From: Cenococcum geophilum 1.58 | Lineage: Eukaryota > Ascomycota > Dothideomycetes > Gloniales > Gloniaceae | Direction of reading: 5' to 3' | Length of the DNA stretch: 64,000 nucleotides | Assembly: GCA_001692895.1 (NCBI GenBank) | Contig: KV748235.1 | Coordinates: forward strand, 372,001 to 436,000 | Shown: positions 1 through 64,000 of the stretch, one piece after another | How positions within the stretch are numbered: the first letter of the stretch is position 1 | How the letters are laid out: every line of letters starts with the position of its first letter | Program-made: the position numbers and the translations under genes | Notes under the pieces: generated by a model | Seen by the model: the letters and a program-made list of their open reading frames with translations, nothing else | What the model was told of the DNA's origin: nothing | Databases searched by the model: none

Positions 1-719
1 AGGCTATACTTTCCAGCCTTACCCTTCTTCTTAAACTCTACCTTTAAAGTTTAAATAGTATTAGGTAGCTTTACTGGTATAAGGTTATCCTTATTACGCA
101 GCTCTTTAAATTTAAAAAGGAGCTGCTAAGTTTACCACTGGAATAAGTCTATAAGAACTTCTGCTTACTTAGGTGGATATATCTTTATAATTATATTATA
201 AACTACACTTACTGCACCTAATGCTATATCTGCTCCACCATTACTAAAATAATTACTATTAGTGGTAGCTTTATTATTAGTGCTAAGTTAAGTGGCGTAG
301 CTTAGCTGCTAGTTAAACGCAATAGTAGGCGGCCTGTTAAGTAGCTACTATAAATAAAAAAGACTTAGTAGTAGCAACGCTAAGTCTTATATAGCCTTCT
401 CCATCTAATAATAATATGGGAGGCTATATTAAATAGGAAGGTTATAATTACCTTATACTAAATAGCAACCGTATTTACTATAACTATCTTTAATATTAAA
501 TCTACAAGTATAGAACTCTAGGAGTCGCTAACTTATATAAGTAATAACTTAACTCTTCTTAAGCAGTCTATGCCTTTAGTAGTCCTTATTAAGTTAGCTA
601 AATTACCTATAGTTAGATTTAATAACTTCCTATTTGTCTTATATAAGCCTAATAGCCTTATTAGTTACCTAGCCCTATAGTAACCGGAATGCGTAAATAT
701 CTTAAAGCCGGAAAGACTC

Positions 720-934
720 TGTAAGGGATATTATTGCGGACACCTTAGGTTACCCTCAGGACAACCCCCGGACGCCCCTTGGATGGTCGCCGGTCACGTG
801 CCGGAGGCACGTACCCGTAGTATATAGTCTCTACAATTCTAGAGGTCTTACCTCCTTAAGGATTTGTCTCTCTTACTAATCTATTCTATTCCAATCGTGT
901 CCTTATAGCCCCCTGTCTATAAGATCCCCTTATA
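720..934 (+). repeat. Left LTR of Gypsy element
   Basis: It starts TGTAAGGGATATTATTGCGG and ends CCCCTTATA. It aligns without length change to 12206-12420; the differences are mostly C/T and G/A. Confidence 0.85.
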
Positions 935-3900
935 TTTAAATCCTTCCTACTCTTTTTAGAAGGGTAGTTGGCTCTAAGGACTAGATTGTTTATCTATATC
1001 TTTTGTTTATAACCACTATCCTCCCTTAAAAATCTTGCGACGACTTAAATAGAAACCCCACGGATACCTTATAGAAAGCCGTTACGTAAAGGCAGGAAGG
1101 TCCCTCTAATAGCGAGAGATTGCAATAATATAACCCTTTAGGTAAGACGGCTGAATAAGCCCTAATACCTAGATGCTCTAGGAGCTCAAAAACTCTTGCA
1201 TACCTATAGTTACCGTTAAGGAAAACGCAGATACCCTCTATAATGGTTATAACGCTGCCAGAAAGTAACTAGAACCCCTCCGGCCCTACCTAGGCTAATT
1301 AGAAGATTAAGCGCTAAAGGCGACTTTAAGATCTTCCCTTAAGCTAGAAATGCCAGAGGAATATACTAACGTGTCCAACTAGGGAACCAACTAGAACCCT
1401 TCCGGAAGACCACCGGCCTATAATTGGCATAGTGGCGGTATATAGACTGCTTATAAGCTAAGCGGGCCTACCCCTTTAGGTAATTTAAGCTAATTACTAA
1501 CTTAGGACCTAAGCCTTATTAGAAAGCCTATACTAGCTACTAGTACTAACACTACCTCTATAGCAGGAGCCTCCCTAGGCCCAAGTTTAGAAGGTTAAGA
1601 GCCCTATATTAATCTCCTTTAAGACGGATATTGGGAAGCTATTATAAGGCTTTTGGAAGCTATACAGGAGGAAGCTACTAATAAATATATTAGAACCCTC
1701 TAAGGGTAAATCTAGATCTAGTAGGGTCTAATCTAAGCTAGGTAAATTTTTTTATAACTTAGTTAAGGCTAAGGGCTTTTTAGAAGCTACCTAGTACCTA
1801 CCTAAGGAGGTATAGAAGACTTAGAGAGTTATCTACGCTATAAACGGAAAAAGGATATAGACTGACTGGCTAAAGCCTCTAGTAGTCTAGAACTCCGCTA
1901 TAGACCTAACGCCTAATAGTTGGACGATTGGGTTTGTGAGGTAGATAACTTCTTTAAGATGCTGATGATACGAGATAATACTAAAGAGTGTACACGCTGG
2001 ATTATTAGCAAGATTAAAGACCGATTACTAAACTAGATTGCACTTAATTAGCTTAATAAAGAGTAAATTACTATATAGCTATAGCTGCAAACCTTTCTAA
2101 AGAAATGGACTTAAGATCCATATATTATATAATATAATAATGCAAAGCTATTCTAGAATAGGACACAGCTAGACCGCTATAACTTCCGCCAGTTTATAAA
2201 CTTTATGGAAACTTATACTTAATAGATAGATTTAGAGCCCTTTAAAAACAAGGATAATAGCATCTATAAGAAGGAGAAGATTGGGTTTATCTAGGCTAGA
2301 ATTAAGCTAGCAATTTGTGACGAAATAAAGCGCGTAGGAGCCCTATCGCGGATTACTATATATACGGATTTTAAACAAGCAGTTCTAAACGCTGAAGACA
2401 CGGTAAGGAACTAGACCTCTTTTAGTAGAAAGCCAAAGGGTTACTAGAAGCGCGGGCACTTTAGTAGTAATACAGGGCAGACTTAACCTTTAAAGAAGCC
2501 GTTCTTAAAGAGAACTTTAAAAGGGTTAAAGTTAGGAACCTTAAATAATGGGAAAGACTTCTAGGGCCAACCTAATACCCGTCTAGTACCTTTATAGGAA
2601 CACTTTAAGAAGTTAAGAGAAAACTCCGGAGGTAGATCTTATTGGAAAAATAAGTAAGGCGATAACCGCACTAACAATCTAAAAAAAGAAAAGCCCTAGT
2701 TATAAACTTCTCCCAGCTGTAACTAGGGTAAGATATAGAAGGAAAGACTCTCCGTATTGCTGTTAAGCTAGAAATAATACTCCCTATGGGTGAGGTATAA
2801 TAGTTCTAAGTACTATACAACAGCGGCGCCGAAATTAATCTTATACGATATGATTTGGTAAAAGAGTATAAACTTATCCCATTGTAAAGGTGGCGGAAAC
2901 CTATTATAGGCTTTTTGGATAAGTATTGGATTAAGCTATATAGTGCCTATAAGCTTATAGTGTTAGTGGCTAATATATATAACCGCACTAAGGCTGTCAG
3001 CCCGCAACCCTTCTGGGTAGCTGACTTTATAGGTTATAACCTTATCCTTAGATACCCTTAGCTTACAGAAGCAGATCCTAAAATACGCTTTAAGATAGGA
3101 GCCTTTAAATAGTGGAATAATGAAGATTTAGAAGGGCGTATATTACTAATAAGCCTAAAGGATATCCTAGAGAATATAGCCCTAGGCGAAATAGTGTACG
3201 CTTTATACCTAAAGGAGTATTAGATCCAACCCCTATTTAATAGCAAGATGGGTATAGAGCTTAGTATAGGTAACAACCCCTCTATAATAGAGACCCTATA
3301 GGGAACTACCGGATAGGTTATAGAGACATTATAGGGAGGCGGCGATCTTAAGGATCTTATAAGATACTTTAACCGCTATAGGTTACTCTAGCTTAAGCAA
3401 TATACGGAGAGTATACTATAGCACCTCAAACGCTGCGTTAAGGAGTTCCTTACCCTTTATTAGCTACTATATAAAACGGTTTAATATACGGTGGTAACTA
3501 TATATAAGCAACTACTATAGCGTATAATACTGCCCATAAGCATCTTAAGGGAGCTCCGGGACCTACCTAATAATAACGCGGAGGATAAACGCGACCCCGA
3601 TTTATTAAATATTCTAGTAGGCCTAAGGGACTTACTAAGGGTATTTTTAGGTAGGAGAGCTAAAGTCCTACCGCAGAACTTGGAGTATAATCACGTAATT
3701 GATTTAGAAGAAGGTAAATAACTGCCGAACCTTCTTATCTATAACCTCTTGTATAAAGAGCTTGAGATCCTACGGGAGTACCTTAATGGCTTACTAGAAA
3801 AGGGATGGATTTAGCCTAGTAAGTCGCCGTTAGGCGCGCCGATCCTCTTTGTTTTAAAACTAGATGGAACTATAAGGCTATGCGTAGACTATTGCGGTCT

Positions 3901-4669
3901 TAATAAGATTATAATTAAGAACTGTTACCTACTACTACTGGTTAGTGAAATGCTGGATCGACTATCTAGGGCGAAGATCTTTATAAAGTTAGATCTATAA
4001 GACGCCTATTATAGGCTCCGTATTAAAGAAGGGGATAAGTAGAAGACCACTTTTAAGACCCGATACAGCTACTTTAAGTATTTAGTGATGCCTTTTAGGC
4101 TAGCTAATACGCCTGTAATATTCTAATCGTATATTTACAGAGCCTTAGGGGGACTAGTTAACCGCATATACGTTATCTATTTAGATAATATCTTAATCTA
4201 CTTAAAAGATAAGAATTAATACAAGTAACACGTCCGCGAAGTGCTGGAACGTTTAGATAATTAGGGCCTCTACGCCAAAGCGTTAAAGTATGTCTTTAAT
4301 ACTAAGTAGGTTAAGTTTCTGGGTTATATTATAACGCCTATAGGTGTAGTTATAGACCTAGTATAGGTATAGACGATTTAGGAGTGGCCGGAGCTAGAGA
4401 GCTACTAGGATGTTTAAGTGTTCCTAGGCTTTGCCAATTTCTATAGGCGCTTTATCTATAACTACTTAGACGTTACTTAATACCTATCCGACTATATTAT
4501 GGAAGCTTCTTAAGACCTAACCTAAGGAGTAAAAAGCTTAAAGGCGGTAAGGAAGAAAATTAAAAAGGGACTAATTAAATAATATAAGCCATGGTTATGG
4601 CCCGGAAAGGTTTAGGAGGCCTTTTAGGAACTTCGCGTAAAGTTTACGGAAGCTCTATTACTGCGGCAT

Positions 4670-6753
4670 TTCAACCTAAATTAGCTATTAATAATAATCA
4701 CTAATATATTAAATTTTGCCCTTATTGGTATCCTACTATAACCTAATAGGCATCCGGACGCTACCTAGCTCCATTAAAGACTAGTAGCATTTTATAGTAG
4801 AAAATTCCAGGGACCTAAAGTTAGGTATTATACCCATAACAAGGAACTGCTAGCTATAGTTGACTACTTTAAATAGTGGCGATATTACCTTAAGCACGCG
4901 AGCCATACCACTTGTGTACTCTTAGATCACTATAATTTATACTACTTTATAACTATAAAGGAGCTTATACCTTAATAAGCTAGATAGGCAGAGGAGCTCG
5001 CGCGATTTAATTTTAAGATTAAATATAAGCTAGGGGAAAATAACCCTACTAATAGACCGTTATGACGGCTAGACTATGCTAAAGGCTTTAAAACGGGAGA
5101 AGGAAAATAGATAATAGATATCTTACTCCCTATATTATAGAATAAGCTCTAGGTGTAGGATGCTTAAGTACCTACAGCTCTATATACCGAGTCTCAGGCA
5201 GTATAAGCCCTATTAGTTTCTACTGACGTTCTAGCTGGTACCCGGTCCGTTGCCGATAAGGGTCCGAATATATCTGGATAGGATGTTCCTAATACATTCT
5301 TGGAACCTAGTAATATACTATTCTTAATTACTAAGCTATCCCCTTAAACTAATAGCAAAGCTATAGAGCAATTAGAACTTAGAGCCCTATAATAACTAAA
5401 GGACTTTAACCTTATAGCGGCCTTTTTAATATACGCGTATTAAAGAGTTGTAAGATCTATAGTACTATCTAGTCTTATACTTAGAGTAGTATAGGATAAA
5501 ATAGCTTTTACCCAGGAATTATCTAAAGGGTTAACGGATCTCATCCATAAGGTATAACGGAGGGACGCTTCCTATGCCATTCTTAATATGGAAGTAAACT
5601 GGAAACGTAATGGAAAGGAAGCTACTAGGCGCTACTATTGGGAACTAGACCCGATAGGCCTACTGTATAGAGGTGGTAAGGTTTAGGTGCTATAAGAAGC
5701 AAATCTACGATAGAAGATTCTTATAAAGAATTATAATAATCCTCTAGGCGGCCACTATAGTTAAGCAAAGATAGTAGAATTACTTTAGCGTAAATACTAT
5801 TAGCTAAGGCTTAATTAGGAAGTAAAGGAGTATATTAGCTATTATGAGAAGTATTAAGTATATAAGATCCGCAGGCACAAGCCATAGGGTCTACTTAAAT
5901 TAGTTCCCCCCGCTAGTAAGCTATAGCAATATTACGCTATAGACTTTATTACGGATCTCCCGCTATTTAAAGATAGCTAAGGACGAATATACAATTCGGT
6001 TCTTATACTTATTAATAGGTTTTTAAAGTACGTTTAATACCTTCCTATTAATAAGACAATTAACGCATAAGAGCTTGCCAACCTAATTAAAAAGAAATGC
6101 TTTCTTAAAGTAGATTAGCCGCACTCTATTATCACTAATAGGGGCAGCGTCTTTATAAGCTAGTACTGGTCAGATCTATGCTTCTATTTAAAGATAGACT
6201 ACTATTATAGTATAGCTTTCCACCTATAGATGGATGGGTAAATGGAATGCTAGAACTAGGAACTGGAGTCTTACCTATAGATATATTTAAACTACTAGTA
6301 AGATAACTGGTACGAGCTACTTCCGTACGCAGAGTACGCTTATAATTTAAAGTAATATATATTGTATAAGTATACACTAATCCAGATTGCTTATAGCGTC
6401 TAACTATTTAGGTTTAATAGTATACCTAATAATTACTAGCTAAGGCCGTATGATTAGTTATGGGATCCTACTAGAAAGTCTAAGGACATCTATTGGAGAG
6501 TATAAGGATACCTCTAAGAATAGGAGGAGTAATGGAAGTATACAAAGCAGAGCCTATAAGATATCTAAGAGCAATAGAGACTTTAGTATAACCGTAAGCA
6601 CTAAGATAAGCATTTTAGAGTAGGCGATAAGGTTCTATTACGTTTAATAAATATTAAAACCCGTTAACTATTAAAGAAGCTTAATATAAGATACCTAGGT
6701 CCCTTCTAAGTTAAGGAACGAATTAGTAAGCTAGCCTATCGTCTCTAGCTACC
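4670..6753 (+). repeat. First copy of a 2084-bp duplicated Gypsy pol segment
   Basis: This stretch (RNase H to integrase) reappears at 7451-9534 with a constant offset of 2781 and no difference in the lines I compared. It stops exactly at the run of Ns. In a RIP-active genome, old duplicates should differ, so an assembly overlap across the gap is the simplest reading. Confidence 0.85.
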
Positions 6754-6778
6754 NNNNNNNNNNNNNNNNNNNNNNNNN
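6754..6778. other. Scaffold gap (25 N)
   Basis: Twenty-five Ns inside the Gypsy element. The left edge coincides with the end of the first copy of the 2084-bp duplicate. Confidence 0.98.
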
Positions 6779-7450
6779 ATCCAACTTTACGGCTGTCATT
6801 ATTTTCGTTAGGCATTTGAAATGCGCTATAAGGATTTTCCGGAGGATTTTGGAAAGGCCCCGGTATTGGTACCGTAATACTAATAAAATTAAATCAGGGA
6901 AAAAATTAAAGAAGAATGGGGAAATTTTCGGAAAAAATGAGGATCCAATCCAATTTCTTTCGAAGGTATTTATATCAGGCCTATCCATATCATTGCAGAA
7001 TTCATCAATTATCCCTATTTCGCGGATATCTATTACCGTTTTCGGATCCTTGTGAATTTGTAGGATCATCGAAGAGCATCGAGGGCCGGTGAGGGCATTT
7101 TAGCAGGATATGGATTATGATCCAATATTGGATTGTCGGATTATCCGAGCAATTATTAATATTGGGTTCGATTTGGATTGAAATCATATTTCTGTATGAA
7201 ATTTGCGAAACCGGCATCTCCGGGATTAATTAGATTTTGCAAGGCATCGTGGAAAGCGCCTTGCACAATGAACATAATTTAAGAAATAGAAAAATTCATC
7301 TATTTCTATAATAGATTATCGTATGCATTATAACGCCAATTATAAGGGGATTCCGTAACCATTTTATATTGCGTAATTCTCTATAATGGTACCGCATAAT
7401 CGATCGGATTTTCCGTAGTGATTTATGATTCATCGAACATAGACCAGAAA
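6779..7450. other. 672-bp segment of foreign composition between duplicate copies
   Basis: Unlike everything around it, this piece keeps ordinary CA/TG dinucleotides and is rich in GGAT/ATCC words. It shows no Gypsy pol similarity. It begins at the N gap and ends where the second duplicate copy starts. A 79-codon open frame at 6816-7055 shows no domain I know, and I do not call it a gene. It could be a misplaced contig end, a contaminant, or a fragment of an unrelated repeat. Confidence 0.7.
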
Positions 7451-9534
7451 TTCAACCTAAATTAGCTATTAATAATAATCACTAATATATTAAATTTTGC
7501 CCTTATTGGTATCCTACTATAACCTAATAGGCATCCGGACGCTACCTAGCTCCATTAAAGACTAGTAGCATTTTATAGTAGAAAATTCCAGGGACCTAAA
7601 GTTAGGTATTATACCCATAACAAGGAACTGCTAGCTATAGTTGACTACTTTAAATAGTGGCGATATTACCTTAAGCACGCGAGCCATACCACTTGTGTAC
7701 TCTTAGATCACTATAATTTATACTACTTTATAACTATAAAGGAGCTTATACCTTAATAAGCTAGATAGGCAGAGGAGCTCGCGCGATTTAATTTTAAGAT
7801 TAAATATAAGCTAGGGGAAAATAACCCTACTAATAGACCGTTATGACGGCTAGACTATGCTAAAGGCTTTAAAACGGGAGAAGGAAAATAGATAATAGAT
7901 ATCTTACTCCCTATATTATAGAATAAGCTCTAGGTGTAGGATGCTTAAGTACCTACAGCTCTATATACCGAGTCTCAGGCAGTATAAGCCCTATTAGTTT
8001 CTACTGACGTTCTAGCTGGTACCCGGTCCGTTGCCGATAAGGGTCCGAATATATCTGGATAGGATGTTCCTAATACATTCTTGGAACCTAGTAATATACT
8101 ATTCTTAATTACTAAGCTATCCCCTTAAACTAATAGCAAAGCTATAGAGCAATTAGAACTTAGAGCCCTATAATAACTAAAGGACTTTAACCTTATAGCG
8201 GCCTTTTTAATATACGCGTATTAAAGAGTTGTAAGATCTATAGTACTATCTAGTCTTATACTTAGAGTAGTATAGGATAAAATAGCTTTTACCCAGGAAT
8301 TATCTAAAGGGTTAACGGATCTCATCCATAAGGTATAACGGAGGGACGCTTCCTATGCCATTCTTAATATGGAAGTAAACTGGAAACGTAATGGAAAGGA
8401 AGCTACTAGGCGCTACTATTGGGAACTAGACCCGATAGGCCTACTGTATAGAGGTGGTAAGGTTTAGGTGCTATAAGAAGCAAATCTACGATAGAAGATT
8501 CTTATAAAGAATTATAATAATCCTCTAGGCGGCCACTATAGTTAAGCAAAGATAGTAGAATTACTTTAGCGTAAATACTATTAGCTAAGGCTTAATTAGG
8601 AAGTAAAGGAGTATATTAGCTATTATGAGAAGTATTAAGTATATAAGATCCGCAGGCACAAGCCATAGGGTCTACTTAAATTAGTTCCCCCCGCTAGTAA
8701 GCTATAGCAATATTACGCTATAGACTTTATTACGGATCTCCCGCTATTTAAAGATAGCTAAGGACGAATATACAATTCGGTTCTTATACTTATTAATAGG
8801 TTTTTAAAGTACGTTTAATACCTTCCTATTAATAAGACAATTAACGCATAAGAGCTTGCCAACCTAATTAAAAAGAAATGCTTTCTTAAAGTAGATTAGC
8901 CGCACTCTATTATCACTAATAGGGGCAGCGTCTTTATAAGCTAGTACTGGTCAGATCTATGCTTCTATTTAAAGATAGACTACTATTATAGTATAGCTTT
9001 CCACCTATAGATGGATGGGTAAATGGAATGCTAGAACTAGGAACTGGAGTCTTACCTATAGATATATTTAAACTACTAGTAAGATAACTGGTACGAGCTA
9101 CTTCCGTACGCAGAGTACGCTTATAATTTAAAGTAATATATATTGTATAAGTATACACTAATCCAGATTGCTTATAGCGTCTAACTATTTAGGTTTAATA
9201 GTATACCTAATAATTACTAGCTAAGGCCGTATGATTAGTTATGGGATCCTACTAGAAAGTCTAAGGACATCTATTGGAGAGTATAAGGATACCTCTAAGA
9301 ATAGGAGGAGTAATGGAAGTATACAAAGCAGAGCCTATAAGATATCTAAGAGCAATAGAGACTTTAGTATAACCGTAAGCACTAAGATAAGCATTTTAGA
9401 GTAGGCGATAAGGTTCTATTACGTTTAATAAATATTAAAACCCGTTAACTATTAAAGAAGCTTAATATAAGATACCTAGGTCCCTTCTAAGTTAAGGAAC
9501 GAATTAGTAAGCTAGCCTATCGTCTCTAGCTACC
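7451..9534 (+). repeat. Second copy of the 2084-bp Gypsy pol segment
   Basis: This matches 4670-6753. The sequence then runs on into the chromodomain region (about 9660-9830), so this copy is probably the one joined correctly to the 3' half of the element. Confidence 0.85.
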
Positions 9535-12205
9535 CCTATCTATAGCCCGTGTGTATCTAGTGTTTTATATAAACCTACTAGAGCTATAGCATAGACTACC
9601 GCCGGAAAAGAACTTCCGTTTAGGCCCAATTAAACACCCTAAGGTAGTGGGCGAGCGGTATGAGGTTAAAGCTATACTACGCTATAAGTCTATTAAGAAC
9701 AAGCTTTAATTTGAAGTTAAATGGCTAGGCTGGCCCGTTAAGGACTTTATATAGGAACTAGAGAATCACCTTAATTATTATAAAGATATTCTAAAAGAAT
9801 ATTGGGACCAAGGTTTATAATCTATAAATTGCAGAAAGCGCTCTAATAATACGGTGTTATTACGACCTATAAAGAAAGCTCGCGAAAAGAGTAAATAGGT
9901 TAAATTGGATATAAAACGGACAAGCTCTGAAAATTATAAGGATTAGGGCTATATAGCCTAAGGCAGGACGGGTCCTTAGCCTTTTTACGTATATAGCATA
10001 GAGTTAATAGGGCATTTTGCTAGAATTGCATTTCCATTTATTAATCTATACTAGGAACATTATTTCTAGGGCTTCTAAGCCCTTCCTAAAAGCCTTCTAA
10101 GGCCTTCCTAAGCACCTAATTGAGGTCCTTAATTGCTACTATATATAAGAACGAATCCTAAAAGTCTAAACCATAAATGCCCAATCTGAAAAGCTACTAC
10201 GCCCCATTATTATTAGGAGTAGGATTAGTATCTATTAGGCCACTAAGTGATGGCTAACAAGAATGGGATCTAGATGCCTTAGTAGGCGTATAAGTAGGTA
10301 TAAAAATAGGGGCAGGATAATAAGGTGTAGCTAGAGCAGAGACTCTTAAACGCTTAATATTAATATTAGGTCTAAACTAATACTAACGAAGCTTTTGTAG
10401 TGTAAGCTTATAGTTAATAAAGATACGCTTAAGCCTAGAATGAATAGAGACATTAGCTGGCTGGCATAGTCCAGAACCACTGAGACCTTGCTATGGCAAC
10501 CGTTAGTTACCTATTCGCTAGGTACCTAAAGGGTAACCTACTTAATACTGCATTATATTATACTCTTTTGAAACTTAACGCGTATGCGCGAACTCCTTCC
10601 TATAGTAGACGGCAACCTTCTTCTTATTACCCCTATCTCTTACCCTATCCTTAGTATATTAACCTTACTCTTGTATTAGGCGTTACTAGCTAGCTTGCTA
10701 GGAATTATAGGCAGTGTAGATAGCTATGGCATAGTCTTGAATTTAGCTAAGTTGTTTAGCATTTGCGCTGGAATGAGAGAGAGCCCAGGCGATGTAGTAG
10801 TTAAGAACATTGAAGGAACATCGCCACTTAGGCCTAGGCTATTATTGAAGCTTAAAGTTAGCAATGGAAATCTATTAAGGATAGAAAAACTCACCTTAAC
10901 ATAACTGCCGCTCTTAGTACGTATGTATTGATTATAAGGACTAAAGGTATTGGATCTAACGCAGTGCGTCTTGTTATAAGCCTTTAGAATCCTATTATTA
11001 GATTTCTAGTCTTTCGAAGACGTGTAGGCAAAATTATTTAGGTAGGACTAGCATTAGTTGCGGGTCAGTAGGGGTTAGGGTTCTATATGTAAAGGCAGGG
11101 CTAGGATACGCTATGGAATTTGCTTAAAAGAGTAGTTAGCAGGAGAATAAAGAGGCATATTAAATTATTAATAAAAAAGAAGAAAATCTTAATAATATAT
11201 CGAAGATACGTCTAAAATTAGACGATGGTTAATAGCGAGAAGTAAAGTATTTAAGAAAAGGAGCAGCTTAATAAGCAAGGTGTCTTTATACTTTACCTTT
11301 TAATACCCTTCTAGTGAATAGCCGTAACCTTGCCGATATAACTCCGTTACAATAGCGCTATTTAGAAGGAAGGAAATATGTGTATAAGTTATTTAACTAT
11401 TACCTCCTTATAAAAACTGACTACGCGGCCGGGGGAAGGTAATTAAGACGTTAAATTAAAGACGTATATGGGTTAAATTAGGCCTAAAACAATACTATAG
11501 TATTAAAGAATAACGTTATAGACGTTCTTGATAATTGCATAATAGCTATAATTGCTATCGCGAAATGTCCCTATTTGCTAGATAGTAGAGCTACGCTAAA
11601 TATATAGCATAGGACTACTAGATTTAAAACCACATGCACCAAATCTTAAGAGATAAGTCTCTTTAACTAATTAATTAATACCTTAACCGTATCTAATAAC
11701 CTAAGGGCAAATACGGGAGTAATGCGTTAGTGACGTAGGGGATCATAAGAAAAGGATTATAAGAAAAGATTATAGACCACATTTTAGTAGTTAAAGACAA
11801 CGGTAAGCCAAGGCTCCGTACGTTAAATTCTATACCAAAGGTTCTATGGAACTATACTGGAATACTAAATTGCCTATAATACTTATAATTAATTACAGAC
11901 CGGTATAAAGGCTTAAAAGCAGAGTTGTATAAAAATCCCTATATTAGCCTAGGTAGTTACCAGTATGCTTCCGGTAGGCTTTTAATAGGTCTCCTAGCAA
12001 TTCTTGCGTCTTTTCTCTAGTTATGTTTTTTCCTTATTAAGGTTTTTTAGGAGTTTAAAGCAGGGGTTAGATAGATAGATGATATACAGCAGCATACTAA
12101 TACCTCTCCAACATCTCTCTAAACCTCTTCCAGAACGAGCCCTTATAATCTCCCTACTATAAGGTAATGGCGATTAGGGGCTGACTATAAGAAGGGGGGA
12201 GGTAA

Positions 12206-12420
12206 TATAAGGGATATTATTGCGGACACCTTGGGTTGCCCTTAGGACAACCTTTGGACGCCCCTTAGATAGTTGCCGGTTACGTGCTGGAGGCATATAC
12301 CTGTAGTATATAGTCTCCATGATCCCAGAGGTCTTACCTCCTTAAGGATTCGTCTCTCTTACCAATCTATCCTGTTCTAATCGTGTCCTTATAGCCCCCT
12401 GTTTACAAGATCCCCTTATA
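12206..12420 (+). repeat. Right LTR of Gypsy element
   Basis: It starts TATAAGGGATATTATTGCGG and ends CCCCTTATA, and is followed at once by the duplication GACTC. Confidence 0.85.
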
Positions 12421-13196
12421 GACTCCCTATAATCCTTATACTTTAGCATCTTATACTCTTTAAACTTTTTATTAATTATTAACTTAATCCAAGTAGCGAC
12501 TTCTAATAATTTAAGCTCTTTATACAGCCTTACTTTTATCCCTAGGTAAATTAACTCCCCTCGCTATAAGGTATTAGTACTAAGATTATAGTAGCGGCGC
12601 GTGTATACTCTATTAAAGTAGGCTTCCTTTAGGCGCCAGTATTCTTTAACTTTAAAAGCCTTTAGCTAGTTAAGTTGATATATAAATATAGTATAATTAG
12701 CTTTAAGTTTAATAGGATTCTCTAACTTAATATACTTCTATATTAACTCTTCTAAAGGCTTCCGCTTCTCCTTAGTATAACCACTACTATTAACTAATAT
12801 AGTCTTAATATTTTTAGTAACGTACTACTTATAAAGTTATATTTAGATGTCCTTCTTTATAAGCTTCTCTATAGCTAATATAAAGCTAGCTCCCTAATTA
12901 CTAATATAGACGTTTAGGCTAGGTATATTATAAAATATAAACTTGTTTATAAAGTTATATATTTCTTTAAATACCTATTTAGCCTTAGATAAAATGAGTA
13001 AGTATATAATTAGAACTGTCTTGCTAGTATTTATTATAGTTATTACGGTTAATAGCGGTATATAGAGCTGGTTTATTAAGAATATTATATTAATATAGAT
13101 ATAGAAGCTAGAAATAAATTAATATATAAAAGCAATCTACTGTAGAGTTAAAAAGGTAATTTAGACGAGGACTTAAAAGGTATAGTTACCTAGGGG

Positions 13197-13445
13197 TGTT
13201 ATAGAAGTAGGCATGAGCTAGAATACAATATACTAAATAGGGTAGTAATTAAAGAAGGCTACGTACGCGTAACTATGCGTGGTTAATATAAAGACATTTA
13301 GATAAAGAAGAAGATTCTTTATATGCTAGGTTGGGTATAAATAGGGGTTATAGGGGAACGTGCGTAGGTGTCTCGGGACGAATGTAAGCACGGGTTAAGA
13401 ACGTTAAAACGCGCAGGGACGTAAGAGCGTGTGAGTCCCGTAATA
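13197..13445. repeat. Left LTR of short LTR element
   Basis: It starts TGTTATAGAAGTAGGCATGA and ends GTCCCGTAATA. It is colinear with 14644-14892. Confidence 0.8.
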
Positions 13446-13929
13446 GTACCCCCCCCTTACTTCTAAGCTCCTATGAGGCGTGTCGTATTATATATACCAG
13501 AAAAAAAAACCTAATATAGGAAAAAAAAATTCGTTAGCCTTCTCCGCCCTTCTACGTCCTCTATTGCATAGGCTCCTCTAGTTTAGTCCTTCTATATTTA
13601 ATTGTTAGGCCACTAACTTATTAGGCCTAAAGTATAGCCTAGCTTCTGTCGCTAGCTACACTCCTGTCCTCGCCGCTTGGAGATATATTGCTAAAGCTTA
13701 TATAGTCCCTTTCTCGCTTCTAGTAGCTCTACGGCCTTCCCTTCCTATACTCCAGGTCCCCCTAAAAAATTACCCTAATTTTTGGTCTAAAATAGGCGTT
13801 TTAGGCAGTATTTATCGGCCTAAACGGTAGTATAGTACGGTTAGTACGGTATTCGTAGTCGTGGTAAGGCATATTCTTAGCAGGTTCTTATTAGTGCGGT
13901 ATAATATTTATATTATAGGCAGGTTCTTA

Positions 13930-14510
13930 TTAGTGGTAGTATAGTGCCAGCGTAGGTTCCGTAGGCATATCGGCACAGGATCTTATTAGATTTGGGTAGC
14001 AGTATGGTGCTAGCGACGTGTTTAGGTTCCGTAGGCGAATTAGCACGGAGCTTATTAGTTTATGTGGTAGCAGTATGGTGCTAGCAACGGGGCATCTCGT
14101 AGGCGTGTTGGCACGAGGCTTGTTGGTTTAGGTAGCAGTACGATATAAGCGACGGGTTTAGGGGTCTAGGGAGCGAGGCTCTACCTAGTCGTGTTTGGGT
14201 CAGGTTGTAGGCTTATCGGCACAATGGGTTATTAGGTTTGTTTCGCAGGCGTAGTGGCGTGAGGTCTTGTCGGTACGTAGGGCAATACGTGTAGGTTAGT
14301 AGGATAGTAGTAAGGTACTAGCTTCCGTGTTCGTGTTTATATTTATATAGTAGTAGGATGTAAGCCATTAGGTTAAACCGAGGGGCAGTAACGTGCCTAT
14401 TTGTAATAGCAGTAGGATGTAAGCCATTGAGGTCGCAGGCGTATTGGCGCGATGTCTTGTTGGCAGGTCGTGATTCCACAGGCGTATTGGCGTGGTGTCT
14501 TGTCGTACTA
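13930..14510. repeat. Degenerate tandem repeat, units of about 62-71 bp
   Basis: The phrase 'GTAGCAGTATGGTGCTAGC' or a variant recurs near 13934, 13996, 14067 and 14132. It alternates with 'GTAGGCGTATTGGC' and 'GGCACGAGGCTT' phrases. The array fills most of the interior of the short LTR element. Confidence 0.65.
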
Positions 14511-14643
14511 GTTTAGAACCCCAGCGTCCTAGTCTACCCGCAGCTAGTAGCTCCTGTATCTACCCCATAGGCGTAGAAAGGCATACTCCGCGACTAGTAG
14601 CCTATAGGCCCGCTAGGTACGTTGAAAAGGGATCTAAATATAG

Positions 14644-14892
14644 TGTTACGGAAGTAGGCACGAGCTAGAATACAATATACTAAACAGGGTAGTAATTAAA
14701 GAAGGCTACATACGCGTAACTATGCGTAGTTAATATAAAGACATTTGGATAAAGAAGAAGATTCTTTGTGTGCTAGGTCGGGTATAAATAGGGGTTATAG
14801 GGGAACGTGCGTAGGTGTCTTGGGACGAACGTAAGCATAGGTCAAGAACGTCAAAACGCGCAGGGACATGAGAGCGTGTAAGTCCCGTGATA
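14644..14892. repeat. Right LTR of short LTR element
   Basis: It starts TGTTACGGAAGTAGGCACGA and ends GTCCCGTGATA. AGGGG follows. Confidence 0.8.
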
Positions 14893-15959
14893 AGGGGGAA
14901 TAGTAAGTCAGTATTTAGTTAGTAGTAGGAAAGTAAATTAATATTCTAAACGCTTTAATATCTAGGCACTCTAAGCTATATAGCTATTTAATTAAACTAT
15001 TGTATTTGGTGGGCCTATAGTACTAATTAGTAGCTTAGCTATTCTAGAAAATGCCGCACTATTTATATTATTAGGAGAGGAGCTAACGGAGGCTCTTTAG
15101 GTAATAAGCTTACCTAATTTAAAATTAACTTTGGTATAGATACGCGAGCGTATATAGAAGCCGGCTTATTAAAGAGCTAAATATAGCTCCTTAAATCGCT
15201 CCTGCTTTATTATACCTGCCTTCTATATACCTTAATAAACCTATTCTTCTATATTTTAGTAGTCACAACTATTAACTAGTGGCAACTTATTGGAGGATAG
15301 AAGTCGCCGTATCTCTCCTGTAGATATATTAGCAGCTTAGTAATTAAAAGCCTTTGCTATACTTACTATATAATCTAACTAACGGTTCTTATACTTTAGG
15401 AAAGTAAGAGGATTTAGTATAGCCGCGTAGGTATATATATCGTTATTAATCTTTATAAGCTAGGTAATAGCTCTATTAACTACGTTCTTATAAGCGGAAA
15501 CTTAATAGGGACAGCTCTTCTTTAAAATCTTCTTATTTAGCCGCCTAAGATATCTACCTCCCTCGTCCTTTTACTAGAGGTCCTCCTCTATAAGCTTCCA
15601 ATTATTATAAGTCTCTTTACTATAAGCTCTATATCTTATATAGACTCGCTATATAACCTAGCTACTACTTATATAAAGCTTACGGCCTTAGGAGAACGCG
15701 TAGTTATTAAAGCGCTATATTGCTAAGTCGTAAGTATTATAGTGCTTACTAGCTTCTAGTTTAAGTAAGTATTTAAAAGGGATTAATTAAATAGCTGCCT
15801 GTATTGCCGCGATTGTATCTTCGTTTCTTAGCTTTTTATAGGCCTTCTATTTAACTAGTTAGTTTGCTTAAGGTATAGTAGTAGTAAAAGTATTTATTTT
15901 AAATAAGAATTTAGTTCTACTTAGTGCAGAGCCTGGGGCGCCATAGCTGTATATTTATA

Positions 15960-16213
15960 GAGAGGGTTAATTAACGTTAGCGTTAACGCAATGTTGATTT
16001 TAGCGTTAATAAAATTCGTGTTTTTATTTAATTGTGTAGCGGCTCGCGGGAGGTGCCGGGGTATTAGGTAAACATTATATTTGTATAGCTTTTACTAGTA
16101 AAATAGGTGCTTAAGTAGTGTCTTAGCTGCCTTACCGCCTAAGTTTCTGCCTAATTTGGAAAAGATTTAGATAGTAAAGTTACTGCTAAGAGTTACTATC
16201 CGGATTCTATCCG
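15960..16213. repeat. Long terminal repeat of MULE type, copy A
   Basis: This end is the inverted, RIP-weathered counterpart of 18228-18378 continued at 20178-20260. Shared landmarks, read inward from the tip, are a GGATTCTATCCG tip, the hairpin word AGTAAAGTTACTG, CTTTTACTAGTAAAATAGGT and TTGTGTAGCGG. The long arm of more than 200 bp, beside a MULE-like frame, suggests a Mutator terminus. Confidence 0.55.
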
Positions 16214-17538
16214 AAAGCTTTCTAGCATTAAGGAGTAGTTATAGATTATTATTTAATTATTTATTATATGAATGTTAATTTGTGTGTAGGTTCTATATTG
16301 CTTAAAAGTTAAAGTACCTCGAACTCGTTCTATTATATAAGGTATTCCATTACGTAGGGGGGGAGGTTAAATAGGATTTGTACTATAACTAGCCGCGCTT
16401 TTTTTTCTAAGGGACTAGAAACGGGAGCTCCTAAATATTAGAAAATCCTAAAATAGGGCCTAAAAATAGGGACCCCGTTATTTCTACCGCCTCCACTATA
16501 GTAGTGCTAGGGAGTCCCCTAAAATATAGTATATACGCACCTAAATTTTAGGGGCTTAATAGGCGACTATAGTACTAGCCAATTTATAGAGGAAGTCTTC
16601 TTGGCCAGAATCCCGACTTTAAATGCTTTATTTCTCTATATCTATAAAAGACTTACTATATAGTTCTAAGTATAAAGAGGAGCGTTTAACTTAGAGAGTA
16701 AAGACCTATTTTATATAAAGTATAAGCGCTAAACTTAGAGGATTCTTAAATCTCTTAGCGTGGCAAAACTTGTTAAAATACAATCTATAATATATAATAG
16801 CGATATAACTAGCGTAAAATAGTTTATATATTAACTTTTATAAAATAGAATATAAGATAAGTAGAAGTTTGGTCGCTTATATACGCGGTAGAAAAATCTT
16901 ATTTAATACTAATTATTTCTAAATATTTAAGAATAAATTGGAAAATAAATTAAGAAATAGCTATAGAGTATATTTCTAAGACCTAAAGAGCGAGCTTTGT
17001 TAATTAGGCCTTCTTTCTAACTAGCTCTATTTACCTATAAGTTATATTATAGTTATTTACTAGCTCTTTTTAGTAAGGGCAATCTTCTATCTCTTTCTTT
17101 ATTAGCTAATAATATACTTTGCTATATAGCCTAAGGGTCAGATCGTTTCTCTTTAAGGATTGATTGTAATTGCTATTAATTAACCTAAGTATTAGTTTCT
17201 AGGCTAAGAAGGGACTGGGACTATAAGCTAAAAGACTATCTATATCTAAGGGCGTATAGTTAACAATATCTATCCCTCTACTCTTCTTCGTCTAGCCTTT
17301 ACTTTTAATAGCCACGTCTCCCTTTAATAGTACTAAATGAGATAAGCTGTATTATAGAGCAATCCTATTAAATAGTTTTGCTAGTATTTCCTAGTAGCTT
17401 TACTAGTAAAACGAACGTTATAGCTATATATTCTTAGATGTTGCTAAAAACGCTATTAAGGATTTTGTCTAAAAGAATATAGATGGTAATAATTAGTAGA
17501 GATCCTTCTATAGTATCTAGACCCGTATAGGCGGCTTA
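16214..17538. other. TA-rich RIP-mutated DNA, no recognisable gene
   Basis: The composition is that of a RIP-decayed repeat, and stops are dense in all frames. I cannot assign a family. The same material resumes after the MITE, at 17935-18227. Confidence 0.6.
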
Positions 17539-17931
17539 GGGGTCGTTTGGTTGCAAGTTTAGATTAGAATGAGGGCTTTAGAATGGATCTGATCTGGAGC
17601 TCCAATCTGATTCTGAGGCGACCGTTCGGTTGAATTCCAGTTCAACTTGACGTCAGCCACAAATTTTTGATGTTCCTCTGACCGCCCAAAAAACACGCTA
17701 AAAGTTACTAAAAAGTTGGCAACTTTACCGCATATAGAATCTGAACTGAGGTCTTGGCGTTAGTTCAAATAAGGAGCTTCGAGCTCCTCATTTGAATCTG
17801 AAGGCTTCAGATTGCATATGTCCGTGCAACCCGTAGAGCCACAGACGCGTGTTAAATCGGGAAGGAACGCGTTCATTCTGCCGGACTTTCAGTTCAGATT
17901 CAATCTGACACTTTTGCAACCGAACGACCCC
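17539..17931. mobile_element. PIF/Harbinger (Tourist)-type MITE, 393 bp
   Basis: The terminal inverted repeats are GGGGTCGTTTGGTTGCAA on the left and, at the right end, its complement with one mismatch. A 3-bp duplication TTA flanks the element (17536-17538 and 17932-17934). It carries no coding capacity. It keeps normal CA/TG content although it sits in RIP-decayed DNA, so it arrived after the RIP or escaped it. The TIR start GGGG and the TTA target fit Harbinger. Confidence 0.75.
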
Positions 17932-18505
17932 TTAAGCTTAAAGGAAAAATTGTGCCTAGAGTTTTGAAATGCCTTCTACCTTAATATTAGGGACTTTGCT
18001 AAAGATCTAGGTCTTAGACTTAAAAAATTTATCGAGCTTTTATCCTTTATTAAACTGAAACAAAGTAGTAACGAGCTCGGGCTTAATTAGGCTTTTAGCT
18101 TCTATATCGTCTAATTCTTAGCTCTTATATATCTTGTTAATTATTATATTAACCTCTTCTACGCTTAATTTAAGCGCTTTTATTCGTTATTAGGATCGCT
18201 CTTGCTAACTAAAAAAAAGAAAAGGCTCGGACAGGATCCGGGAAGTAACTCTTGGCAGTAACTTTACTGCCCGAATCTTTTGATCAGCGGCGGCCTAGCA
18301 GGCGGTAAGGGTAGCCAAGGCACTACTCGGGCACCTATTTTACTAGTAAAAGCCATACAAATGCAATGTTTACCAATACAGAGGTAGCGGTAAAAAGTTC
18401 CTGGCCCCCCATTTTCACGCTAGCCTTTGGTGGCTTAGTGTGGCGTATATTAGGCCTAGGCTAGACTTTACCGAGGCTTAGCGCGCATAGTAGGGTCACC
18501 ACGTA

Positions 18506-19916
18506 AGAGTATGGTGCAAAAAAGGTGCATAGAGGCGAAAAATTCGCTTATTTTTTCTAAGTCATTTTGCGGTAAAACTAATCATGCCTGCGTACTGTGT
18601 ATACTGCCACCTACGACCGCCTAAAAATATTACTACCGCGTTAACTTCTTCAAGCTTTAACACGCGATAATGAGCTCCCTAGCCTGTGGGCCGGCTCCAA
18701 AGAGCCATTTTAGGACCCCTACGCGTGTACGGGTCCGATTATACAGCAATGCGGGTCTTTCACAACCTTAAATCGTTAAAAAGATGAATACTAAGCACGG
18801 CGTGTTAATATCTTAATTAGTAGTTAGTTGCATCGTTGCATCTAAACGTAATCGCCGCTATAAAGCACCTGGATGTAATTATAAGCTCTTGGAACGAGCT
18901 GTCCGCTACGTAACACGGCTAATTTAATAGGGCTGGTACGGCAGACGCATGATTTACGCACGATTAATTAAGCAACTAGATCTTAAAGTCTTACGGTATA
19001 CCCTTAGCCGCGCACTCCGAAGGCACGGCTACTACCGCTGTATAGCCTATCGACGTCCCTTTATTAGCGATAAACAGCAACAAAAGCGCCTTAATTGGGC
19101 CTAACGTCACGTTAATTAGACAATTAACGCGTGGGCAACAGTGATATAGTTAGACGAATGCAGCTTTATTACCGGCGAGCGAGGAAGGCTATACATTATA
19201 AGAAGAACCGGCAAGAAGACTCATCCTGATTATATACAATTAGTATTTCGCTTAGGGAGGACGTCTTTTATGGTATGGGGAGCGATTGGTTGGGGGTAGA
19301 AGTCCAAGCTTATATTTTTAGAGAGACGATATAGTAAGAAAGGGATTAATAGTAGAGATTACGCAGAGCAGGTCCTTGAAGTAAGTGTTTATTCTCTGCT
19401 ATTTTAAACCTCTACTAACCTAAAAAAGGTAGTAGTTGGCCCATTTCTTAAAGATATGGAACCCGATACTATATTTATGGAAGACGGCGCGCTGGTTTAT
19501 AAGGGGGCAGCAAAGGCAGTTTGTAAAAGGCTTGGTATTAAAGGATTAGTAACAATTGGCCTCCAAGCTCACCAGATCTAAATCCTATTGAGAAGGTCTA
19601 GTTGTGGATAAAGGCACAGATTGTACAGATGGAGCCCTTTCCAACGTTGCTTAAGGAGCTTAAGTAGGTAGTTTAGGACCTTTGGGACGAGCTAGATCCA
19701 TACTAGGCACTTAAACATATTAAGAGCATGCAGGAGAAGTGCAAGGAAGTTATTAAATGTCAAGGATTGGCGACAAAATATTGATTGTATAGAGTTTTGG
19801 TGTAGTGTTGAGCCTCGGGACTACTTTGTACGCAGGCGTGATTGAAACTGCACGCAAAATGACTTAAAAAATAAGCGAATTTTTCGCCTCTATGCACCTT
19901 TTTTGCACCATACTCT
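18506..19916 (+). mobile_element. Tc1/mariner-type DNA transposon, 1411 bp
   Basis: TIRs of about 65 bp start AGAGTATGGTGCAAAAAAGG at 18506 and end with the complement at 19916. TA lies directly outside both (18504-18505, 19917-19918). The inside encodes one Tc1-like transposase on the plus strand. The TIRs are almost intact while the gene is broken. Confidence 0.85.
18630..19784 (+). pseudogene. Tc1-like transposase, broken
   Basis: Recognisable pieces run in order. An N-terminal helix-turn-helix part is near 18850-19080 ('LSRALRRHGYYRC'). The first catalytic Asp is in 'WLDECSFI' context near 19150. 'VWGAIGWG' is near 19280, the second Asp in 'FMEDGALVYKGAAKAVCK' near 19480, and 'WPPSSPDLNPIEKV' with the last acidic residue near 19570. 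The order and spacing (Asp to Glu in the mid-thirties) fit Tc1 DD34E-like enzymes. Several TAG/TAA codons replace likely CAG/CAA/TGG. A one-base shift separates the second Asp block from the SSPDLNPIE block. A GTAAGT...AG interval at about 19381-19425 may be an intron. The frame ends at TGA 19782-19784. Confidence 0.8.
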
Positions 19917-19918
19917 TA

Positions 19919-20049
19919 TATAACTCTCTCCTTAACACCACACTCTAGAGGCTTCTAAATATATTTTACATCTTACTGTTCGTAATAGGCAATTCATATA
20001 AAATGTATTTTGGAAGCCTCTAGAGCGTGGTATTAAGGAGAGAGTTATA
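19919..20049. mobile_element. Small palindromic MITE, 131 bp
   Basis: The ends TATAACTCTCTCCTTAACAC and the complement GAGAGAGTTATA enclose an AT-rich loop. The inverted arms are about 50 bp and contain CTCTAGAGGCTTC. TA lies on both sides (19917-19918, 20050-20051). It was inserted in the central TA of the fold-back element, and the Tc1 copy sits at its left edge. Confidence 0.75.
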
Positions 20050-20269
20050 TACGTGGTGACCCACTATGCGCGCTAAGCCTTGGTAAGGTCTAGCCTAGGC
20101 CTAATATACGCTACACTAAGCCACCAAAGGCTAGCGCGAAAATGGGGGGCCAGGAACTTTTTACCGCTACCTCTGTACTCCCCCCTGCATACCCCGCAAG
20201 CTGCCGCATGACTAAACGAAGGTGCACGTACTTTTATCATCTATTTTTACTCTTTCTTGTGCTTACGCG

Positions 20270-20850
20270 TTTTCCCCTACGCGTCTCTCTCTCTCTACGC
20301 GTCTCTCTCTCTCTACGCGTCTCTCTCTACGCGTCTCTCTCTATGCGTCTCCCTTTTTATATAAGAGAGGCACGGGCGAGACACGGGCAGTAGAGCCACG
20401 AGCAAAGCCACAAGCAGAGACACAAGTAGAGGACGAGCAGAGCCACGGGTAGGGCCGCGAGCAGAGCCACGAGCAGAGCCACGAGCAGAGCCACGAGCAG
20501 AGCCGCGAGTAGAGCCACGAGTAGAGCCACCCCTACCGACCCACTTTCCTATCTAGACTGCCCCCTTTACTTCTCTCTTTGCTTCTCTCTTTGATCCTCC
20601 CTCTGCTCCTCCCTCTACTCGTGGCTCTACTCGTGGCTCTACTCATGGCTCTACCCGTGTCTCTACCCGTGTCTCTACCCGTGCCTCTACCCGTATCTCT
20701 ACCCGTGTCTCCTTGCGTCTCCTTATGCGTTTCTTACACGTCTTATGGGGGGTTAGGTAGAGAGGTGTAAAGACAGACGCAGATATAAAGACGTAAAGAC
20801 TCGGAGATATAAAGGCGTAGAGGCGTAGAGGCGCGGAAGCGTAGAGGCGT
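20270..20850. repeat. Palindromically arranged low-complexity tandem arrays
   Basis: Four arrays lie in series: ACGCGTCTCTCTCT repeats (20270-20370), GAGCCACGAGCA repeats (20390-20530), CTCTACTCGTGGCT and CTCTACCCGTGT repeats (20610-20720), and GTAGAGGC / AAAGACG repeats (20760-20850). The second and third are reverse complements of each other, and so roughly are the outer two. The short open frames seen here are only repeat translations. Confidence 0.75.
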
Positions 20851-20857
20851 AGGTGTA

Positions 20858-21000
20858 CACCCTCCTATCAATTCCGGTTGTTAGCGCAGCCACATCTGCA
20901 CGGCCTTTTTGTAGGGGAAGTTTTGATATTTTTGCTGTTTGAGGGAAAGTAAGGCCGTGTAGATATGGCTGCGCTAACAACCGGAATTGACAGGAGGGTG
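20858..21000. mobile_element. TA-flanked MITE with inverted arms, 143 bp
   Basis: The ends CACCCTCCTATCAATTCCGG and the complement CCGGAATTGACAGGAGGGTG form arms of about 55 bp. TA occurs at both outer edges (20856-20857, 21001-21002). It interrupts a GTAGAGGC tandem array and has normal GC content, so it is a late, un-RIPped insertion. A Tc1/mariner-type MITE is the best guess. Confidence 0.75.
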
Positions 21001-21160
21001 TAGAGGCGTAGAGGTATCTCTAGGGGTAGACCCTGCTAAATTAAGCTACGACTCTAAAAAATAAGCTCTAAGCCACTAAGTTTGCACCGGCAGAATGAAA
21101 CTTGGCAGAAGATTCGGGCAGTAAAGTTACTGCCAAGAGTTACTGCCCGGATCCTGTCCG

Positions 21161-21931
21161 ATTTAAGGTAACTCACAAAACATGCTGTACGTCTGTGACT
21201 ACATAGCCCTTAAATGCGTTAATATACTCTTCGCTTCGCCATTCCATATCTTGGTTCAGGTTACAACACCCAGACAAACCACTACACTATGATTCACATG
21301 AAAAGAAGCAAATAACACGGCAGGTTTAGCAATATTTAATTCTAAGGTGACGTACAACTTAGCCCAGCTGCATACAGCTGCACCTCCACCTTTCGCAGAG
21401 CTTCTCAGAGTTGGCCACGGTGGCACTCCTCATTACCACCCCTAAATTAAACAATGTTATTAAGCAAACCCATGAACTGCGCATCCTTCGTTCGCCACAA
21501 ATGCAATAAAAAAAGCGTCTTTGGTATCACAACAGACCACGTAATGCCGAAATGCCGTCGTCGATAAGCCGTGATGCTCTGGTTTACCGTCAATTATATG
21601 CCGTGATGTCCTATGCGTCGTTATCGATACAATCGATCGTCTAAGCCGTGGTGAATTAAGAAGAAAGAGACAATGAAAGGGGCTAGAATCGGTTGAAACC
21701 AATAAATTAGCCGCTCTTGGTCAATTTTTTCGAAGTCGAAATATATAGCATCCTGTAAAACTCGTATCCAAGGCTCGCTCATGCTTTCTTTTCGCCATCT
21801 ATCCATTTACCAGTCAAACTTGTCAGATATGATCGGTCGGTAAGCATTAATAGACTCCGTCTCTTTTCTTGAGCCGCTTTCAATCGTTTTGCTCCGAAAA
21901 AATTATCCAGACTTGATGCTTGTCCACTTTT
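21161..21931. other. Spacer between transposon nest and transcription factor gene
   Basis: Unique-looking DNA of ordinary composition. Short open frames on the minus strand (around 21460-21806) have no recognisable domain and I do not call them. It must contain the 3' untranslated region of the minus-strand gene that ends at 21932. Confidence 0.5.
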
Positions 21932-24462
21932 TCATTCCATAACGCCAGGGACTTCATTGTACATGGCTGCCAAGATATTCCAGCTCCACTCTGCGATGCC
22001 ATCGACCTGCTTCATATCCCTCATCCAGTTGAGCAACAATAGCACAGTATCTTTGATCTCATTGGCATCAAGATAATCTCGAGCAATCTGGCCCATACAA
22101 TCATTGACAGTGATCATCCGCAATATCAGCAACACACCGAGAAAGTTTTGTGTCCAGGCGAAGAGAACAGGAACCAGCCTCTTGCGGTCTTTGCAAGTAG
22201 ACATTGCGATTGGCCATAGCAGTGCGCTCTGCAGACAGCGGCCGGCGAGTTGTCGATCCTCAGGTGACATGAGCTCTGAGTAGTGCAGGGCCTTGAATAT
22301 GAAGGGTCTGTAGATCATGAAGCGGGCATAGTAGTATCTCGAGCGAAGCTGCGCTGTGAGGATATCCAAGATGGCGCTGAAGGACTGCTCATTTCGCATT
22401 GACTCTTTGGTTACGGTGAATAGGGGCATGGACGGACGACGGGTATATAGACTGTTTGCACTCGGGTACGCGAACCTGTCAGCGTCGCTCCACTGCAGCG
22501 CAGCCGGAAGGAGAGCACGCCAAGACTCAAGTTGTCTCGCAAGTTCGTTGATTACTGTTGTGGGAGGGCCGCCATGTTCATCTGAGGATTCAGCCGTATT
22601 GTTAGTAGCTGAGAACAAATCAGTATAAATGTTCGGCGTATATTCCGTACGATCACCGAACTCGGTAACTGCGGAGTATACTCCGTGGCAAGGTACGCGA
22701 AAAAGAAAACTTAATATAGATATCGTGGTAAGATGGGTTTTTAGAAACGCTCCCGAACGGCAACGAACTCCTACCCACCTTCAAAGATTGCCGAATGTAT
22801 GCGGGTAATCAATCTTCGGAGCGATATCATTGCCGAGAAATGCATTAGATTGTGCTGATTCTCCGCACCAATCGTAAGGGAGTTGTCGCTGGGTAGGGGT
22901 ACTGCGTCTTCGTGATCACATATTCCGGTGCGTGGGAGATCTAGATCGATGTGGTACCAGCTGTGATTGAGTCAATCGTGTGGCTTTAGAGTTTATTCAT
23001 AGTAGGAAGATGAGGTGAGTACTTTTCGATCGTGTTACATGTCCAGTATACTCTTTTGATCGCATTTCCTTTTCGACTATTCCACTCTATGGCTTCACTA
23101 TCCCCAGAAATTAGCTGTATAAGATAGACTTACGGCAAGAACAAACCATCGGAGAAGGACTTGACAAGCTGTGGCTGCGTTGACAGTACAGCGCCAAAAA
23201 TCCTAAAGTCAACAGTCAGCAGTGGCAATGGAAGATGGAGGAGGCTTGTCACCGGATGTCGCGCGCATGCCTCATAGTAAATGCTGGATATTGATATCAA
23301 TCAAAAAACGCTTATCCAAGGAGATCTTTGAACGGAGACTGACGAGGCCAATAGAAGACACTGGATGTTCTCCACATTGCATTGTGTCATGATGAACCCC
23401 AACCGCCGCCTTGCTTCGTTGAATAGCTGGAGTCCTGGGGGTCTTGCTGCGGTTCCCCCACGGATTCCACTCTGAGGCATTAAGGGATGACCAAAAGTTC
23501 CCTCTTCAGCAACACTTCCTAACGCGAAAACGAGCAGGGCAATTATGGAAGGAAAATCACCATCACCGAAACCGTTCCGAGCTACCACCTGAAGAACATC
23601 TGACACAAACTCTTCCTTATCCAAGATTGGAAAGAGGCCGTTGAAGGTTGAGAAGTAAGCATGTGAATACTTGCTCATCACCTCTGCGGTTAGCTCCGTA
23701 AACAAGACTCTCTTCGTGGTATCGCTATATCCCATGCTCAAGGCTGGCTTACTTTCAAGAAAGCTATCGCAAGGAAGCACTTCGGGATGTTTGTCTAATT
23801 CATGGCGCAGCATCCATGGGGTTCCTGCCTCCAGAATATAACGGAGATCATCAAGACCATTGATGTTGAGTGTGGACATATGCATGGATATTGCGGGCCA
23901 CAGGAGAACCTTGTGAGGCGTTGTGAGATGTGTGTAGACTCTGGACGGCTCTAACAAGGCCTGCCCAGTGTCCAAGCCTCGTAGGACATCTGTCGGAGAT
24001 GGCACTACAACCTTACTGGTCGAGGAAGACGGCTGGCTGGTAGGAGACAGCGTAGGTTGCGTTTCGAACGCTACACTACCAGGATTGACAGATCTTCCGA
24101 TGATATCTATCTTATTCTCTAGTCTGCTGATGCTATCGAGAATAAATACCATGGTCTTGTCCTTCCTAGCAAGACGGTCAGCCAAGTCTCCCTTAAGTAC
24201 CGCACCCTTCAAACCGATTCTGGAAAAACTGGCGAGCATTCCCAACTTACTTGGTGGGCTGGGGCTCTCTGTACTTGCATTCAACGTTGAGGCGCTGACA
24301 TAACCCACACTTTGGACGCTGCTCGTCACACTTAGATTTCCTTGAACGGCACATCTCACAAGCCTGCGCAGCGATTGCTGCACGCTCTCGTCGCTGGTTG
24401 TTATCGGGAGGGCTCGAGGCAGAACCTCGCCCTATACCAGACGAGTCGAAGCTACTAGCCAT
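21932..24462 (-). CDS. Zn2Cys6 fungal-specific transcription factor
   Basis: A nuclear binuclear-zinc-cluster regulator of unknown target. Seven exons (minus strand) fit one continuous frame: 24462-24251, 24165-23344, 23283-23253, 23202-23147, 23097-23023, 22960-22779 and 22608-21932, giving about 684 residues. Exon 1 carries the zinc cluster with Cys at 35, 38, 45, 52, 55 and 62 (CEMCRSRKSKC...CGLC...EC). A short coiled coil ('SISRLENKIDIIG') follows. The middle homology domain spans exons 2-6 ('YSHAYFSTFNGLFPILDKEEF', 'LFNEARRRLG', 'YYEACARHP|DFWRCTV', 'WYHIDLDLPRTGI'). Each junction restores a family-typical motif, which is why I trust the splice sites. The first intron has a GCTGAC branch site 11 bases before its AG. 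Exon 7 covers the C-terminal part. The gene lies next to the transposon block and is intact. Confidence 0.88.
22672..22685. promoter_or_regulatory. CGG-N8-CCG palindrome inside intron 6 of the regulator
   Basis: A perfect 14-bp palindrome CGGAGTATACTCCG. Zn2Cys6 dimers bind CGG triplets in inverted arrangement, so this could be a binding site. That is inference; a palindrome of this size can occur by chance. Confidence 0.2.
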
Positions 24463-25092
24463 GGTGGTATGCTCGGCGGTCCAGCAATGGTCTCATGAGC
24501 ACAACGAGGGAAGAGATTTGACTGGGTGGAAGCGAAAAAAAAGCTCACAGGCAAAAACTCAACTAGGAATTGTGAGCAGAGGAAAGAATGAAGTAAAGAG
24601 CAGCCGCATCTGCGGCGACGCAAGGACTCTCGATGCAGCCTAGGAGCTCGATATCGCAGCAGTGCAGCAGCGTTGTCGGTGGTGGCGCACACGGTTGGGC
24701 TTCCTGGAGGATGCAGCAAAGAAGCGCGCGACGAGGGCGTGAGGCAAAAGAAAATTGAACGGTTGTTGAGCGTCAGTGCAGGTTAGGGGAGTCGGACAGG
24801 TCCCCATGGTCCCATCACCCGCCTGATTTGATGCTGCGGGAAGACCTCCGGATGCAGGTCATGCACTGTACGCGAAAGACGTTTTGCCCACAGCTTTCAC
24901 CATCGCACTTAGACAATGCCGTCTCCGCTCTATGCCGGCGCGCTTCTACTTCCCGAGCCAATTAGGGCCCTAGCCTTGCTACCGGAGGTGCTCACAAAGT
25001 AACCGGTCCTCTTCTTGGGAAGTGCCTCAGTGCCCGCGAACCCACGAGTATCTATCGCCACCACCACCGCAGAGTGAGATGGCTGGGGCTAA
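24463..25092. other. Upstream region of the Zn2Cys6 gene
   Basis: About 630 bp of ordinary composition between the regulator's start codon and the small gene remnant. It is expected to hold the regulator's promoter. I recognise no specific site. Confidence 0.5.
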
Positions 25093-25455
25093 GACCCGAT
25101 CTACCTTATCTTCACCGAGACCGCCAGTAGATCCTCTCAAAACGACCTGCGCCAGCACTACTACCAGCAACAAAGTGTTCTATACGTACACAAACTAGGG
25201 ATAACGCTTCGTCCTGCCCTGGATAAATTATGCTCGTTCGTGGAACAACCTGTACGATAACCAAAGGTGAGTCGCCAGCAGTGCCAGACCGAGAACGTTC
25301 AGAGTCTTATGCCCTTTGCCCAAAAGCTACCGGGCAGACTGGATGTCGGAGAGTCTGTATCTGTATCAAATGTAGTCCGAATGCGGTACAAGGAGCTGGA
25401 AGAGACTTTTCGCAGGGCGACAGCTGCTACGGAATGGTTGAGGTTGCTTTGCTAG
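25093..25455 (+). pseudogene. Remnant of an unknown gene, about 120 codons
   Basis: One frame of 121 codons reads like real protein on both sides of a single TAA (25258-25260). Before it come 'YLIFTETASRSSQND', 'QHYYQQQSVLYVHKLG' and 'PALDKLCSFVEQP'. After it come 'QCQTENVQSLMPFAQKLPG' and 'RMRYKELEETFRRATAATEW', ending at TAG 25455. No start codon lies in frame at the 5' end, so it is either an internal or last exon, or a truncated copy. The TAA could instead lie in a very short intron (25252-25278, GT...AG, 27 bp), but that is below the usual size. I do not recognise the family. Confidence 0.45.
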
Positions 25456-26349
25456 ATATAAGTGTCTACATGTTGCTCGGATCAGTGTGATTACCTAACT
25501 CTATTGCTCTGTATTCAAGCCTTTGTTAATTCTGGGTGGTGCCACTGTTAATAGTCGTTCTCGCGCAGCGCAGGGCTGAAATATCCATGACAGGTTTTGC
25601 GGAAGCTTCTCCGCCCACTGCCATGACATGGCGACCACCTGCATTTCCTTTACCCTTCACGTGACATGGGCTGTCCTAAAACCTTAGCAGGCTCTAATTC
25701 TTCCCAATTATCTCTATTCGCCTTCTTTATTCACCGCCGAGCTGTCCACAGTGTGGTTTTGGATAAACCTTATCGATAAGTCTTGGCATACCCCAAATAA
25801 AATTTCAGTCGCCTTCTTCTTCTTTATTATTATATAAATATAGCTTTAGAAGTACTTTAAGCGGTGCTAAAAAAGAAGGTTATTAGTAAGGCCCTTATTA
25901 TATTAATTATTATATAAAACTTACTATTTCGGATAGTTAAGTAGCTAAAGTTCTATATCCTTTTACAGTTAATTAATCCTAAAGTAGACGGCCATATAAC
26001 TATAGCCTATTTAGTAGTTAGTAAAAAGATTTATAACTTATAGCTATTATAAAAGGATATTATATAAAAAAGGCTGCAGTCTATACTAATAAGTATTTAT
26101 CTCTTTATTAATATCTAGACATTTTTAAATATTTACCTTCTCCTTATAATTTGTAGCTATTTTATTAATAGCTAGAAAAAGCTTATAAACGCTCTCCTTA
26201 GCCTTTATATAGTAGCCTCTTATAGTAGAAATAAGTAATAAAATACTCTCCTTTTAGTGCTTAAGGACTATAGAATTACGCAAAAGCTAAGTGCTGTTAT
26301 ATTTAATAACTATACTATAAATAATAAGCTCTATTATATAATAAGCAAC

Positions 26350-26472
26350 TGTCAGGTAATTCGTCACCTCGCCTATATATATTGTTCCGCACAGCCGTGC
26401 CTGGCATCAAGCCAGTCACTCGCTTACTTTTTGGTTTGTGTAGCTAAGTGGTGCGGAGCTTATCACCTCACA
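26350..26472. mobile_element. 123-bp insertion with TG...CA ends (small solo LTR or MITE)
   Basis: It starts TGTCAGGTAATTCG and ends ATCACCTCACA. A direct 5-bp repeat GCAAC lies on both sides (26345-26349, 26473-26477). Its CA/TG-rich composition contrasts with the decayed hAT around it. It has a TATATATA box-like run near 26376. The ends and the 5-bp duplication suit an LTR; the short imperfect inverted ends would also suit a MITE. Confidence 0.5.
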
Positions 26473-27636
26473 GCAACTAGCTTCTCTAGAAAGAGAAAAT
26501 AAAATAAAATCCTATCTACTAACATATCCGCTATAAGGTTATATTTAAAACCTTACTATATAGGCTTTCCTTTTTAAAAACTTAATTAGTCTTAATAATA
26601 TTAAGTTATATAAAGAAAATAAGGTAAAAGGAAAAGAGTTAAATCTAAAAGAGAAGTAAAAGAAGAGTAATATATTTTAGAAACCTAGTATACTTAGAAA
26701 GCTTTATAATATTACTATATATACCTATAGCTTAGCTAGTTATATAAGGGAGTTTAAAAGTCTTATAGGGAGAAGCATTCTACTTAATAATTGTATAAGA
26801 TAGAATAGCTAGTATCTTATACTTAGCGTAGTAATTTAGAAAAAGTCTGCCCTTAATATACTTAAAAAGGACTATCTTAGTCTAAAGGACTAGGAGGCTC
26901 TTTATATAATTAAAAAATCTTTAAAAAATCTACTAGGTAACCCTAAAATACTAAGGATATAAAGCAACGCTTAAGAATATACTCTTTATAATAGATATTA
27001 TAATTAAATACCTTAATAAATCCTAGGTTAGTTTATCTCCCTTCTTTATTTCTTAATTTAGCTAATATTATATAATAAAAAGAGTATATATCTAATAAGG
27101 AGTTCTCTAAACGCATTAAAAATGCTTAAAATACCTTTAATAAGTATTATCATAAAATAGACAGCTCGCCCCTTTATATTACTACACTTATTCTTTACCT
27201 AGCCCATTATATAAGATATATTAAGTAGGTTTAAAAAAAAGGAGTAATATAAGCCTATACTTAATAGCGTTAAAGAGCTTTAGGAGAGATATTAGAATAG
27301 AAGTTCTACGCCTAGAAGTATATTATTATATAAAAATCTAGCTTTAGCTTAAGACCTTAATAAATTTAATAAAATTGCCGAGGATTTTAATAGTATAATA
27401 TTTTAACTAAAAAGTTAGGATAAGTATAAGGACTTTATCTCTAAGACACTATATAAAAATTTAATAACTGCGCTTTAGTAGTAGTCTTAAGAATAGTAAT
27501 AAAAGCGCTAGCTACGGCTCTTACTTATAGCAATTAAAATTCTCTTGATTTTAGTAATAAGCGATAACTTAGAAAGAGTCTTTTTAAGAGGACATTATAT
27601 AGTATTATAGGATAAAATATAGATAGATTCCAAAAC

Positions 27637-27823
27637 TGTTGGTCACACAGGGTGACTCACCAATAACGACTACTCGAGTAGGTTACAGTGATGTTGGTTG
27701 ATAAAGCTTCTTGATTGGAATGAGGAAGGGCGAGGAACTTAAGGCTCCTCGCCACGCTAGTGCCGCGGCGACACGTGATGGCAACTTGCCATCACGTGAC
27801 GGCAACTTGCCTCATTCCCGACA
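27637..27823. mobile_element. Solo LTR, 187 bp
   Basis: It starts TGTTGGTCACACAGG and ends TTCCCGACA. The 5-bp duplication AAAAC is perfect (27632-27636, 27824-27828). It has normal composition inside RIP-decayed hAT sequence. A 27-bp hairpin (27772-27798, arms CACGTGATGGCAA) lies inside it. It has no internal region, so it is a recombination remnant of an LTR element. Confidence 0.65.
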
Positions 27824-28155
27824 AAAACTCTTAAGAAAACAGAGTATTTAAAGAATTGGCATCAGAGAAGAATTACAAGAGAGATAGGGGATTTTTCTTT
27901 AAGTATTTAGCTATTATATAGCTAGGGGAGAGGTAGATAAGGACCCCATAACACCTTATATGTTCCTATTGCAATATCCGTAATATCCGTAATATCTGCC
28001 AAATTCTGCCAAATCTACTAAATTCTGCTAAATTCTGCTAGAACCGTAGAGTCCTATTCTACCTAGTTGGGGTAGAAAGCTCTGCATGGACGCTTTTATC
28101 CTTATCGATTGCGATATTTTATGCTCGCTTATTTGCATCATCCAAAACCACACTG

Positions 28156-30214
28156 CCCTAGAGAGCAAAGGAGGGGAAAGTTAGACCGAAAGAAAGACCA
28201 GAGGAAGTTGGAAATTTTCCAGGGAGCCTGAATATACCATTTCCGTCAACAAATATGAAGCTTCTCAGCTGTGATGTTCTGGCCGATACGCTCAACCGTG
28301 ACCCTTTCGAGTCATTATTAGCTGTTATTTCATTGAAGATATGACATTGGAGCCTGTTGCTCTCATGCCGCGATTGTGAGGTGGGGCGATCCCCTACTGC
28401 GAGTCACATTTACGATGTAATTGTTCACCAAAAACTAGCAGAGGGGATTCTCTATCCAATGCTCGACACGGGGTGTGATTTGCTGCCGGAGCTGTGATGT
28501 AGTATTAGAAAGATAGTGAAATGTAGCCGATCAGGGAGATGGACTTGAGACATGTAAATAAAACCCAAGGAAAATCCGAGGAAAGGACTCAAATTTGAGC
28601 TCAGCTGCGGGCAGGAAATATTCGCTAGCATGCAGGTTGCCCTGCAGCAGCCATGGCTGGGGCCACCGCAGAGGCTTCATGCCCACATGTCTCCTGAGCG
28701 CACCACTACAAAGCGACAAAGGTTAAGATAGAGGTGGTAAGGCGGCGATTGTTAAGGGGTGTATCATGGGAGAATCGACGACGTATATCTTCGAGGGCTC
28801 CAGAGAATGCATCATACGCGTTCATTCATGATGATAGGTGCACCTTGACAGGAAATGCGATAAGTTTGAGTTATCTAGTAGCTACACATGACTCTATAGA
28901 GCATTAATTGAATTCACACGATGAATTTGAGGCTGAAGAACTTACATTGAATGTGGGTTAATCGTGGTACGCGCTCTTTGCCTCCTCGTTCACCCCAGCC
29001 ATTAAAGACGACCACCGGCAAAAATTCCCAGGAATAAGCAATTACCAGTTGAAATAACCTGTTTAAATTACTTATTGTTAATCCATGAACTACGAGATAT
29101 TTAGAACATCACTAGCTTATAGCGATGTGGTGCAAGAGGAAATGTCGATCGGTAGTCCGTGCACCGATTGTAAGAAAAGAATGATGACTCTGTCTATTGA
29201 ATGTAGCTCTAAGAACCTCTATATATACATAGGAAAGGCGTAGGAAATGAGAACGAGAAGGGGGTAGGGGGGTGGCAATGGAAACAAGGGGTAAGTGACC
29301 GAGTCAATGGGAGGTAGCTGAGTCGGTGATAAGATAACCTGATTCAGGTCGACAGGAAACCTCAAGAAACTCTCATCTCTACCGGACCTCTCTTGAACCA
29401 TCCAGCCACCCTAATTACTCCTCGCCTCGCAGCCTGATACGGGGGACAGAGTTTCATCTCTTAGCAATACTAGTATCTGCATTGGAGGCGAGGCGCATGC
29501 ACAGCATTGCAAAGGAAATCCTTATTGCGCAGCGGTTCCATCCACCAGCAGATTGTTTGAATTAAATGAATCGCATGAAGAGCTAGCACTGATAGGGAAG
29601 CGCATGGATTCATACTGCAAAAGCTAGATTCAGTCCAACATTACAAACGAGCTCCTTTGCGAGGATGGTTTTAATAGCTAACGAGTATCAGATACCCGCC
29701 CGCAGATCAGTTGCAGGAAAAAACTTATCCGCTCATACGCACGACATAAACTATAGAATTCGTAGTGCACTGTATCATCTCGTTATTTATTCATTCGGGA
29801 CTGTAGAAGAGAATTGTGGCTGAGATTATTGGAGAGATAATTTGACTCTCCTGGGTTGGGGATATAATAAGGAACACTCTAGGCACTAATTCGTCGTCTA
29901 TTGTGGGGACAGGCAAACGGCCTGTTACTCTTCAATTGTGGCTCCCTCAGGTGCCGGCACAATAAGAGCTTTTAGGAAAGACTTAGTTCGACAAGGACAG
30001 GAAATGGATAACTGATAAGTGAGGATAATACGATAGAGCTTAATAGAAGCCATTTAGAAGCCCCCACATGGACACCATCCTACGTTATTAAGGTATCGTA
30101 AAAATACTTTACATGCTTTTAAATCTTGAAGTGTTTCTCTTTCTCTTTATTCAGATCTGCTCGCTGTAGTGGCTTTCTTGGCTTGGGCTACACTGTGCCG
30201 GTTCGCTATTCCGT
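28156..30214. other. 2.1-kb intergenic DNA without a supported gene
   Basis: Ordinary composition. The few open frames (for example minus strand 28531-28719 and 29219-29401) are short, lack domains and have no splice-linked partner. Its 3' end must include the hydrolase gene's 3' untranslated region. Confidence 0.5.
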
Positions 30215-31280
30215 TTATATTGCTAGTCCTTTTATGCGCTCTAGCATGTCGCATATCTGCGCGACTACAAAAGCTGGATCATCAGTTTGGATAAAATGGC
30301 CGCAGCCTTTTGCAATGACTGGGCCTTTAGTCAGTTTTGCGGCTGTGATGTGAACGAGGCCCTCATTGTATTTCTGCCAGCACGGATTCATATACAACAT
30401 GGTCAAAATCTTTGGAGTATGCATGGTTCCCTGCATTGAATCAGAACTTCACCCCAGGTGTTGACGGATAACAATAGCTTACCGTGAGGCTTTGCTCCGC
30501 AAAAGTATCCCAGTCATGCCCAACAACGGTGAGAAGTGGCCCCTCACCGGATAGTCCTATTAGCTTAGGGTTATCGGAGTAAGGGAGAAGCCGGGCAAGG
30601 TTCCTCCTGCTCAAGCCTTCCTTATTGGGCACGCTTGGATGGAACGCCTTCGCAAACTTCGCTCTTGTTTCACGGAGATCTTCCGCAGATACTCCTTCTG
30701 GCAAACTGTCAGGGTCGAAGCCTGGGGCATCCGGATCCGGCCAGATAGAAACAAAATCAGAATTTGCCATTATAGAGTCAAGTAGAATCATGCCAGAGAC
30801 AGTCCCAGGATAAATTTGAGCGAAGAGGCGGGCAAGAGCACAGCCTATTGAATTGCAGACAAAAATAAGGGATGGGAATTGATCTGAGGACATATGAAAT
30901 AAGGGTTTCTCCACCGAAAACTGCGATATCAATTGGTGCAAGTCCCGGACAGCACTCATGACATCGTGTCCGTGGCCAGGCTCTTTCCCTTCATTAGAAG
31001 GATCCGGCGACGAATTACCTTGGCCAAAACGGTCATACGAAAGCATTGCTGGGTGCGGCAGGCCGTCTTCCTCTGCCTTCTGAATAATATTTTCCATGAC
31101 CGAGTCCCACCCGGCCCGAGGAACAATGAGCCCATTCAGGAAAACCATTAGGGTCCTGGGGAAGTCTCCTTGGGGAGAAGCAGGAGCGAAGGAGTACCAC
31201 AAGGAAGCACCTGCTTTATCTTTCAACTCTATACAACCCCGTTCAATGTTCATCTGATGCAACTCGTTCATTTCCACCAT
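30215..31280 (-). CDS. Alpha/beta-hydrolase fold protein
   Basis: Two exons (31280-30483 and 30430-30215; intron 52 bp, GTAAGC...TGCAG) give 337 residues. It belongs to the alpha/beta-hydrolase superfamily; the substrate cannot be read from sequence. The nucleophile elbow is 'VCNSIGC' with Ser144. The oxyanion/strand-3 region is 'VFLNGLIVPRAGW' (residues 46-58) and the strand-4 region is 'LSYDRFGQG' (80-88). The acid is probably Asp256 in 'VVGHDWD', and the catalytic His311 lies in 'KGCGHFIQTD', encoded by exon 2. No signal peptide is seen, so it is probably cytosolic. All triad elements are in place, so the gene looks functional. The LTR of a Copia element lies only about 300 bp upstream of the start codon. 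Confidence 0.85.
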
Positions 31281-31587
31281 TTTATGCAGATCCGTAGCAG
31301 GAAGAATGGCTAATGCGATGCGGGTGGTTTTCGGGAAGGATTTAGGATGGTGACTGGACTATTCGATCGGATGGTGTCATCTTTAGTGCTCTAAAGGCGG
31401 TAAACGTTAGCGGCTTAGGATTACGGAAACGCGCGGGACTCTGACAGGCTTACAGTTCGGCTTCTGCTACTACATGTAGGTAGTTGCGGTGTATCTACTT
31501 GACCAGCGGGGTTTGGAAGGTGATCGGAGCACCTTAGCCCAAGCGCAGGTAGGAGATGGATCACTAGAGATGGGAGATGATCAGTGA
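31281..31587. other. Truncated upstream region of the hydrolase gene
   Basis: 307 bp separate the hydrolase start codon from the Copia LTR. Any promoter element farther upstream now lies on the other side of the 9.5-kb insertion. Confidence 0.5.
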
Positions 31588-31832
31588 TGTTGGCCACGGA
31601 GGTAGCTTTACCTATGGGTAATATTGACCTGTGACGACGGCTGTTAGACATTAGTATTAGCCTAATATCGTCTTGTTACACCACCCTCTAGGGACCCCTG
31701 TAGGGGGTTAATTCTATTATGTATATTAGGGCTCTTAGAGCCACCTTAAATAAAATAGATCAATCGTTTAATTCTGTGTCTCTATATTAATTAGCTAGCT
31801 ATATATCATTCGTGATACCTGCCTGGCTAATA
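31588..31832 (+). repeat. Left LTR of Copia element
   Basis: It starts TGTTGGCCACGGAGGTAGC and ends GGCTAATA. It is colinear over 245 bp with 40824-41068. Confidence 0.85.
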
Positions 31833-34800
31833 GTTATAAGCCCGGTAACCTTCTGAGCACTAGGGAGATCTTAGTGGCCAGATAACTACCACTAAGCCTC
31901 TTTAAGCATAGTTCGTCACGAAATATCGCGTGCTTTACGCGTAAGCGCGTCTCTTTACGCAACCTTAAAATAAAAGCTACTATAGCAACTAAGGACTTTA
32001 CAAACCCTCTTTTGCTAACCTAGAAAGACTAGCCTATATAGTTTTAATTTATCCGCCAAGAAGCAAGTTTTGCGAAGATCTGGGACTATATTAACCCAGA
32101 TAAGACGGAGAATGAAATTAAAGAAAATAATAAGCTAGCTATACCTTTGATAGTAGCAGCTCCTATAGCACCTATAGCAGCACCTGCAGATCCTGTAGCA
32201 CTAGCAGCGAATCCTGTAGCTCCTGTAGTACAAGCAGCGGCTCCTGCAGATCTAGTAGCAACTCCAGTATCTACTAAAACAGCTATACCTAGGTTATCGA
32301 GTTAAGGATAATAAACTTAGCAATCTCTAAAGATATAGAGAATGCTCTTTAAGCTCTATAAGCTTTAATAATAGGACTACCTAAAGCGGGAAGAGAAGCT
32401 CTATACGTTTATAGCACTCTTATATACCACCGTAGGCACTAACTTCTTAGGGTATCTTAAAAACCTCACTATACTATATTCGGTTTTAAAACAGCTAAAG
32501 AAGGTAACAAAGCCATCTTAAGCTACGCTATAGTAAATGGTATTAGACGATCTTAAGAAATGGAAATAAAGGCCTAAATACCAGATACTAGAGTTATGGC
32601 TTTAGCTTTATATTACTATTATATAGAATAGTAAAGAGCTAGAGGAAGGGTTAATAGAGGTAATGGAGAGCAGCGTTATATAAGCCTTTATCTAGGACTG
32701 TAAGGAGATCTATCCAGCTCTATATTATACCTTTATTTAAAAGGTAGCAAAGAGGTTAGAGAAGCTTAAAATGGCGATAATAATTAAGGAATTTAACCTC
32801 CTCTATAAGCACCCGAATACTAGATATAATACTTACGCTATACTTTTAGGGCAGCTATCTGTAGATCTAACGACGTCTACTAGCCTAGCACCTTCTTAAT
32901 TATCTAAGATAAAGTGTTCTGCTTATAGTTTACCCTATAAGTTAAGGAATTATAAGTAACTGTTTTAGTCTTTTTAAGGTCCGCACTTTATACCAAATAA
33001 TAAGTATTTAAGGAAGTGTTAAGAATAGCTTAAGGTCCTAATAAACAAGTAGTACTACGATAAAAGACTTAAGTAGATTAAGAAGGAAGGTCCTAGATTA
33101 AGGACGTCTATATTAGCTTCGTCTACTACTAAAAAGGTTAAGGATCTGGATAGGCCCTAAGCTATAGCGGCAGCTATAATAACATCCTTTTTATTATTAA
33201 TATTATCGTAGGATTATCTGGATCTATCTTTAATTAATGCCTAGGGGTATAACACTATAGTAGACACCCACTTCTGTAACGATATTAAATACTTCCGTAA
33301 CTTTAAGCTAAGTATGTCTATAGTAATAGCTGGAGATTTTAGGGCAGAAATTTATAGATATGGTAATATTAATTTAGTAATTAAGGTGGGAAAATAACGC
33401 CTAACTTAGTATCTAATATTAAGGAACGTAGCGTACGCTCCCTATTTTTATACTAATCTAATATCCGTAGTAAAGCTCTATAGGGTTAGAGTAATTATTA
33501 ACTAATTTATAAACTATCTACGCTATAAAGATAACGGAAGCCTATTTGCTAATATTATAGAATATAGAGGTCTCTACCTTATTAATGCTATTGCTACCTT
33601 ACTACCTACTCCTACTGCCTACGCTATATCTACTAAATTCTTTAAGACCTCAGCATATAATAAAGTATGGCATTAACGCTTACTACACTATAATATAGAG
33701 TTAGTGGATTATCTGCCGACTGCGGCAGATAGGGTTAAAGTGGTTAAGATAGATAGAGAAAGAACTCTATATAGTGTACTATTTTATAAACTATATGTTC
33801 TTAGAAAGATAATATAGCAGATATCTTGTAGAATATCCGTAAAGGGAACTTACCCTTTTAAACGTGTTTACTTTAATGTTATTATAAAACAAGATAGGTT
33901 TAATAGAGACACGTATATAGCTTATTTTTAGTATAACTATATAAAGTACTACCGTGCCTTTTCTATTAAGAACTATAAGCAAGAGATACTACTTCTACTC
34001 TTTAAATCAATAATAGCATTTATAAAGAAATTTAATACTTAAGGTATCCGCATTTAGCATATAGATAAGGAGTAAGGTATAGGCGCTAGGGTAAAGAACC
34101 TTATCTAGCTTAACGGAGGTATTATTAAGCAATTAACGCTATATATGCTAGCTTAAAATAGACCTATAGAAAGGTTAGGAAGAGCTATTTTTAAATAAGT
34201 AAGGACTACTGTTATTAAAGTAAAGTTACCTATAAATCTATGGCCCGAGTTTATGCTTTTAGTAGTATTCCTACTTAATTAAACTCCTATTAAGTCCATT
34301 AACTAAAAGACCCTATTTAAGATACTTTATAAATAGAAGCTATAGCTAGTAGGACTTTATATAGCCGGATCTTTAACCTATATGCTTATTAAACATAGCA
34401 TTTCTAGGAAGGTAAAGTTTAAGCCATGAGCCTAAATAGGTTATCTTATTGGTATGGAAGCGTTAAATATCTATAGGATATAGATACTAACTACTAACCG
34501 TATTATCCGATCTCGTGACGTACAAATTAATAAGTTAAAGAGATATTAATCTCCCGAAACACTAGAACACCTTATTATCTTATAGGCTTAAAAGAACTGT
34601 TTTTAGCAAGTCTAAAACCTACTAGATAATCTTTAAGATAGTAGTAAGGACTAGATAGAGAACTTTAATAAAAAACTAGATATAGGACTGCCGTATTTAG
34701 CAAATATTAACGTTACTCCTATATTAAAAAGCATTTAGATCTTAATAGAAGAACTCCGTTAGCTATTTACCCTAAAGCTAACTCTAGAACCGTCTAAACC

Positions 34801-35285
34801 ATTAGCGTCTTTAGCGCCTTAGCAATTACTATCTACCGTGGCATTTACGCTATAGACATTATCTACTACTTAGTTATCTTCTAAAGTCACCAAACCACCG
34901 TTTATAAATCCTATACCTTGTTCCGAACCTTAGACAACAGTAGGCTTATCATTAGGGGGTAAGAGACGTTCTAGCCGTAAAAAGCGGTTTATAGCAAAGA
35001 AGAAAGATATGCTAAATTAGGATCTATAATAATAAGCCTTTGCGGTTTAAATTAATAACGGTAATGATATTATTAGTCCTAATACGACACTATTAGCTTA
35101 CGCTTTCTATACTGCTATTACAAAGACGTACGGATATTAAGACGACTTTCCACCACTACTAAAGTTATGGAAAGAGATGCTTAATTATAAGTACGCTATA
35201 GAGTTCAAAGCAGCTGCTTATACTAAGATAAGGGCCTTAACTGGAAAGCAGACTTGGGACGAAGTACGACTAATTAAGAAGGTCC

Positions 35286-38200
35286 TGTTCCGACTGATAC
35301 CGGTATATATAATATTCTAGAACATTTCTGCCTTATTCTGGAATAAGTCGTCCTTGTTCTAAAATGAGTTATATATCGCTTTAATCGACCTCATTCCGGA
35401 CTACTTGTCTCATTCCGGAAAAGATCTTTAAAGGTTAGGCCAATTGCTAGGTGGTATAGTAGGTAGAGGCTCGCCAAGGCCTATACGCATACTATAAGTC
35501 GTAAAGCTCTTTAAAATATATACATTTTATACTTTTATTTTTCTTTATATCCAGATTTAATTGGTAAATAGTTATCGCATAGGTTCTAGAATAACCTCAA
35601 ATTACGCTAACTATGCCTATATAATGTCGCCAAAAGATCCACTTAATAAGTGTATATTTGGTGGTTGAATAATATTTTGTAATTAAGTATAAGGCATTTT
35701 GCAGAGCTCTCGTGAGCTCCTTTATAGTATTGATTTTGCTTAAAAATCGCCCAATTAGGCTTAGCTTAGGGGCTATCGCGAACTTTAAAAATTTTTTATT
35801 TATTCTTCCTTACCTACCGCCTCTATATACGACTTAATTAGATCCTTAATAATATGTACGCCTTTTCTATAAGTTCTAAATATATATTTAACTCTACTGC
35901 TAGCTTAAATCTAATACTAGTAACAGCAATGTCGTCCGCGCCTACCTCTACGCCTACCTTTACGCTTATAGCTCCCTTACCTCTTACTAATACTCCTATA
36001 AATGAAGACTATAACGCTAGCTAAGCAGTCGTTTCCTTCTTAGTTATAGTAAAGCCTGCCTTTACTAAGTATCTAAAAGAAACTTAGAACGTCTCTATAA
36101 AGCGCGTCACTTAGGAAAAATATAACGATATTATTTCCTAGCTTACTAATCCGGGTTATAAAGCTCTCTTATAGGCCGAACACAACGCTAAATTAAAGGC
36201 TAAGAGCTGCTAGTTTATATAGGAATAAGGCGAAGAGTATATACGCGGCCTCTAGAGGCGGCCAATTCGCTTATCTAACCGTAGCTTAAAGGTTGTTCCT
36301 AAGCTAGAAATATATAATACCATTATTTAGTACTATAGGGAGCTTTACTATATAGGGCAGAAGAAGATATATAGTATACTTACGGCCAATTAATATGGTA
36401 TACGGCTAGTGGAAGTTATTTAGCTTTTAGAACACTGCCAGGTATATATTAAGTAAGTTTAACTTTTTATAAAATTGTTAGTTATACATAACACTAATAT
36501 TTTCGTAGGAGCGCTCCTAACGCTATACGGCCACCGCTTAATGCAATTATCTCTAGGGCTCCTTTTAATCGTATTTAGGGCGATCTTATTAATATACGCA
36601 ATGAGGCCGACGGCGAATATAAATGGATCCTACAGATACGCGATTACTTTAGTAAATACTGCGCCCTCTACCCCCTTAAGCAGAAGACCGCTAAGTAAGT
36701 TACCGCAGCTGTGCTCTAATAGATACATTATTATATTTACCCGCGTATTTAGTAGAGTAATAACGGCTTAGAATTTAAAGGCGCCCTTCTTATACTACTT
36801 CGGCGTTATGGAATTAAGGTAATTAATAGCCGGCTATAACACCTTTAGTTATAAGGCCTTATAGAGCAAGCCAATGGTTATATAAAGAAGAAGCTTTATA
36901 CAGTAAAGCGACTCTTAGGAACTTTGCGATAGGTAGCGGCTTGCCCAATTATCGTAGCCTTAATTAATCGCACCTACTATAAATTAATTAGCTGTATACC
37001 TTTCTACTGCCTCTATAGGAGAGATCCTTAGCTATTTACTTTAGTGGCGCTTAGCCACTAGGCTACTATAGAGCCTCTATTAGAAGTTACTAACACCTCT
37101 AAAGCTAAGGAGGAAGAGGATCTTAATAGTAATAAGGAAGTTCTTGGCCCTCTACTAGATAAGAACGGTAATAGGTAATAGGCAGCTAAGTAAGAGCGTA
37201 AGGATAATAAATATTTTAATAAGGAACTAAATGGTAGCTAGAGCTTGGTTACAGCCAAATATAAAAATAAGGAGAATAAGGATTAATTAGAAGATAAGGA
37301 GAATAATAGTTAATTAGAAGATAAGGAGAATGAGGGTTAATTAGAAGATAAGGAGAATAAGGGTTAATTAGAAGATAATATACAGAGGCCAAGGACTCCT
37401 TTAAACCCTACTTTATCTAATAATAATCAGACCTTTAAAGGCTGCTCACTAATCTTAAGTTAATATCGCGAGATTACGGAGGCTATGCAGTCGTTAGGAT
37501 TAAGTGGATTTAGGTAGCCTCCGCCTCTACTAAAAGGCTTTCCTATACTAAGCTAAGACGTCTAGATACAATTAATAAGAGAAGAGTTTACTAAATTAAA
37601 TAGATAGATTATAGCCAACGCCGCTACTAGAGCTCTATAGCAAGCTAAGTTTAATATTAATATTGAAAGAAGGCAGCGATCTATCTATTAGCAGGAGGAG
37701 TTATATCTAGACGACTAGATTAAAGATCTGGAAGATACTTTTTATACACTAAGAGGCTCCTTTATAGATGATTTTGCCATAAGGGTTAAAGATTTACGCG
37801 TATAGCTCTACCGCGCAGCTAGTGGAGTAGGCCTACCACCTATAGATTTTAATAAGTACTATAACGTCGCTATACTTTCTTACCGGCGTAAGTTAATTCT
37901 GGCGTTAAAGGACTCTAACTACCCTATTTACTCTATACTACTATAGCAAGAGCTTATATAGCAGGTGCGTAAGAGACTTAAGAAATATTAGAAGGAACTA
38001 CGATTGTAATAGCTATAGATTCCCTTATAACATTCAGATTCCTCTACTTATGATTTATTAAATTTATATAAGAGAGTTCGATAATAAGCTACTCACTCCC
38101 GTAAATAAATAAAGAAGAAGTATAGTAGGCAATACCACGTTACTGAATTTAATATAGGTAACGTCGTCCTTTTTAGAATTCCTAAAAAGCTTTAACGTAG

Positions 38201-39292
38201 TACTGAAGTCTCCCGTATACCCGGCCGTATATATAAGATTTAAAATTACGGCTACTTTAAGGTTTGTACTTAGTACGGAATTATTAAGGAGCTCTTCCTA
38301 GGTAATAAGCTTGTTAAGCCGCTAGAGACCTATAATGCTCGCCTTAATATAAGTGTTAGTACAATCCTGCCGCTCTCTGCAGTAGTTAAAGCCCATTTAA
38401 TAACTGCGCGGCCTACCTACTATAGGTATAGGCGAGGATATAGCAATTAACAGTGTAGCTGTTGAAAAGGAAATATAGAATGTTCTTCCTACTGCTATAG
38501 AGGGGGGCCTTATATAAATTAACTAACGGAGGACTCCCTAGGCAAGCCTCTAGTAAGAGCTTATAGAAGGCTTACTAGTACTTAAATTAACTCTTAAATA
38601 AAGTAAGCCTAATGGGGGACTCTGCCATAAAGTTTAATATAGCCTTAATTAATAATAGTAGATAAGGAAGGTAATTAATTAAGCCAGGAGAACGGGGGCA
38701 GTAAGGTTGGCGCAGCTAGGAGAGGTTTACGTTGCGGACACGCCAAACCTAATTAGGTAATTAGACTACGACCAGCAGAACCTTAAAAAGCCCGGTTTTT
38801 AATAGATCTTAGTAAGATTAAAGCTTTGCATAATTTATAAATTTTGGTATTAGGGAACGCGATTAACTACCCCCTGCCTAATTAGCTTCTACCACTTATA
38901 GCCTATATCTATAATGCGGAAATGCCTTTAAATATACTTATTAAGCGTAGCGTAACCTACTTTAGATAGAATCTGATAGTGTTATGGTGGTTAAGGGGGG
39001 GTGGTAAAATTTAATCTCTAGAGCAATAGAAAATCTTATTAGAAAATTAAAATTATATATTTTTATACTAGATATCGCGACTACGCTCTACCAAATCTAT
39101 ATATTTATTGAGAAGTTAAAAAAAGCTCTATTAAATCTTAATATAGCTTTAAATCTTTTCTGGAATGAGATAAGTAGTCCAGAATAAGGTTGATTAAAGC
39201 GATATATAACTCATTCTGGAACAAGGACGACTTATTCCAGAATGAGGCAGAAATGTTCCAGAATATCGTATATACTGGTATTAGTTGGAACA
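35286..39292 (+). mobile_element. Ginger-like DNA transposon with retrovirus-type integrase, decayed
   Basis: Inverted repeats of about 145 bp (35286-35430 and 39148-39292; tips TGTTCC...GGAACA) and a perfect 5-bp duplication GGTCC (35281-35285, 39293-39297) bound 4007 bp. The plus strand carries an integrase-like protein. A zinc-finger-like stretch is near 36330-36450. A DDE core near 36600-37020 shows 'RDYFSKYCALYPL', 'NGLEFKGA' and 'ALINRTYY'. A C-terminal beta-barrel-like stretch 'FNIGNVVLFRIPKK' is near 38140. A Cys-rich tail is near 38450-38520. No LTR, reverse transcriptase or capsid gene is visible, so it is not a retroelement. Ginger and Tdd elements have this plan. A 27-bp tandem repeat sits between core and C-terminus. 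The copy is RIP-decayed with many breaks. Confidence 0.7.
37267..37374 (+). repeat. 27-bp tandem repeat, four units
   Basis: Units begin at 37267, 37294, 37321 and 37348, each like ATAAGGAGAATAAGG followed by TTAATTAGAAG. The period is nine codons and encodes an acidic/basic Lys-Glu-Asn pattern. It lies inside the Ginger-like element's coding region. Confidence 0.85.
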
Positions 39293-40823
39293 GGTCCATC
39301 GACTTCCTACTATGTAGGTCTTTACGTACAAGGAAGATTCGGACGGCTTTATTACGAGATTTAAAGCTCGTCTAGTCGTCCGCGGAGACCTTTAAGCAGT
39401 CTTATAAGAGGAGGTTAAAGCTATAACGGCAGCCTATCGAACCTTCCGTCTACTTTGCGCTCTTACCGCTAGCTTCGACCTTGACGTCATATAAGTTGAC
39501 GCCGTCAATGCATTTGTCAATGCCTTAGTTGACGATAAGGTCTACCTCGTTCCCCCTAAGGGTATAGACCTACCGCCTAGATTCTCTTTCTATCTAAGAA
39601 AGGCAATGTATAGACTACGGAAATCTCCTAAATTGTGGTTTTTAGAAATGTCTGCTGCTTTGCGGAGTATAGGTTTAAAAGCTATACTGGATAAGCTATG
39701 TCTCTATATACACCCTACCGAACCTATCTTTATATTTTTCTATATTAACGATATCCTAATTATAGGACACCCGAGCTATTAATAGTAGATAGAGGATATC
39801 CTAAAGCAGCTATAAGATCGATTTGAGATCTGCTAAATACCTTAGTTCACGTTATTCCTAAATACTTGTGTTATGCGAGATTGATAAAAGGGAAAGCTCT
39901 GGCTCTGTTTAGATTAATATCTTAAGAAGCTAGTCTTAATATACTATCTAGAATATCTAAAGCCATTAGCTATACCACTATTGGGCTAGAAATTAACGCC
40001 GTATAAGGGAGAAGCTACGCCGAATTAGATGAAAGGATATTAACGTTATATAGGTTCTGCAATATATCTAGCATCTACTATATAACTAGACGTTGCTTTC
40101 TTAGTTAGTAGGCTAGCTGAGTTTTTATAAAATCCGTCGCTAGCTTATTTTGCGAAGATTAATAGATTACTTACCTATCTCTATAATACCAGATACCTCG
40201 CTCTTAAGTTCTCTACTATTACGCTATATAAGATAAACTAGGTTCTAAAAGCTGCTTCTAATGCTAGCTTTACTAATAATGCTCTAATACGTTAGAGCTT
40301 ATAGGGCTTCTTAATAAGCTTATTTAATAGGCCTATAGTATAGTAGGCAACTAGATAAAAGGTAGTTACTAAGTCTACTATAAAGGCAGAACTCCTAGCT
40401 CTCTTATACGTTAGTAGGGAGGTTAAGTATATAGTTTAGATCTTTAAAGCTATTAGATTCGATCCCAAATAGGACGTTATTATTAATTATAATAATTAGT
40501 AGTTAGTACGGATTGTGATAAAAGAGACCCCTATAGTATCTACAAAACTCCGATATATAGATATCTATTAATTCTGGCTTTGCCAAGAAGTTTAAAACGG
40601 AAGCTTTATTATATAATAGGTACTAATAAGCGAGATAGTTGTAAATAGACTAACTAAAGCTCTATTAAAGCAAAATTATTAAAAATTTATCGACATGGTA
40701 GGGCTCCGCGATATTAGATATCTAGTTAATTAACGCTTAGTAAAGCTTACTACTAGCTTGTCTATTACGACTACCTAATTTGGTAATCTAGCTCTGCCGC
40801 TCTACGCTAGATCTAAGGGGGTG

Positions 40824-41068
40824 TGTTGGCTACGGAGGTAGCTTTACCTATGGGTAATATTGACCTGTGACGACGGCTGTTAGATATTAGTATTAGCCTA
40901 ATATCGTCTTGTTACACCACCCTCTAGGGACCCCTATAGGGGGTCAATTCTATTATGTATATTAGGGCTCTTAGAGCCACCTTGAATAAAACAGATCAAT
41001 CGTTCAATTCTGTGTCTCTATATCAATCAGCTAGCTATATGTCATTCGTGATACCTGCCTGGCTGACA
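40824..41068 (+). repeat. Right LTR of Copia element
   Basis: It starts TGTTGGCTACGGAGGTAGC and ends GGCTGACA, followed by AGTGA. Confidence 0.85.
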
Positions 41069-41862
41069 AGTGATACCATGATTTAACAACTGGAAGCGCA
41101 TTTATCCCTGCAGCATCAAAATGCTTTGCATGGATCGCATCTAAGGGAACGAAGCGGGTCAGCTATTCCTGGCGAAAACAGCTCTGCCTGTTTTAATGGC
41201 GAGGTTGCATCCGGCCAGCGGTCTGAGATGTGTTGTCCTCTGAATCGATAGCGGATTACCAGCCCGGCCTTTCGAGATGAACGGGCCAGATAGTGGGGAT
41301 GCGCTTTTTGGGTTTCTCGGCCCGCATTTCGGGCATGCAGCCTCCCGTTCCTGCATGGACCGTGCTTAAGCTCAAGGGTGTTTGGATACTTGTGCTGTAA
41401 CGTCTAACATTCTCCTCCACTAGCCTACCACCAAAATTCCTCAGATCTCGTTACGGTACAACACAAGTAATCTGTTGAGAGGCTCGGCAACTTTGTCTAT
41501 CAATTCTTGATTTACTCTCTCGCTGACACTGAAGCCTTGCGACAGCTCCCAAGTCCGTTGCTGCACCCATTCCTTCTGATATTCATTTTCAACCAACGAG
41601 ATTGAACACATCGCACTAAACCTTCGCGCTTGCTATAAAAAGGCGTTGGGTACTCCGAAGATAGGATTTATTCGATATCATCCTACTCTTACTGTTCTCC
41701 GCAGAGCTAGGCAACGCTCAAACGGAGTTATAGCCGACAATTCTACGATCCTCTCCCTTTAAGGATATCTTCTCTGAAGTAAGGACGGTTCCATTCCTGA
41801 TCTAACGATTGAGGATACTAGCGACTAATCTTTTACCTTCTGCTATCTAGTTCACGCATACA
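41069..41862. other. Region between Copia element and first gene of the gene-rich block
   Basis: Nearly 800 bp of ordinary composition. An open frame on the minus strand (41159-41356) has no domain or neighbour support. The proximal part should be the promoter and leader of the gene at 41863. A CT-rich stretch at about 41690-41800 resembles fungal promoter pyrimidine tracts. Confidence 0.45.
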
Positions 41863-42510
41863 ATGGCGTCTTCGAAAGAGATCCCCACCATCAAGGCAGA
41901 TGACGACGAAGAAGTCACCTCGCGGCCTTCACCAATTCCACACACCAATTTCTCACTGCATGAACAAATTCGCATCTCGGAGACTCTAAGAAAGAAGAGC
42001 CTGGAAGTAATCGAAGAGCATACCGAGCTAATCAAGCGCTACGATGAGCGGATTTCCTATCTGCGCAAGGTCGCAGCCGCACGTGACGCGACGACCCGGC
42101 AAAGCGCGTCAATGGCCGCAGAACGCGTCACGGACTCCCCCCCACCTCCCGCAGCCCTTTCACCGTTTTTGCCAATGCAAACGTTATATGCCGGTCACAC
42201 ACCGCCCGTTCCGTACAGTCCGAGCCCAGAGGTCTGGGTTGGTGAGGATTCACCAGAAGAATTTCTAAGCGGTCCTCTAACCCTGCCTGCAAATCCTGGT
42301 GTTGAGAGTGATGACACCTTTTCAGTGAGTGTATTGGCGAGCAAATTAGAAGACCTTGCCAAGGAGCTGAGGGACTCCCCTGAAAAGCCTAACGAGAATA
42401 AGGTTCAGACGGTAAAGGAAGTTTGGAGCGACGAAGGATTTGATGCTGTAGATGGGGTGTTACTTAAGAAGCAGCGCATGAATTTTGGGCGCCCTTTAGG
42501 CAGCATGTGA
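41863..42510 (+). CDS. Hypothetical coiled-coil protein, 215 aa
   Basis: A single-exon frame from ATG 41863 to TGA 42510, with good coding quality and no recognised family. Residues about 30-75 ('LHEQIRISETLRKKSLEVIE...KRYDERISYLRKVAAA') form a charged heptad-like helix, probably a coiled coil. Residues 90-130 are Pro/Ser-rich. The C-terminal part has a second helix ('VLASKLEDLAKELRD') and a basic end. No signal peptide or membrane segment is seen. The ATG context (CACACAATGG-like) and the lack of upstream in-frame coding support this start. The function is unknown. Confidence 0.65.
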   Translation: MASSKEIPTIKADDDEEVTSRPSPIPHTNFSLHEQIRISETLRKKSLEVIEEHTELIKRYDERISYLRKVAAARDATTRQSASMAAERVTDSPPPPAALSPFLPMQTLYAGHTPPVPYSPSPEVWVGEDSPEEFLSGPLTLPANPGVESDDTFSVSVLASKLEDLAKELRDSPEKPNENKVQTVKEVWSDEGFDAVDGVLLKKQRMNFGRPLGSM

Positions 42511-42820
42511 GACTTTCAACCCTTTAACGATATCACGAGGAATGAGGTCATGAGTAGTGTTAGATACCCAAAAATTAAGGATAGGCAAAATAGAGTTATG
42601 GTTTGTTTCAAGGGTTTATTGCAAAGTAGGTGATATTTGTAATGTCCCCTAAAGCTCTTTAGAAATATTAGATTTAAAGAGAGTAGAAACATAGTAGCAT
42701 TACTACTCTAGAACTAATAAAGAACAAAACATATCATAGAGGCCTTAATTGGGCCTCGCGGAGCTAAATTACTTCTTATTGAGGTACTAAGGCACTTAAG
42801 AAGTATTGATATGAAATTAA
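42511..42820. other. Convergent spacer
   Basis: 310 bp between the stop codons of two convergent genes. It is AT-rich and holds no supported feature. Confidence 0.5.
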
Positions 42821-45052
42821 CTATCCAGTGCACCTTTCCCACGGGTCAATATATGGCAAGCCCATTCCCTCAAAGACTTTTCGCTCTGCCTCCTCCGCTG
42901 TTCCAGTTACCCCCACCGGCCCTTCAAGCTCCACTACTTGCCCCGTGCTCCTGTCTCTAACCCCACTACTATCAAACTTCCACCCCTTGACATGCTTCGC
43001 GTAGCGCCGTAAATCTCGCTGAAAGGTTGTACCGCCACTCCACCCAGCGACGGCGCAGCCAACTGTACGCCAAGGTGAGACAATAATATCCACCCTACGG
43101 TGAATGTTCGGATTCTTTGCTTTCGAATTAGCTGCCAAATCCGCCTCTCGAGTGGGCCAGTGCAGGTCCTGCCAAACCACAAGCGCCTTGTCAAGCGTGT
43201 CGAAACCATAGCTTGCATGACCAGAAGACCGGAAGGGCAGAGTAGCTTGGCCACGGTGGGTACCGTGAAGGCTCAGTAGCAGCGTGTGCGTGATCCAACC
43301 CTCGTCTTCGAGTGACGCGACTACGTCGGTGACGAGGTTACCGGTTTGTGGGAGGGAAGGATGCGACAGGATAATGTCGACATCTCCCGAGGCACTTTTG
43401 CCGCGGCGGTAGCCGCCGACTATTGTAACAGAGATGTTTGAGTCACGGACACGAATTGCGTGGGTGTGGATGATAGAGGCTATGGACTCGACTTCAGAAC
43501 GGGGAATTTTTTCTAGAAACTCGGCGCAGTATTTTACTCCAATCTGTTGAACTCGTGAAAGGGTGGACCAGCCATGTTCAACAATGTCGTCAAGGTCCCG
43601 CCAATGATTTGAAAAGTAAAACTCGCGCGCTGTGGAGGCGCCGACGCCCCAGATGTCGTAGAATAGGCGAAGAACTTTCATTACCTCGTCATTTTCGGCA
43701 TCCTCAGCTACTTTAATAGTGCCAGTATTCTTCCATTCGATCCAAAGGTTTGCGATCTTCACGTCACACCCAGGAAGCCAAAGGATCTCACGCGGATTAG
43801 TGATGAGATAAGGGTATGCTGCCAATGCTGCAATGCTAGTTGAGTAAGCTCGCACGCCAATCTCATCGTCCATAAGGAGGCGTGCTTTTCTGATTTTCTT
43901 CAGTTGTTCGATGAAAGGGTCGTTGGGTGGATCGGCAGGCGTTGAACGTTGACAAGCATACTTTAAGCTAGCCTTGACCCAATCCGGGGGCTCTGGGATG
44001 TCGCTGCCTTCACTTTCGTAGTCACTTGCCGTCTGCTGCAATAGATTCGCCACTTGAGACGAGGAATGCCCTTGTTTCTGGCTCTGGGATGCGAACGTTC
44101 TGTTATCAAAACGACGCGGCCCATGACCGGTTGATTTGTAAGGCCGCTGACCTGATTTTCGGGCAGGAGCTACCAAGTGATCTGCTTTAGCTCTTTCTAG
44201 AATACTTTGAGCCGGTTGTGGTCGTTCCACCACGACTTTTCGAGAAGATGATATGATTTTATGTGTTGATTGTGAAGCTAGTGATGCGGTTGGAAGCTGA
44301 GAAGTGACAACAGTAGCTGTTCGATCGACAGGCCTTCCTTTGTATACAACGTATTCCCCTAAAGGAAGAAATTTCCCAGCTTCATTAGAATCGTCGAGCC
44401 AGTCAAGCTTGACGACCTTGATAGCATCCACGAAATTCTCTCCTTCGAAAGGAACACTTGGCAATTTGGGGTTTTGGTCGAGATCAGGGACTAGGATTGG
44501 CGAAATATGCCTTATTTTATTATTAACAGACAGCCCAAAGGAATTATCTTCAGTCTCTGCCTTAGTCGTAGACTCTTCGTTGCGTAGTTTAAGAGTCTTG
44601 CTGCGTGATGCAGATGTAGTCTCGACGAGTCGCTTCTTGTGGGCTGGCTCAAGGTCTTCATTTACCTGTGGGTGTGACACCAGCGATGAATATACAAGCT
44701 CTTCTGTCCAAACACGATGACTTCGAAGTTCGAATGCTGCTCTACGTTTCGTCCCAACTTTCCCAATGAAGAGTTTTGCTTCAGATGCGTCGAATGTCAG
44801 AGGGGCGTTTTGCTCCATCAACCGTTCCTCTACATCGTGTAGCTCATCTCCCTTGAAATGAGCCGGTAAAACAAATACTGGTGGTAAGACACTTAGATCA
44901 AGGGAACCGGAAGGTATCCCTTCCGGAGGCGGCGAACTACCCATAAGGGTCTGAGATGAGGGGGGACTGCTGGAACACATGATTGCCAATGTCCCACGGT
45001 GATGGGTAACAGCACTGGCGGGAAGCAAGGGAAAGCGTGTGGTGGTATCCAA
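42821..45052 (-). CDS. pol4: Family-X DNA polymerase (Pol4 / Pol mu-lambda type)
   Basis: A nuclear gap-filling polymerase expected to act in end joining and base-excision repair. It is an uninterrupted frame of 743 residues. The N-terminal part (about 55-125, 'PVFVLPAHFKGDE...VWTEELV') looks like a BRCT module. A Ser/Lys-rich linker follows. Residues about 370-500 match the 8-kDa/fingers helix-hairpin-helix parts ('YDIWGVGASTAREFY'). The palm has 'GGYRRGKSASGDVDIIL' with metal-binding Asp557 and Asp559, and the third Asp655 in 'RRVDIIVSPW'. Next comes 'AGWSGGTTFQRDLRRYA' (Gly670-Trp671), a Gly-Trp pair like that of Pol mu and TdT rather than the Tyr-Phe of Pol beta/lambda. All three catalytic Asp are present. 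The start may be Met25 instead of Met1. It is convergent with the coiled-coil gene. Confidence 0.9.
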   Translation of the reverse strand: MDTTTRFPLLPASAVTHHRGTLAIMCSSSPPSSQTLMGSSPPPEGIPSGSLDLSVLPPVFVLPAHFKGDELHDVEERLMEQNAPLTFDASEAKLFIGKVGTKRRAAFELRSHRVWTEELVYSSLVSHPQVNEDLEPAHKKRLVETTSASRSKTLKLRNEESTTKAETEDNSFGLSVNNKIRHISPILVPDLDQNPKLPSVPFEGENFVDAIKVVKLDWLDDSNEAGKFLPLGEYVVYKGRPVDRTATVVTSQLPTASLASQSTHKIISSSRKVVVERPQPAQSILERAKADHLVAPARKSGQRPYKSTGHGPRRFDNRTFASQSQKQGHSSSQVANLLQQTASDYESEGSDIPEPPDWVKASLKYACQRSTPADPPNDPFIEQLKKIRKARLLMDDEIGVRAYSTSIAALAAYPYLITNPREILWLPGCDVKIANLWIEWKNTGTIKVAEDAENDEVMKVLRLFYDIWGVGASTAREFYFSNHWRDLDDIVEHGWSTLSRVQQIGVKYCAEFLEKIPRSEVESIASIIHTHAIRVRDSNISVTIVGGYRRGKSASGDVDIILSHPSLPQTGNLVTDVVASLEDEGWITHTLLLSLHGTHRGQATLPFRSSGHASYGFDTLDKALVVWQDLHWPTREADLAANSKAKNPNIHRRVDIIVSPWRTVGCAVAGWSGGTTFQRDLRRYAKHVKGWKFDSSGVRDRSTGQVVELEGPVGVTGTAEEAERKVFEGMGLPYIDPWERCTG

Positions 45053-46282
45053 AAAGCGACACTTTCAAGCTGAGAGGTCCATAATTCTTACAATAAGTAA
45101 CATGATAGCTGTTCATCGTAACTAAAAATAGGAAAAACTGCGCGGAGAATCACAATTAAAAAGAAAGATGTTGAGTAGGGTATTAAGCTGAGGAGAGTAT
45201 AGGATGTGGTTGCGGTCATCAATACGAGCTCAGCGTAATGTCTTGGCATGCTTAGTCAAATAACACGAATCTCATGACAGCTTTGGACTCTTGATGATAG
45301 CTCAAGGATAGTTTCCAATGGACACACGTATGATTTAACCCTGTATTCTCCTCTTGAACTCTTACACAATCATATCTAAGATGCTTCTTGCCTGGCAGAG
45401 CCTTAACAGATCACGCTCATTTTATTTGTACCTTTAAGTTCCACCCAGTTCTCAACTACTTATCCATAATGGTGTCTTTCCATATTATCAGCACTCATGT
45501 TATAAAGGCGTTGCACAGTGGTAACGAGAGCTTAAGGATAAGCTCTAGCAGATACTTCGGAAGGCAAGGCCAAACAAGGTACGTTTGCATTTCGAGTAAA
45601 CAATAATTTGTACTACTTTCGTCCCCTATCGAGCTTAAANCATGCGACTTTTTGTCTGCGACTGTCATTTGATTTGTATACGAGAAATGGCGGCTTCTTC
45701 CATTGTACTCAGCTTGCACGTTCTCCCTTGCATTTCCTAATTCTTCCCAACCTCCTTACGCGCAACGCGTCAAGCGAACCTAGAAAGGGGGATTTCTGAG
45801 AACAAGGTGCTTGGAAATAGGCAAAAAAAAGCAGATGATCGATAGTTCTATCCCTTTCTGATCAGTTAACTCCATTAGCTTTAGGGCCTAGAGGGCTAAA
45901 TGCACGGGAAACGTGACCTCGCCGGGCGCCACTTATCTTTCCTTACTGCCAATTCCTTATTTAACACGCTTTGGTGTTATTTCTCCAAGATGATGGCTAA
46001 GATAGAAAATATAAGGGAGGCCGACTCGCCATATTATTTTGTCGAATAGCTGCGGAGTCTCTTCTAAAATAAAGTTGCTGGTTCCTTTATCCAGACTGGA
46101 CAATTCTCTCGTTCCCCCCTTCCATTTCTCCTTATGGTGTTTGAATCTCTTAAGAAGATTCTAAAATCCACCGAAGGTATTCTTAAAAGCCTCAGACACC
46201 ATCGCACGCGTCCACTGTCTCAGGTAGAATTTTTAACCCTATAAGACAGCTACGTGCTCTTCTCCGACATCGCTGCATAGAA
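45053..46282. other. 1.2-kb intergenic region
   Basis: The region lies between the divergently transcribed polymerase gene and the small secreted-protein gene. It has one ambiguous base (N at 45640). Open frames across 45388-45800 are short, overlap on both strands and show no domain; I do not call them. Confidence 0.5.
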
Positions 46283-46903
46283 ATGGGCTGCTCTAGTGCT
46301 TATATCATCTTGTTTGTTGTTCTTTTTACTTTCCTGGTTGATGTAGCTGCTGCTCCTATTTCACCTTCAGCGGCGGACACAGAGCGTATTGCAGAACGAA
46401 TGAGAGCCGAAGGGCTATCCGAAGTGCGATATCCCTTTCTTTACTTTGAAATATTCAAGTTGCCGTAAATGACTTCTGAGCCCCTTGTGTCTCTAGCGCT
46501 TTAAAGGACGGAACTGCCGCTTCCTTGCACAACTGTTACAACAAACACTAAACAAATCTAGCGCGACATAACAAACCGCCTCACTTCCGGTATTCCCTCT
46601 TCAGATCAACCATCCTCTCTTCTCTCCACCGCCGTCAAGGCCCAAGCCTTTCTGATCCCACCTATTTACCGCCACTCCCAGCAAGAGAAACGCGACACCT
46701 CGGGGGACATCCCTCCAGGGTCGCTCGAGGCACCCGAACTGCTTCCGCGATCGCCTGCACCAGATACGACAATCGACGCTATTGAGGAAATCATCAACTC
46801 GGTTCTCAGTCGCTCTAGGAGTGCTGAGCGTCGGCAGTTAGCGTATGAAGGGATGGAAGGGGCTGTGAGAAGGCCACAGGGGAGTCGGTATTGGGGCGGT
46901 TAA
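46283..46903 (+). CDS. Putative small secreted protein, about 160 aa
   Basis: Exon 1 (46283-46423) starts with a clear signal peptide: 'SSAYIILFVVLFTFLVDVAAA' with likely cleavage after AAA near residue 23. The proposed exon 2 (46562-46903) continues the frame to TAA. The intron (46424-46561, 138 bp) has a GTGCGA donor, which is weak, and an ACTAAAC branch-like site before CTAG. The mature part is Pro/Ser-rich, with a dibasic 'QEKRDT' site that Kex2 could cut, and a C-terminal helix ('IDAIEEIINSVLSRSRSAERR'). It has no Cys, unlike typical effectors. The exon pairing is inferred; without splicing, exon 1 would end at TAA 46466-46468 after 61 residues. The family is unknown. Confidence 0.5.
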
Positions 46904-47218
46904 CTGCTTTCGGCTTCGAGTCGAAATGAGATGGGTAGATATTATATTCACAGATTAGGAGCATTCATTAGATTGCCAGAACAACAATCAACCTAAAGTC
47001 GCTTTGGATACAATAGAATTCCCTTGATTAGGATAGTTATCATGCGCCTTCAGACTTTCCCCGGCTTAGCCTAATCTCAAACGCCCGCTTTGTCCCCTTC
47101 CCTCACTGGTTCCCCAGCGAGATAGAACGCCTAACGCCAAATCGCAAGGACGATACAAAATAGCAAGTGGCAGTCTCTTGCAGCAAACTGCATGTTATGA
47201 ATATGAACAAGCCAAATA
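46904..47218. other. Convergent spacer
   Basis: 315 bp between the secreted-protein gene and the stop codon of atg3. No supported feature. Confidence 0.5.
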
Positions 47219-48469
47219 TTAAACGCCCATCGTAAAATCGTGCTCGATGCCAGGCGTAACGCTATTAACATGAGCAAATTAGTCTCGACTCCTCGCTTTT
47301 TAGTTTTAGTGGATAGCAAAACATACCTTGCTATGAACTTCAGGAATACTACTAGATACTGGTCGACCCTGATGGCGACTTCTTCCTCTTCGGGGCCATC
47401 CTCAAGCACCTCCCACTCGTCCGCTGTCCTGTCCTTGCCGCTCTCTTCTCGCTCTTGCTGCTCTGCCCGCTCCGTTAACTTGAGCAGCTTCGTATCATCT
47501 ACTAGTCCTTCCATTCCACTATCCACCTTTCCGATGTCCTTCCCCGCTTTCAGTTTAGCTAGACGTAGTTTGAGTGCAGCGTCGGCACGATCAAGCAGAA
47601 TTTTCATGACGGAAGCGTGCTTGCAAGGGTGCACGGAGGCCGTCTTGATGGAATGGTCGAAGAAAGGGAAGTCTTCGATTGTAACGGTCTTGTCTTTGTA
47701 GTCGCCGACAATGTCTTCCATCATTGCTTGTGGCTTAAGAGGTTCTGACGATGACCCATATCCGGAGAGGTATAGACGGGGTGTGCGGTAGTGGGCAGAG
47801 TAGGTTATGTAGAGCGTGTATGTTCGGAGGGGTCTGGATAGATATTTAGCGTATAGAGCAGAAATAGTATGAGACCGTAAGCTCGGCATGAGGCCAGGGT
47901 AGATGTTCGTGTCAACAGTGGGGAGAAAAGACTTGAACATACGCTGAGGTGCTAGTACCAGCTTTAGGGTCCCTAATAATGGCCTCCTCATCATCCTCCT
48001 CGTCTTCCATATCAGGGATCTCCTCTTCCTCTGCTCCGGCATCTCCAAGATTTCCGCTCTCATCTACAGTCCGGACATCTCGCACTCTTGCCTCCTGGCT
48101 AGCTGCCATGCCCCCGGTCCTTAGCCAGCCATCGTCTTCTGGCTCACCCTCGCCCGCAGCGAAGCCGTCCCGTACGAGCGTCTCATCCTGGCCGGCGTCG
48201 CCAGCAAAGTTCTCATCGAGCCTTCGATGGCAGGGCACACCTCGTGTGACGAGGAACTGCTTTCCCTCAGGCAGATATGGTACGCGTTTCGATGGACTTG
48301 AAGCGTCGGCCCAAGACCATGAGGGGAACTTGAAAACGAGGAAGTCGCCCGCAAGGACAAACTCTTCGGGCGTAATCTGCCCAGTGTTTCGGAAGGTCGA
48401 TGTGTGTGATATTTGGGCGGTACGTTCACGAAATGTGTCGATATAGGAACGTACGAAGTTATAGGCCAT
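47219..48469 (-). CDS. atg3: Autophagy E2-like enzyme Atg3
   Basis: Atg3 transfers Atg8 to phosphatidylethanolamine during autophagosome formation in the cytosol. Three exons (48469-47943, 47833-47327, 47261-47219) give 358 residues, normal for fungi. The N-terminus has the family signature '[20 protein letters not shown]' and 'PSWSWADA', with '[16 protein letters not shown]'. An acidic flexible region (about 140-170) follows. The E2 core has '[20 protein letters not shown]', '[15 protein letters not shown]' and the catalytic '[10 protein letters not shown]' with Cys246. The last exon encodes '[14 protein letters not shown]', the conserved C-terminus, and this fixes the final intron (GTATGT...TAATAG, 65 bp). 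The first intron (109 bp) also has a GTATGT donor and joins codons to '[10 protein letters not shown]'. The gene is intact. Confidence 0.95.
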
Positions 48470-48821
48470 TTCAAAAACTTGTTGTAAGGTGGACGGTAGA
48501 GAATGGTTGTGATGATGAGAGGAGGGGGAGGGGCGGTGGGGGTTTCAAAGCTGCCTGTATCTAGTGAGAGTAGGGCTCGGAAGAATAATTATTCCGATGA
48601 TTTCAGGGTCCGCTGTCCGGCTATTGAGGTCATCTGCGATGGCGTCGTGGGCCACGAGGATATTCAGGAACAAGCTGGAAGTTGGTGTGATGATGTCTTA
48701 AGACAGCCCTGTTACCTTGTGAGAACACGATCATACATCAAGCCCAGCGTCTGACTCAGACCTTCTCATACATTTTGTTGACTTTCAAGACCATAGACGC
48801 TGCCTGGGTACCTAAGAAACG
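48470..48821. promoter_or_regulatory. Shared divergent upstream region of atg3 and the dioxygenase gene
   Basis: 352 bp separate the two start codons, so both promoters must lie here or overlap. A purine-rich run (about 48515-48545) is visible. No specific regulator site is recognised. Confidence 0.5.
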
Positions 48822-50142
48822 ATGGACGGCGAGATGCAAAGTGGAGAATCATCTTCGCTCCCTATACTCGATTTATCCTATGCAGACAATTCTTCTAAAC
48901 GTCCTGCTCTACTTGAAGAGCTTCACAATGCTCTTTTCAACGTCGGATTTCTCTACATTAAAGACCACGGCGTATCGATGGAAACAATTATGAATCTTGT
49001 TTCAAGGCTTCCAGCTTTATTCAACCAAGGAAATAGTGCCAAAGCTCGTCTTTCAAAATTAAACTCTCCACATTTCTTAGGCTACAGCGGTTTTGCTGAA
49101 GAAATGACGCTTGGAGAGAAAGACCTTCGTGAGCAATTTGATCTTGCCACTGAGCTTCCGGTAATATGGCAAGACCCCACAAATCACAAGAAAATTGGTG
49201 GACCAGGAGATAGAGATTTCACAAAGCTCTATTGGCGTCTCCGCGGCCCTAATCAATGGCCGTGCGAAGACCATGTCCCAGGCTTTAGGAAAGCATATCT
49301 AGAGTTAGCTTTTACTTACCCGCTAACCTGCAACCGGCCACTGATACCTTGAAGATACCATGACGCCCTCCAAGCGCTCTCATATCGCTTCGTACATCTT
49401 GTTGAAGAGGCATTCAGCATTCCAATCGGAACATTCGACGATTTCTTCCTACCGCGTTCTTGTAACATGAAGACTAAAAGTCATCCATATATGCCGCCAC
49501 AGCATCGTATTAAGCTAGTAAAATATCCACCTAGTACAGGCAGCTTTCGGGGTCAAGGCGTTGGTGCCCACAAGGACTCGAGTGGCTGGCTTACCTTTTT
49601 ATACCAAGCAGGCCAGGAAGAGGGTTTGGAGGTTGTAAACGCCAGCGGAGAATGGATACCAGCACCTCCTATTGAAGGTACCTTTGTTGTGAATTTTGGA
49701 AATGCTTTTGAAGCTGCGACAGATGGAGCGGTGAAGGCCACTGTTCACCGTGTAAAGGTATATTAACCAAACTGATTCCTCACAACTTGGCAGCTACTGG
49801 CTGGGCATATGTATTATGATAGATTTGTGTCATTTTTGCAAAGTAAAATACTAATCTACGTAGGCACCTCTATCATCGTCAAAACCTAGATACTCTATTC
49901 CTTTCTTCCAAGGACTTCCACTCGATCTCACCGTCTCAGAAATCCGGCGTTATATTCCGGAATCTGTTCGTAGACTACGGCGAGAGAGCGAGGGGTCGGA
50001 CAGTTATAGTAATATTTCTACATTTCTTGACCCCAGGTGGGATAGCCTTGGAGAGTCCCAGCTCCGGAAGTGGATTCGAAGCCATGAGGATGTAGGACGG
50101 AAGTGGTACGGCGACGAAGTCGTATCATTTTATCTGCAATAG
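48822..50142 (+). CDS. 2-oxoglutarate/Fe(II)-dependent dioxygenase (isopenicillin-N-synthase-like)
   Basis: A non-haem iron oxygenase of the DIOX_N/2OG-FeII_Oxy family; the substrate is unknown. Three exons (48822-49303, 49355-49757, 49864-50142) give 387 residues. The N-terminal part has 'LPILDLSYAD' and 'NVGFLYIKDHGVSMETI'. The jelly-roll core has the iron ligands His233 and Asp235 ('GAHKDSSGWLTFLYQ') and His292 ('ATVHRVK'), and the 2-oxoglutarate Arg304 in 'RYSIPFFQ' (R-x-S). Intron 1 (51 bp, GTTAGC donor, GCTAAC branch) and intron 2 (106 bp, GTATAT donor, ACTAATC branch) restore frame and motifs. The codon after intron 1 completes 'YLEYHDALQALSYRF', typical of the family. All ligand residues are present. 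Its solo position gives no pathway. Confidence 0.9.
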
Positions 50143-50934
50143 AATCTTTTGGACTACTCTGCGTTAATTTATCATATCAGTCACGCCTCGCATAAAACTT
50201 AGACTAGTATAGCTTTTTAAATTTATGAATGGCTCCGGCTCCTGCGGAATTTTGAGAGAGGTTTGCTGGAGAGCTGCTAGTTGAACTGTAGATAATACGG
50301 CCAATTATAGATAGGCATTAACTTTAGAAATATTGACTGGGCAAAGTCCTCAGAGTTGGGCTGCGAATGTTGACTGGATTTCAATAATTACTTGAAGTAA
50401 TCTTGGAGACCGTCAGATATACCAAACAACTGGGCGCTCCAAAATTAAAACCTTCTGGTAATTTATAGCTCTTCCTTCCCCCTGTGAAAGACCTGGTATA
50501 AAATACGATGTATCTAGATGAACACATGGGAATTCAGCTCTCCATAATTGACAAGTTCACTAGCCACTCCTGGGGCTCAAAAATCCTGCCATCTGTCCTT
50601 TACACTTCGAAGATGTGGCCTATTAATTTATCTACTGCGATTATGACATCTGCTTTGCTAGTACGCTTTTAGGTAGTTTGATTTAGTCCGGGCCACCTTT
50701 ATGCCCCAGTAATTAATCTGGAACTCGGGGACGGATATGCGAAGAGCTTGAAGACAGAAAGCATAAGATATGATAGTCATGTATTTATTAGAGTTTATTA
50801 GGTATACAAATGAAGAGCCCACGTCCGGTACGAACAGCTTTGCTTGGATCTCAATTCTCAGCTTTTATATTGTCGCATTTCATCAATTGATCTTCACCTT
50901 TCCGTAATCAATTGGAACTTCAAAAAGAATTACA
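50143..50934. other. Intergenic region, 0.8 kb
   Basis: It contains the 3' region of the dioxygenase gene and the promoter of the secreted-protein gene at 50935. No supported coding feature or repeat. Confidence 0.5.
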
Positions 50935-51726
50935 ATGAAGCTTTCAACCCTCCTAACGCCTGCTATACTGACTGCAGCCGTCTTAGCCTCCTCCGAATCA
51001 GAGTCTGACTCCAGCTCCAGCACCGCATCATCTGCTTCTGAAGAAACCCCCCAGTTGCATCGCCGTACGCGCAGCTATGGTCCCCCAAATCGCCCACAGC
51101 TTACGATAACCTCCGCAAATCGACCACAATCCTCAATGCAGAGCTCTACACACTTGACGAGATGTGTCCTGCTCCTAAAGACTGGGCACCGGAACTAAAG
51201 GTCTTCTACCACCGGTAAGAATACCCTGGATCATGGGAAGGAGTTGGTGATTACAGTAATGAGCGAACGTTGATTAAGGTGGAGAAAGCAGATTTGCCGG
51301 CTGCAGTAAGGGAATGGGTCAAGAACAACGAGAAGCAGAAGCATTTCAGTGTACTTGATGATGTGGTGTTTTTCGCACCAGGTGCCATGTATCCAATTCT
51401 GCCGTTATGGGTTGAAGAGCCTGAGGATGAGGCAAGCTTGGGAGATTGCGAAGGTATGAATCTCGAGGGTATCGAATTACTAACAAGTACTGATTGCTGC
51501 GGCAGGAGTGTTTACGGATCTCGAAAACTACGTTCGTGAGCCGACAGATGAAGGTGTGACTGCCAGCCTAAAACATAAGTCTACAGGCAAAAATAAAATT
51601 GAGATGCAGATCGAGGCGCAGCAGCTGCGTTTGAAGAAAGATACTAGGAGGCGGGACAAATTACGAGTATGGAAGAAGCATCTCTGGATTTCGGCGGGGT
51701 CCTTCTCTAGGGTTTCTCTGTTGTAG
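50935..51726 (+). CDS. Putative secreted protein of unknown family, frame uncertain
   Basis: It starts with a signal peptide ('LSTLLTPAILTAAVLASS') followed by a Ser/Glu-rich stretch. The later parts read well: 'AYDNLRKSTTILNAELYTLD', 'CPAPKDWAPELKVFYHR', 'KHFSVLDDVVFFAPGAMYPI' and 'GVFTDLENYVREPTDEG'. Two introns are well formed: 51215-51256 (GTAAGA...TACAG, 42 bp) and 51454-51505 (GTATGA, ACTAAC, GGCAG). The signal-peptide exon and the next block (from about 51095) are in different frames. Only a 35-bp GT...AG interval (about 51067-51101) would reconcile them, which is shorter than normal. So either there is an unusually small intron, or a frameshift and the gene is dying. The C-terminal part is Lys/Arg-rich. 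I do not recognise the family. Confidence 0.5.
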
Positions 51727-51742
51727 AGATGGCTTGATAAAT

Positions 51743-52864
51743 TCATACACTCTTGGCCTTCTTCCTTTCATCAGCAAGCTTTTCTCTGTTAATTCTTTCA
51801 CTCTTCTCGTGAGATATCGCCGCAGCCATGTTAAAGAGGAATATTATGACGAATGTAATCCCGACAAAGGCCAGAAGAGCTGCAACACTGATTATAGCAA
51901 AGACCACAAAACCGTATGCTGCCTGTTGAAAAGCAAAGTCCCCATTTAATTGCGGTACTGCTACACCCACTTGCATTGCCGAGAGAACGAGGGAGAAAAA
52001 GGCAAACACTATGACCACCCAGCCAAAGTTTCTTTGGAAGAACACTACGTAGCGGTTGTAACCATACAAGTAGCCTCGAACGAAGTGTGTAAACATGAAT
52101 CGTATTCGGTATGTCGTGTTGATTCTTCCAAGGCGGAGTTCACCAAAATGGTAGCGCTTGTTGACCTGATCGAGTGCGTTCACATCAATATTGGATACAA
52201 AATCGGTTACGAAGGTTTTCCACCATGGCCATGTGATATATGATGGTATAAGGTCGAGTTTGTGAGCCAACTTCAAGTCCAGCGGAGAGCAAATAAGCCA
52301 GATATACGACAAAAGAAATCCACACGCTGATTGGTGCAGATCTTTTGATTCGCAGAGATGTGTTTCCCAAAATTCATGGTTCAGAATATAACCCGGAAGT
52401 GGTTTGATAAGGAGTCGAGTTGAAAATTTGAGTAAATGTAGGTCTACTTGTTCGGTATAGAGTACTTCAAAGCCCATCATCTGCTGACGATGCAACGGTC
52501 TCGCACTCAAAGGTCTTCCAGCCATCCACAAAAGGTGGTGGATCCTATTGAGCCGCGAGAGATCGAAGTTTTGCTTTAAGTACGTGTCTATATCATCCTC
52601 CACTAGAAATGCATGATGGTTCTTTCGAGCTATTGTAGGTAATGATTCTAGCGCTCTCCTAAGGGCTGGGGCTTCGGGCTCTGGTCGTGTTTGGAGTTGA
52701 ATCCCGTCAATCTGCACAGTCGGAGTCGTAGTAGTAATTGCATCCTGCAAAGATGCAAGAGAAATGCTGGTTGCGGTAGAAAAGGGAGGTCTTAGCGGCG
52801 GGTCCTGTGTGTTTGTCAGAGGATAAGTTGGAGCATAAACAAGACTAGGTTTGTGCGAGCTCAA
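51743..52864 (-). CDS. Fungal two-TM membrane protein (DUF6601-like)
   Basis: A single exon of 373 residues. The N-terminal half (about 75-290) is a soluble domain rich in aromatic residues: 'FLVEDDIDTYLKQNFDLSRL', 'LLWMAGRPLSARPLHRQ', 'LLIKPLPGYILNHEFWE', 'GELRLGRINTTYRIRFMF'. Two hydrophobic segments follow, about 282-305 ('WVVIVFAFFSLVLSAMQVGV') and about 322-350 ('GFVVFAIISVAALLAFVGIT'). The tail is basic ('KSERINREKLADERKKAK'), probably cytoplasmic. The arrangement fits a fungus-specific family I recall as DUF6601, with no known function. The name is tentative; the topology is visible. Its stop codon lies 16 bp from that of the convergent secreted-protein gene. Confidence 0.75.
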   Translation of the reverse strand: MSSHKPSLVYAPTYPLTNTQDPPLRPPFSTATSISLASLQDAITTTTPTVQIDGIQLQTRPEPEAPALRRALESLPTIARKNHHAFLVEDDIDTYLKQNFDLSRLNRIHHLLWMAGRPLSARPLHRQQMMGFEVLYTEQVDLHLLKFSTRLLIKPLPGYILNHEFWETHLCESKDLHQSACGFLLSYIWLICSPLDLKLAHKLDLIPSYITWPWWKTFVTDFVSNIDVNALDQVNKRYHFGELRLGRINTTYRIRFMFTHFVRGYLYGYNRYVVFFQRNFGWVVIVFAFFSLVLSAMQVGVAVPQLNGDFAFQQAAYGFVVFAIISVAALLAFVGITFVIIFLFNMAAAISHEKSERINREKLADERKKAKSV

Positions 52865-53381
52865 TACATAACCCCAGTTGAAGACATACCTTGTTTTCCG
52901 CCATCTCTCTACTCTTCAAGAGGCATACAGGGCAGTGTTAGGCCAGTTGAAGAAGTAGAGGGAAGAAAACAAGTGTTTCTGAACAAGGTAAGCTGGAAGT
53001 CACATTAGGGGCCAGGCACATTGCCAAGACGGGAGCTAGGCCAACTCTGACAATCGTTGCGGGGGCCCGGAGGAGTGTCACATGTCAATCCCGTGGGGTA
53101 AAAACCGAGCGCGAGTAGTGGTTGAGAGTTTACTCAGTTCATAACGAGTTGGTTGGGGTTCGGAGCATGGGAGTTTTAACAGCAATATGGCTGGGAACTG
53201 GAGGAACCCCCCCTCAATTACGAAGGCATGTCACACAAGCTTCGTAGAGTTCTGTGCTCATGAAATATAGAAATGGCCAATTTCTGCGTTGCGTCTCCCC
53301 TTTGGCCCACCATCTAATCTATTTCCTGAATTCTGTGCTATCCAAAGAACATTCCTGCATGTAATCCATCTGCAGTTAAGC
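52865..53381. other. Spacer between two minus-strand genes
   Basis: 517 bp upstream of the membrane-protein gene and downstream of the BAR-SH3 gene. No supported feature. Confidence 0.5.
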
Positions 53382-54928
53382 CTACTTGCAATAATTAGCA
53401 GGAAAGCTGCCCCGCTGTCCTCTTAGCTCTCCTTCCCACCAGTCTTGTGAGCTTTGTGTCTTCTTCAAGACTTTTATTCGATCGCCTTCCCGAAAAGCAA
53501 GATCACCAGCGTTCAGCGCATCAAAGTCATACATCGCTGTGACGTATTCGCCTTGGTATGATCCTATTTTCTTGGGAGGTGGTGGCGGAGGCTTTTTCTT
53601 TCCTAGGCCTTGGGTTGCCCCACTGGGCGCAAGGTTGGTAGTAGAAGTGCCCGAGGGAATTCGTGGCCGAGAGAAGTAATCGGTTTGACCAGAGGTTGAT
53701 AAGGCTGTCGAAGGACCGCGGCCCCATGAGTTTTCAGCATTCAGAGAAGGACTGCGTCCCGGCGAATGTGGTCCAATCTTTGGTTTGGTAGTATTAAGCG
53801 AATTGTAAGAGGGCTTATTTGAGAGATTCAGAGGAGGCGAAGACTCATTCAAGGCTGGAGGAGTATAGCCTGGTTTGGGGGATGTGGAGCCTACCGTTGG
53901 AAGGGCGGAACTACTGCTAGTTCGCCGCCCTGGCATAATCTTATTCCTAATTCCTAGACCTGTCAATGTACTTCCCTGGTCCGGAAGTCTCATGGGCTGA
54001 TGAATGGCTTTGCCACGTGCTAGCACCTCGTAGCCACTTTCCATCTCTTTACGGAGCGATGTAAACTCGGAATCCCAAATCGGGATGACTTCTTCCAGTT
54101 CTGGTGGTGGGTTTGGGAAGCCATGTTCCTGAGAGTATTGGTGTAATACAGTGTAAAGGTTTCCAAGAAGGTTATTCTGAAGGATAATTTGGTTGGCGAG
54201 AAGATGAGGGAGGAGTGAGAAAGTGGCGCTAGTAATGCCTGGGAGTTTCATTCGAAGACTTTCGTCGGCGATTTCATACTCTTGACTGGTCCGAGCAAGG
54301 TCAGCCTCATGTTTCGCCAATGCCGTGTTTTCACGGTCTGAACGTGTTGATTTCTTCTGAAGAGCTTCCACACGGCTTTTGTATCTTTCATAGTCCAACT
54401 GTGTACAGCGCTTAGTACAATTGGTCAATCGCTGGCGGCCGGGCTTACCTTTTTATCTTCTCTCTTCTTTATGACCTTCTTCATAGGCTTGATTGAGTCC
54501 CTAGCTGTTTTCGCAGGCATAATGAGTTTTAAATCGACGGTCTTGATTTCCTCAAGCATATCCGTCTTGAGCTCTGCATATGCCTCCCTCAACCTCTCGG
54601 CACGCTCTAGCTTTGCCTGAGGTGTATCTGCAGGTACGTGAGAGCCGAACGCCTCCCCTTTGACACCCAGTGGTTTGTAAAGAGTGTTAAGTTCCTCAAT
54701 CATGAGCAACTGGTGAGCGAGGATGTCTGACCACGCATCTCGCCAGGATTTCGCCGCGTCAACGATCTGCTCAATTATTAGCAATGACAAATAAGGACTA
54801 ATAGAAGTTACACAAACCTTGGAAAGCATCTGATCAGCCTCCTCAAATTCACGAAGCATGGCCGCAATGTCTGCATCATTTGCTGTCCTTGGGAGGAATG
54901 TCCCAAACTTCCTCTGCACTCGCTGCAT
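53382..54928 (-). CDS. BAR-SH3 (amphiphysin/Rvs167/Hob1) protein
   Basis: A membrane-curvature and actin adaptor of endocytosis, expected at cortical patches. Three exons (54928-54818, 54766-54449, 54398-53382) give 481 residues. The BAR domain occupies about residues 1-250: 'MQRVQRKFGTFLPRTANDAD', 'VDAAKSWRDAWSDILAHQLL', 'PMKKVIKKREDKKLDYERYK', 'ALAKHEADLARTSQEYE'. A Pro/Ser/Gly-rich linker follows, with a polyproline run just before the SH3 domain. The C-terminal SH3 (about 426-481) has 'YVTAMYDFDALNAGDLAF', 'WWEGEL' and 'RGSFPANYCK', all expected binding-surface residues. Both introns (51 and 50 bp) restore BAR motifs. The length matches Hob1/Rvs167 homologues; which paralogue it is cannot be settled here. 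Confidence 0.9.
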
Positions 54929-55457
54929 TGCTGCTGAGGGGCGTCGTTGACGCGGAAAATTCCAGTGAGTTTGAGAGACAGTGAAGGAAGAGGTCTATGA
55001 GAGGTTGGGAGAAAGTAATGCTTAGTGGAAGGTTGACGAGAAAAGTTACGCTGAAATGTTAGGGAAACTTTGGTGAATAGGCGTAGACTCAGCCTCCTGT
55101 TAAGTGGTCCCAAGGCCAACGGCCCCCGCGTTTCAGCCGCAGCCGCAGCTTATCAGATCTTGACGAGCCAACCCGGATTTTCCTGTCGCTGATGCGCTGC
55201 ATCCTTCGTGGCTGCGAGTGTTACGAGGCCAAGAATACAAGAAAGGTGGCTGCTTCAGGTCACCTGTTCTCGCGCTTTCGCATGTCTCTTACCTTGCAAC
55301 GCCGCGTCGCCCAACCCACCACCCTCTGACGCCACCAAACAGCATCGTCGAATTTTAAGGTTAGGAAGCAGTTCAACCGGTGATTTGAGAAGCAAGCAAA
55401 AGTCTCCATGTGCGACGTCGCGCGTTCGTCCTGCCTCGCGCGAATTAACTACTTGCG
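54929..55457. promoter_or_regulatory. Shared divergent upstream region of the BAR-SH3 and Mte1-like genes
   Basis: 529 bp between the start codons of two divergent genes. Open frames here (55208-55609 plus, 54808-55119 minus) are overlaps of the real genes in other frames. No specific site recognised. Confidence 0.45.
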
Positions 55458-57356
55458 ATGACGGTAGCTACGCACAGCACTCCGAGCCTCTCTGTCCCTC
55501 CCTCCCAAAATACTGCACCGGTCCTCGAATTCCGCTGTCTATACTCTCACGATCTCCGCCGGAAATCCAAACGATGGCAAGATGGCTTCTTACGATATCA
55601 TACGTTTAATAAGAGGGTTATGGTCTACGATGTCCCGCGCAACTTTATTGGGGACACGCATTGGAAAGAAACCATGGAGCTTCAAGAGGGTGACGAGTTG
55701 ACACTAGAGAAGGGAGTTCTGGTGGAAGTGGCGGAAGCAGTTGGAACTATGGAGACAGATTTGACTCCGCTCTTTGAGAGAAAGAGCAAGGTCTCTCCGA
55801 ACAGCAAAACAGCAGAGGTTAGACCAAAACAATCACCAATGATCCGAAACACTGCCATTTACAACCCCTCTCAATTACGGCACAAGTCTCTGAATACCAT
55901 ATTGGGCACTCTGAAAGGGCCACACGGCAAGGCTGTTATACCCGCAAAATCCCCTTATGAGTCGAGAAAGGATGCAGAGAATGAATGGCAGGACGAGAGA
56001 AATCCAAAAAGGCAGAAAATAGTTGATTCACAGCCCATGCGGAATCTAACAAAGCCATTCGAAATTCACCGACCAAGCTCGAAGAGTACACAGTTATGGG
56101 CTAGGACTGTAGACGCTAGAAAAGCGAGAATGTCAAAGCAAAGCTCAAAAGCTGAAGACAATGGGCCCCAGACAGGCACATCTCCCGATGTCGTCGAGAT
56201 TGATTCTGATATGGACAACTTATTCTCAGATGTGACTCTACGCAGCACGCCACCGGAATTTCAGAAAACGGCGAGTCCTAGGCATACAGTTCAACCGCGA
56301 CAAACTCCCCGATCTGCTCCACGGCTATCACCCCCAGTCAGTGTCTCGAATAAAGTGTTGAATGTTGGCCGTAGGAAAATGATGGCTGATAAACCTACCG
56401 AAAATCTTCCCAGAGAACATGCTGTACCACCTCCACCCAACCCACGAGCAAAGGCACTTCGTCTTTCAAGTGGGCGCAGCCGTTCCACACTCCTTTGCCG
56501 GGCCGCTCCCCAACAACGGCCGAAACTAACTGATCAAACTCAAACTGCGCTTGGACAGGACGTTCGGAGAGGTTTCCAAGACCCTTCATTGTTTGAAGCT
56601 ATTGACTGGGATTTTGCACCGCTTCAAGAACTAAATGATCACAATATCACAAATGGTCGAGCTCCTACCTCAAAGACGCACGGAGAAAGCCCCAAAATCA
56701 ACCAATTTGGCTCTCATCTACCCATAAAACCACAGGAAAATCGGTTGAACCCTAAAAAGAGTAATGGGACGACCAATAGCACAGAGGCCTTACAGAATCA
56801 AAAGCATCCATCTAGTCTAAAGGATCCCATATCAGATGTCTCTGATTCTCTAAGCTTCTCTTCAGATGCATTCGAAGAAATGGCTATTGTGCACGGCCGT
56901 ATGGATCAACATCTCCTAACTAGCACTTCTAAAGCCAGCAAACTCAAAGCTACATCAACACCAAAACCCTCTAGGCCAACGTCTCGGCTTAAATTAGCAT
57001 TAACGCGTAACACGAAAGCCGATAATCCATTCGCCGACCCCGCTCCAGGCCCAGGACGAGGTAAAGTTCCAGAGCCTGAATTTGACACATCATCACTATC
57101 CTTTCGCCGTGTCAGTTCGGCCAACGATGCGCCCATCCCATCCATAGCCAAAGACTGGGGGGCAAGAAACGCGTCGAAGCTCAAGAGCAAGCTCCTGCAC
57201 CCGAAAAGCATCAATGCCACAAAGGCTCTTCCAAAGAAAGATCAATCTCCTCTACTTGCTCCGCCTCCGCCTGTGGATACGGATGTTGGCCCTTGGAGCA
57301 CAGAGGCGTTTGACCTGTTCGATTGGAGACCGCCGAAACGAGGTAAGGAAAGCTAG
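55458..57356 (+). CDS. Mte1/Dbl2/ZGRF1-N-like genome-stability protein (DUF2439)
   Basis: A single exon of 632 residues. The N-terminal domain (about 20-95) has the DUF2439 signature: 'PVLEFRCLYSHDLRRKSKRW', 'DGFLRYHTFNKRVMVYDVP', 'LQEGDELTLEKGVLVEVAE'. This domain is shared by yeast Mte1, fission-yeast Dbl2 and the N-terminus of human ZGRF1, which assist FANCM/Mph1-type helicases at D-loops and stalled forks. The rest is long, basic and disordered, with many Ser/Pro/Lys stretches and an acidic-hydrophobic patch 'SPDVVEIDSDMDNLFSDV' (about 240) that could be a SUMO-interacting motif. The C-terminus has 'GPWSTEAFDLFDWRPPKRG', a conserved-looking end that may dock a partner. There is no helicase domain. 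The start ATG at 55458 precedes the domain by about 20 residues. Confidence 0.8.
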   Translation: MTVATHSTPSLSVPPSQNTAPVLEFRCLYSHDLRRKSKRWQDGFLRYHTFNKRVMVYDVPRNFIGDTHWKETMELQEGDELTLEKGVLVEVAEAVGTMETDLTPLFERKSKVSPNSKTAEVRPKQSPMIRNTAIYNPSQLRHKSLNTILGTLKGPHGKAVIPAKSPYESRKDAENEWQDERNPKRQKIVDSQPMRNLTKPFEIHRPSSKSTQLWARTVDARKARMSKQSSKAEDNGPQTGTSPDVVEIDSDMDNLFSDVTLRSTPPEFQKTASPRHTVQPRQTPRSAPRLSPPVSVSNKVLNVGRRKMMADKPTENLPREHAVPPPPNPRAKALRLSSGRSRSTLLCRAAPQQRPKLTDQTQTALGQDVRRGFQDPSLFEAIDWDFAPLQELNDHNITNGRAPTSKTHGESPKINQFGSHLPIKPQENRLNPKKSNGTTNSTEALQNQKHPSSLKDPISDVSDSLSFSSDAFEEMAIVHGRMDQHLLTSTSKASKLKATSTPKPSRPTSRLKLALTRNTKADNPFADPAPGPGRGKVPEPEFDTSSLSFRRVSSANDAPIPSIAKDWGARNASKLKSKLLHPKSINATKALPKKDQSPLLAPPPPVDTDVGPWSTEAFDLFDWRPPKRGKES

Positions 57357-57611
57357 TTGACGAAGGCAATGGAAAAGCGATTGGGAATAGCCTTTTAATG
57401 CATGACCGAAATGCCTTGGAATGATTAACGAGTAACTCCTGTACTTTTACCGCCGTCTATCTCCGGTAGATATCAGCAAACAGGCTGCCTGAGAATTTTA
57501 CATCACGACAGTTTTACATGGCGCAGGAGCTCTAAATTGAGTTACGCTTGTTGTAGTATGCTCTCCTAATATGACTCTCCTAGCAGAGGCTCTACAACTA
57601 TATCTACTCAA

Positions 57612-60600
57612 CTATGCTCGCCAGTGCTGCACAAACCCATGCAAGCGATCAATGACCACGGGCATCACCGCTCCCGCGCTGTCCTGAATCAAGCCCTCAA
57701 AATGCCTCATTGCCTCCTCTTCGCTTAGTTCAAGACACAAGCGCTCTTGCACCTTCCAAACCGCCTTATCCGGTTCGATCCGAATATCAGGCACGTTTGC
57801 CTCGCGCATCAAGGCAAACAAGTTAAGTATCAAATTCGAGCTCTTGCGTAGAGTAGAGTACGCTGTGTAGCAATACGATTTAAACTGTGCGTAGAACTGG
57901 GATTGAGGCCCGCCCATACCTTCGATCATCTCGCGACCCAGTTTCATGAGCGGCGCGAACGGTTTCGGGTCTCGCCCGAGAATATAACCAAAGTCTACGT
58001 GGAAGAAGTGGCCGTCAGGCGCAAGTAGGAGGTTATCCAAGTGGCGGTCGCCGACGCCAAGTAGGTACGTGATAACGCAATATCCGGCACAGGACTTCAC
58101 GTACGTATCCATCGCTTCTTTACGGACTCCCAGAGGTGCGTTGTCATCTGGGTTGTTGGCTCGTAGGTAGGCAAGCAGGGAACCCTTGTACTTCGCAACG
58201 GCACCCGCAAGGGACATGGATGGAACAAACTGAACAGCGCCAGCAGTGGTGGATGTAGCGAGAATGCGATAAGGGGTGAGTTTGAGGTCCAAGTTTTCTT
58301 TACGGAGAAGGCGGTCCATAAGGGTTATAATTTGGATAACCAATTGATCTTGGCGAAGATCATCACCTGTCTTGAAGATGATGGGGTATTTGGTATTATT
58401 GGTAGTACGGAAATTAAGAAGGAGCGGGTAAAGGCTAGATTTGAGGACATTAGAATCTTCCGCATAGATGCTTGTGATCAATATCGAAGGGTCTAGCGGG
58501 AGAGGAAGAGGCGGGTCGATATGAACGAGTTCAGTTTTCGGGTCTGCTAGGTACTTTTTCAGACGAGCGGCTTTGCGAGGCCTATCCTCGCGCGAGAAGC
58601 GGACTTCCTTCGAGATTTTTGAGAGAACAACAATGAGTTCAGCTTGGCGAAGGAGTGTCTTTCGCCTTGCATTCCCATCAGGTTTCTTTACTAGCTCAGT
58701 CATGAAGTCATATTCAACTTTGGCGAATAATTTGCGGTGTTCTTGGCCTTGCTCGGGGCTGAGGTCGTCGCATTCGACCATGAGGTACCAATGAAGGAAA
58801 TTCCCCAAGGTGGCATCCTCCACAGCTCTAGAGATGAGAAAGCGGGCGAGTGAAGAGTCCTGAGTAGCATCGCCTTCTGCTACTTCAGGGGTAACTGTCT
58901 CGAACTTGAGTGCTTGAACTAGTTGCAAAAGGTATACGAGTAATTCCTGTATGTTGTTAGCCTTGGTCTAATGGTTTGCTTTGTGAAACATACATCGTCA
59001 TCAGCCTTCCTTAATCTCTCGACTGCATACGCTCGCACTGCGGGGTTATCAAACGATGGGCCCAGTAGCTCTAGGGCATCATCGACATCGATTTCTGTCC
59101 ATTTAGGTAAAATCTGGACAGCCTGCCGGGCTTCACCTGGGTCACTCCAAGCCACTGATTTGACGAACTTAGTCAAAGCCTAAGACGAATTAGTTATGTG
59201 TTAAAACAGCACGAGAAATGCGAGCTAACCCTCTTATCGCGAGTCAAATGGTGTCTGAATTTCCAGACTAAGTCCTTCTCTTCTGGATTCAATTCATGAG
59301 TGGGACCATAGGACATGATAGCCTGGAGGGAGAATCAGCTTTTATAGAAGCATTGTGTTAGCTTCGTGATTGATACGCACATTTAGTTCATCTCGTATTT
59401 TTGCGTTTGGCTTCAAATCGCGATCCAGGACACCAGTCCTGTGACTCCGGACAAGTCTGCGGTGCTTATTCTCCGCTGGATTATCTCTCATACCCACCTC
59501 TGGGTCGTAGATCCTGACGAGTCTACCCGCATCAGCATCACCATACCCGTTGCCATCAACATTGATTCCCGGTCCAAATGATACTTCAGGTGGGGGTTTT
59601 AATCGGACCTCAGAAGAAGATGCAGGAAGCTGGATGCTAGATATTGGAGGTGCCGGATATTCTTGGTCTGTGAAAACGATAGGGTGGTCAAACCGAGGAA
59701 ACTCAATGTGGATATAGAATTTTTCTTCGTGTTCGCTCTTCATTCCATCCTCAGGAGTTTCGCCATTTGTGTCATTCAACTTCCCCTTAATATGCTCCTT
59801 CTCAGATGATGCTGGTTCAGACTTGAGGGCGTTACTCCGGAGCTTCATCATCTGGCGGAAGACCATTGGGTCTAACCATGCATTAGGTGGAATCTCGCCC
59901 ATCTCTTGCTTTTTTAATAGGCCTTCGAGTCTTTCCATCTCCGCCCCTTGCTCATCAACGGATCCTATAGAAGCCTTTTCATCTTTCCGGTTCCTCCTTG
60001 CTGGTGGTATTATCCAGGGTGTCGTAGAAGATGATAGACCATCGGCTGCCTTGTGTCTGTGCAGCCTACATCTTTGTCTACCCTTCTGTAACGTATTATC
60101 ATTATCGAAAAGAGGTATCGTGGTCCCACCAAATGGTATGGCATGAAGTTTCGACCCCTCGCCTCCTGTTGGAGAAAGATCCCACACCGTTATTGCTAGC
60201 TGCGAGGAGAGGGGTATGTTCGAGTAAGTGATAGGCAGAGTTAACCACTCGTTCCATATTCGACCGTTCTTGAAGACTTTGTAGGCCGTTTGGACAGGCA
60301 CAGTGAGTGGCTTGCTGTCTGCCCATAACCGGACAGTTACGTAGAGCTCCGAATGTGGGCTGCTGAGGATGAGCTTGTACTCGTTTACTAGAGAGACACG
60401 GTACCGTACCCACCTTAGATTTGATGCTCGGTGCCTCAAGTCGGGCCTTTTAAGCAACACTGAATATGGTATAGGCTTCTGATGACCATCGAGGCGGTCT
60501 CTGATAGTTTGTCAGCGCCTGGACCTAGGTCTCTAAGAACAGAGCTACAAATGAAGCTATACCAACATTCTCACATTCACTGGGAGGAGTAGAGCGGAGG

Positions 60601-60625
60601 ATGTTGCGAACGAGAAAGGCTCCAT
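57612..60625 (-). CDS. vps34: Class III phosphatidylinositol 3-kinase Vps34
   Basis: It makes PtdIns(3)P on endosomes and autophagic membranes, as the lipid-kinase subunit of the Vps15/Vps30 complexes. Five exons (60625-60567, 60500-59381, 59322-59230, 59179-58994, 58946-57612) give 930 residues. The short exon 1 ('MEPFSFATSSALLLPVNVR') joins 'IDRLDGHQKPIPY' after a 66-bp intron. The C2 domain spans about 20-180. The PIK helical domain starts at about 390 ('EEKDLVWKFRHHLTRDKRAL', 'AVRAYAVERLRKADDD'). The kinase domain has 'IFKTGDDLRQDQLVIQI', the catalytic loop 'GVGDRHLDNLLL' (Asp786-Arg-His788) and the metal-binding 'HVDFGYILG' (Asp804). The C-terminal amphipathic helix ends 'VIDRLHGFVQHWRA'. 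All kinase residues are present. It is divergent from nse4. Confidence 0.95.
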
Positions 60626-61022
60626 CACTTTAAGGTTACTGTCGTCTCTCTTACATGACACTCTCTACTTTTCTTGGGCATATAAATAGGTAAACGAATC
60701 TCGTAGGGATGATACGGTGAAGCACAAACATCGCAGTCTTGGCATAGGGCTCGTCCACCTCCTGATCTCTAGGGGCCCGAGCTTTGCGCATCACTAAACG
60801 CGTTGCGCTCGAGGCGAATTGTCGCCAGCGCGTCTTCCATCCCCCAATTCTGCACGAACATCAGAGCCACCCAAGCAAACGGTGTAAGTCCTTAGCTTCA
60901 CATAGGCAATTATTTCATGCGCAGCCTTCGTTTGCCATTCATATCAAGTTTTGTTATCGCAGCTGTTTCACCATCGTCGCACTGAACTGTGCCCCAGGCT
61001 GCCATCCTCACCGAGACGCACT
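60626..61022. promoter_or_regulatory. Shared divergent upstream region of vps34 and nse4
   Basis: 397 bp between the two start codons. An open frame that enters nse4 from upstream (60784 onward) has no domain and is in another frame. No specific site recognised. Confidence 0.45.
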
Positions 61023-62680
61023 ATGGCACGCCTTAATACCGGCCCAGAACCAACTCCCAGCCGTGAATCCGCATTATACAGAGACCCCACGCCATTGTCA
61101 ACGTTACGGCGAGCGTCAACACGATCTTCGACACGAGCCTCTACATACTCAGTCCTGTCGCCTTCGCCCGCGCCATCGTCAGACAAGGAGAATCAGCCTG
61201 ACCCACGCGACAACACACCCAGAGCAAACAAGAAAGGCAAATCTACAATGGGGCCTCCAAGTCTCCCTATACCTAATTTGGAAACATCGCATGGTAACAA
61301 AAGAAGACGGTTGGGGGAATACAACGTACCTTTATCAAGCCGCGAACCTGTCGAGGAAGATGCAAATCTAGAAGATATAATCGATCTAGAATACTATGAT
61401 CCCGACCAAGATCCCGAAGAGCGGCGCGAGCTGCGCAGGGAGATGCGCCAGAACCTCCGAGAGATGAATGGTTCGTATGCCTACCTATTTTGATAGTAAT
61501 GTCTAACTCTAGATACAGATCGCAGAGATGAGCTCATTGCCCCAGATAACCATGACTTGATTGATCATCTTAACAAAGCAAGCGCCTTAATGAAGAAAGT
61601 CAAGCAAACATCAGATGCAGTGATTGATTCGAGGTTTCTTGTAACAGCTAGTGATTTAGCACTCAAGAAGACTGCAAACACAGTGCGTGGCGATAGTTCT
61701 ACGGGCGTGGATCTAGACGAGTTTGTGTCAAAATGCATTACCTTCATGAAAACCAGTGGTGCTCAAGGAGAAGACAACGAGCAACCCGTCTCCACGCAAG
61801 CTCGTCATCGACGGCGGACTGGCGCAGACAGTGACGATGAAGACTTTGAGGATATCGGAGACGGGCTTGATTGGGGTGTACTTGGGGAACGGGTATGTTT
61901 CCCTTGCAACAAAAGACCTCCCGTCCCAAGTTTCCTCCTAGGACCTCTATCCGTGCAAAAACGAATACGCACAATCCAGCCGCGCAGAGGCCGTCTTCAG
62001 AAAGAAACTAGAGGCCCAGTGACGCGCCCCGAATCTCTTGAACCTGAAGATATTAAAAAGGCAGAGAGTTCCAATTTGACAAAAATCGTCGGAGACATTA
62101 GGGCGACCATGAAAGAACATATTGAGAACAGTATGGACATTGTCGAAGCAGAGATGTCAGAGTTAGAGAATGCAGGCAATGATGAATTCCGCGCCGCCAT
62201 GAGGAGGCATCGCATATCCCTGAACAGCAACGAGGACGCCAGCGTATCTCTCTTCGATTTTGTAGTCAACCCACACTCGTTTGGTCAGACTGTGGAGAAC
62301 CTGTTTTGCGTTAGCTTTCTAATCAGAGAGGGAAATGCGAAGGTCGATAAGGATTCAGATGGGCTACCAGTCCTATGTATGTTCACCAACTTTTCTTTCC
62401 GTCCCGCCTAGCTCCTTCCATATATCCTAGGAACACTGGACTCTTGACCCCACTTGATTACTTCTGAAAGCGCATGTTAATCTCGTATGCAGGCCCTGAT
62501 AAACCCCGCAAGATTCAAGAACAGCGGGACCAGGGTGTCTCCAACCATCAAGCGGTTTTCAGTCTTGACTGGCCAACTTGGAAGGGTCTCATTGAAGCTT
62601 TCGATATCAAAGAACCTCTCATTGCGCATCGCCAAGATGACGAAAGCGGTACTATCAATGGTAGGAGCTGGTATGGCTAG
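61023..62680 (+). CDS. nse4: Nse4, kleisin subunit of the SMC5-SMC6 complex
   Basis: The kleisin that bridges Smc5 and Smc6 and binds Nse1-Nse3, acting in recombination repair and rDNA stability. Three exons (61023-61470, 61513-62376, 62493-62680) give 499 residues. The Ser/Pro-rich N-terminus (1-100) is poorly conserved. The Nse4/EID core begins with 'RREMRQNLREMN', continues after a 42-bp intron with 'DRRDELIAP', then 'DSRFLVTASDLALKKTANT'. A middle acidic stretch ('GADSDDEDFEDIGDGLDWGV') precedes the C-terminal domain: 'SLFDFVVNPHSFGQTVENLF', 'VSFLIREGNAKVDKD'. The last exon gives 'QAVFSLDWPTWKGLIEAFDI', the conserved winged-helix end. I chose ATG 61023 because it is the first ATG in frame with the core. 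The gene is intact. Confidence 0.92.
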
Positions 62681-63113
62681 GCTATATCTTGTCTCTTTCG
62701 GTACACTGGTTTTTTCTTGTAGATTTGGTCTGTTTTTAAATTACGTTTATTGTTAACCAAACACGCCATGTTCAAAAGGGAGTTGTTGGCAATGAGGGAC
62801 GCTGATCTTTTTCTCCTCGGATCCGCTTCGCGCTTTGTTCATCACTTGAGGGAATAAATACCTCGAGGCCGTATATCGATACCCTTTTGCCGTAAGCTCA
62901 TGAGGGTAAAACTAGTAGGACCGGGTTGGCTGTTTGGCGTTTTTGCTGGAAGAGTTCTGCCAGAATTGATGCAGTAAATTTTTATATTATTACTAGGAAT
63001 TTGACCTTTCGGCGTGCAATTGACAGTCCGTAATTGATAGCGACAGCAATATGTTATATCTCAACATCCATCGAATAGTATGTACAGGACTAGTAATGCA
63101 CCTCGCGCAGCTA
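62681..63113. other. Spacer downstream of nse4
   Basis: 433 bp without a supported feature between nse4 and the MITE at 63114. Part of it must be the nse4 3' untranslated region. Confidence 0.5.
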
Positions 63114-63244
63114 TCCCTTAACCCGTCGAGGCGCAACGCCAAGCTGGCTCGTGCGTAAACACTGGTATTAAATGTATAAACGAGAGCCTCTTATTGGCCG
63201 GATCCTTATCGATATCGTTGCGCCAAAATCGACGGGTTAAGGGA
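63114..63244. mobile_element. TA-flanked MITE, 131 bp
   Basis: The inverted ends TCCCTTAACCCGTCGA are exact on both sides and continue, after a 4-base offset on the right, into GGCGCAACG. TA lies directly outside (63112-63113, 63245-63246). It has no coding capacity and normal GC content. It probably belongs to a Tc1/mariner-type family. It is the only mobile element I see in the gene-rich block. Confidence 0.7.
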
Positions 63245-63509
63245 TATGACCTGAGGGGATATGCGACAGGAAGCGGAAAATGCGAGCGGGAACATCGAGA
63301 TAAAAATATGTCCGAAAACGCCAGCCGACGCCTGAAAGCCTTCTACGATCGGTTTTTCGCCATAGTCTGAAAAAATAGTGGATCACACCAAGTGCCATGC
63401 ATGCTCAAAGCGCGATATCGGCCCCAATCTTCCGAGGCCAAAACCATACAGGCCGTTCCCGATTCCGTTTATTTATGTTGATAAAAAAGGAAAAACGAAG
63501 CTGCTCCCA
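63245..63509. other. 3' flank of the Ppn2-like gene
   Basis: Short stretch downstream of the phosphatase stop codon. Plus-strand open frames from 63378 are antisense overlaps of the phosphatase exon. Confidence 0.5.
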
Positions 63510-64000
63510 TTACCTCTTCAGCCCCTGGTTCTTACATTTCACACTGACAATCTTTGTTTTGGCTTTACCCTCCTTGCTAGCCCCGATTACCATAGCGGTC
63601 AGCTTACCACCGTTGACACAGCCTGAGTCGAGGCCTTTGCTATATTTGAGAATATTTTTGCCGCGCTTGGAGTCATGACCGTAGATAACGGTAGAGCGCT
63701 CTTTCTCGAGAAGTTTGGCCTGTTCGTGGTTCCATAACTGGCAATAGATAAGCAGTTAAATATAGGGACTTGGAACAGGGAAACTTCGGAATATTTTCGA
63801 GATTAGGGAGAACCCGGGAGCATGTGGTCTTACCTTTTCCCAGGCTGTTCCTTCGCGGCCATCGCTGGGAAGCCGTGTATCTAAATCTATGGTGCGCATG
63901 TTCATGACTTGGAAGGGGTCCTGCCGCTCCAAAGGAACGCCGGGAACAAGCCCTGCGTGTACGACCACTACCTCGCCCATCCCCCCTATCTCCCCCACTC
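63510..64000 (-). CDS. ppn2: Ppn2-like metallophosphatase, 3' part (runs off window)
   Basis: The two last exons of a calcineurin-like phosphoesterase related to yeast Ppn2 (YNL217W), a vacuolar polyphosphatase. The upstream exon enters from beyond 64000 and ends at 63834 ('VVVVHAGLVPGVPLERQDPF', 'NMRTIDL', 'WEK'). The intron 63833-63738 (96 bp, GTAAGA...TGCCAG) leads to the last exon, 63737-63510: 'LWNHEQAKLLEKERSTVIYG', 'HDSKRGKNILKYSKGLDSGC', 'GGKLTAMVIG'. 'VHAGL' and 'YGHDSKRG' carry two of the metal-binding His residues of the family. The N-terminal half, including the GD-x-x-(D/G) motifs and any membrane anchor, is outside the window, so location and activity cannot be judged. Confidence 0.8.

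Follow-up and report, generated by a model that had tools for sequence, protein, structure and literature searches.

A decayed DNA transposon, very probably of the Ginger2/TDD type, nested in a Copia copy of a fungal genome

Overview

The 64-kb stretch of DNA that we analysed (the window) contains a discrete element of 4007 bp at 35286-39292, with the tips TGTTCC...GGAACA. This element is very probably a copy, killed by mutations like those of repeat-induced point mutation (RIP), of a once autonomous cut-and-paste DNA transposon of the Ginger2/TDD type. Ginger elements are cut-and-paste relatives of the integrases of LTR retrotransposons and retroviruses. The initial annotation had already recognised a Ginger-like cut-and-paste anatomy, and the inverted ends, target duplications and integrase core agree with it. 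The subgroup is Ginger2/TDD rather than Ginger1.

Ends, target duplication and insertion site

Among 23 inverted pairs in the 64-kb window, the longest has arms of 148 nt that are 89% complementary (35278-35425 and 39153-39300; the runner-up has 36 nt). BLAST places the element's own terminal inverted repeats (TIRs) at 35286-35433 and 39147-39292, and these are flanked by an exact target-site duplication (TSD) of GGTCC. The inverted repeats of about 145 bp, the TG...CA tips and the perfect 5-bp duplication that were first reported are thus all present. Chance does not account for this structure: its ends are found again at other places in the genome, and an exact TSD flanks 23 of the 28 two-ended copies. 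The features of the ends and flanks are as follows.

33501-35285, + strand: left part of the interrupted Copia (extent by eye from the translation; last 300 bp tested against the genome)
35281-35285, no strand: left TSD, GGTCC (sequence)
35286-35433, + strand: 5' TIR, 148 bp, tip TGTTCC (inverted-repeat search and BLAST)
39147-39292, - strand: 3' TIR, tip GGAACA (inverted-repeat search and BLAST)
39293-39297, no strand: right TSD, GGTCC (sequence)
39298-39800, + strand: right part of the interrupted Copia, with RVT_2 (Pfam RVT_2 and genome matches; Copia runs on beyond)

The element was thought to be nested in a Copia copy, and it is. Its right flank encodes RVT_2 (Copia-type reverse transcriptase, E = 1e-20), and the two flanks, if joined with a single copy of GGTCC, give one continuous reading frame. 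Elsewhere in this genome, each of the 40 places listed aligns with almost all of the joined flanks (600 bp), which makes at least 40 uninterrupted copies, and the junction is gapless in each of the three uninterrupted Copia copies that were aligned. Because the joined flanks match uninterrupted copies with no gap at the junction, we observe the empty insertion site in Copia.

Copies and derivatives in the genome

A search of the same genome (177.19 Mb in 162 contigs; genome searches score best candidates only), which the initial annotation had recommended, brought up many more copies. The main family has 12 full-length copies of 3979-4285 bp, including the one in the window; these are 85-92% identical in the genome search, and two of them appear as overlapping pairs of pieces at 83-88%. 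Further copies are interrupted, and others form a subfamily with roughly 70% identity. A non-autonomous set (11 copies with both ends and one with a single end) is marked by a common internal deletion that joins positions 1-713 of the element to 3122-4007 (in L031, 1-674 is followed by 3122-4007). Other derivatives are a rearranged one of 2717 bp and two smaller ones, of 549 and 989 bp, that have only the ends in common with the element.

Among the 28 fetched copies with two ends, the TSD is exact at 5 bp in 16 and at 4 bp in seven, and five have no exact TSD. (Several further places in the genome have matching tips, and L009, L016, L019-L024, L026, L027, L038, L041 and L046/L047 were left out of the count because they have one recognised end or none.) As a control, 600 mismatched pairs of flanks from 25 of the 28 copies gave four 5-bp and seven 4-bp matches. 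Within the common-deletion set, nine of the 11 two-ended copies have exact TSDs (seven of 5 bp and two of 4 bp), and in the other two the TSDs match across the pair. The 4-bp TSDs that were checked (six of the seven) are not simply mutated 5-bp duplications, because they show 2 to 5 mismatches in a 5-bp register.

Mutational state

The copies that we examined are dead, and their mutations follow a RIP-like pattern. Summed over all pairs of the 12 full-length copies, there are 25818 transitions versus 1768 transversions, and of the C/T differences (n = 13537), 6794 are followed by A and 3979 by G. As RIP predicts, His and Cys alternate with Tyr across copies at residues of the zinc finger and of the Cys-rich tail (see below). 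The second catalytic Asp is Asn in the window copy (codon 36759) and is kept in six of the 24 own copies that are readable there. When the genome was searched with P0003, a related protein with an uninterrupted frame, all of the 61 stretches found (best candidates only) had in-frame stops, except for one fragment of 52 residues. The longest stop-to-stop frame among the fetched copy loci has 231 amino acids (in L026, possibly outside the element). No copy is intact, and we infer that the family was once active.

Transposase gene and protein

The reading frame in the window copy has many stops, which corrects the initial annotation. We read the protein through the mutations, with TAA and TAG taken as Gln, and the gene would then consist of two exons:

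35929-36452, + strand: putative exon 1, with ATG, N-terminal domain and H2C2 finger (inferred splice sites; 12 in-frame TAA/TAG in the read-through of 35929-36453)
36304-36452, + strand: H2C2 zinc-finger region (several His/Cys read as Tyr; alignment to relatives)
36453-36508, + strand: putative 56-bp GT-AG intron (sequence and change of reading frame)
36509-38519, + strand: putative exon 2, with DDE core, linker, barrel and Cys-rich tail (in-frame stops: 42 TAA/TAG as far as 38447, with a TGA inside the tail; end uncertain)
36552-37028, + strand: DDE integrase core (Glu and the first Asp retained; Asn in place of the second Asp at codon 36759)
37080-38087, + strand: long linker with a repetitive acidic part and a helical stretch (no relative among the collected proteins)
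38088-38348, + strand: C-terminal SH3-like barrel, without GPY/F (alignment to relatives)
38409-38519, + strand: Cys-rich (CXC-type) tail (Tyr in place of several Cys)

The read-through core matches Pfam rve with E = 4e-7 (30.6 bits, slightly below the cut-off of 32.6) and a foamy-virus integrase with E = 3e-5. The finger, the barrel and the Cys-rich tail were assigned from alignments with relatives whose frames are uninterrupted, and Pfam missed the H2C2 finger in the mutated window copy. So, the zinc finger, DDE core and barrel that had been proposed are supported, the core by Pfam and the other two by alignment. The integrase is the only retroelement-type domain that Pfam finds in the read-through gene (no reverse transcriptase, RNase H or capsid), and the copies stop at their TIRs, next to the TSDs, in keeping with the earlier statement that the element lacks LTRs, reverse transcriptase and capsid. 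Nor did Pfam detect a polymerase in the gene as read, in this element of 4 kb.

In the structural model of the read-through window protein, the core and barrel are good and the linker is poor (mean pLDDT 68); the model of P0003 has a mean pLDDT of 81. The best structural matches of P0003 are chains of the PFV intasome, which match residues 34-514 with the domains in order. The overall rmsd is large (about 24 Å) because the placement of the domains differs; in the rows that mainly cover the core, it is about 2-3 Å.

Relatives and the Cys-rich tail

A search with the read-through protein of the window found only two relatives; P0003, and then the rotifer protein P0118, served as further queries. 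P0003 and the window protein share 44% identity in the core (168 residues) and 26% in the barrel (73 residues). As a query, P0003 matched 146 proteins, and among the 120 listed are proteins of Metarhizium, Pseudogymnoascus, Scytalidium, Oidiodendron, and Lasallia. P0118 matched 207 proteins, and among the 120 listed are those of bdelloids, Rhizophagus, and Lichtheimia as well as KRBA2-like proteins of Branchiostoma, Haliotis, and Littorina. When 45 relatives are ranked by score, the top nine, including three from named fungi, share 42-48% identity with the core of the window copy across 150-171 residues. A scan of viral contigs gave no relative, and a scan of prokaryotes gave 12 weak bacterial matches (26-42% identity over short pieces of the core).

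In an alignment of 57 relatives, the catalytic D/D/E, the H2C2 residues and nine residues of the tail either do not vary or reach a conservation of 90% or more; group-wide, the conservation of the tail is close to that of the catalytic site. The tail pattern is found in 102 of the 233 collected proteins (two window translations included), and many of the others are incomplete proteins. The Cys-rich tail is therefore a group-wide domain, common to the animal and Rhizophagus relatives, and not a fungal novelty. The idea that a filamentous-fungus family with such long TIRs and a Cys-rich tail may be new thus stands only in part: the tail is shared, and the 148-bp TIR lies within the published range of 40-297 bp (excerpts of PMC2836005).

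As to what the tail is, of the 25 tails given to Pfam, 10 matched preSET_CXC (best E = 1.4e-4) and five matched TCR, with E values up to 0.1; the preSET_CXC match of the first tail is 1 bit below its cut-off. A search of the PDB with a profile of the tail gave no match. These profile matches weakly suggest a resemblance to CXC zinc clusters.

Classification

We assign the element to Ginger2/TDD and not to Ginger1 because GPY/F and YPYY are absent from the window protein and from all 57 of the 57 aligned relatives. (Four of the 231 collected relatives have GP[YF] in the final 40% of their length, and the motif is also present in seven of the nine own loci taken as Gypsy.) Other features of Ginger2/TDD are also present: an H2C2 finger and a DDE core (the finger by alignment; some copies retain readable His/Cys), TIRs of 148 bp within a range of about 50-300 bp, and TSDs of 5 bp (16 of 28) or 4 bp (7 of 28), which are the lengths given for Ginger2 in excerpts of PMC10045372. 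Two features differ. The tip TGTTC fits TGT but its fifth base is C and not a purine, so that it departs from the TGTNR termini described for Ginger2, and none of 22 targets is RTATAY, a preference that comes from Nematostella copies (both from excerpts of PMC2836005). Because of these two differences, we file the element as a Ginger2-type variant and not as a typical member.

We also placed the core in a phylogeny. The tree contains 45 of the 231 collected relatives, 13 of the 14 fetched own integrase loci (L054 is out), and 13 rows of the element; our trees are quick searches without bootstrap and with long-branch warnings. The 13 own element rows form one clade (support 100) inside a set of 38 rows (support 97) with the named fungi, outside the eight Gypsy and five other own integrases. 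Two animal KRBA2-like rows (P0227 and P0229) branch apart, by the Gypsy fork. The core clusters with KRBA2-like proteins of Littorina and Branchiostoma, which are among the Ginger2 genera of Bao et al. 2010 (excerpts of PMC2836005); as the tree holds no published Ginger1 or Ginger2 sequences, the link to Ginger2 runs via motifs and KRBA2-like names. Where we call the remaining own loci Gypsy or Copia, these are provisional names based on motifs and the tree. A "Copia2" label for L056 and L059 was a guess and was dropped; both carry GP[YF], so we treat them as unassigned integrases.

One alternative is that the element is the remnant of a Gypsy (Ty3-type) LTR retrotransposon, with its integrase caught between two inverted pieces of LTR. 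Gypsy elements have the same order of H2C2, DDE core and barrel and the same TG...CA ends, and an origin of this kind is considered for Ginger1 by Bao et al. (excerpts of PMC2836005). Also, an AU test with our element and Gypsy on one branch was borderline and gave no rejection (p = 0.057; second tree, with four rows out). We nevertheless consider a Gypsy remnant very improbable, given that the same ends bound 28 copies, 23 of them with exact TSDs, that all 45 of the 45 Ginger2-type proteins score 61-144 bits versus 33 bits for the best own Gypsy, and that GP[YF], which most own Gypsy-labelled loci have (7/9), is absent here. The initial annotation had raised two observations that would count against the Ginger-like reading: copies that extend past the TIRs into LTRs or a reverse transcriptase, and a core that groups inside the Gypsy integrases of this genome. 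None of the two-ended copies that we examined reaches past the TIRs, and by the scores and the tree the core lies apart from the Gypsy integrases sampled in this genome, with the AU test borderline.

A Ginger1-type element has no better standing. A TIR of 148 bp and one intron are within the ranges of Ginger1 (excerpts of PMC2836005). However, the TSDs are mostly of 5 bp and are not CCGG or CCGT/ACGG (one target has CCGT beside the TSD, not in it), YPYY and GPY/F are missing as described above, and Pfam shows no OTU or Ulp1 domain, either for the window protein or for the 57 relatives (24 families listed).

Least probable of all is a short fragment of a Polinton/Maverick or a virus-like element with an integrase: Ginger2 and Polinton integrases are adjacent in a published tree (excerpts of PMC2836005), but here the full-length copies have 3979-4285 bp and one recognised gene, the TSD is of 4-5 bp instead of 6, the H2C2 finger is present, the viral contigs hold no relative, and no polymerase was seen in the gene as read.

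Motifs in the TIRs and a proposed mechanism

The TIRs of the family, which we take to be Ginger2-type, contain a recurrent motif. In 24 copies, TTCYRGAA is found at element position 30 (22 copies), 51 (19 copies), 72 (21 copies), and 128 (23 copies), and it is found at the mirror positions in the opposite end. The element in the window has eight of these motifs versus 0.33 expected (the maximum in 1000 first-order simulations was 3):

35315-35420, + strand: subterminal TTCYRGAA at element positions 30, 51 and 128 (site 72 is altered in the window copy; a degenerate one near 107 by eye)
element positions 3873, 3929, 3950 and 3971, - strand: TTCYRGAA of the 3' TIR (motif search)

Sites 30, 51 and 72 follow one another at intervals of 21 bp, or two helical turns, and this spacing suggests that they may be binding sites on one face of the DNA.

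We propose that the ancestral element encoded one spliced transposase, which would have resembled foamy-virus integrase (N-terminal domain, H2C2, DDE core, and SH3-like barrel) with a CXC-type tail added. The transposase would bind the TTCYRGAA sites in both 148-bp TIRs and pair the ends, which would be freed at CA-3'. Joining to the target with a stagger of 4 or 5 bp, and repair, would then yield the duplication. The transposase may also have moved the deletion derivatives in trans.

A broader idea, to which we give a low probability, is that the elements of fungi, bdelloids, molluscs, lancelets, and Rhizophagus form a distinct lineage of transposases, with an integrase core, a barrel that lacks GPY/F, and a conserved CXC tail that reads TTCYRGAA sites at 21-bp spacing. 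If so, it is the tail that would enable an integrase to recognise its own ends and cut them out, which retroviral integrases do not do, and the fungal branch would be a separate subgroup with a relaxed target stagger of 4 or 5 bp.

Significance

Excerpts of earlier reports mention Ginger in fungi in several forms: one vestige, a protein of Malassezia (Bao et al. 2010, PMC2836005), a label DNA/Ginger-2 in Metarhizium brunneum (PMC11457142), a label Ginger-1 in Hortaea (PMC7601665), a single element in Umbelopsidales (PMC7928374), and 54 bp in Cryptococcus (PMC5484541). In these excerpts we found no fungal Ginger family with ends, duplications and derivatives (a Repbase or Dfam entry may exist), and the excerpts of the defining Ginger paper contain no mention of a conserved Cys-rich tail (PMC2836005). 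According to the same excerpts, the mechanism by which Ginger1 is excised is unknown. The genome studied here offers many defined ends, a non-autonomous series, and an array of candidate binding sites, and related proteins with uninterrupted frames exist in other fungi. With these resources and the conserved tail, it becomes possible to test how an integrase-type enzyme recognises and excises the ends of its element.

Comparison with known systems

The proteins of Metarhizium, Pseudogymnoascus, Scytalidium, Oidiodendron, and Lasallia are the closest named set, and several of them have the H2C2 finger, DDE core, barrel and tail in one open frame. The three best-scoring named fungal rows have 42-45% core identity to the window copy, but the linker is not in common. 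The KRBA2-like proteins of animals, compared by protein alone, have a homologous core (about 31-40% identity to the window copy) and, in the complete ones, the barrel and the CXC-type tail. The integrase of PFV, a retroviral enzyme that integrates cDNA, has the same order and folds of the N-terminal, H2C2, core, and C-terminal domains, but the match ends before the CXC tail.

Ginger1 (the ancestors of GIN1 and GIN2, and Imagin) is like our element in having an integrase-type transposase, long TIRs, and TG...CA ends, but it differs by its 4-bp CCGG/CCGT TSDs, by GPY/F and YPYY, and by OTU or Ulp1 domains. The likeness to Ginger2/TDD (TDD-4 and TDD-5, excerpts of PMC2836005) extends to a gene with H2C2 and DDE but without GPY/F or YPYY, long TIRs, TG...CA ends, and TSDs of 4 or 5 bp. 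The 21-bp-spaced TTCYRGAA sites are a feature seen in our element. Our element differs from Ginger2 as described in those excerpts by the TGTTC tip, the lack of RTATAY targets, and the mixture of 4- and 5-bp TSDs in one family; it also differs by its long linker and by its fungal host, to which the RIP-like pattern and the relatives point.

Crossed target site duplications and short derivatives

Two non-autonomous copies of the family, which share one internal deletion, lie in opposite orientations on one contig:

C26:248160-249844, L035, non-autonomous copy
C26:88554-90238, L036, non-autonomous copy

Their target site duplications match between the two copies and not inside either, one matching pair being GCTAG and the other AGAA. 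This crossed pattern is consistent with a recombination event between the copies that inverted about 158 kb, or else with an assembly misjoin. As a separate observation, the GGTCC duplication is identical at two separate copies, the window element and the copy at C11:389357-401647.

Two shorter MITE-like derivatives have the ends alone in common with the window element:

C85:374131-374679, L077, 549 bp
C110:152887-153875, L078, 989 bp, with a 4-bp duplication (AGTC)

Within the linker between the integrase core and the SH3-like barrel, a short tandem repeat (window positions 37286-37379) encodes an acidic LEDKEN-like unit. Extra BLAST matches in that part suggest that the number of units varies among element copies.

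Composition and other integrases

Positions 1-40000 of the window are AT-rich with a RIP-like (repeat-induced point mutation) signature over most of their length (the exceptions are blocks 20001-24000 and 28001-32000), while positions 44001-64000 have a GC content of about 47-49% and no RIP-like signature.

Elsewhere in the genome, the integrase matches at C134:10204-10500 and C77:756452-756748 lie within long open frames (1396 and 1054 amino acids, respectively), unlike most other integrase matches listed, which contain stops. These two are possibly recently active Gypsy elements.
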